33,467 bases of DNA from a virus: positions 1-33,467 of the IMG/VR virus record IMGVR_UViG_3300010392_000779; one strand, 5' to 3'. Positions 1 through 33,467 of the stretch are shown here, in pieces; positions within the stretch are counted from its first letter, which is position 1, and the number at the start of each line of letters is the position of its first letter. The notes under the pieces are model-generated. The model worked only from the letters and a program-made list of their open reading frames with translations. It was not told where the DNA came from and ran no database searches. Position numbers and translations under genes: made by a program.

Positions 1-622
1 CCGTGAGGGCTTCCGCCTCTGCAGATCCGGAGGTGACCCGGAAAGCTGAGACCTCCCCCTTCTCCACCTTGGGGCCTCCAAAATAGAAGCCCTGCTGCTG
101 CCCGGCATCATAGGCATAGGTGGCATTATCACCGGACCCCACAGTGTGGATCCCCAGCTGCTGGGCTGCCCCAATGCTGGCAACATTCCAAGTGACCCCC
201 AGCCTCCACCAGCCCCCACCCCTCTGCTGGGAGTAGGGTGTGCCGGTGCCGGTGTTGGAGATCACCGTGCCGGAATTGATATTGAAGACCATCAGCTGGT
301 CACCGGCTTCCCAATACCTGAGACCGGCTCTGGCCCCATAGGTGGCATGGGGTTTGGCAAAGCAGCTGAGAGAATATTGCTGGCCGGAGTTGATGGTGAT
401 GGTCTCATGGAGACTGTGCAGAGATCCTGCCGCCGCATCCTCCAGCAGGAAGGCCTGAGACCCCACATCCACCGCCCCCTTGATCACCGTGGCATCAATG
501 CTGGTGACCGTGGTGGCTGAGGATCCCCAGGTGGTGGCCGGATCTGCAGAGTTGGGAACCAGGTTGCCCCGCTCCACTCCAGCCATCCAGCCCCCCAGGA
601 CTTTGTAATAAGGATCTGCCAT
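1..622 (-). CDS. Partial tail-associated protein with carbohydrate-binding-module-like fold
   Basis: The frame is open from the ATG at 622 to the left edge of the window (207 codons), so the C-terminus is missing. It begins MADPYYKVLGGW and its ATG overlaps the tape-measure stop as TGATG, which means translational coupling. Residues about 20-190 read like the beta-sandwich carbohydrate-binding modules found in phage tail proteins: an N-terminal NLVPNS motif, an aromatic SCFAKP strand, a GGGWWRLGVTW strand and a closing FYFGGPKVEKG strand. The position right after the tape measure suits a distal tail or baseplate protein that touches the cell surface. The fold call comes from pattern only; the ligand is unknown. 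Confidence 0.75.
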   Translation of the reverse strand, partial: MADPYYKVLGGWMAGVERGNLVPNSADPATTWGSSATTVTSIDATVIKGAVDVGSQAFLLEDAAAGSLHSLHETITINSGQQYSLSCFAKPHATYGARAGLRYWEAGDQLMVFNINSGTVISNTGTGTPYSQQRGGGWWRLGVTWNVASIGAAQQLGIHTVGSGDNATYAYDAGQQQGFYFGGPKVEKGEVSAFRVTSGSAEAEALT

Positions 623-2982
623 CAGACCGTGCCCCTCTGGAGCCGCTGCATCACCACATCACCGATCCGCTCAGCCACCCGCTCAAAGCTGATCTCATCA
701 AAGATGGCCCCCTCAGGGATGAAGACATTGACATTGCCAGCCCCACCAGGGGAACCAGCACCCAAGGGGGTCACAGAGACCCGCTCCGGGCCGTTCTCAC
801 CAACCATGATCAGCCTGGCCCCGGTGGCCGTGAAGCTGTCCGTGCCCCGCTGGAAGGATGCCAGGCCACGGGCAAAGGCTGTGGTGCTGGCCAGGGCTGC
901 CGTGGCTGGGGCAGCATTGGCCCCAAAGGTGGCCAGGGAGACCATGGCTGCAGCACTGGACCAGGCAGCTGCCACGGCACGGCCAAAGAGTTGGGCAGCC
1001 GCCGCCGCCGCACCGGCCAGGGCCTGGCCCAGGGTGGCATTGATCACAAACTGGACCCCCAACTGGATGAGTGCCCCGATCAGCTGAGCCAGGCTTTTCT
1101 TGGCCACATCCTCCAGGGCCTTGCCAAGGCTTTCCCCATAGACAATGGCCTGGGCAAAGGCATTGCCCACCCCTTGGGAGAATGATTTTGTAAATCCATC
1201 AAAGGCTGCAGTGAGGCCTTCCGCTGTCTCAATGCCCAGGGCTTGCATGTCCTGCATCCCCTCAGACCACTCCTGGAACACCTCAGAGATGGATGACGGG
1301 CCATCAGATGACCCGCCGCTTGCCACACCCTCCATGGTTCCCAGCAGGGCCTCCAGCTGCTCTTGTAGCCCCTCAACAGCAGACCCGGCAGCATCCGTGC
1401 TGCCCTCAATGTCTTGGGTGACGCCTCCCAGGAAGTCTGCCCCCTGAGTGAGCAACCCTCTCACCATGTCAATGGTGCCCTGGATATTGGATCCAAAGTC
1501 CTGAGCCCCCAGAGCCAGTTCCACACCGGCCTCAGCCAGGAGATCTCTGGCCATCCGTGCCGCTTCCTCAGCTGCTGTCTGGGCATCCCGCTGTTCCACC
1601 CGGAGGGTCTGCACAAACCCCTCAGCTGCCCCGGCCAGATTGCTGCTCAGCTGCTGGAGACCAGCACCGGCTGACCGGAGGGCATTGCCAGCCGCTTCAT
1701 TCACGGTGCCCACAGCATTGCCCACCGTGGTGAGCATGCCCCCCACCCACTGGGCAATCTGATCAAAGAATCCGGAGAGGTTGGCCACCATGTTGGCACC
1801 GGCAATGGCCACCCCCAAGAACATATCTTTTGCACCCTCAGCCCATGCAGTGATGGTGGCTCCTGCAGCCCCCAGGATGGACCTCATGGCCTCTCCAAAG
1901 TTGTCAAAGCTGTCCCTGGCAAAGAACACCACAGCTGCCAGTCCGGCCACGGCAGCAACAATGAGCCCCACGGGAGAAAGCAGGAAACCCACCGCCCCGG
2001 CCAGGAAGCCAAAGGCCACGGTGAGGGCACCCACCACCTGGATCCCAACACCAATGATGGCAATGAGAGGACCGATCGCGGCCACGGCCAGGATCCCCAT
2101 GATGATGAAGCCCCTGGTCCGTTCTGACAGGGACTCCCATGCCTCAATCCATGACTCAATGACGGGCAGGACGGTGCCGGAGACATAGCGGAAAACATTT
2201 TGAACGGTGGGCAGCAGTGTGGATCCAAACCGGATGGCCATCTCAGTGGCCGTGCTGGCAATGACCCTCATCTGGTTGGTCACAGAGTCCATGGTCCGGG
2301 CCAGATCCCCCTGGGCATTTTCTGTCTGTTCCAGGATGAGGATCCCCCGGAGGATCACTTTCTGCTGTTCTGACAGGGCCTCTGATCCCTCAATGACCCC
2401 CATGGACAGAGCCCTCTGCCGGATGGCGGTCTCATTGATGACAATGCCCATCCTCCGGAGGCTTTCTGTCTCACCGGCCAGCCCAGCCTGGATCCGCTGA
2501 AAGGCATCATCTGTGCTGATGTTGAAGAATGAGGCCATGTCAGCGGCGAGCTCAGTCATTCCGGTGCTGAGCCCATAGGCTGCATCCTCAGAGATCCCCA
2601 TGGCCGTGGTGAAGTTCTGCATCACACCGATCTGCCGGCGCAATTCAAAAGCATTGAGACCAAGGCTACTGGACAGATCCTCAGAGAAGGCACGGGCTGC
2701 CTCACCCATGTTGCCCATGCTGACTTCAAAAAGGTTTTCTGATTCCTCTGCCTGGGCTGCCATGGCCACCAGGCCAGCACCGGCTGCAGCAAGCGGGGCA
2801 GAGACAAAGGCTGTGAGCCCGGCCCCAAAGTTCCGCATGGACCGGCCAGTGGCTTCCAGTTCCCGCCCGGCAGACCGGGCACGGGCGCCCACCTGCTCCA
2901 GGCTTGAGCCAACAGTATTCAGGCCCCCCACTATGGTGGAGAGGCCTGAGAGTCTGAAAATCAGTTCAACGGGGGTGGCCAT
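622..2982 (-). CDS. Tail tape measure protein
   Basis: This 786-residue protein should set tail length and sit inside the tail tube. The N-terminus (MATPVELIFRLSGLSTIVGG) leads into a helical, Ala/Gly-rich region. Hydrophobic segments lie at about residues 50-75, 290-355 (three close together) and 630-680, typical of tape measures that insert into the host membrane. The C-terminus carries the common GENGPERVSV signature. It follows immediately after the chaperone G-T frame (TAA then ATG with no gap), which is the standard siphovirus order. At the usual ~1.5 angstrom per residue the tail would be near 120 nm, which is an estimate from a rule of thumb. Confidence 0.93.
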   Translation of the reverse strand: MATPVELIFRLSGLSTIVGGLNTVGSSLEQVGARARSAGRELEATGRSMRNFGAGLTAFVSAPLAAAGAGLVAMAAQAEESENLFEVSMGNMGEAARAFSEDLSSSLGLNAFELRRQIGVMQNFTTAMGISEDAAYGLSTGMTELAADMASFFNISTDDAFQRIQAGLAGETESLRRMGIVINETAIRQRALSMGVIEGSEALSEQQKVILRGILILEQTENAQGDLARTMDSVTNQMRVIASTATEMAIRFGSTLLPTVQNVFRYVSGTVLPVIESWIEAWESLSERTRGFIIMGILAVAAIGPLIAIIGVGIQVVGALTVAFGFLAGAVGFLLSPVGLIVAAVAGLAAVVFFARDSFDNFGEAMRSILGAAGATITAWAEGAKDMFLGVAIAGANMVANLSGFFDQIAQWVGGMLTTVGNAVGTVNEAAGNALRSAGAGLQQLSSNLAGAAEGFVQTLRVEQRDAQTAAEEAARMARDLLAEAGVELALGAQDFGSNIQGTIDMVRGLLTQGADFLGGVTQDIEGSTDAAGSAVEGLQEQLEALLGTMEGVASGGSSDGPSSISEVFQEWSEGMQDMQALGIETAEGLTAAFDGFTKSFSQGVGNAFAQAIVYGESLGKALEDVAKKSLAQLIGALIQLGVQFVINATLGQALAGAAAAAAQLFGRAVAAAWSSAAAMVSLATFGANAAPATAALASTTAFARGLASFQRGTDSFTATGARLIMVGENGPERVSVTPLGAGSPGGAGNVNVFIPEGAIFDEISFERVAERIGDVVMQRLQRGTV

Positions 2983-3120
2983 TTAATGCTGCCTCTGCTT
3001 CTGCATCTCCCACTGGTGTCTTCTCCAGAGGGAATTGATCTGGCCAGGGGTCAGCTTCCGGACATCATCCCAAGTCCACCCAAAGTTGGTGGCACAAAAA
3101 TAGACGCTGTCCGTTAGGTA
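2983..3120 (-). CDS. Frameshift extension (T part) of tail assembly chaperone G-T
   Basis: This is not a separate gene. It is the 45-codon -1 frame that follows the end of the G gene and stops with TAA at 2983-2985, touching the tape-measure ATG. It reads YLTDSVYFCATNFGWTWDDV and then RKLTPGQINSLWRRHQW, matching the aromatic Y..a..FGW....v..l pattern of chaperone C-terminal extensions. The -1 frame has a TGA at frame-0 codons AGT-GAG upstream, so the slip must lie in the last six or so codons of G (about 3117-3131). The best spot is the C-rich run CGC-CCT-ACC before the G stop. No textbook X-XXY-YYZ heptamer is present, so the exact site is inferred. Confidence 0.7.
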   Translation of the reverse strand, partial: YLTDSVYFCATNFGWTWDDVRKLTPGQINSLWRRHQWEMQKQRQH

Positions 3121-3416
3121 GGGCGGTCCTGGGCCTCACTTTTCATCCGTTCCTCAATGATCTTTGAGACCCGTGGGAGTTCAGACATGGGCAACTTCCT
3201 TGCCTGGTCATCCTCCACTCCGCACCGCTTGAGGATCATTTTCACCATCTTCATCCCCTGCTCAGGGGTCAGCCCAGCCTCTGCTTCCTGCAGATCCACC
3301 CCGGCCTCAATGGCGTCCTCAATAAAGCCAAGGTCCAGAGGAAAGGCCTGAGCCAGGTCCACCTCTTTGCCCCCAAGGGTGATGATTGTGTCTGTCTTTT
3401 CAGTGGTTTCAGTCAT
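3114..3416 (-). CDS. Tail assembly chaperone, G-like short form
   Basis: An acidic 100-residue protein between the tail tube and tape-measure genes, the place where siphoviruses encode the chaperone that coats the tape measure during tail assembly. Residues 10-35 (ITLGGKEVDLAQAFPLDLG) and the helical C-terminal half fit that role. A second frame continues past its stop and encodes the expected aromatic extension, so both G and G-T products are predicted. The start at 3416 follows a weak AGGA and an AGAAACC leader. Known from the family: G-T binds both tape measure and tube. Inferred here from position and the frameshift arrangement. Confidence 0.8.
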   Translation of the reverse strand: MTETTEKTDTIITLGGKEVDLAQAFPLDLGFIEDAIEAGVDLQEAEAGLTPEQGMKMVKMILKRCGVEDDQARKLPMSELPRVSKIIEERMKSEAQDRPT

Positions 3417-3429
3417 GGTTTCTAAGTTC

Positions 3430-4383
3430 CTACCAGCTAGAGTTCACCGTGGTCAGTGTGGCCTCAATGGCCGTGGCACTTGACACCAGATAATTCGCAC
3501 GGCCTTCAAACCCGATCAACTGATATTCCCGGCCACCGATCCCCAGGGGGAATGCCGTGTAGATCATCTGAGGGATGTCCAGCAGGAATGAGAAGCTGGA
3601 GGCCAGGAACATATTGAGGGTCAGGGACCGGGCTGTCTGGTTCCGGAAGGCCTCATATTCCGTGATGTTCTCAAAGCCAATGTTGCCAGAGATCCGGACC
3701 TCCACCGGGCCATCCCGCTTGATCCGGGCCACGCTGTTTGAATTGTTCAAACTCGGCCGCCCGGCCAGATTATTGTTGATGGTGACGGTCAGGCCCTCAA
3801 TGAGATCCACCGCAGCACCACCCACAGACAGTGAGGCAGAATTGTGGTGGAAGGGGTTTTGGCTTGAGGACGGGAAGCTGGGGGTGGTGGCTGCAATGTT
3901 GGTGCTGGACCGGCCAATGATGGAGGCCGTGCACCGGAGTGCCTGATTGGGGGCCAGTTCCATCTGCAGCTGAGAGACCTGGCAGTCAGCATATTGCTGA
4001 GAGGATCCCACATCCCGGAAGACCTCAAAGCTGTAGAGATCCAGTGGGTGCATGGAGGACACATCAGAGGTCCGTGGTTTGAAGCTGGAGACAGCCAACT
4101 CAGCCGCCACACTGGTCACCACTGTCCGGCCCAGAGCCCCCTGGAGGAAATATCCCATGGTCTCCGGGTGGGCACTGAAAGTCACATCACCCGCAACTCT
4201 CCGGACACCATCCAGGTCATTGGGCTCATGGAGCCCCCCATAGATGTTCTCCACCTCAAAGCGGTCAATGGATTCAGAGAGGTTTTCAGACATGGCTTTG
4301 ACGTAGGCTGCCGCCGCCACCGCCGTTCCATAGTCAGTTTGTTTTCCAAGGCCAACGTGGCCCGCCATTCCATGTCCACTCAT
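3430..4383 (-). CDS. Major tail tube protein
   Basis: A 317-residue protein whose N-terminus (GLGKQTDYGTAVAAAAYVKA) is the signature start of the Phage_tube_2 type tail tube family, followed by a segment ending VENIYGG and a beta-rich body with DVTFSAHPETMGYF. It polymerises around the tape measure to form the tail lumen. It lies between the tail terminator group and the chaperone, as expected. Its ATG at 4383 overlaps the stop of the 59-residue gene as ATGA, giving coupling. Length is close to the usual 300-330 residues of this family. No oddities seen. Confidence 0.88.
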   Translation of the reverse strand: MSGHGMAGHVGLGKQTDYGTAVAAAAYVKAMSENLSESIDRFEVENIYGGLHEPNDLDGVRRVAGDVTFSAHPETMGYFLQGALGRTVVTSVAAELAVSSFKPRTSDVSSMHPLDLYSFEVFRDVGSSQQYADCQVSQLQMELAPNQALRCTASIIGRSSTNIAATTPSFPSSSQNPFHHNSASLSVGGAAVDLIEGLTVTINNNLAGRPSLNNSNSVARIKRDGPVEVRISGNIGFENITEYEAFRNQTARSLTLNMFLASSFSFLLDIPQMIYTAFPLGIGGREYQLIGFEGRANYLVSSATAIEATLTTVNSSW

Positions 4384-4559
4384 TGGTCATCACTCCCTGC
4401 TGCAGTGGTGGGTGCTTTCTTAGCCTTGGCGGTCTTTGCCTTCTTCTCAGCAAAGCCCTGCCGTTCAAATTGTTTCATGAGGGGTGAGTCAGGATAGTCC
4501 TCACCCTTTAGGAACTCACCCACGCCGGGCACATTCCGGGTTTTGAGCATGGTGAACAT
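4380..4559 (-). CDS. Small protein of 59 residues with Lys/Ala-rich tail
   Basis: A short gene between the tail terminator and tail tube genes. It begins MFTMLKTRNVPGVGEF and ends in a Lys/Ala-rich tail (EKKAKTAKAKKAPTTAAG). A GAGGG ribosome-binding site sits 7 bases before the ATG at 4559, and the stop overlaps the tail tube ATG as ATGA, so it fits tightly into the operon and explains the whole gap between its neighbours. I do not recognise the family. The N-terminal half (VPGVGEFLKGEDYPDSPLMKQF) is found in this place in my reading only. The basic tail could bind nucleic acid or an acidic virion surface. Confidence 0.75.
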   Translation of the reverse strand: MFTMLKTRNVPGVGEFLKGEDYPDSPLMKQFERQGFAEKKAKTAKAKKAPTTAAGSDDQ

Positions 4560-4571
4560 CTTTGGCCCTCA

Positions 4572-5018
4572 TCACTGGGTGGTCACTGTCTTGTCTGTAT
4601 AGACCCGGAGTGCAGCCATGGCCCAGTGGTTCCGGTCTTCTGCCTGTTCCACCAGGGTGACCTCACCAATCTCCAGGTGGGCCACTGCCCCGCTCAGGGT
4701 CCGGTCACCCATCAGGGCAACCTCAACTTCGTCCAGCATCCTATTTCTCAAACGTGCCGCTTCTGTTGCGTCAACCCCGCTCTGGTAGATGTCCACCGTG
4801 AACTCTGCCCGGAGGGCATTTTGTTGGCCCCCGGAGATGGCTGCAATGGCAACATCTTGATTGGTTCTCCCGGCAAACTGGACATTGATGACCCGGCCTG
4901 AGGGGATCTGCCTGGACTCATGGAGGACCATGGGATCACCATCAACAAAGGTCCGGTTGGCCAGGACCGTGGCAATGGCCTGGCCCACTGTCTCATATCC
5001 AAAGACTGTCTCTGCCAT
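4572..5018 (-). CDS. Tail terminator-like (tail completion) protein
   Basis: A 148-residue alpha/beta protein located between the gpG-like completion protein and the tail tube, where the ring protein that ends tail-tube growth is encoded. The N-terminal helix (AETVFGYETVGQAIATVL) and the later VDIYQSGVDATEAARLRNRM segment with a helix after a beta strand fit the small gpU/gp37-like terminators. ATG at 5018 overlaps the stop of the upstream gene as TAATG. The assignment comes from size, position and secondary structure pattern more than from residues, so a general minor tail protein is the alternative. Confidence 0.65.
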   Translation of the reverse strand: MAETVFGYETVGQAIATVLANRTFVDGDPMVLHESRQIPSGRVINVQFAGRTNQDVAIAAISGGQQNALRAEFTVDIYQSGVDATEAARLRNRMLDEVEVALMGDRTLSGAVAHLEIGEVTLVEQAEDRNHWAMAALRVYTDKTVTTQ

Positions 5019-5476
5019 TAGAACGCCCCCCCAGTCACTGCTGCATCAATCATGTTCTGCACCAGCCGCTGGGCATCTTTCTGGGCCACATCCAGCGGGG
5101 GCAGGATGGGCCTGGCCGGGATGTTCCGTTTGGGATAGCCAAACTGATGGGCTGCTGCATATTTGACATTCGTGCCAGGCCCAATTCTCACCTCAGTCCT
5201 GGTCACCCTGGGCACCTCAAAGGATCCCCGGAGTCTGTTTTTGTCAATGAGGATCCGGTCACTGCCCTTTCTGGCAATGGTGGCAGCCTTGAGTTTTTCC
5301 CAGGGCTTGATCTTCCCCTGCCTCCGGAAGTTGTCATCAATCCAGGCCACCTGGGAGTTCCCCACAGCTGCTGCCAACTTGGTCCCATCAAAGACCTTGC
5401 CCACCCTGGCAAGTGCCCTCTTGGCACGGGAGACATCAGCTGCAAGGGAAACCCTGGGGCCTTGGATGGAGGTCAT
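5018..5476 (-). CDS. Phage virion morphogenesis protein, Mu gpG-like tail completion
   Basis: A 152-residue protein with the features of the phage virion morphogenesis family (Phage_tail_S type): a central PWEKLKAATIARKG segment, ILIDKNRLRGSF, then VKYAAAHQFGYP and IPARPILP near the C-terminus. In this family the conserved GT.V.YA..HQFG and IPARP motifs mark the protein that finishes the head-tail joining region. Its stop overlaps the tail terminator start and its ATG at 5476 overlaps the end of the 116-residue gene, so the three are one translational unit. The family call is firm; the precise step in this phage is inferred. Confidence 0.85.
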   Translation of the reverse strand: MTSIQGPRVSLAADVSRAKRALARVGKVFDGTKLAAAVGNSQVAWIDDNFRRQGKIKPWEKLKAATIARKGSDRILIDKNRLRGSFEVPRVTRTEVRIGPGTNVKYAAAHQFGYPKRNIPARPILPPLDVAQKDAQRLVQNMIDAAVTGGAF

Positions 5477-5823
5477 TTTTTCCGGCCATTCCTTTTGGGT
5501 GCAGCCTTGGTCTTGGCCTTGGCTTTGGTGGCCCGTTTCTGCTGCCGGTTGGGAGGTGCCGGCGCATCCGGGACATCCTCCCCGGCCAGGATCTTCTCAG
5601 CCTGGGTTTTGAAGGCCAGGCCCTGCTGGAGAAGGCTGGCATGCAGTTCACCGGCCTCAGCAATGGGCCGGGTCTGCAGCAGCTGCAGGATATAGTGGAG
5701 CCCGGCCAGGGTCATCCGGGGGGCCACAGAGAAGCTGGCCACCGCAATGTCATGCTGGTTGGGCTGTCCTGGGGCCTGGGCCTGGGCCTGAGCCGGTGCC
5801 GGGTTGTCATTGGTGTTGGTCAT
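5473..5823 (-). CDS. Hypothetical protein with basic Lys/Ala-rich C-terminus
   Basis: A 116-residue protein not assigned to any family. The N-terminus is low-complexity Gln/Ala/Pro (residues 8-22), the middle is a helical domain with many Leu and Gln (about residues 35-80), and the last 30 residues are strongly basic (RQQKRATKAKAKTKAAPKRN). A GAGGAAATC ribosome-binding site precedes the ATG at 5823. It is the first gene of the tail-completion group after the modification cassette and overlaps the next gene by 4 bases. A structural or DNA-contacting role at the head-tail joint is possible but is only inferred from position and charge. Confidence 0.8.
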   Translation of the reverse strand: MTNTNDNPAPAQAQAQAPGQPNQHDIAVASFSVAPRMTLAGLHYILQLLQTRPIAEAGELHASLLQQGLAFKTQAEKILAGEDVPDAPAPPNRQQKRATKAKAKTKAAPKRNGRKK

Positions 5824-5886
5824 GATTTCCTCACAGTTGGAGTGTCTGGGACTGTGCAGGAAAACTGTTCGCTATTTGTTGAGGTG

Positions 5887-6753
5887 TCAACCGGCCAGGA
5901 TCTGGGGCACAAAATCATCCAGCTGCTCTGGCTTGGAAACCCCAATCACGGCCTGGAGAACATAGGGCTTCTCCAGCACCCAGCTGAGGGCACGGACTGC
6001 AGGGACAAAGCCGGAGGCCCGTGCATCTGCCACCCACTTCCGGGCAATGGGATAGTCCAGATCCAGGGTGTCCAGGGCCAGTTTCTTCCCACCCCACCTC
6101 CAGTCATTTTCCACCCAGGAGATCCGGCTGTCTTCATCTGCAAAGCCGGATTCATATCTCCCGGCCAGCCAGCCATAGTGGAAGATCCCATAGGCTTGGC
6201 ACGGCACCGGGGCCTGGTTGAGGCCGGTATCATCACAGATGGGGTTGAGCCGGTTCTGAGCCCACCTGGGAGGCTTCACCCCCAGATGCTCAGCCAGGGC
6301 CACATAGTCCTCCCAGTCCTCAAAGGGGCAGTTGGAGAGGCCCCAGTCCCGGATGGCCCCGTCCCTCATCAGGGTCTCAAAGCCACGGATGTGCTCTGCC
6401 CGGAGTTCCGCCTGGTCCAGGCCCTCCCTGGTGCCGGGCCAGTGCAGGAGGCAGATGTCAAACTGCTCCACCCCAATGGCTTTCAGCTGGTGCTCTGTGT
6501 CTGCAATGACTGAGGCCCTGGTCTCCAGGGATCCCAGCACTTTGGTCTGGATCTTCACCTTGGTCTTGTCACCCCAGAGGGCCAGCACCTCATTGGTGAT
6601 GCCATAGGTGTCGGGCTGCATGGGTGCGGGATAACCAAAGGCCGTGTCCACTGACCGGATCCCCAGGTCATAGGCCCGGTCCAGGATCCTCAGACTCTGT
6701 TCCGGGGATCTCTGGGATCCAAAGATCATTGTGCCTAAGCTCAGTTTCTCCAT
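5887..6753 (-). CDS. Aldo/keto reductase, Tas-like
   Basis: A 288-residue NAD(P)H-dependent aldo/keto reductase. The catalytic tetrad is visible as Asp36, Tyr41 (DTAFGY), Lys71 (QTK) and His104 (LLHWPG), and the YPAPMQPDT segment resembles the YPVPP motif of Tas-type members. The C-terminal VIGVSKPEQLDDFV matches the cofactor 2'-phosphate/adenosine region. Length is normal, so it should be an active enzyme. The ATG at 6753 is preferred over a GTG at 6762 because AGGTGAG lies 6 bases before it. Its first 86 bases overlap the oxygenase gene in another frame. A carbonyl-reducing metabolic enzyme inside a virion operon is unusual; the substrate is unknown, a sugar or sugar-derived carbonyl being one guess from the nearby glycosyltransferases. 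Confidence 0.92.
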   Translation of the reverse strand: MEKLSLGTMIFGSQRSPEQSLRILDRAYDLGIRSVDTAFGYPAPMQPDTYGITNEVLALWGDKTKVKIQTKVLGSLETRASVIADTEHQLKAIGVEQFDICLLHWPGTREGLDQAELRAEHIRGFETLMRDGAIRDWGLSNCPFEDWEDYVALAEHLGVKPPRWAQNRLNPICDDTGLNQAPVPCQAYGIFHYGWLAGRYESGFADEDSRISWVENDWRWGGKKLALDTLDLDYPIARKWVADARASGFVPAVRALSWVLEKPYVLQAVIGVSKPEQLDDFVPQILAG

Positions 6754-7537
6754 AGTGCTCACCTATTGCCTTTTGCCTGGCCCATGCCGGATCTCCATCA
6801 GGGAGGGGTGGGGTGCATTGATCCAGCCAGAAGCTGGCCCTTTGGTCACCCCAGTTGTGGCTGAACAGTTCACCAAACATCATGAACCTCTCCCCCTTTG
6901 TCACCGGGGTCAACTCATGGAACATCACGGACGGGAAGATGAGCCAGTCACCCTTGGTGAACTTCCGCTCAAACCCATAGCTGGGGATCCGGAAAATTCC
7001 TCCCTCATAGTCATCAGCATCCGTGAGATAGATGAGGCCCAGGGCTGTCCGGAAGTGGGGATGGGTCAGCTGGCCCCCGTCCTGGTGAAGGGCAAACCAG
7101 TGGCCGGTCTCATATCTGACAATCTGACCTCTCCGGCCAATGTGGGAAGGCCCAAAGACATTGGGCAGCTGGGCCAGCCACTTTCTCATGATGGGATCCA
7201 TGACAGAGTGCCAAAACTCATAGTGATCAGCACACGGACCTTGTTGGTGCATTGTGGTGCCCCAGCACTTCCGGCCCGGATCAACACACCCCTCTCCTGT
7301 GGAGGGATCCATGACCACCTGGCCGGGGGTCCATTCACACTCAGAGAGATCCAGGTCCGGGACATCCACATTGCCGGTCCAGATCATCTTCTCCGGCTCA
7401 ATGATGACATCACCCTGGGCATTGATCTCCGCCAGGTCTTCCTCTGTCCAGAGCGGGTGGTTGGGATCCGGGTGGATGGTGAGCCGGTCTATGAGATCCT
7501 GGTCCACCTTGCGGGGATCTATGTCCTTGCCGTTCAT
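6668..7537 (-). CDS. 2-oxoglutarate/Fe(II)-dependent oxygenase, prolyl-hydroxylase-like
   Basis: A 289-residue protein with a double-stranded beta-helix oxygenase domain at about residues 135-225. Iron ligands are His151 and Asp153 (ALHQDGG) and His207 (MFHELTPV); Arg217 (KGERF) is placed to bind the 2-oxoglutarate carboxylate. The EGGIFRIP and KGDWLIFPS strands match the 2OG-FeII_Oxy_3/P4H group rather than TET/JBP. Residues 1-130 are an extra N-terminal region with several Cys (67, 84, 91, 102) and no family I know. The start at 7537 has GGGAG about 9 bases upstream; a longer frame to 7669 is Pro/His low-complexity and lacks a site. The last 28 residues are encoded over the reductase start. 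Likely substrates are a protein side chain or a sugar; not determinable here. Confidence 0.9.
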   Translation of the reverse strand: MNGKDIDPRKVDQDLIDRLTIHPDPNHPLWTEEDLAEINAQGDVIIEPEKMIWTGNVDVPDLDLSECEWTPGQVVMDPSTGEGCVDPGRKCWGTTMHQQGPCADHYEFWHSVMDPIMRKWLAQLPNVFGPSHIGRRGQIVRYETGHWFALHQDGGQLTHPHFRTALGLIYLTDADDYEGGIFRIPSYGFERKFTKGDWLIFPSVMFHELTPVTKGERFMMFGELFSHNWGDQRASFWLDQCTPPLPDGDPAWARQKAIGEHYGETELRHNDLWIPEIPGTESEDPGPGL

Positions 7538-7550
7538 GGTTCTGAACTCC

Positions 7551-8078
7551 CTAGAGGGATGATGGTGGCAGTGTGGTGGTGGGTGGCAGCGTGGTGGTGG
7601 TGCTGGTGGTGGTTCCGCCCCCGGTGTCCCGTGCATAGATATAATAGTGACCCTGCATGGCCACATCATCAGACTGATATTCCTGCTTTACCTCCACCAG
7701 GAGATGGCATTCCTCAATGGTTCCATTGGTGTTATTGGAGAACTCCCAGTTGACCGTGGCACTGTCCCGGAAGCTGTGCCAGGTGTTCACGGCCAGGCCA
7801 ACATCCGGAGTGTCACCAGAGAGGACCGTGGCTTTGACCAGCCAGTCCTCCAGGTTGTCACCGCCATTGCCAGCCCCGGAAAGAAACTCACTGAGCCATT
7901 GGTGATTGTTGTTGTTATAGGTGCCGGATCTCCGGTCCACCTGGGTGTCTGCCCCAAACCTCCAGCCAGCATTGGCTGTGCCCGTGACCGCCCGTGAGGC
8001 CACCTCCGGGGATCCAGATGTGCCCAGCAGACCCTTGGTCCCAAAGCCTCTGGATCTTCCGTGACTGTTGCTAGGCAT
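7551..8078 (-). CDS. Hypothetical virion-associated protein with Thr/Pro-rich tail
   Basis: A 175-residue protein beginning MPSNSHGRSRGFGTKG, with ATG at 8078 inside the last codons of the fibre gene (stop at 8071). A longer frame to 8171 lies within the fibre C-terminus and is rejected. Residues 30-145 are beta-rich, with NTWHSFRDSATVNWEF and HLLVEVKQEYQ strands; the last 22 residues are a Thr/Pro run (TTTSTTTTLPPTTTLPP), like secreted-protein stalks. It follows the giant fibre protein directly, so it may be a fibre partner or cap. The tail could be an O-glycosylation target, which would suit the glycosyltransferase nearby, but that is speculation. Family unknown. Confidence 0.75.
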   Translation of the reverse strand: MPSNSHGRSRGFGTKGLLGTSGSPEVASRAVTGTANAGWRFGADTQVDRRSGTYNNNNHQWLSEFLSGAGNGGDNLEDWLVKATVLSGDTPDVGLAVNTWHSFRDSATVNWEFSNNTNGTIEECHLLVEVKQEYQSDDVAMQGHYYIYARDTGGGTTTSTTTTLPPTTTLPPSSL

Positions 8079-11000
8079 CGTCCACCGCATCCTCAGTGAA
8101 ATTGACTGTGATGCCCACCAGCCGGGCAACGTCTGCCAGTGTATCAGATCCATCTCCCCCAAGTCGAGCAACCCGGATCACCAAGAGATCTCCCTTGGCT
8201 GCCGTGCCAGCTGCCGTGACTGCAGGGGTGGCTGCACTGTGCATGATGTCATCAGCGGCACCACCGGCACCATCCGTGACGGTCTGGGCCGTGCCAAAGG
8301 CCGTGTCCGGTGCATCATTGTCACCCAGGGCAATGGCCTCCACCTGCCACACCACATTCCCTGTGGTGGCCGTGGGGGCATACCAGGTGAACTCCACTGT
8401 GAAGGTGCCAGCATCCCATGCTTTCTTTGGCCGGAACGCGATCTGGGCATATTCCGTGGCCCCGTCCGCGAACTCCATATATTCCATCATCACATCGTTG
8501 GTGGCGTGTTCCTCATAGGCCAGGGCTGCCCCGTTTGTGACCTGAGGCACCATGGAGTTGGCTGCCTTGTATTCCTGGAACGTGCCCTGGGCTTTCAGAC
8601 CGGCCTCATCAAGGGTCCGGTTGATGAACGTGCCGGAGGATGACTGCAGGATCTCATTGTCTGCCAGTCCACTGAGGGTCACATCAGACAAGTCATTGAG
8701 TGCAGATGCACCGCCACCCCCTGCCGTGGTGCTCACCGTGTCCCAGTTGGTGGCATCCTTGGCAAAGAACTGCACGGACTCTCCAGCAGCCAGGGTGGTG
8801 CTGGTGTTCACGCCAAGCCCGTCAATGTTACCTCCGGTGGCCGGGAAGATCTGCAGGGTGTTGGCACCATTGTTGATGATGGTGATGCAGAGACCGGCTG
8901 CAGCTGTGGGCAGGGTCACCACATCATTGGTGGTCCCAACCGTGCTGATCTCATTCCAGTTGCTGAGCAGGGCGCCCTGGCCCTGGGTCTGGGTGGTGGC
9001 TGCCGTGATGCCAACATGGGCCTCCCAGTTGGTCAGCACATGGGAACTGGCCATTGAAGAATACCAGGCAGACACACCGCCAAGGGAAAGCCCCATCTGG
9101 TCAATGGCATCTGCATATAAACCGACATCAGCAGCTGTCCGGAGCCGAAGACCAGGAGCAGAGACAGATCCGCCATCAAAGGCAATGACCTGGTTGGCTG
9201 CCATGATCAGATCCCAGCTGAGGTCAAACTGAGAATTGGTTGAGTCCAGGTTGAAGGCTGTGGACATGCTGCCATTCACCATGGTGGCAAAGGCAACATC
9301 CACATCCTCAGTGCCAGCACCTACGCTGACAAAGCTGCCCTCAATTTTGAACACTTCATTGAGGACATTTGCGGCATCATCAATATAGGCACCCCACTTG
9401 AAACCAAAGCCGGTGGCAGGTGTGCCGGTGGACTTGGTGTGGGTCCGGAGTGTTTCTGCAACTGCAGCTGTCCCGGCCCCGGCATTTTCCAGGACAATGG
9501 CCCGGTTGCCCTTGCTCAGCAGCCCCAGATAGATATTGGCATCATCACCAACTGCAGACAGGTAGGGGATCCCACTCGTGGCTGCATTGGTGATCTGCAG
9601 GTGGTTGACTGCAGAGGCCGTGGCAGAGAAGACCAGCTGTTCATTTCCGTTGGCATCATTGAGCCCAAACGTGGCCAGGCCAAGGTTCCCACCAAGGACA
9701 GGGGAAGTGTCAGCACTGACAGAGGCAATGCCAGCCGGGAGGTCATCATAATCCACCTTCCGCATGCCCACACCGGCCTCAAAGATCAGCACCTTGTCAC
9801 CCGTGGTGAAGGCACTGGCCGTGGTCACATCATCAATGGCAGCCCAGTCAGCCTCATTGCCCAGGTCAATGTTGCTGATGGTGTTATTGTCACCGTCAAT
9901 GGTTTTGCTGGTCAGGGTTTCTGCATGGGCAGCAAAGACAAAGGTGTCATTGCCGGTCAGCAGTGGCAGTGTGACGGTCCGGTCAGCAATGAGTTCACTG
10001 ACTGCAAAAACATATTGGTGGTCAGCAGAGGTGTCATTGATCTGTGGTGTGGTCAGCACCGGGCTGGCCAGGGTCTTGTTGCTCAGGCTTTCTGCACCGG
10101 CCAAGGTGGCAAAGTCATCATCAGACAGGGCTGTGTTGAATTGCGCCGTGGTGCCGGTCAGTGTTCCCTCAGCCAGATCCAGCGTGAGGGTGTTGCTGGC
10201 AGAGTCTATGGTCTTTGATGTCAGGGTCTGGCTGCCGGAGATGGTGGCAACTTCCACACCACCGGCCTGGACCACACCAGCTGCTTTGGGCACCAGGTTG
10301 ATGCTGATGTTGGTGTCCGTTCCCAGAGCCTGGATCTGTAGGGCATTGAGGGTGGCAGAGTTGGCATAGCCAAAATAGTTCACCGCTGATGCCGTGCTGG
10401 TGAAACGGAACATTTCATTGAGGTTGGCATCATTGAAGCCAAAAGCACCCAGTTCCAGATGGCCACCAAGGGTGGGGCTGGTGTCATCCACCACCGCAGC
10501 AAGGCCACCGCCGCCACCCGGCCAGTTGTCCAGGTCCACTTTCCGCAAGGCACCAAGGCCGGTGTCATAGATGACCCCAAAGTCACCGGAGCCCGGAGCC
10601 GCTTGCTCTGTGAGCCCATTGATGTCCATGGCAATGCTGGTGGTTGAGATGGCCAGGCCATCACCCACGGTCAGGAAAGCCATGGCACCGGCACTGTCAT
10701 CCCAAAACAGGATCCGGTCTGCATTGGGATCCACCAGGTCTGCAATGTCCTGGAGGAAGGCATCCTGGGCCTGGACATTGGTGCCAATGGCAAGGCCCAA
10801 ATTGGTTCTGGCATCACCTGCCGTGCTGGCCCCGGTGCCCCCGTCTGTCACGGCAACATCCGTGCCCCCCACATAGTGGATGGCAGCCCCTCCCATGGTC
10901 ACGGCAGTGCTGAGATCCATGGTGGGTGTGGTTGCAGCGGTCAGGGTGACAAAGGTGGTCCATGCCGCACCATCGGTGTCCCTGGCTTGGATGAGCAGGG

Positions 11001-14000
11001 TGTCATTGAGAGTGGTGCCGGTCCGGATGGCCCCAGCATTGGAGATCCCCAGCCCAGCAAAGGTGGGGCTGTCAGCCTGGGCAAGGCTCTGGTCCAGGCC
11101 TCCCAGGTAGCCCCACTGAGCAGCACTGATTGTGGTGGCACCAATGTTCTGGAGTTCACCCAATTCAGCTGCTGTGAGGGGGTTAGCGGCAAACACATCC
11201 AGGTTTGCAGAGTAGGGCTGCACATCCGTGCTGATCACCAGGCCCAATGTGGCTCTGGCCGTTGCGGCATCAGCGTCATCCACCAGGCTCCGGCCAAAGG
11301 CCGTGAACGTGGCCAGGCTGGCCGCTCCAGATCCTGTGAAATAGGGAAGCCGGTCAGCCGCGCTGACCAGGCCAGCAATGGCAGCCAGTTCCGCATCTTG
11401 TGCCTGGACATCCGTGCCAATCACTAGACCCAAAGTGGTCCGGGCAGCACTGGCATCAGCATCATCCACCAAGGATCTGCCAAAGGCAGTGAATGTGGCC
11501 AGATCCGCTGTCCCGGATCCGGTGAAGTAGGGCAGCCGGTCAGCTGCAGAAGTGAGACCGGCAATGGCTGCAAGTTCTGCATCCTGGGCCTGGACACTGG
11601 ATCCAATGTCACCACTGGTCAGGATCCCGGCATTGGAGATGAAGTCAGAGACAGCCACCTTGTTGCTGGCATTGGCATCCGAGACATCCACAAAGGGGAT
11701 GAAGTCACCGGAGGCACCGCCCGTGGCATCCGTGGTCAGTTCATCCAGGTCCACAGAAAGGGTGTTGCCGGACTTGGCCAGGCCGTTCCCTGCCGTGATC
11801 TGTCCGGCCCCGGAGAATTGTGAGAATGACAGGGCCGTGGTGTCCACCGTGATGGGGTCATTGGTGGTCAGCACCCATCCGGTGTCAGCATAGGTGGTGC
11901 CCTCAGTCACCCAGACAAAGAGCCCGGCAGTGACCTCAGCATCAGCATCTGCATCCGTGGCCCGTGACCAGGCCCCGGCTGCCGTGACATAGATCCCATT
12001 CTCAGCCGGGGTGGTCTGACCCGTGACCAGGATCCGGTCCGTGCTGGTCAGCACACCGTCAATGGTCTGCTCACCGGAGAGGGTGAGGTTGGAGGTGGCA
12101 ACCACCACCACCGAGTCCTTGACATCCAGGCCGGAGGCCACTGAGTCCACATAGGCCTTGGTGGCCGCATCCTGGGCTGCTGTGGGATCCGTGACATTGG
12201 TGATCTTGTTGGAGTTCATGGAGAAGTCCGCACCGGCATTGCCGGAGAGATCCGCCATGAGGGCAGCTGCATTGGCCAGGCCAACCACAGTCCTGCCATA
12301 GCTGGTGAAACTGGTGAGCCCTGCCGTTCCGCTGCCAGTGAAATATGGCACCTGGTCTGCAGCTGAGGTCAGGCCAGCGATTGCCGCCAACTCTGCATCC
12401 TGTGCCTGGACATCTGTTCCAATGACAAGGCCCAGCGTGGTCCTTGCAGCTGAGGCACTGGCATCATCAATCAGTGTCCGGCCAAATGCACTCAGGGTGG
12501 TCACATCAGCTGTGCCGGATCCCGTGAAATATGGGAGGGCATTGGCTGCTGATGTAAGACCGGCCAGGGCAGCAAGTTCTGTGTCAAAGGCCTGGACATC
12601 GGTTCCCACCGTGAGACCCAGGGTGGCTTGCATGGTGGCCTGGTCAGCATCATCCAGGAGCGTCCGGGCAAAGGCCGTGAGGGGTGTGACTGCATAGGTG
12701 TCAGAGGCGGTGGCATAGATCATCCGATCCGCAACGGTGGTCAGGCCAGCAATGCTGAGCAGCCCGGCATCATAGGCCTGGACATCAGACCCAATGGCCA
12801 GCCCCAGGTTTGTCCTTGCATCTGAGGGCGTGGATCCACCCGTGCCGCCATCAGCCACGGCCAGATCCGTGATGCCCGTGATCGAGCCACCAGTGATTGA
12901 AACACCGGTTGAGGCCTGTTGGGCCATCGTATCAAGCTCAAGGTTGGTCCGTGCATCTGCAGCTGTAGAGGCCCCGGTCCCGCCATCTGCAAGTGCCACA
13001 TCAGTTCCACCCACCACATAGGGGGCAGCACCGCCAATGGTGGCCGTGCTGATGAGATCCAGGGTGGGCACCGTGGCTGCTGTTGCGGTGAGCAGGGTGG
13101 TGTAGGCAGCACCGTCAGTGTCATAGGCCTGGATGATCAGCACATCATTGAGGGTCTGCCCGGTTTTGAGGGCATCCCCGTTGGTGACAATGATGTCATT
13201 GCCGGAGGTGTTGAGATCCCCACCCAGGTCAGGGGTGGTGTCCTCTGAGATGTTATTCAGACCGCCAGTGGCACCGGGGAGATCATCATAGTCAATCTGC
13301 CGGATCCCAATCCCGGCCTCAAAGATGACCAGCTTGTCACCAGAAGCAAAGCCGGTCCGGGCCGTGACACCACTGATGTCCAGGTTGAGGTTGAATGAGG
13401 CATCAAAGCTGAGGGCATCCCCGGCAGCACCAAAGACTACTGCGCCGGCAGAATCATCCCAGCCCATGAAGCGGTCAGCATTGGGATCTGAGAGGGCTGC
13501 CCCGGTGCCGCCATAGGCCAGGCCCACTGCAGTGCCCTGCCAGGTGCCGGTGCCCACTGTTCCCAGGGTGGTGATGTTGGCGGATCCCGGCCAGGCCGTG
13601 AGGGTGCTGGGCACCACTGCTCTGCCCGTGTCTGTCCCGGCATCCAGTTCCACCTGGGTGGCCAGTTCAATCACACCGGCTGTGCCCGTGGTGGCTGCCA
13701 CCTCATCCCCGGTGTTGGTGCCGGAGAGATTGGCCAGGGCTTGCCAGTTGCCCAGGGCAATGGAGGTCAGCCCAATGTTCTGCAGCTGGGTCAGTTCTGC
13801 AGCTGTCAGGGGGTTGGCTGCATAGACATCCAGGTCACCGCTCTGGGCCTGGACATCCGTGCCGATCACAAGGCCCAGGGTGCCCCTTGCCGTGGCTGCA
13901 TCTGCATCATCAACAAGGGTGCGGCCAAATGCTGTGAAGGTTGCCAGGGAGGCCGTGCCCAGCCCGGTGAAGTAGGGAAGGGAATCAGCAGCTGATGTCA

Positions 14001-15345
14001 GCCCTGCCAGTGCAGCCAGTTCAGCATCCTGGGCTTGCACATCTGTCCCAATGACCAATCCAAGGGTGGCTCTGGCCGTGCTGGCATCGGAGTCATCAAT
14101 GAGGGACCGGCCAAAAGCTGAAAGAGTGGTGACATCTGCAGTGCCAATGCCGGTGAAGTAGGGCAAGGCATTGGCTGCACTGGTGAGCCCGGCAAGGGCA
14201 GCCAGTTCCGCATCATAGGCTTGAACGTCAGTGCCAATAACCAGGCCAAGGGTGGTCCGGGCAGCAGCTGCAGTGCTGTCATCCAGAAGGGTCCGGGCAA
14301 AGCTGGTGAAGTCCGTGACAGCGGCAGTCCCGGCCCCGGTGAAATATGGGAGTTTATTTGCGGCACTGGTCAGCCCGGCAACGGCAGTGAGTTCATTGTC
14401 CAGGGGCTGATAGGTGGCATCATGGTTGTGGTCAGTTGCTGCAATCCCGGCCTCAGCCAGGGTCCGGTTGATCACCGTGCTGCCCTGATACTGCAGCACC
14501 TCCCCAGATCCTGCCGTGGTGATGGTCACATCTGTGAGGTCATTGAGGGCAGAGGCACCGCCTCCACCGCCCCCGGTGGGGAACTTGGTGAACAGGGCTG
14601 AAAAATATCCAGCAGAGTTCACTGACCAGATGGGGATCAGATCCGTGGTTTGGATGCTGCTGACCTGGGTGAGGCTCTGCACATTGAACAGGGCCTCTGT
14701 GCTCAAATAGAAGCTGCGAACACTGGTTTTCCGGCCCTGCCAGCCATTGGAACCAGAGGCAAAGGCCACCTCATCATTGAGGGTGGGGGTGGCCAGGACC
14801 AGGCCATTGATGCTGAACAGTGTGGCCGTGCCGGATCCGCCGCCCGTGGTGGACCGGGGGCTGCCCACATTGGAGAGATCCCTGGCAGTCCTGGGCTGTG
14901 CCTCCCAGTCAATTTCCTCATGGACATTGGGATAGCCATCCAGGCTGGTGATCACCTGGTGGTTGGAGTTGTCCGTGGCCGGAATAACGGTGCCGGAGCC
15001 GGAGAGAATGACTGCCTTGCCCTTCTCAATGGCATCCAGGAGGTTGATTGATTCCTTGTAACGGACCAGGACCGGATCATCATCCTGGAGCCCACCGGAC
15101 AGAGCAGAGATCCCGGCATAGAGGGAATAGATGCTGAAATTGGTGGCAATGCTCTGGAGGACCGGAGCCCCAAGGATGTCTGTGATGGTGTATTGGGAGG
15201 CCAGGCGAGAATTGATCCTGGCCTCCACATTGCCAATGTGCTCAGTGACTAGAGCGGAATTGACTGCCTGATAGCTTCCGATCTCCGGGGCCGTGGCAAA
15301 GACCTGGGAGACTGAGGTGTGGCTATTCGGGAGGGTGGAGGGCAT
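8071..15345 (-). CDS. Giant fibre-like protein with N-terminal gp36-like (DUF1320) connector domain
   Basis: A 2424-residue protein. Residues about 44-112 (from INSRLASQYTITDILG to LLDAIEKGKAVI) match the DUF1320/Mu gp36 pattern: a helix with a RY-type motif, a Pro-Val-Leu helix, an aromatic Y.LY helix, and V..RY...I..L..I..GK. Next come a linker and a Gly6 run (about 250), then at least eight copies of a 62-residue fibre repeat with AGLTSAA..LPYFTG and LGLVIGTDVQA in three clusters. Residues about 1058-1185 hold a TKAYVDSVASG domain (ENGIYVTAAGAW) common in fibres. The rest alternates DTSP.LGG and GGTGAST modules and ends in a beta-sandwich (about 2300-2420) that may bind sugars. AAGGA lies 10 bases before the ATG; its start overlaps the glycosyltransferase stop by 23 bases. 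The connector-fibre fusion is odd; a neck fibre is the inference. Confidence 0.88.
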   Translation of the reverse strand: MPSTLPNSHTSVSQVFATAPEIGSYQAVNSALVTEHIGNVEARINSRLASQYTITDILGAPVLQSIATNFSIYSLYAGISALSGGLQDDDPVLVRYKESINLLDAIEKGKAVILSGSGTVIPATDNSNHQVITSLDGYPNVHEEIDWEAQPRTARDLSNVGSPRSTTGGGSGTATLFSINGLVLATPTLNDEVAFASGSNGWQGRKTSVRSFYLSTEALFNVQSLTQVSSIQTTDLIPIWSVNSAGYFSALFTKFPTGGGGGGASALNDLTDVTITTAGSGEVLQYQGSTVINRTLAEAGIAATDHNHDATYQPLDNELTAVAGLTSAANKLPYFTGAGTAAVTDFTSFARTLLDDSTAAAARTTLGLVIGTDVQAYDAELAALAGLTSAANALPYFTGIGTADVTTLSAFGRSLIDDSDASTARATLGLVIGTDVQAQDAELAALAGLTSAADSLPYFTGLGTASLATFTAFGRTLVDDADAATARGTLGLVIGTDVQAQSGDLDVYAANPLTAAELTQLQNIGLTSIALGNWQALANLSGTNTGDEVAATTGTAGVIELATQVELDAGTDTGRAVVPSTLTAWPGSANITTLGTVGTGTWQGTAVGLAYGGTGAALSDPNADRFMGWDDSAGAVVFGAAGDALSFDASFNLNLDISGVTARTGFASGDKLVIFEAGIGIRQIDYDDLPGATGGLNNISEDTTPDLGGDLNTSGNDIIVTNGDALKTGQTLNDVLIIQAYDTDGAAYTTLLTATAATVPTLDLISTATIGGAAPYVVGGTDVALADGGTGASTAADARTNLELDTMAQQASTGVSITGGSITGITDLAVADGGTGGSTPSDARTNLGLAIGSDVQAYDAGLLSIAGLTTVADRMIYATASDTYAVTPLTAFARTLLDDADQATMQATLGLTVGTDVQAFDTELAALAGLTSAANALPYFTGSGTADVTTLSAFGRTLIDDASASAARTTLGLVIGTDVQAQDAELAAIAGLTSAADQVPYFTGSGTAGLTSFTSYGRTVVGLANAAALMADLSGNAGADFSMNSNKITNVTDPTAAQDAATKAYVDSVASGLDVKDSVVVVATSNLTLSGEQTIDGVLTSTDRILVTGQTTPAENGIYVTAAGAWSRATDADADAEVTAGLFVWVTEGTTYADTGWVLTTNDPITVDTTALSFSQFSGAGQITAGNGLAKSGNTLSVDLDELTTDATGGASGDFIPFVDVSDANASNKVAVSDFISNAGILTSGDIGSSVQAQDAELAAIAGLTSAADRLPYFTGSGTADLATFTAFGRSLVDDADASAARTTLGLVIGTDVQAQDAELAAIAGLVSAADRLPYFTGSGAASLATFTAFGRSLVDDADAATARATLGLVISTDVQPYSANLDVFAANPLTAAELGELQNIGATTISAAQWGYLGGLDQSLAQADSPTFAGLGISNAGAIRTGTTLNDTLLIQARDTDGAAWTTFVTLTAATTPTMDLSTAVTMGGAAIHYVGGTDVAVTDGGTGASTAGDARTNLGLAIGTNVQAQDAFLQDIADLVDPNADRILFWDDSAGAMAFLTVGDGLAISTTSIAMDINGLTEQAAPGSGDFGVIYDTGLGALRKVDLDNWPGGGGGLAAVVDDTSPTLGGHLELGAFGFNDANLNEMFRFTSTASAVNYFGYANSATLNALQIQALGTDTNISINLVPKAAGVVQAGGVEVATISGSQTLTSKTIDSASNTLTLDLAEGTLTGTTAQFNTALSDDDFATLAGAESLSNKTLASPVLTTPQINDTSADHQYVFAVSELIADRTVTLPLLTGNDTFVFAAHAETLTSKTIDGDNNTISNIDLGNEADWAAIDDVTTASAFTTGDKVLIFEAGVGMRKVDYDDLPAGIASVSADTSPVLGGNLGLATFGLNDANGNEQLVFSATASAVNHLQITNAATSGIPYLSAVGDDANIYLGLLSKGNRAIVLENAGAGTAAVAETLRTHTKSTGTPATGFGFKWGAYIDDAANVLNEVFKIEGSFVSVGAGTEDVDVAFATMVNGSMSTAFNLDSTNSQFDLSWDLIMAANQVIAFDGGSVSAPGLRLRTAADVGLYADAIDQMGLSLGGVSAWYSSMASSHVLTNWEAHVGITAATTQTQGQGALLSNWNEISTVGTTNDVVTLPTAAAGLCITIINNGANTLQIFPATGGNIDGLGVNTSTTLAAGESVQFFAKDATNWDTVSTTAGGGGASALNDLSDVTLSGLADNEILQSSSGTFINRTLDEAGLKAQGTFQEYKAANSMVPQVTNGAALAYEEHATNDVMMEYMEFADGATEYAQIAFRPKKAWDAGTFTVEFTWYAPTATTGNVVWQVEAIALGDNDAPDTAFGTAQTVTDGAGGAADDIMHSAATPAVTAAGTAAKGDLLVIRVARLGGDGSDTLADVARLVGITVNFTEDAVDDA
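11230..11620 (-). repeat. Fibre repeat cluster C (two 62-residue units)
   Basis: Two copies with cores near 11549 and 11362, both reading SAADRLPYFTGSG and LATFTAFGRSLVDDADA. These two are closer to each other than to clusters A and B, suggesting a recent duplication of a 186-base unit. They are followed by the QPYSANLDVFAANPLTAAEL module that also follows cluster A. Confidence 0.8.
12250..12810 (-). repeat. Fibre repeat cluster B (three 62-residue units)
   Basis: Three more copies of the same unit, with cores near 12736, 12552 and 12363. The first copy is the most divergent (GLTTVADRMIYATASDTYAV replaces the usual core). The last runs into a GLANAAALMADLSGNAG step before the TKAYVDSV domain. 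Confidence 0.8.
13850..14410 (-). repeat. Fibre repeat cluster A (three 62-residue units)
   Basis: Three in-frame copies of a unit of about 186 bases, with the GLTSAA core near 14367, 14180 and 13996. Each unit encodes AELAALAGLTSAAN.LPYFTG, then a TLSAFGR.LIDD step, then AR.TLGLVIGTDVQA. Copies differ at many third positions, so the repeat is conserved as protein and drifts as DNA. Confidence 0.82.
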
Positions 15346-18304
15346 CCCAGGCTGGTCCTTCTAGGCTTTCCAGCTTGGCCTTCACTTCTCCCTGGAGGAA
15401 TGTCCTCAGGTCATCCATGGAGGCAAAGCAAATCACATCCGGGTCCGTGCCGGGGTCTGGGACCGGATCTCCCTGCCCACGGCGACTGATGTCAATTTTG
15501 ATCCGTGCCTTGATGTCACCGCCCAGCACCTGGGCTGCCTGGCTGTAAAAGGGCACGGGTGAAACCTCCACCAGCCCCCAATCCTTACCTAAAAAGCGTT
15601 CCCTGAATGTGGTGATGGTCTGCTGAGCACACTGAATGACAAAATCATCCACCTGCCCTCCGTTTTCCCGGAGCCGGTTGGTGGCCATGATCATGGCATC
15701 CCGGCAGATCAGCTGCACCTGCAGCTTCCGGTCCGGGTTTTCCTGCATGTCCCGCTCCATGAGAGGGGCATTGCGCCAAAAGCGCCCCTGTCTGACCCTC
15801 TCATCCTCATAGCCAATGTGCATGATGTTGAGATCTTCTGCCCGGCCAACCCGGCCCGGCCCCTCATTGGCATCCATCTCTGGGTGTTCATGCACCAGCC
15901 CCCTGAATCGGTTTCTGGGCTCAGCTGTCCGGTGGAAACACCTCACCGGAAGATCAATGTGGCTGTCCACATCCACCCCAAAGTGGTGCTGCCGGACAGA
16001 CCAGCCCCGATAGAAACCAGACTTGAGATATTTGACCAGCTGCTGGGAGTCCGTGAATTTTTCATCATCATCAATCCACAGCACCCAGTCCATCCGGCAC
16101 TCATCCAGCACCAGGTTCCGGGCAGGGCCAAAGCCAATCTCCAGCGGTGACGGGATCTCCACCAGTCTGGCCCCGAATTTAGCGGCAAGGGCTTTGGATT
16201 CCGGGCTCATCCCGTTGTCACCAATGACAATCTCATCAGAGATCCACCGGACTGAGTTGAGGCACCATTCCAGGGTTTCCTCAACACCAGGGCCACAGAT
16301 GAGCATGGTGGAAAGGGTCTCCCTGGGCACCACCCACTCCAGCTTTTCCTCCAGGTCCGGATTCTTGATGGGCATGTGGTCTGCCCGGTAGGCCACCAGC
16401 TGGTGACCCCAGCCATCTCCGGTGGCCGTGTTCACACCCTCCGGCATCACCTCAAAGACGGGCTCACCATATTCCACCTTCCCGCTGAACATCCGGGTGA
16501 GGTCCGGCCTGGTGAACTCCCGGAGGTGCTGTCTGCAGTGGGTCCAGTTGTGGGTGGCATATTCCACCGGCCCAAACGGCACAGTGATGAGCATGTCACC
16601 GCCTTTGATCACGCATCCCTCAACCCTGGCCACGGTCTCTGCCGGATCCAGGACATGCTCCAGCACCTCTGACAGCACACCCACATCAAACTCCGGCAGG
16701 GGGACATAATCATCCACCAGTTCAAATTGGACCCGCTCCTGGATCCCGGCTTGCACGGCCAACTTCTCAGCCCAGCTGATGGCATTGGCATCAAAGTCCA
16801 GCCCACAATATTTGACCGTGGCCGGGGTGTTCAGGGCAACAAAGGCCCCAAACCATCCGTGGCCACAACCAAAGTCCAGGATCTTGAACTCCACCTCAGG
16901 ATCTCCGGTCTCCTGGATCTTCCGCTGATGGGCTTCGCGGATCTTGCCCAGCATGTGGCCAAAGCGGGGCTCATCATCCTTGGTCCCAAGATATTCCGGG
17001 GAGAACTTCTCCAGGTTCCGCTCCAGCTGCTGATTCACATCATCCGTGAACTGACTATAGTGCTCATGGATGGTCTCCTGATTTTCCAGCCAGGAATAGT
17101 CCCGCTCCAGGATCTCTGCCTCAGCCCGGCCCACCAGGCCCTGGTCCACCAGATACTGGCAGCCCTCAATCTCAGATCTCCGGAGCCAGTGATAGAAGAC
17201 CCGGCTTTTGTCCTGATTCTTTTCCTGCACGGCCTCACGGATCAGATCCTCCCAGGCATCCCCGGCTGCTTTCCAGGAGAAGTCCTTGCCACCGCCAAAG
17301 GCCTCACCCTTGTCCCGCCGTTCCATGAGCCGGAGGATGTTTTTGACCATGCTTTCATGATCACCAACCTTGCTCAGTTTGGCCCCGGAATAGCCTTTGA
17401 GGGTTTCTGTGGAAGCCCCCCACCTGGTGGTGGCCACGGGCAGCCCACACTGCATGGCCTCCATGAACGTGATGCAGCTGACCTCAGCAAAGTCCGGCAT
17501 GGCCGGGCTGGGGCATGGGTAGGCCAGGACACCGGAGCAGCGCATCAGTGTGTAGAGGTTGGCCTTGGATTGAGGTGGCAGCCAGATCACCTTGTCACCG
17601 TATTGGGCACCCAGTTCCTTGCACCGCTGGATGATGTGGGCTGTCCGGTCAGTGGGGTTGTCATAGGTGCAGATGTGGACCGTGGCCTTGGGATTCCGCT
17701 CCAGCACCTTGGGGAAGATCTCACCCAGGAGCACATCCAGGCCCCGCTCTGGCCGGGAGGTGTAGAGGATCCGGTTGGGATCAAATGGCATGGCGCCCAC
17801 CGGATCCTCCGGCACATCCACCGCATTGTGGACCACCCGGAAAAGATCTTTGACCGATCGCTGGTCAAAGCCGGTCTCATAAACCCGCTCATATTCCCGC
17901 TTGTGGAACTGGGAGACAAAGGCCACCCGGTCAATGTTCCAGAGGGCAGACCGGAACTCATGGCCAGCCTCTATCATGGGAAGATCATGCTGCCACAGGA
18001 TGTTCAGCTGGCTCAGGGACCGGCGAGAAAACAGCAGGGGGATCCGCTGCACAATGCTGGTGTGGTGAGGGTAGGCCCCGGCATAGGCCTCATAGTTCTG
18101 GATGTTGGTGAACCGGACCCGGCTGTCCTCTTTGCTCTGAGGATCTGGGTGACTGGTGAAGACCAGGACATTGTGGTCCCGCCTCCCAAGTTCCTCAGCC
18201 AGGCCAAGGGCCACTGATTCGGATCCGCCAAGGCTGTTTCCTTGGTCAATGGTGTGGGCATCAAAAGGCATTCCGGCTGCCAGAATGGCAATATCCAAGC
18301 GCAT
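15323..18304 (-). CDS. Triple-domain enzyme: GT4 glycosyltransferase, SAM methyltransferase, GT2 glycosyltransferase
   Basis: A 993-residue protein with three enzyme domains in one chain. Residues 1-380 are a GT-B, GT4-type glycosyltransferase: N-terminal LGGSE loop, ILYTSRPERGLD (about 180-191), and the donor-binding E-x7-E region in EVSCITFMEAMQCG (about 272-285). Residues about 470-625 are a class I methyltransferase, with SAM motif DFGCGHGWFG (about 476), the acidic LDFDAN and a VLSEVLEHVLDP loop. Residues about 660-900 are a GT-A, GT2-type glycosyltransferase with DEIVIGDNGMS and the metal-binding WIDDDEKF (about 742-749). The last 90 residues are helical, then Pro/Asp-rich. ATG at 18304 follows GGAGACCTGAACC. 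It sits directly before the fibre gene. A role in building a methyl-capped glycan on a virion protein or on host surface is inferred; substrate unknown. Confidence 0.9.
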   Translation of the reverse strand: MRLDIAILAAGMPFDAHTIDQGNSLGGSESVALGLAEELGRRDHNVLVFTSHPDPQSKEDSRVRFTNIQNYEAYAGAYPHHTSIVQRIPLLFSRRSLSQLNILWQHDLPMIEAGHEFRSALWNIDRVAFVSQFHKREYERVYETGFDQRSVKDLFRVVHNAVDVPEDPVGAMPFDPNRILYTSRPERGLDVLLGEIFPKVLERNPKATVHICTYDNPTDRTAHIIQRCKELGAQYGDKVIWLPPQSKANLYTLMRCSGVLAYPCPSPAMPDFAEVSCITFMEAMQCGLPVATTRWGASTETLKGYSGAKLSKVGDHESMVKNILRLMERRDKGEAFGGGKDFSWKAAGDAWEDLIREAVQEKNQDKSRVFYHWLRRSEIEGCQYLVDQGLVGRAEAEILERDYSWLENQETIHEHYSQFTDDVNQQLERNLEKFSPEYLGTKDDEPRFGHMLGKIREAHQRKIQETGDPEVEFKILDFGCGHGWFGAFVALNTPATVKYCGLDFDANAISWAEKLAVQAGIQERVQFELVDDYVPLPEFDVGVLSEVLEHVLDPAETVARVEGCVIKGGDMLITVPFGPVEYATHNWTHCRQHLREFTRPDLTRMFSGKVEYGEPVFEVMPEGVNTATGDGWGHQLVAYRADHMPIKNPDLEEKLEWVVPRETLSTMLICGPGVEETLEWCLNSVRWISDEIVIGDNGMSPESKALAAKFGARLVEIPSPLEIGFGPARNLVLDECRMDWVLWIDDDEKFTDSQQLVKYLKSGFYRGWSVRQHHFGVDVDSHIDLPVRCFHRTAEPRNRFRGLVHEHPEMDANEGPGRVGRAEDLNIMHIGYEDERVRQGRFWRNAPLMERDMQENPDRKLQVQLICRDAMIMATNRLRENGGQVDDFVIQCAQQTITTFRERFLGKDWGLVEVSPVPFYSQAAQVLGGDIKARIKIDISRRGQGDPVPDPGTDPDVICFASMDDLRTFLQGEVKAKLESLEGPAWDALHPPE

Positions 18305-18376
18305 GGTTCAGGTCTCCTGCAGATCATGGTTTTGACTGCTGGAGACCTTCGCGGAATGTGGTGGGGATGTCTAGGG

Positions 18377-18724
18377 CTAGAGCCGGACCAACAGCTTGAA
18401 ATTCCGGGCCGTGGTCTGGGCTGCCGGGGTCACCAGCTGCATGGCTCCAAAGCCACCAACCAGGTCCGTGATATTCATTCCGAAGGCCCCGGTGGCCGGG
18501 ACCGGCAGAGCCACTAGGGCACCGGCACTGGTATAGAGGGGCTGGAGAGTGCCTGAGGCCACATCCATGATGTCACCGCCAACCAGGAAGCCCAGGGAGG
18601 TGACACCGTTGAGAGTGGGGGCAAAGAGGGAGATCTGAGATCCACCGGCAAAGTGGACCACATCAGAGACAGCCTGGCTCTGCACCATGGTGAAGCTGAC
18701 CACTGCAATCCGGAAGTCAGTCAT
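18377..18724 (-). CDS. Hypothetical small virion protein (115 residues)
   Basis: A small hydrophobic beta-rich protein (MTDFRIAVVSFTMVQSQAVS at the start) in the block between the major capsid protein and the modification cassette. Gly, Ala and Val dominate, there are no charged clusters, and no membrane segment is convincing. The frame lies in a tight operon, 21 bases after the neighbouring gene. The start at 18724 has a GGAGAT site upstream. The position suggests a minor capsid or decoration component, but I recognise no family. Confidence 0.75.
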   Translation of the reverse strand: MTDFRIAVVSFTMVQSQAVSDVVHFAGGSQISLFAPTLNGVTSLGFLVGGDIMDVASGTLQPLYTSAGALVALPVPATGAFGMNITDLVGGFGAMQLVTPAAQTTARNFKLLVRL

Positions 18725-18745
18725 GGAAGATCTCCAGTCTCCGGC

Positions 18746-19060
18746 TTAGAGCCGGGATCCGATCAGATACCCAACATTGGCGGTGCGGGGGGAAGCCAGG
18801 CCGGAACTGGTCACAAAGACAAAGCCCACACCATCCACAATGCTGTCCACCTCAATGGCGTGGGTGATGGAGTTGACGGTCCGGGCAACGGCCTGGACGG
18901 TGGCAATGATGACATCACCGGAAGTCACACGGGTGTCAGCCACAGAGACCGTGGCATCACCGGAGTTGATGGTGGCAATGCCAAAGGGGCCATCAGGGCC
19001 ACCAAAGAGATCCCCTTTGATGATGGGGCGCTCCAGCTGTTCTAGGGGGTTTCCAGCCAT
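18746..19060 (-). CDS. Small beta-domain protein, possible decoration or spike component (104 residues)
   Basis: Begins MAGNPLEQLERPIIKGDLFG; a GTG two codons upstream at 19066 is possible, but the ATG at 19060 has AAAGG about 12 bases before it. From residue 30 on it has the pattern VADTRVTSGDVIIATVQA, then repeated short beta strands and a VGFVFVTS strand, ending NVGYLIG. This strand pattern (T-V-T-x-x-V-I-I-A-T) occurs in small beta-sandwich domains of phage spikes and decoration proteins. Found four bases from the end of the 127-residue gene, within the capsid block. Function is inferred. Confidence 0.78.
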   Translation of the reverse strand: MAGNPLEQLERPIIKGDLFGGPDGPFGIATINSGDATVSVADTRVTSGDVIIATVQAVARTVNSITHAIEVDSIVDGVGFVFVTSSGLASPRTANVGYLIGSRL

Positions 19061-19062
19061 TG

Positions 19063-19446
19063 TCACTTGCCTTTCTTAGCAGCTGCCTTGGTCTTGGCCT
19101 TGGGGGCTGCCTTCTTGGCAGTTTTGGGCTTTGCTGCTTTGGGTGCAGTTTCGGCCTTGGCCTGAACCTTGGGGGCCGGGGCCTTCTCATATTTGAAGTC
19201 CTGGCCGGTGGCTTCCTTGTAGGCTGCCCGGAGGGCTTTGATCTCAGCATCCCGTTCAGCCAGCTTGCCGGTCATCTCAGTGGGGCTCACCCCATCTGCA
19301 GGTGCCGTTAGTTCCGTGAGGGTCACCCCAAGCTGGTCACAAATGCTGGACCAGACATTAGGGTGAAGATCTGCAACAGCACCGGCTGGCCATTTGACCT
19401 CACCCTTGCTGTCCAGGACATCCCTCAGAAAGACTCTTGTGGTCAT
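19063..19446 (-). CDS. Hypothetical capsid-block protein with Lys/Ala-rich tail (127 residues)
   Basis: Residues 1-55 form a compact domain (VFLRDVLDSKGEVKWPAGAV then HPNVWSSICDQLGVTLTEL) resembling the small Mu-type proteins encoded just after the capsid gene. Residues 58-85 are a helix, and residues 88-127 are an Ala/Lys/Pro-rich basic tail of the histone-H1-like kind. ATG at 19446 follows CTAGGAGAGAAACC, a good ribosome-binding site. It lies 28 bases after the capsid gene. The tail may contact packaged DNA or the acidic scaffold; this is inference from charge. Confidence 0.78.
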   Translation of the reverse strand: MTTRVFLRDVLDSKGEVKWPAGAVADLHPNVWSSICDQLGVTLTELTAPADGVSPTEMTGKLAERDAEIKALRAAYKEATGQDFKYEKAPAPKVQAKAETAPKAAKPKTAKKAAPKAKTKAAAKKGK

Positions 19447-19474
19447 GGTTTCTCTCCTAGTGCCGGCGCAGGGC

Positions 19475-20440
19475 TTAGAGGGTGCCCAGCACAGTGTAGA
19501 TCAAGTCACGGGCCACAATCTTTTCATCTTGATAGTGCCCGGCCTCAATCACTTCCACATGCTTGTCACCGGCATCATCTTCCAGTTTCCGCTTCACACC
19601 AAAGTTGCCTTGGAAGGCCGTGGTGGTCCACTGCATCCGGAGCACTGGGGTTTTGGTCTGCAGCCCCACATTCATGCCCTTGTGGAAAAGGCTCATGAAG
19701 TTAGGCCAGATCCCGGACATGGAATCTGCCAGGCCTTCTTCACCCGTGTTTTCAATGGCGTGAGCCACATGGATGTTTTTGACATCAAAGAACTCAGCCA
19801 GCTGACCCATGGTGACTTCACCGCCGCTTGTATATTTGAAGCGGTCCAGAAGCTGTGGGTGCTGCCGGAGGATCTTGGCCGTGTCCCAGTCAATGGCCAT
19901 GTCCGTGGCAATCAGGCCGGTGTTTGACCGGATGAAAGCCTGGGCTGTGTTCACCACACCAAGCGGGTTGGAGTTCACAAAGTCCGTGAACTTGTTGCCG
20001 CCCGTGAGGGTCACACCGGAGCCCACATTGGAGATGGAGGTGACCAGGTTGCTGATCCGCTTTTCCTGCTGCAGCCGGAGATCCCCAACCACATTGCGGG
20101 TGGTGTTCTCACGGTGCCGGATGGCTTCATCAGCATCTGTCAGATACTCCACCGGGATCTCACCGGCCAGGGCATAGTTGGTGACAGAATACTGGTCTGA
20201 ACTGACGGACCACAGCTTGCGCCGGGCCGCTGTGCCCGGTGCCCGTTTGGCACCATCACTGGACAGCCGGAGGAAGGCCCCCTTGTCAATCACATAGTAA
20301 GTGTCAGAGGACTTTTTGACAGACACACCTGGGGCAAGCATATCCCCAATGAGTCCGTCTTCCCCGGTGTTGAAGGCCTCCACAGCAATGTTGGTGAGGG
20401 GCCGGTCCGCATGGACTGCATTTCCGATTGCTTCAGGCAT
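19475..20440 (-). CDS. Major capsid protein
   Basis: A 321-residue protein in the canonical place, after the decoration protein and protease/scaffold. The sequence is an HK97-fold type in character: N-terminal arm (AEAFNTGEDGLIGDMLAPGV), a central helix with DLRLQQEKRISNLVTSI resembling the spine, and a beta-rich C-terminal P/A region (FQGNFGVKRKLEDDAGDKHV). Members of this lineage with a Mu I-like protease and a DUF2190-like decoration protein have capsid proteins of about 300-340 residues. There is an AACGGAGATTTGACC leader before the ATG. Whether the N-terminus is cleaved cannot be seen. Confidence 0.9.
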   Translation of the reverse strand: MPEAIGNAVHADRPLTNIAVEAFNTGEDGLIGDMLAPGVSVKKSSDTYYVIDKGAFLRLSSDGAKRAPGTAARRKLWSVSSDQYSVTNYALAGEIPVEYLTDADEAIRHRENTTRNVVGDLRLQQEKRISNLVTSISNVGSGVTLTGGNKFTDFVNSNPLGVVNTAQAFIRSNTGLIATDMAIDWDTAKILRQHPQLLDRFKYTSGGEVTMGQLAEFFDVKNIHVAHAIENTGEEGLADSMSGIWPNFMSLFHKGMNVGLQTKTPVLRMQWTTTAFQGNFGVKRKLEDDAGDKHVEVIEAGHYQDEKIVARDLIYTVLGTL

Positions 20441-20454
20441 TGGTCAAATCTCCG

Positions 20455-20841
20455 TTAGGCCAGCGGCGCGTTCGGAATGAACGGCGATTGAATCATCCGG
20501 ATGACTGCACCAGACCCCGTGGCAGTGGTCAGTGCACGGCCAACCACAAACTCACCAGAGGTGGCCGTGACTGCAAGCCCGTTTGCATCCGAAGCGAGAA
20601 GGATCCCAGCTGAGCCAATGGCTGCACCGGCAATGACCTTGGTCTCATCACCTGGGCGTGAGACAGATGCCATCTGGCCGGAGTTGGGATCATTTTGGAG
20701 GACACCCATTGCATCCTGGTTCCCGGCATTGGCCAGGTTCACAGTCCCGGCAGCAGTGAGCCGCAGGATCTTGTATTGATGGGTGCGAAGGTCAGCTGCC
20801 GCCTCAAGGCTGAGAGGGTTGACCAATCCTGAAAGGCTCAT
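20455..20841 (-). CDS. Head decoration protein, DUF2190-like
   Basis: A 128-residue, Ala/Gly-rich beta protein with the DUF2190 layout: an early YKILRLTAAGTVNLA strand, AMGVLQNDP, then MASVSRPGDETKVIAGAAI, SAGILLASDANGLAVTA and VVGRALTTATGSG. These proteins trimerise on the capsid exterior and stabilise it. The gene sits between protease/scaffold and capsid, its usual place. A strong GCAGGAGAAAGACA ribosome-binding site suits a protein needed in many copies. Confidence 0.85.
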   Translation of the reverse strand: MSLSGLVNPLSLEAAADLRTHQYKILRLTAAGTVNLANAGNQDAMGVLQNDPNSGQMASVSRPGDETKVIAGAAIGSAGILLASDANGLAVTATSGEFVVGRALTTATGSGAVIRMIQSPFIPNAPLA

Positions 20842-20871
20842 TGTCTTTCTCCTGCAGGTTCAGACAGTCAA

Positions 20872-21528
20872 TTAGTTGACTGCCGCGCCATAACGCTGTT
20901 TCAGATCCGGGTCAGATGCCAGCACTGCCGCCTGGGCCTCTGAATAGAGTGGGGCTTTCCCACCGCTTTCAGTGGCCTTGGCAATGAAGGCTTTGACCTT
21001 GGTGTCCACCTCAGCACCCACATCTTCTGATGGTGCTTCCGGTCTTTGGTTTTCACCTTGTTCCGTGGTGAACATTTTGGTGGTCTTGGCCAGGTGCTTC
21101 ACCAGGTCATCCACAATTTCCATGGCTGTCAGATCCACAGACTTGTCACCTTCATTGAGGGTGAACTTGGCAACCTTGCCCTCATCCGTGCTGGCCAGGT
21201 CATAGAGTGCCCGGACATGGGGCCGGATGGCCGGGATCACCTTGCTCACTTTTTGGCTGAGCATGGCTTGCCGGGTTTCCTCACGGTCCTTGGCATTCTG
21301 CTCTTGCAGTGTTGCAACCGTGGTCCGGAGGCTGTGGAGTTCCTGGGTGAGGGCCTTTTCCGATTCGGAGCCCTTCTCCGCAAAACTTTTTTCAGCTTCC
21401 GCTGCAGCCTTTTCAGCTGCCTCTTTGCTGGAGGCCTCAACCAGCTGCTGTGTCAGCTTGGTGATGTCCTCTGCCTTGCCATCAGCAATGGCTTTGGCAA
21501 GGGCCTCTTGAATTTCTTTGGCAGTCAT
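20872..21528 (-). CDS. Internal in-frame scaffold product of the protease gene
   Basis: Inside the protease gene, Met173 is preceded by GAGGTGG five bases before its ATG at 21528, a better ribosome-binding site than that of the full-length start. The resulting 218-residue protein starts MTAKEIQEALAKAIADG and holds only the coiled-coil scaffold part. Mu and lambda use the same trick (gpI/gpZ and C/Nu3), so this is expected for the family. Evidence here is the site and the domain boundary; expression is inferred. Confidence 0.62.
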   Translation of the reverse strand: MTAKEIQEALAKAIADGKAEDITKLTQQLVEASSKEAAEKAAAEAEKSFAEKGSESEKALTQELHSLRTTVATLQEQNAKDREETRQAMLSQKVSKVIPAIRPHVRALYDLASTDEGKVAKFTLNEGDKSVDLTAMEIVDDLVKHLAKTTKMFTTEQGENQRPEAPSEDVGAEVDTKVKAFIAKATESGGKAPLYSEAQAAVLASDPDLKQRYGAAVN

Positions 21529-22044
21529 TGGTTCCACCTCTGTCTGGTTCACCGGCTCAGCAGTGAAGGGTTTGAAGTCGTCCGCACAGATCAGCTTGGC
21601 AAAAGAGTGTTCACCAAATGTGGCCTCATAGAGAGGTTTTAGATCTGCCACCCCTGGGACATCAGCACCGATCACGGCCACTGCTTTGAGTGCCCTCCGG
21701 AACTTCCGCCCATTGCGGCCAAGGTTGAAGAAAATTTCAGCACTGACAGACCGGAACCGCTTGGCCCGGATCATCTCAGCCAGTTCAGCCGGGACATTGG
21801 CAAAGTCAGCAATGAGTTTGTCACCTGCCCGGCGAAGATTTTGGATGGCACCAAAGGCTGGATCTGAGTCCTTTGCCCCGTGGCCCAGTTTGACCGGGGG
21901 CTCAAAGCCCACAGCATTGAAGGCCTCAACCATGTCATCAAGATCCTGGCCGGTGTAGCGGTCACCGTTCCAGATCCCGGTCCGGAAAATCTCCACCCCA
22001 GGGATGGTGATGCCCGGCTCTTTCTTGTCGGTTGGCTTGCTCAT
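20872..22044 (-). CDS. Mu I-like prohead protease fused to scaffold
   Basis: A 390-residue protein. Residues 1-165 resemble the Mu-like protease: EPPVKLGHGAKDSDPAFGAI, LIADFANVPAELAEMI, and FRSVSAEIFF followed by LKAVAVIGADVPGV. His55 (KLGHG) and the Ser residues of RSVSAEI are candidate catalytic residues by analogy with serine prohead proteases; I cannot confirm which is used. Residues about 173-290 are a Lys/Glu/Ala coiled-coil, ending in a helical C-terminal part typical of scaffolds. The ATG at 22044 (MSKPTDKKEPG) is chosen; a longer frame to 22104 has no plausible site. An internal start may also make free scaffold. Confidence 0.88.
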   Translation of the reverse strand: MSKPTDKKEPGITIPGVEIFRTGIWNGDRYTGQDLDDMVEAFNAVGFEPPVKLGHGAKDSDPAFGAIQNLRRAGDKLIADFANVPAELAEMIRAKRFRSVSAEIFFNLGRNGRKFRRALKAVAVIGADVPGVADLKPLYEATFGEHSFAKLICADDFKPFTAEPVNQTEVEPMTAKEIQEALAKAIADGKAEDITKLTQQLVEASSKEAAEKAAAEAEKSFAEKGSESEKALTQELHSLRTTVATLQEQNAKDREETRQAMLSQKVSKVIPAIRPHVRALYDLASTDEGKVAKFTLNEGDKSVDLTAMEIVDDLVKHLAKTTKMFTTEQGENQRPEAPSEDVGAEVDTKVKAFIAKATESGGKAPLYSEAQAAVLASDPDLKQRYGAAVN

Positions 22045-22106
22045 GACCGGAATCCTTAGCCCCAAAGTGTGCCGGGAATGTTGGAAAATGTTGCCATGGT
22101 GCATTT

Positions 22107-22122
22107 TTCTGTTTAGACAGAA
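22107..22122. promoter_or_regulatory. 16-base perfect inverted repeat upstream of protease gene
   Basis: TTCTGT-N4-ACAGAA lies 63 bases upstream of the protease start in the non-coding stretch 22045-22210. It is followed by no T run on either strand, so it is not a simple terminator. It could be an operator for the leftward capsid operon. No convincing promoter was found next to it. Other than this palindrome the stretch 22045-22210 shows no recognisable gene. Confidence 0.4.
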
Positions 22123-22210
22123 TCACCGGGCTGCTGGGGGGATCACCTTCCAATGCCTTTTCCGGAGGTCAGCAGTTGATGGTCTCCCCACTTCCCGGTG
22201 ACCTGGTTGG

Positions 22211-22286
22211 AGCAGGGTAGAGCAGCGGTCAGCTCGCCAGTTTCATAATCTGGAGGACGGGGGTTCGAATCCCTCCCCTGCAACCA
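22211..22286 (+). tRNA. tRNA with anticodon CAT (Met, initiator-like)
   Basis: The 76-base sequence folds as a full cloverleaf with an encoded CCA end. Arms: acceptor AGCAGGG/CCCTGCA, D stem GAGC/GCTC, anticodon stem CCAGT/TCTGG with loop TTCATAA, T stem GGGGG/CCCTC with loop TTCGAAT. The anticodon CAT is at 22244-22246. Position 1:72 is an A-A mismatch and position 11:24 is A-T, both initiator traits. The three G-C pairs of the initiator anticodon stem are absent, and 31:39 is a T-T mismatch. The initiator-type call is therefore mixed; Ile with lysidine is the other option. It is on the opposite strand from the flanking head genes. Confidence 0.9.
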
Positions 22287-22322
22287 AGAGCCCAACCCCT
22301 GTCCAAAGCATGGCTCAAAAAA

Positions 22323-22348
22323 GGCCCCCGGCATCACTGCTGGGGGCC
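22323..22348 (-). terminator. Rho-independent terminator for leftward transcript of the 257-residue gene
   Basis: Read on the minus strand, GGCCCCC and GGGGGCC form a 7-pair GC stem around a short loop, with inner pairs GC possible. It is followed at once by six T residues (22317-22322 on the plus strand are A). It lies 60 bases after the stop at 22408 of the upstream minus-strand gene and before the tRNA, so it should stop transcription entering the tRNA from the right. On the plus strand there is no T run. Confidence 0.8.
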
Positions 22349-22407
22349 AAGTCTGTGGTTGGGTGTCTTCTTGAGAGAGAAAGACCCCCGGATCTTATGT
22401 GATTCGC

Positions 22408-23181
22408 TCAGTCACTGTGCAGCCAATAGTGACCGGCATCATCCGGCCCACACCACTGACTGACCTGGAATTGCAAGGCAGCCTCCAGGGCCGGGTCACA
22501 GATCTCCAGCTGCCGGTCCGTCCACCGCTCAAAGACATCACCACCAATTCCACCCCCAACAGGGGTGGCAATGCACCGGGCCGGGCTTTCCATGAGGTGG
22601 ATGGTGGCCTGGATCCACAGTGCCCTGTTGTAGGGCACCGGGGCTGCATAGAAGCAGACCACTGAGGCCTTGGTCTCAGAAAATCTCCCGCCTCTGTTCT
22701 GGATCTCAAAATAGTAGGGCCGGGCCAGGGCCATGTAGCCAGGCACCTTGTGGGTGGGAACACCAGCACCGCCTCCGGCCACCATTTCCTCCAGGGCCGG
22801 TCCGGATCCGTTCATCTGCCTCATCATGGCATCCACCTGGGGCTCCAGCCGGAGATAGGCCCCATCATGAGACCGGGCCAAGGTGAGAAGCCTCAAGTCC
22901 GTGTCCGTGCTGATCTGCTCTGCCAGGCTCACGGCAGAGAGAAAGTCCTTGGCATAGAGATCCACCAGGATCTGCTCCTGGCCTTCCCTCCGCTCCACCT
23001 GGAGACCACAGGCACCGTGGTCCATCCAGTTGCTGATGATGACGGGTGAGACATCAATCAGGTGGTCAAAGATCTCCAGGGCTCGCTGAGCCCTTTTGGC
23101 AGAGGCCTGGGCAAGGATGAGCCGGGCACCAAGGTGCCGCTGCCTAAACTGGCTCACAAGTGGGTTGAGTTCTGGCTGCAT
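22408..23181 (-). CDS. Hypothetical protein (257 residues), single-gene leftward unit
   Basis: A protein with no family I recognise. It begins MQPELNPLVSQFRQRHLG; ATG at 23181 has GGAG about 9 bases before it. A TTG at 23196 is also preceded by AGGAG and cannot be excluded. Residues 20-75 are helical with one Cys, residues 80-125 carry VDLYAKDFLSAVSLAEQI and a basic R.LTLARSHDG segment, and the C-terminus is beta-rich with FERWTDRQLEICDPALEAA. It is transcribed alone, away from the plus-strand island, and ends at a terminator. The promoter and operator arrangement with its divergent neighbour suggests a regulatory or early role; this is inference only. Confidence 0.8.
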   Translation of the reverse strand: MQPELNPLVSQFRQRHLGARLILAQASAKRAQRALEIFDHLIDVSPVIISNWMDHGACGLQVERREGQEQILVDLYAKDFLSAVSLAEQISTDTDLRLLTLARSHDGAYLRLEPQVDAMMRQMNGSGPALEEMVAGGGAGVPTHKVPGYMALARPYYFEIQNRGGRFSETKASVVCFYAAPVPYNRALWIQATIHLMESPARCIATPVGGGIGGDVFERWTDRQLEICDPALEAALQFQVSQWCGPDDAGHYWLHSD

Positions 23182-23219
23182 GGTTCCGATCTCCAATTCT
23201 CCTGGGTTTCTCCGGCACC

Positions 23220-23237
23220 GTTGCCGGGCCGGGCAAC
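23220..23237. promoter_or_regulatory. Inverted repeat, possible operator in the divergent promoter region
   Basis: GTTGCC-N6-GGCAAC is a perfect 6-pair inverted repeat. It overlaps the leftward -10 box at 23236-23241 and the expected start point, which is the usual place for a repressor to block the leftward promoter. It is not followed by a T run, so it is not a terminator. It could also form a hairpin in the leftward transcript leader. Confidence 0.5.
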
Positions 23238-23264
23238 AATAGACAGGCCCTGCTTTGCTGTAAA
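23236..23264 (-). promoter_or_regulatory. Leftward sigma70-type promoter candidate
   Basis: On the minus strand a -35 box TTTACA (23259-23264, one mismatch to TTGACA) is 17 bases from a -10 box TATTGT (23236-23241, two mismatches). It points at the 257-residue gene whose start is 55 bases downstream. The spacing is ideal. The boxes are back to back with the rightward promoter. Confidence 0.5.
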
Positions 23265-23269
23265 GCCTC

Positions 23270-23298
23270 TTTTCATTTTGTGCAAAAGGGCTTATGTT
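23270..23298 (+). promoter_or_regulatory. Rightward sigma70-type promoter candidate
   Basis: A -35 box TTTTCA (23270-23275) is 17 bases from a -10 box TATGTT (23293-23298); each has two mismatches to consensus. It would drive the plus-strand gene island beginning at 23344. The two -35 boxes of the divergent pair are five bases apart. A small GGGGC/GCCCC hairpin (23308-23323) lies in the predicted leader. Confidence 0.4.
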
Positions 23299-23343
23299 CT
23301 CTCATGTGGGGCACTCCTGCCCCGTCAACAGTGGAGATGTGAC

Positions 23344-23514
23344 ATGACCTATGATGAAGCCTGGAAGATGCTGCAGTCCTACTACGGGATCCCCCTGGAG
23401 GATCTGGATGAGGATGAGGCAGCTGACCTGGATCTGGCCAATGAGATTGTCCATGTGGCTGACTATGACTATGCCAATGGGATCTCTGACACTCACCCCA
23501 GTGAGGTGCAGTGA
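23344..23514 (+). CDS. Small acidic protein (56 residues), first gene of plus-strand island
   Basis: A strongly acidic protein beginning MTYDEAWKMLQSYYGIPLED, with a run of Asp/Glu at residues 18-34. ATG at 23344 has GGAG nine bases upstream; upstream frame codons belong to the leader. Its stop overlaps the next ATG as TGATG. No family recognised. The acidic, small, first-in-operon nature recalls phage anti-host or regulatory proteins, but there is no direct evidence. Confidence 0.72.
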   Translation: MTYDEAWKMLQSYYGIPLEDLDEDEAADLDLANEIVHVADYDYANGISDTHPSEVQ

Positions 23515-23804
23515 TGGCCTATGCAAAGCCCATGAACCGGCAGCTGAGGGTGCAGGTCTATCCCTATGTCCGGGAATTGCACTGGGAGATCTGTGGGATC
23601 CGGCTGCCCTATGAGTGGTGGAAGGATGAGCCGGACCAGGGGGTGGTGATCATCACTGCCCTCAAAGCCCGGATCCGGTATCTGCGCCGCTGCCCGGAAT
23701 GGCCCCACACCACCCACCTCAGACTCATGCTCCGGACCGCCTGGTGGGCTCTGGCCGGGGAACTGGCCCGGAGGAACCGAGAGAGGGAGGCTGCCCATGG
23801 CTAA
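23514..23804 (+). CDS. Hypothetical protein (96 residues)
   Basis: Starts MAYAKPMNRQLRVQVYPYVR; the ATG at 23514 overlaps the preceding stop. The protein is Trp/Arg-rich with HWEICGIRLPYEWW and a helical basic C-terminus (RTAWWALAGELARRNRERE). No family recognised. Found in the plus-strand island, translationally coupled on both sides (its end overlaps the next gene by 8 bases). Confidence 0.7.
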   Translation: MAYAKPMNRQLRVQVYPYVRELHWEICGIRLPYEWWKDEPDQGVVIITALKARIRYLRRCPEWPHTTHLRLMLRTAWWALAGELARRNREREAAHG

Positions 23805-24012
23805 GCGGAAAGCCCCCAAGCGGATCACCAAGAAAGCCATGAAGAAAATGGAGAGGGCCACTCTCCACATCAATGATGAACTGCCCCGCATTGGGCCAGG
23901 GAGGCGGATTGTTTTGATCCGTAAGCTGACCAAATCCACAGCACAGATCATCTACAACGGCCAGCCCATGAATGTGAAACGGGCCACCTTTGACCTGTGC
24001 AGAATTGACTGA
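23797..24012 (+). CDS. Small basic protein (71 residues)
   Basis: A Lys/Arg-rich N-terminus (MAKRKAPKRITKKAMKKMER) is followed by a short beta-rich part with RIVLIRKLTKSTAQIIYNG. It has a nucleic-acid-binding look by charge, but no motif of a known family. The start overlaps the previous gene by 8 bases; it has no strong site of its own, so coupling is likely. Confidence 0.72.
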   Translation: MAKRKAPKRITKKAMKKMERATLHINDELPRIGPGRRIVLIRKLTKSTAQIIYNGQPMNVKRATFDLCRID

Positions 24013-24025
24013 GAGAGAGGAAGCC

Positions 24026-24355
24026 ATGAAACACACTGAGATCCACTATCTGAAAACCCTGGCCCCATACTTTGATGCCGTGGCCCGGAAGCATAAGACC
24101 TTTGAGATCCGGGAGACCGGAGACCGGGGCTTTCAACCCGGTGACATTGTGGTCCTGGAGAGGTGGGAGAAAACCAACCTGGGACTGAGGGCTGACCCCA
24201 GCAGCAAGCCCATTGCCTTTGGAATTGGGTGGATGCTGCCCGGTGGTCAGTTTGGCCTGGAGCCAGGCTATGTGGCCTTCACCCTGGAGCCCCTGGATGC
24301 CGGTGTCCTGGTCCAGGTGTCAGCAACACTTGGGAGGGAGTTGAGCCATGTCTGA
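24026..24355 (+). CDS. DUF3850/ASCH-like domain protein (109 residues)
   Basis: It begins MKHTEIHYLKTLAPYFDAVA and carries the DUF3850 pattern: helix PYFDAVARKHKTFEIR, then DRGFQPGDIVVLERW, and GGQFGLEPGYVAFTL near the end. The PUA/ASCH fold of this family is thought to bind RNA or modified nucleotides. A GAGAGAGAGGAAGCC site precedes ATG 24026, so this start is preferred over the open frame to 23990. It sits in the plus-strand island, 13 bases after the previous gene. Confidence 0.85.
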   Translation: MKHTEIHYLKTLAPYFDAVARKHKTFEIRETGDRGFQPGDIVVLERWEKTNLGLRADPSSKPIAFGIGWMLPGGQFGLEPGYVAFTLEPLDAGVLVQVSATLGRELSHV

Positions 24356-24539
24356 TAAGAAGAATGACCTGGAGAAGCTGGTGGACACCCCACGGAACCA
24401 GCCAAACTGGTCAGTGCCCCACCAGAATGACAGTGATGAGGCCAAGTTCAAACGGTCTGCAGCTGCTTCTGCCCACCAGAGATCCAAATATATTCCGGTG
24501 ACTCTGGCACCCAGAGTGAAACACCATGATGAGGACTGA
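24348..24539 (+). CDS. Hypothetical hydrophilic protein (63 residues)
   Basis: Starts MSDKKNDLEKLVDTPRNQPN, with ATG at 24348 overlapping the preceding stop by 8 bases and a GGGAG site upstream. It is charged, without predicted strands or membrane segment, and looks partly disordered. No family recognised. It is conserved in the operon logic only. Confidence 0.68.
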   Translation: MSDKKNDLEKLVDTPRNQPNWSVPHQNDSDEAKFKRSAAASAHQRSKYIPVTLAPRVKHHDED

Positions 24540-24543
24540 GGCC

Positions 24544-25044
24544 ATGACTGAGTTGACATTTTCACATAAGGCAGACCTGGCACTTGCAGCCGCTGCAGAT
24601 CTCCGGGGCCAGGGCATGGAGACAGTGGCCGGAGCCATTGAGGCCATGACAGCCACGGCCCTGGACTGCACTGCCCTGCTGGGGCCGGTGGCTGCCCTGC
24701 ACACCAGAGATGAGTGTGCATGCTGGGACCAGCTGGACCACCAGGGGGAACTGCACCGGGTCATCAGCTGTGCCCGGCAGATCCTGCCTGAGCAGCCCTC
24801 TGACCAGGCTGAGACCTTCACCTGGTGTGATGAGGACGGGGCTGAGATGTATGGTGCCCTGGTCTATCTTGGCTTTGTGGAGCCCAATGGTGCCTTCCGC
24901 CCTGGCACTTGCAAGGTCACCAACTGGAAACGGATGGAGGCCCTGGAGTGGATTGAGAAACGGGGGCCGGTGGGTGCCTATTTCATCACCTCATCTGGCC
25001 GGGGCAAAATCATGGCCGGGTCATTCAATGGCGGGAAGATCTGA
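24544..25044 (+). CDS. Hypothetical protein (166 residues)
   Basis: Starts MTELTFSHKADLALAAAADL, with ATG at 24544 preceded by GAGG at a good distance; an ATG at 24526 in the same frame has no site and overlaps the previous gene. The first 90 residues are helical with four Cys in a short range (ALDCTALL, DECACWDQ, VISCARQ). The rest has a compact alpha/beta part with WKRMEALEWIEKRGPVGAYFI. The Cys spacing is not a clear zinc finger. No family recognised. Confidence 0.72.
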   Translation: MTELTFSHKADLALAAAADLRGQGMETVAGAIEAMTATALDCTALLGPVAALHTRDECACWDQLDHQGELHRVISCARQILPEQPSDQAETFTWCDEDGAEMYGALVYLGFVEPNGAFRPGTCKVTNWKRMEALEWIEKRGPVGAYFITSSGRGKIMAGSFNGGKI

Positions 25045-25277
25045 TGACCACCAAAAACTCACCCCGGAGGCTGCTCAAGAAACAGGCCACAGTTGTGGCC
25101 AGGCACCTCAAGTCCGGGAAGGCCCCGCGCCGCCCGGATGGCAAAGTCAAATTTGGAATAGTGATGGATGACAAGACCCTCACGGTCACCTGGACCTGGG
25201 CTGACATAGACAAAACCACAGAGGCTGCCCTGGTGGAGTTCATCCTGAAAAAGATGGCTGAGGACACTGAGCAGTGA
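25044..25277 (+). CDS. Small protein (77 residues)
   Basis: ATG at 25044 overlaps the preceding TGA (TGATG). The N-terminus is basic (TTKNSPRRLLKKQATVVARH), followed by a beta segment (VKFGIVMDDKTLTVTWTWAD) and a C-terminal helix. No family recognised. It closes the first sub-operon of the island; 92 bases of sequence with a small hairpin separate it from the next gene. Confidence 0.68.
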   Translation: MTTKNSPRRLLKKQATVVARHLKSGKAPRRPDGKVKFGIVMDDKTLTVTWTWADIDKTTEAALVEFILKKMAEDTEQ

Positions 25278-25309
25278 CCAGGTGCCGGCGCAATCCTGGA
25301 ACGTGACTA

Positions 25310-25326
25310 GACCGGCCCACCCGGTC
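25310..25326. promoter_or_regulatory. Small perfect hairpin between genes of the plus-strand island
   Basis: GACCGG-N5-CCGGTC is a perfect 6-pair stem in the gap before the 189-residue gene. No T run follows, so it is not a strong terminator. It may be a transcript-stability or regulatory element. The rest of the gap (25278-25369) shows no clear promoter. Confidence 0.3.
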
Positions 25327-25369
25327 AGGCTAGAAGGGGTCTCCCTCAGAAACCATGATGGAGGCCCCA

Positions 25370-25939
25370 ATGGCCAAAGCAAATTCAGCACCAACCAACC
25401 GCAACCTTTTTGGGCTCAAAGCTGAGCAGGTCCGGGCAGACCGGATCCCCTCTCACTGGCAATCAGCCCTCTCCCTCTGGACCAACTGGACCCCACCGTC
25501 TGAGGTCCGGGGCCACCTGGAGCAGATCGCTGACCTGGACCAGGTGAACCAGCTGGGCAATGACCTGCTCAAAGACAAACCGGCCAAGGCCGTGGCTGAC
25601 ACATGGAGAGGCCCCAAGGAAGTCCTCAAAGCCGGGTCCGGATCTGATATGGAGTTTGCCCTGGCCAAGGCCGGGCTGCTGACCTGGTGGCTCCGGGCCA
25701 ATCACCCCGGCTGGTTGCTGGGAATTGTGGTGGGGTTTGCCTTTGATGGTGTGCCCTGCATCCGGTCCACCCTGGTGGTGAAGGAATCAAACCGGGTTGC
25801 CTCTCTCCTGGATCACGGCAATGCCAAGTTGGGATCCCCTCTCATTGACCCAAAGACCTGGGGGCCTAAGGACTTCCTTCCATGGTGCTGCCTGTGGACT
25901 GATGGGGAGATCTCCCAATATCAGTGGCCGGTGAAGTGA
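25370..25939 (+). CDS. Hypothetical protein (189 residues)
   Basis: The ATG at 25370 (MAKANSAPTNRNLFGLKA) is preferred: GGAGG lies 5 bases upstream, whereas the earlier in-frame ATG at 25355 has no site. The protein has helical parts (residues 15-80, many Trp) and a beta part with LLGIVVGFAFDGVPC. No family recognised. Its stop overlaps the next ATG as TGATG. Confidence 0.73.
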   Translation: MAKANSAPTNRNLFGLKAEQVRADRIPSHWQSALSLWTNWTPPSEVRGHLEQIADLDQVNQLGNDLLKDKPAKAVADTWRGPKEVLKAGSGSDMEFALAKAGLLTWWLRANHPGWLLGIVVGFAFDGVPCIRSTLVVKESNRVASLLDHGNAKLGSPLIDPKTWGPKDFLPWCCLWTDGEISQYQWPVK

Positions 25940-26358
25940 TGGCCTGGGAGACCATTAAGAAAGGCTCAAAAAGAACTGGTTGGTGGGGGAAGATAGGGGA
26001 GCGGGGCAAAGACCTGGCCCTCACCTTCTCCCTCAGCTGTGATGGGGATGAGTGGCCCTTTGACCCGAATCTCCGGTGGCTCAAGATTGAGAGGGGCACG
26101 GGAGACCAGCTGGGCCGGTTCAAGCTGAGCCCTGGTGAGGAAGGGGATCACAAGGTGGCGATCTACAAGGCTTGCACCAGGTTGATCCGGCTGCCCTGGA
26201 ATGAATCCCTGCCCATGGACACCATGGCCCGTGAGCCCTGGGCCTGGGAACAGCTGCCTGGTGGCCCTGTGATCCTCACCATCCCAGAGGCCTGGGCTCA
26301 ACACCGTGATGAGATCATCAAAATGGAAGCAGAGAAGGAAGACCCGGAAACGGACTAA
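25939..26358 (+). CDS. Hypothetical protein (139 residues), last gene of plus-strand island
   Basis: Starts MAWETIKKGSKRTGWWGKIG, a beta-rich protein with acidic C-terminal tail (EAEKEDPETD). The ATG at 25939 overlaps the preceding stop; the GTG at 25924 is not used. The small basic plus Trp N-terminus recalls small proteins encoded near phage replication or regulation genes, but no family is identifiable. It ends tail-to-tail with the portal gene, with stop codons sharing two bases, leaving no room for a terminator between. Confidence 0.72.
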   Translation: MAWETIKKGSKRTGWWGKIGERGKDLALTFSLSCDGDEWPFDPNLRWLKIERGTGDQLGRFKLSPGEEGDHKVAIYKACTRLIRLPWNESLPMDTMAREPWAWEQLPGGPVILTIPEAWAQHRDEIIKMEAEKEDPETD

Positions 26359-28625
26359 AAGCCCTTCCCGCTCAATTCAATGGCACGGTCTGCCTGGCTC
26401 TGGTTGATCCGGTCAGCCTGGTCAATGTCCTGGCCAATCATCACCGGCACCCACAGAGATCTGCACTGGTGGTGCCGGGGTGGTGTCAGCCGGTCCATCT
26501 CTGGGCTGCCCAGCCGGAAGACCTTGCCATCCAGGGATCTGCAAACCTCAGTTTCCCGGCCATCAATGACAGCTGAGAACTGAGCCCCCTGGACAAACTC
26601 CCCAGCGGCAGCCATGGATCTCAACCGGCCCTGGTTGAAGGCATCATTGTAGTTTGTCCGGACAATGACCTCAGCCCGGTGCCCGGAGATCTCTCCATCA
26701 TACTCAGCAAAGATCTCACGGATCCTGGACTTCACCTGCTCCAAGGTTTGACCCTGGGCCACCCCGGTCAGCAGGGCTTGCTTCACCTGGGACACCACGG
26801 CCTGGTCAGTGGCCTGGGCCACGGTGAGGGACTTGCTGTCCAGATAGGCCAGCTGCTCCTGGGGTGTGAAGTCAGCACGGAAGTCAACCTGGCGCTCTAT
26901 CTCATCAGCTGCTGTCCGTGCCCCGTCTTCCACTGCAGCTGTCAGGAGATCCCGGACAGTGCCCTGGAGGGAATTGAAGTTGGGGATGTGCTCATATTGG
27001 CCCACCAGATCTGAGGTGACCTGCTTTGCACTATCCAGCCACCTGAGGGTCCGTTTCTCAGCTGTCCTCATGACCTGGCTGAGTTCGGCCGTGCCCTCAT
27101 CCTCACCCTCTGCAATGACGGTGAACAGCCGGGTGATGTCAGCCCTCTGCTCTGCAATGGTGAGTTCCCGGTTGGGGGTTTCCGGAATGGCAAACTTTTT
27201 CACCATCTCCGGTGTTGCGGCAAGGATGGACTGGACCTGCTGGGCCACTTCATCCTCACTGTCATCCTCACTGTCATCCTCACCGGGCTCATCATCAGTG
27301 TCCTGATTGTCTTGGCTGCCGGGTTGAGGTGGGGTGGGTGGTCCGGGCAGTTCCTCACCCTCTGCTGGGGGAGGGGGCATTTTATACATCTCACGGAAGT
27401 GTTCTTCATCCTGAGCACCACGGCGCACCACATTGGCATTGACCAGGGTGGCCCAGGCATCTGCCAGCTCTGTTTTGATTTCATCCGTGAGCGGATTGAA
27501 TTTGAAAACTGGATATTCATCAACATTGGCCCAGTTGATGTCCACCATCTGCCGGATGACCTGCTCATTGATGGCAGCCTCCAGTTCACGCTGGGCATTG
27601 GCAATCACCAGCAGGAAGCTGTCAAAGTGGGTGTTGGATCTGGCCAGGCTGCCAACCTGGTCATCTGAGGTCATCCCAATGAGAGATGGCATCAGGATGG
27701 CACGGGCAATGTGGCGGTCATAGAGATTGATGGCCACCACAAAGGTCTTCTCCAGTTCCTTGGCCAGGGCCGGTGACCAAAACTCCAGATCATCCTTCTC
27801 ATTGCGGGGCACAGAGGCTCCGGTGCCAACCCGGATCTTGTTGACCAGGTTCTGGATCTCACCGGCAATGCCGCCGCCTTTGTAGGTCTGGGCATTGTAG
27901 AGGGCAAAGATGGGAGGGATCCCATACTTCTCCAGCAGCATAGCCATCCACTTGTAGGCATTGTCTTTGGTCCACCATGGGCGATAGGCAGTCCTCAGAT
28001 CTGAGTTCCCATAGGGATTGGAAAACTCCATTTGATAGCTGTAGATGAGGAACTTGCTGACCGGCAGTCTCCGGTCAGCCTCATTCATGGACCAACCACC
28101 ATATTGCCCCTGGATCAGCCCGTCCGGCTTTAGGTTGCCATAGGAATCCACATCAAAATCAAAGCCATGGGGATATTTGGGCTTGAGACCGGCCAGGCCC
28201 ATCCGGCCATCCCGGTCCTCATAGACTTTCTCTGTGATGGAATAGCCATAGTCCATGGCTGTGAGGATCTGGTGCAGCACATGCTCCACAGTCCCAGGAA
28301 GTTCTCTCAGTTCCCGCTCCACCCACTTGGTGATTTCATCATCACTGGACTTGCCCTCTGGGGGCTGGATGGTGAAGCCCGGAGCACTCACGGCCAGTTT
28401 CTTGAATGAGAGGGCTGCCCTGGCCTGGTCATCCAGTCTGATCTTGTCATAGATGTCCAGCGTCTTGTTCTGGACCAGCAGATCCGGATTGAAGGGACTG
28501 CCCTTCCAGTGGCTGAAATTTCCCAGCGGATCCCGGAGGGCTAGATCTTCCATCAGTGTCCTCATGGACACCGGCTCATTTGGTTTTTGGGCAAAGGGCA
28601 GCATGCTCATGGTCACAGATCCCAT
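26355..28625 (-). CDS. Portal protein (DUF935-like) fused to MuF head-morphogenesis domain
   Basis: A 756-residue fusion. Residues 1-420 match the Mu gp29-like portal family (DUF935): DKIRLDDQARAALSFKKLAV, GYSITEKVYEDRDG, WMAMLLEKYGIPPIFALYNA and a GMTSDDQVGS helix. An acidic, Pro-rich linker follows (about residues 420-465). Residues 560-740 have the MuF/SPP1 gp7 pattern, including RTNYNDAFNQGRLRSM (about 657), EVCRSLDGKVF (about 692) and PPRHHQCRSLWVP. In Mu these are separate genes (gp29 and gp30); here both head functions sit in one chain. Start could be ATG 28625, or ATG 28610 after the terminase stop. It overlaps the large terminase end by 13 bases if 28625 is used. Confidence 0.88.
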   Translation of the reverse strand: MGSVTMSMLPFAQKPNEPVSMRTLMEDLALRDPLGNFSHWKGSPFNPDLLVQNKTLDIYDKIRLDDQARAALSFKKLAVSAPGFTIQPPEGKSSDDEITKWVERELRELPGTVEHVLHQILTAMDYGYSITEKVYEDRDGRMGLAGLKPKYPHGFDFDVDSYGNLKPDGLIQGQYGGWSMNEADRRLPVSKFLIYSYQMEFSNPYGNSDLRTAYRPWWTKDNAYKWMAMLLEKYGIPPIFALYNAQTYKGGGIAGEIQNLVNKIRVGTGASVPRNEKDDLEFWSPALAKELEKTFVVAINLYDRHIARAILMPSLIGMTSDDQVGSLARSNTHFDSFLLVIANAQRELEAAINEQVIRQMVDINWANVDEYPVFKFNPLTDEIKTELADAWATLVNANVVRRGAQDEEHFREMYKMPPPPAEGEELPGPPTPPQPGSQDNQDTDDEPGEDDSEDDSEDEVAQQVQSILAATPEMVKKFAIPETPNRELTIAEQRADITRLFTVIAEGEDEGTAELSQVMRTAEKRTLRWLDSAKQVTSDLVGQYEHIPNFNSLQGTVRDLLTAAVEDGARTAADEIERQVDFRADFTPQEQLAYLDSKSLTVAQATDQAVVSQVKQALLTGVAQGQTLEQVKSRIREIFAEYDGEISGHRAEVIVRTNYNDAFNQGRLRSMAAAGEFVQGAQFSAVIDGRETEVCRSLDGKVFRLGSPEMDRLTPPRHHQCRSLWVPVMIGQDIDQADRINQSQADRAIELSGKGF
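27251..27284 (-). repeat. 12-base tandem repeat in portal linker
   Basis: The unit catcctcactgt occurs twice exactly and once partly in a row. On the coding strand it gives Asp/Glu/Ser repeats (DSEDDSEDE) in the acidic linker between portal and MuF domains. Slip-strand expansion is a simple explanation, and linker length may vary between relatives. Confidence 0.85.
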
Positions 28626-29986
28626 CCGGCAGTTGGTGGTGGCACATCAGGCTCTATCACACCACTCATCAAATCAATAGGAGCCCCCAGGTCAAAGAGT
28701 TCTGTGAAGCCCCACACCAAGGCATCAACCCGGTCTGGAGAATAGCCCATGAGGCGCGGGTCAAAGTCATTGGTGAAGTCTGTCATCTGCTGTTCTAGCA
28801 CAGGGAATGTGCCAAAGTGGTGGACCATGTGGTCATGGTAGATGGCAGAGATGGGCTCAGCCCGGATCACCTTGCCCCTGGTGGCCGTGACGGCTTTGAA
28901 CGGCAGGTGATGCTTGGCATTCCTGAGGGTTTCTTTGACCATCTCCCCACCCTGGTTCACCTCAGCCACCACCAGGTCAGCCTCATAGAAGTTGAAGGTG
29001 TCAGCCACCACCCTGGCCCACTCTGCCGGTGACTTGCCCTGGACCGTGCAATCATCAATCACATAGCCATGACCGGCCCGGTCCATGCCCTGCACCGTGA
29101 TGCCACACTCATCAGCCTCCGGCCCTGAGGTGGTTGGCGGATCCACAGACACCACCACCCGGACAATCTCCCGGATGAGCATGAGGGCCTTCCTGGCTTC
29201 CATCTGGGACTGGGGCCTGGCATCCGGCACCAGGAGCGGCACCCGGTCTCCATCAATCTGGGACTGCTGCCAGAGGGCATAGGGGTTGTCTGCCCCCCAC
29301 TCCCCCTCCAGGAATCTGAGGCGCAGCTGCTCTGGCAGGTTTTCCAGGTCTCTGATGTAGGCCTCTGCCAGGTTCTCAGCATTGTCCTTGGGATTCATCC
29401 TCATCTCAATGTATTGATCCCGGTCCGGCAGCAGGTCATTGGAGGCCGGATCAATGCCTTGTTTGAAAATCTTGTAGGTCCAGTGAGATCTGGGAGGGGG
29501 GTTGCAGGTGAAGATCATCTGCTGGATGAGGCCTGGTGCGGTCTGGGCCAGCCGGGTCCGGAGCACCATGATGGTGGACCAGGGGATCTGTGAGACTTCC
29601 TCCGGGCTGATGGTGGCAAACTCCTGCCCCAGGATCTTCTCCACCCGCTCTTTGTCATCCAGACCGGCCAGCCAGATCTCAGATCCGTTGTGAGGAAACT
29701 CCACCACCATCTCTGACTTGTTCAGCTTCACCTTGTAGTCAGTGGAAAGTCTCAGCACCTCCGGCAGGGTCTGCCTCCAGATAGATCCCCTCACCGCTGT
29801 ATTGTGCAACCGGCAAATCAGGTGCCTGGTTCTGGGATATTTCAGGGCACGGATGATGTTGGCCCGGACCGCAATGAAGGTCTTGCCAGAGCGGGATCCG
29901 CCTCTCAGCAAATTGAACCGCTTGCCCTTTGACAGCATGGTGATTGCTGCAGCCTGGATCTTGGTGGGACTATAATTTGTCTTCAT
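28613..29986 (-). CDS. terL: Terminase large subunit
   Basis: A 457-residue DNA-packaging ATPase-nuclease. The Walker A motif GGSRSGKT is at residues 29-36, and the Walker B-like acidic segment FATISPEEVS at about 123-132. The C-terminal RNase H-like nuclease carries acidic residues in VVVSVDPPT (Asp281), LVVAEVNQGG (Glu342) and SPDRVDALVWG (Asp421). ATG at 29986 is chosen over a TTG at 30001 that would lengthen the protein by five residues; both overlap the small subunit. The coupling and order (small then large) are standard. Confidence 0.94.
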   Translation of the reverse strand: MKTNYSPTKIQAAAITMLSKGKRFNLLRGGSRSGKTFIAVRANIIRALKYPRTRHLICRLHNTAVRGSIWRQTLPEVLRLSTDYKVKLNKSEMVVEFPHNGSEIWLAGLDDKERVEKILGQEFATISPEEVSQIPWSTIMVLRTRLAQTAPGLIQQMIFTCNPPPRSHWTYKIFKQGIDPASNDLLPDRDQYIEMRMNPKDNAENLAEAYIRDLENLPEQLRLRFLEGEWGADNPYALWQQSQIDGDRVPLLVPDARPQSQMEARKALMLIREIVRVVVSVDPPTTSGPEADECGITVQGMDRAGHGYVIDDCTVQGKSPAEWARVVADTFNFYEADLVVAEVNQGGEMVKETLRNAKHHLPFKAVTATRGKVIRAEPISAIYHDHMVHHFGTFPVLEQQMTDFTNDFDPRLMGYSPDRVDALVWGFTELFDLGAPIDLMSGVIEPDVPPPTAGWDL

Positions 29987-30362
29987 CACCGTGCAGCACA
30001 AAGGTCACATCACCGCTGTGCTGGTGCTCCACCTTGTCAGTGTGCCCGGCCCTGGTCTTCTCCCACCAGATGATGGATGTCTCTTTGCCCTTCATGCAGT
30101 TCTGGAACAGCTTGCCAGCCACCTTGGCGTTGGCCCGTTCCTTGCCCAGATCCAGCTGCTCTTTGCACTGCCTCTGCAGGGTGGAGACAGAGCAGCCCAC
30201 CTCTTTGGCAATGTCCTGGAGTGGTGTCCCAAAGCCCCGGAGCAGTTCCACCTTCACCAGATCCCCATCACTGAACTCATGGGGAGGCCTTCCCCCCTTG
30301 GGTGTGGTTTTGGGCCTGGCCTTAGGCTTCCGCTTTGGGGTTTTTCTTTTTGGGCTGCTCAT
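29970..30362 (-). CDS. terS: Terminase small subunit
   Basis: A 130-residue protein directly upstream of terL and overlapping it by 17 bases. Residues 1-26 are Lys/Pro-rich (KRKTPKRKPKARPKTTPKG). A helix-turn-helix follows (about 40-62, PLQDIAKEVGCSVSTLQRQ) and the C-terminal part has KETSIIWWEKTRAGHTD, a phrase common in small terminases. It recognises the packaging site on phage DNA. An AAGGTGAT site is before the ATG. It overlaps the TAGT gene by 41 bases, so the two are tightly linked. Confidence 0.88.
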   Translation of the reverse strand: MSSPKRKTPKRKPKARPKTTPKGGRPPHEFSDGDLVKVELLRGFGTPLQDIAKEVGCSVSTLQRQCKEQLDLGKERANAKVAGKLFQNCMKGKETSIIWWEKTRAGHTDKVEHQHSGDVTFVLHGDEDKL

Positions 30363-31239
30363 CTCTGATCACCTTTTTCAGCTTGAGCCCATATTCATCT
30401 GGGTCATCCACCGGCACATAGTCATCTCTGTAAATGGGACTTTGTTTGAACAGCCGGAAGTTCACATAGTGATGAGCCCGGCCAAACCGCCAAGCCAACC
30501 TTGCCACATCAGGATGGGCTCTGACCAGCATCTGTGATTTTGGCAGAGTTCCCTCATCTGAATAGAAGGCCTCAGTGTTGCCGCCCGGCATGGTCTGGGT
30601 CATCACCTTTTTCTGGACCCACTGATTGAACTGGATGGTGGTCCAGCCATCTTTGAGCATGTCCAGGCTGAGGATGGTGTCCTCGTTATACCGGCCTCTC
30701 CACCGGAACGGCACATCATTCCGAATCAGGTTGCAGCTGTAGATCCTGGTGTTGATGACAAAGGGGGCTTTCTTCTCTTTGGATGCCACAAACATTTCAT
30801 AGTTCGGACCGGCCATGGCCACATTCCGGAACCGGAGGCAGAAGTCCTCCATCACCCGGAAGACCGTGCCATCCATGACCTTGTGGATTTTGTTTCTGTG
30901 ATACCTGGCCCACCAGTGGATATTGTCGTCCATGACCCAGTGCCACTTGTGCCCCTCACTGATGGCATGGTCCCAGATGAAGTTCCTGGCCGGACCCGGC
31001 CCCAGGCTTTGCCCCGGTTCCAGATCCATCAGCGGGTCATAGGTTTTCTGATAGTGAGGATCCAGGACCAGCAGCTGGTCAGCTGGCAGGTGCTCTGCAT
31101 AGTGCTCCAGCTGGTGTTCCTCCACCACCACCCGGAACGGCACCCGCATCCTCTGCAGTGCCCTGGCCGTGAGCCGGACATCCCACCTGGACTTGCTGGG
31201 GATGTAGATGGGGAACTGTGGGAGATGCCGGTCAGTCAT
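30322..31239 (-). CDS. TET-associated glycosyltransferase (TAGT), predicted DNA base glycosylation
   Basis: A 305-residue protein with the hallmark segments of the TAGT family: PIYIPSKSRWD at the N-terminus, GPARNFIWDHAISEG (82-96), the WVMDDN metal-binding acidic motif (Asp104, Asp105, Asn106), VAMAGPNYEMF (about 140), PFVINTRIYSCNLIRNDVPF and WRGRYNEDT (about 180-188), then PGGNTEAFY. In other phages this family is found with TET/JBP oxygenases and is predicted to glycosylate hydroxymethylated bases in DNA. ATG 31239 (MTDRHLP) has GAGG upstream; the frame to 31389 is an extension into the ParB gene. No TET/JBP oxygenase lies in this window, so base substrate is inferred. Confidence 0.88.
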   Translation of the reverse strand: MTDRHLPQFPIYIPSKSRWDVRLTARALQRMRVPFRVVVEEHQLEHYAEHLPADQLLVLDPHYQKTYDPLMDLEPGQSLGPGPARNFIWDHAISEGHKWHWVMDDNIHWWARYHRNKIHKVMDGTVFRVMEDFCLRFRNVAMAGPNYEMFVASKEKKAPFVINTRIYSCNLIRNDVPFRWRGRYNEDTILSLDMLKDGWTTIQFNQWVQKKVMTQTMPGGNTEAFYSDEGTLPKSQMLVRAHPDVARLAWRFGRAHHYVNFRLFKQSPIYRDDYVPVDDPDEYGLKLKKVIRDEQPKKKNPKAEA

Positions 31240-31909
31240 CACCGGCCTCATCCCCTGGCGCCTTTCCACCATCACCCTCATAGACCTGGGACTTGAGATC
31301 CCTCCGGTCCACCTGGGGGTGCCAGAGGAATTTGGTTTTGTCCGTGATCTCCTGGCCAATGATCCTGGCAAAGTCCAGGGCATCCTCATTGCTTTTGAAA
31401 TTCATGAGGATCTGCCGCTTGGCGGTCTGGTCCTCATTCTCAAAGCCGGGCATGCCACCCATGTGGTCCTCTGGCCGGAACTCCCCCTCACTGTCATCCA
31501 CCAGGCTGGCCAGTTCTGCCTCTGAGAAACCCAGGACAGTCAGGTCCATCCCGTCATCTTCCAGCAGCTTCAACTCTGCCATCAGCTGGTCCGTGTCCCA
31601 GGTGGCGTTCAGGGCCAGCTTATTGTCTGCAATGACATAGGCCTTTTTCTGCTCTGGGGTGAGGTGTGGGAGTTTGATGACCGGAACGGTCTTGAGATCC
31701 ATGTGCTTTGCTGCTTCCAGCCTCCCATGACCTGCAATGATCTCCAGATCTGGATCCACCAGGATGGGATTGTTGAAACCAAACTCAGCAATGCTGTCAG
31801 CTATCTGCTGGACCTGAAATTGAGAGTGCTTCCGGGCATTCTTGTCATAGGGCTTGAGGTCTTCAACCCGGACCTGCTCCACCTGGATGGTGGCTTTGGG
31901 TCTGAACAT
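31232..31909 (-). CDS. ParB/Srx-like nuclease-fold protein
   Basis: A 225-residue protein. Residues about 10-105 are a ParB N-terminal (ParB/sulfiredoxin) domain: VEDLKPYDKNARKHS, QIADSIAEFGFNNPILVD, and the diagnostic AGHGRLEAAK (59-68) followed by VPVIKLPHLTPEQKKAYVI. The C-terminal half is acidic. In phages such proteins often sit beside terminase or DNA methylase genes. Here it is beside TAGT and overlaps it by 8 bases. It has no methyltransferase domain attached. AGGAG is about 9 bases before ATG 31909. Its role (site binding, nuclease, or nucleotide-dependent) is not clear. Confidence 0.88.
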   Translation of the reverse strand: MFRPKATIQVEQVRVEDLKPYDKNARKHSQFQVQQIADSIAEFGFNNPILVDPDLEIIAGHGRLEAAKHMDLKTVPVIKLPHLTPEQKKAYVIADNKLALNATWDTDQLMAELKLLEDDGMDLTVLGFSEAELASLVDDSEGEFRPEDHMGGMPGFENEDQTAKRQILMNFKSNEDALDFARIIGQEITDKTKFLWHPQVDRRDLKSQVYEGDGGKAPGDEAGDD

Positions 31910-31975
31910 GGGGCCGGTCTCCTGTTCTGTGGTCGGCCCTTTTTATAGTTGGTCAAAACCCCCCTGCATAGTGTC

Positions 31976-32329
31976 TCACTTGTAGGGGGTCTCATCGGGG
32001 CTGCTGGACACCTCAATGTGGATGTCCTCCCCCAGTGAGGCATCAAAGCCCTGGAAGCAGCCACGGCGGATCTCACAAGGCTCATTGAAATAAACCCCGG
32101 CAGCTGGTGGCAGGTCTATGAAGTTGGGGGGAACGTCATCAGCCACAAGCCTCTCCCCGTATTTCTCCCCTGCCATGCCTGGCTTGTCCGGATCCCATTT
32201 GAACATCCAAAGCGGATCCATGAGCCAGGGCTTGCTGGACAGCCAGCTGTCTAGGGCCACCCAGAGCAGGATGGTGGCAATGGCCCCGGCCAGGAATGAT
32301 CCGGCCATGATGGCAAGGGTCTCAGCCAT
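31976..32329 (-). CDS. Hypothetical protein with one N-terminal membrane segment (117 residues)
   Basis: Starts MAETLAIMAGSFLAGAIATI; ATG at 32329 is inside the last codons of the preceding gene. Residues 5-27 form a hydrophobic stretch ending LLWVALDSWL, a likely membrane anchor. The rest is soluble, with an EVSSSPDETPYK C-terminus. The longer frame to 32572 is antisense-like low-complexity and is rejected. No family recognised; could be a lysis- or membrane-related accessory protein, but that is not supported by motif. Confidence 0.68.
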   Translation of the reverse strand: MAETLAIMAGSFLAGAIATILLWVALDSWLSSKPWLMDPLWMFKWDPDKPGMAGEKYGERLVADDVPPNFIDLPPAAGVYFNEPCEIRRGCFQGFDASLGEDIHIEVSSSPDETPYK

Positions 32330-32630
32330 TTTCTTGTTCTCCTGTGATTGGCACCATGACGGTGCTGTGGTGCCCCCGGACCACCTTGGTGATCCACCGG
32401 CTCCAGTGGGTTGGGGTCCAGCCCAGGGAGACCACCTCTCCGGGTTGCCCGAAGAAATACCACCCTGGTGGGCCAATGTAATTCCGGACCACTGGATTGA
32501 ACCAGTGAGCCACGGCATGTCTGGACCGGCCCCGGTCATCATGTCCGGCCACATAAACAGCCTCACCGTCAAAGGGGGCTGTCATGATGTGCTGCCAGCA
32601 CGGATCAATTCTTTGGTCCTGGTCTGCCAT
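32322..32630 (-). CDS. Hypothetical protein with DUF551-like pattern (102 residues)
   Basis: ATG at 32630 (MADQDQRIDPCWQHIMTAPF) has GGAGG a few bases upstream, so this start is better than the one at 32693. The pattern I-x-TAPFDGEAVYVAG, HAVAHWFNP, and GWTPTHWSRWI matches the W..I.TAP.DG...PTHW layout of DUF551-like proteins common in phages and proteobacteria. Function unknown. Confidence 0.75.
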   Translation of the reverse strand: MADQDQRIDPCWQHIMTAPFDGEAVYVAGHDDRGRSRHAVAHWFNPVVRNYIGPPGWYFFGQPGEVVSLGWTPTHWSRWITKVVRGHHSTVMVPITGEQENG

Positions 32631-33042
32631 GAGCCCTCCATGCAAATTCTGGTGGCTCCGGGCAGATGAACAGATGCCGCATGTTGGCCACATTCACCAC
32701 CTCCGAATCAGCGGGGAAGATCTCCACTGCCCAACTGTCTCCCCACCCAGTCTGGGCCTTAATTGTCTGTAAATCGTCCCAGCTGATGTCCTCCCGCCAC
32801 CGTTGCTGGTTGAGATCCCAGCTGGTCCGGTTGACTGAGATCCTGGTGTGCCCCTTTGGGGTCCGGAAGACCTGGACCAGAAATTTGTTGGATCTCCAGA
32901 CCTGGATCCTCTCATCCTGGCCGGGCCGGTGATCCGGAGTGACATACCTCCAGTCCACCAGGGGCACCTCCTCCAGGTGATCTGGCCAGGGCTGGTTCCG
33001 GCGCTCCAGTTCCCTGGCCTCATTTTTGGTCAGCTTCATCAT
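32605..33042 (-). CDS. Conserved hypothetical protein (145 residues), DUF7694-like
   Basis: Begins MMKLTKNEARELERRNQPWP. The C-terminal half holds ISWDDLQTIKAQTGWGDSW, AVEIFPADSEVVNVANMRHL and FIC, a pattern I know from conserved phage proteins (DUF7694-type, recalled not searched). Function unknown. ATG at 33042 overlaps the upstream gene as ATGATG; its 3' end overlaps the DUF551-like gene start. Confidence 0.75.
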   Translation of the reverse strand: MMKLTKNEARELERRNQPWPDHLEEVPLVDWRYVTPDHRPGQDERIQVWRSNKFLVQVFRTPKGHTRISVNRTSWDLNQQRWREDISWDDLQTIKAQTGWGDSWAVEIFPADSEVVNVANMRHLFICPEPPEFAWRAHGRPGPKN

Positions 33043-33359
33043 GACCGGGCCTGGGCCTGAGCCACTTTCTCCGGGCCTTCCACATGGATGGTCCGGACCA
33101 GTTCAGCCATCCCGTCTGTCCGGCCTTCATAATAGGCAATCCGGGTCTGCATGGCGGTCTGCACTTTCCTGTGTTCCTCTTTGAGCCGTTTGATGTCACC
33201 CAGCCTCTGATCCAGTAGATTGTGGGCCTCTCGGATCTCTGTGTCCTTGCGGGAGATCTGCATCCCTATGTCATAAAGCTGGTTCCGGAAGTGGGGGCTC
33301 AGTTTGCCCCGGTCATCCAACTTGCTGATGATTTCATGGAGTTGGGATCTGGTGCTCAT
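33039..33359 (-). CDS. Coiled-coil hypothetical protein (106 residues)
   Basis: Begins MSTRSQLHEIISKLDDRGKL and has a long charged helix at residues 25-80 (ISRKDTEIREAHNLLDQRLG, DIKRLKEEHRK) likely to form a coiled coil. No family recognised. ATG at 33359 follows AGAGGAATGAAACC, a good site. An alternative ATG 18 bases upstream (33377) opens only a six-codon frame. Confidence 0.72.
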   Translation of the reverse strand: MSTRSQLHEIISKLDDRGKLSPHFRNQLYDIGMQISRKDTEIREAHNLLDQRLGDIKRLKEEHRKVQTAMQTRIAYYEGRTDGMAELVRTIHVEGPEKVAQAQARS

Positions 33360-33386
33360 GGTTTCATTCCTCTCATGGTTTTAGGA

Positions 33387-33412
33387 GGGGGCCAGGTGGT
33401 AGCCCGGCCCCC
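33387..33412. other. GC-rich hairpin near right edge
   Basis: GGGGGCC-N12-GGCCCCC forms a 7-pair stem in the non-coding region before the coiled-coil gene. No T run follows on either strand (the minus strand has CTCCTAAAACC downstream), so it is at best a weak terminator or an RNA leader structure. Confidence 0.35.
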
Positions 33413-33424
33413 AGGGTTGTGACC

Positions 33425-33467
33425 TCACTCAGTGGGATCATAGCCATCCGGCCCGGCACCGGACCAG
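33425..33467 (-). CDS. Possible C-terminal end of an upstream gene
   Basis: The last 43 bases read on the minus strand as GPDGYDPTE then TGA, in a frame open to the right edge. It is too short to judge coding with confidence, but it is followed by a hairpin and the next gene starts 66 bases on, as expected for a gene end. Nothing else is seen at 33360-33424 apart from the hairpin and a six-codon ATG frame. Confidence 0.25.
   Translation of the reverse strand, partial: WSGAGPDGYDPTE

Follow-up and report, generated by a model that had tools for sequence, protein, structure and literature searches.

The adaptor gp36 of phage Mu forms a twelve-subunit ring under the portal (PMC11915804). The adaptors of Mu, JBD30 and Douge have a C-terminal arm that enters the cleft of the portal clip and continues up the stem toward the capsid; that of Douge has a flexible end, which extends as far as the capsid vertex (PMC11915804, PMC11445458, PMC13033339). 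Adaptors carrying DUF1320 (PF07030, Phage_Mu_Gp36) correspond to class 2 "neck 1" proteins (PMC10491603). Known members such as Mu gp36 and JBD30 gp41 are stand-alone proteins of about 140-165 aa, in which nothing follows the C-terminal arm. An extra domain on a gp36-like adaptor, encoded at the adaptor gene position, is found in Orf9 of Gordonia phage GMA3 (334 aa; PF07030 score 21.8 bits, just under the curated cut-off of 24.7 bits). This extra domain (about 180-200 aa) is N-terminal and is not a fibre.

Fibres attached at the neck are already known, but as separate, non-covalently bound proteins. Anabaena phage A-1(L) has trimeric neck fibres of about 100 nm, held non-covalently by a gp5 ring with gp82-gp81-gp80 (PMC10966104); this ring of 15 subunits lies directly under the portal, and the tail is contractile. 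Vibrio phage XM1 carries six collar-spike trimers (gp40) at its neck (PMC10457771), each attached through its own N-terminal Ig-like domain. Both XM1 gp40 and the whiskers of T4 (Wac) are separate trimers on neck proteins, with a proposed role in host sensing. The neck passage structure of lactococcal siphophages 936/TP901-1 consists of neck fibres ending in carbohydrate-binding modules (PMC6669499); it is a separate protein of 500-900 aa with a proposed collar ring of its own and is not fused to the adaptor.

The locus described here belongs to an uncultured virus of bacteria (IMGVR_UViG_3300010392_000779, a metagenomic record). The window, i.e. the whole stretch that was analysed, is this linear fragment of 33,467 bases. 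One ORF of the minus strand (8071-15345; ATG at 15345, stop at 8071) encodes 2,424 aa without internal stop. Its first 158 residues or so are a head-tail adaptor of the Mu gp36 type, whereas the remaining residues, about 2,250, are a mosaic of tail-fibre modules. The protein has its family, fold, gene position and Mu-type portal in common with Mu gp36 and JBD30 gp41, and differs from them by the fibre that follows the arm. Unlike in XM1, the attachment module would be the adaptor domain itself, and unlike in the collar and neck fibres listed above, adaptor and fibre share one continuous reading frame. As in A-1(L), long fibres would emanate from the ring that lies immediately below the portal.

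The adaptor domain and its C-terminal arm (residues 1-158; 14872..15345, minus strand) were assigned from PF07030, phrog_195, syntenic orthologues, an AlphaFold (AF2) model and Foldseek. When the N-terminus was scanned alone, residues 20-124 matched PF07030 with 30.1 bits (E 6e-7); the score of the whole protein (24.7 bits) is exactly the cut-off. The N-terminus also matched phrog_195, "head-tail adaptor" (E 1.7e-7). The earlier note had recognized the gp36/DUF1320 pattern at residues 44-112: domain profile, PHROG and fold agree on the domain, whose extent is wider than claimed. A stand-alone orthologue (from G001, see below) aligned with residues 9-130 by blastp (E 3e-10), and residues 4-123 are 34% identical to the gp36 of another virus (G047). 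Homology is firm up to about residue 125 and weak up to residue 156, where the global alignment with the relatives ends. The AF2 model, built on an alignment of 24 sequences including viral orthologues, has a pLDDT of about 70-87 (around 80) for residues 10-126, and this region adopts the alpha-helical adaptor fold. Its four best PDB matches in Foldseek are the connector adaptor of JBD30 (8rka), the neck subunit of Mu (5ydn) and two further chains of the Mu neck (9knu and 9khx). All four of these Mu-type chains have a probability of 1.0, versus 0.13 for the fifth match. Matches were given by the fold search alone, sequence searches of the PDB finding nothing. By sequence, the gp36 domain is a member of the family and the whole protein is a fusion, with 2,424 aa versus about 165 aa in the relatives.

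The genes read, from right to left, as follows. The terminase (28613-30001) is followed by a portal of the Mu type that is joined to a Mu F-like domain (26355..28625, minus strand; PF06074, E 1.6e-55; PF04233), which is the expected partner of the adaptor, then by a head maturation protease (20872-22104; phrog_976), a decoration/scaffold-type protein (20455-20841) and the major capsid protein (19475-20440). After three small genes comes that of a glycosyltransferase-methyltransferase-glycosyltransferase protein of 993 aa (15323..18304, minus strand; assigned by Pfam), which adjoins gp36 and was used as conserved flank for synteny. Beyond the adaptor-fibre gene lie a small gene (7551..8078, minus strand; 175 aa) whose ATG overlaps the stop codon of the fibre and whose stretch (7551-8072) gave no match in a Pfam scan, a 2OG-Fe(II) oxygenase gene (longest ORF 6668..7669, minus strand, start likely near 7537; PF13640, E 1.8e-8), an aldo/keto reductase gene (5887..6762, minus strand; PF00248, E 4.6e-27) and a gene of 116 aa (5473..5823, minus strand) without Pfam or PHROG match. 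The tail-completion/neck gene (5018..5476, minus strand; phrog_26, E 2.2e-22; PF05069), a probable terminator (4572-5018, by position), the tail tube (3430-4383) and the tape measure (622-2982; 786 residues) come last. The adaptor-fibre gene thus lies between the genes of the major capsid protein and those of tail completion and tail tube. Since no sheath gene was recognized in the record, the tail is likely to be long and non-contractile.

The nearest viruses found are G001 (36 kb; 34% identity in the capsid protein) and G047 (31 kb; 38% identity in the portal). In both, the gene occurs in the split form that the earlier note had proposed to look for: gp36 stands alone, has about 165 aa and is the only PF07030 match of the record. 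On the capsid side of gp36, both encode a glycosyltransferase/methyltransferase protein that is 30-32% identical over about 1,030 positions; in G001, its gene is on the opposite strand and an ORF of 136 aa separates it from gp36. The tail-completion position directly follows gp36 in both; the gene found there is phrog_26 in G047, as in the present record, and has no PHROG match in G001. This synteny bears out the claim that the gene sits where Mu-type phages have gp36. Orthology to stand-alone gp36 is shown, as are adaptor identity and fusion in one frame. Because the relatives have a split gp36 at the same place between the same neighbours, the present lineage would have gained the stretch of about 9.4 kb that separates the gp36 end from the tail-completion gene, in-frame on one side, as judged from these three viruses. 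The inserted block comprises the fibre and four small genes (from the gene of 175 aa to that of 116 aa, which forms its far edge). Its point of entry would have been the precise end of a gp36 gene that stood alone, whose stop codon was lost. Viral contigs scanned with one protein at a time (the N-terminus or the capsid protein) yielded no relatives, nor did a scan of genome contigs with the gp36 alignment.

As the earlier note had stated, there is no stand-alone gp36 in the record: the adaptor-fibre gene is its only PF07030 match, genes outside this linear fragment being unseen. The ring could be made by a second, stand-alone gp36 encoded outside the sequenced part, the fused protein replacing a few subunits or sitting on top. 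A paralogue could be missing from such a fragment and mixed rings would relieve crowding, but the fused gene occupies the orthologous gp36 locus as the sole match within the record, and the records of both relatives also contain one match each; this arrangement is considered improbable.

Beyond residue 156, the sequence continues into the fibre through NVGSPRSTTGGGSGTA, a linker rich in Gly, Ser and Thr (about residues 159-174; 14824..14871, minus strand). The pLDDT is below 50 in this linker and in the distal arm of the adaptor, which is poorly conserved. A codon-usage score for which ten other genes of the record served as training set was best for frame 0 in all 239 windows along the gene, junction included, and no frameshift was seen. 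The earlier note had named three findings that would speak against it (no DUF1320 match, a separate gp36, a frameshift); none was encountered within the record. An artefact, either a chimera or a base error that removed a stop or shifted the frame, has in its favour that the gene is known from a single metagenomic record: a search of viral contigs with the exact junction DNA retrieved no second contig. It is made unlikely by the unbroken coding frame across the junction and by the lack of exact repeats of at least 30 bases in the record on which an assembler could jump. The G+C content is similar on both sides (0.57 in the adaptor part, 0.60 in the fibre), and the junction falls at the end of the adaptor, within the Gly/Ser linker. 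A chimera would require two joins, as both flanks of the insert come from the same kind of virus. No in-frame ATG occurs between residues 1 and 627, which disfavours a lost fibre start at the junction. An artefact is thus regarded as very improbable, whereas adaptor identity and fusion in one reading frame are held with high confidence. Candidates for an internal fibre start are only GTG or TTG codons with weak Shine-Dalgarno-like sequences (e.g. at residue 222), and programmed frameshifting yielding a short adaptor was discarded, no slippery heptamer being in frame.

The fusion was sought in other gp36 genes. Among 37 loci of viral contigs encoding relatives of the adaptor domain, 36 were readable, and every one of these ends some 165 residues past the conserved start. 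A PF07030 search of about 1,615 bacterial genomes gave 184 matches (about 179 distinct). The twelve longest-looking frames were fetched and read. The adaptor closes the frame in ten of them, the extra length lying upstream of the start; of the other two, one is a broken fragment and one an unrelated oxidoreductase in which the match is weak and partial. In the alphaproteobacterium G586, an open frame of 765 aa that matches gp36 is extended upstream and ends at the normal gp36 C-terminus. No other C-terminal fibre was thus found among 36 viral and about 179 prophage gp36 genes, nor any other gp36-fibre fusion when the domain profile was run against all ORFs of 314 fetched loci. Single-protein scans, the junction DNA and loci sharing the N-terminal region of the fibre gave no near relative with the same junction; these loci mostly share the common fibre motif "LNDLTDV...", and none has a fused gp36. 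No published description of a covalent adaptor-fibre fusion was found in the open-licence literature. The earlier note had called the arrangement undescribed. This stands for the covalent fusion; it does not for neck-anchored fibres, which are known in XM1, A-1(L), T4 and 936/TP901-1. What appears undescribed is a giant fibre covalently continuous with the adaptor.

The fibre part (8581..14823, minus strand) consists of beta modules, as assigned from PHROGs. Residues 160-310 have weak fibre matches only, starting around residue 230. Residues 300-1400 or so match many tail-fibre PHROGs (best E 5e-73) and include a repeat of 62 residues in seven copies (at residues 332, 394, 456, 937, 999, 1271 and 1333) as well as a domain of the "head decoration/virion structural" type (about 1033-1200); the proposal that the rest of the protein is a fibre is borne out by these matches and repeats. 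The N-terminal domain by which tail fibres dock to tail or baseplate is replaced by the adaptor domain. The C-terminal tip (about residues 2256-2424; 8071..8580, minus strand) is a predicted beta-sandwich. Over residues 2259-2424, it shares 41% identity with the C-terminus of gp74 of EBPR siphovirus 2 (388 aa), a separate protein encoded near the tail genes of that phage; a scan of viral contigs with the tip found no relatives. The single-sequence model of the tip is a beta-sandwich of low confidence whose best PDB matches are CBM35 and CBM36 (E about 0.002). The predicted tip domain may possibly bind carbohydrates, which is a hint and not a result.

As rough estimates, 2,250 residues spaced as in the T4 long tail fibre would measure on the order of 120-150 nm, and the 786 residues of the tape measure imply a tail near 120 nm. 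By these estimates, a fibre of this length could span the tail and reach the cell.

The best explanation, judged probable, is that adaptor and fibre work as one protein, the adaptor bearing the fibre at the neck, which is also where the earlier note had placed it. The N-terminal residues (about 158) would replace gp36 and form a ring of 12 subunits under the Mu-type portal, the beginning of the C-terminal arm being inserted between portal clip domains. As a fibre on the end of the arm could hardly be threaded inside, the arm would be inserted sideways and the Gly/Ser/Thr linker would turn out below the capsid, leading outward into the fibre part (about 2,250 residues), which ends in the predicted beta-sandwich tip; the tip may bind glycans of the host surface. 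Known phage fibres are trimeric; if this one is too, the twelve chains would make up four fibres. Several points count against this scheme: the C-terminal arms of solved adaptors head toward the capsid and not outward, so that the fibre must leave this path; the distal arm is poorly conserved here, with a pLDDT below 50; twelve copies of a fibre of 2,250 residues are a heavy load on a single ring; and the searches retrieved no near relative sharing the junction. The gp5/gp82 precedent of A-1(L) indicates that a ring at the adaptor level can carry trimeric fibres of about 100 nm.

The geometric difficulty would be lifted if the chain were a polyprotein cut during assembly, the fibre then being attached elsewhere, e.g. 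at the tail tip. A maturation protease is a feature of such phage heads (here phrog_976), and the fibre modules resemble those of ordinary tail fibres; against this, no protease or autocleavage domain was recognized at the junction, and coupling the copy numbers of fibre and adaptor is an odd route to a tail fibre. Moreover, by the time adaptors join, DNA has as a rule been packaged and head proteolysis is over. Such cleavage is rated unlikely, and display of the fibre at the neck of the virion remains the probable reading.

It might also be conceived, at a low probability, that contact of the fibre with the host is passed mechanically to the neck, four trimeric fibres on the twelve-subunit ring acting as a second, head-end trigger of genome release. 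If so, the receptor-binding fibre and the DNA-retaining ring under the portal would be one polypeptide. The fusion raises the structural question of how the C-termini of twelve subunits, normally directed up the portal stem, emerge and pair into fibres, and provides a natural case in which an adaptor displays a large cargo on its C-terminus. If the proposed architecture is true, the adaptor ring would be a direct carrier of host-binding fibres, i.e. a further class beyond the four neck-1 architectures proposed so far (PMC10491603).

The fibre gene is separated from the tail-completion gene (5018-5476, minus strand) by a stretch of the window that encodes a 2OG-Fe(II) oxygenase and an aldo/keto reductase (5887-7669, minus strand), which are absent at the corresponding place in both relatives with a stand-alone gp36 (viruses G001 and G047). 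These two enzymes may have been acquired together with the fibre. The neighbour of gp36 (15323-18304, minus strand) encodes a GT1-methyltransferase-GT2 fusion of 993 aa, conserved next to gp36 in the two distant relatives (30-32% identity over about 1,030 positions) and located on the opposite strand in one of them.

In Gordonia phage GMA3, Orf9 (10402-11406 of locus L231) is a gp36-like adaptor with a fused N-terminal domain of about 180-200 aa. Arthrobacter phage Ottawa encodes a hypothetical protein of 767 aa, gp102 (13339-15642 of L006), with the capsid gene on one side and the head-to-tail stopper on the other; it is possibly a collar or neck protein. In Roseobacter phage CRP-6, a pair of fibre genes lies together with a gene for a fibre-assembly chaperone between those for portal and major capsid protein (6003-9730 of L002); head or neck fibres are a possible assignment for this pair.

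The window terminase (28613-30001, minus strand) shows 39-46% identity, over almost its full length, to genes from Lentisphaerota/Victivallales and Planctomycetota genomes, matches that provide a possible clue to the host. Close to it, both on the minus strand, lie genes encoding a TET-associated glycosyltransferase (30322-31389; PF20691, E 1.9e-41) and a ParB_N protein (31232-31909). A relative of this glycosyltransferase (54% identical) adjoins the terminase on a Planctomycetales MAG contig (L136). The predicted glycosyltransferase, found with the ParB_N protein by the terminase, suggests that the DNA of this virus is glycosylated and hypermodified.
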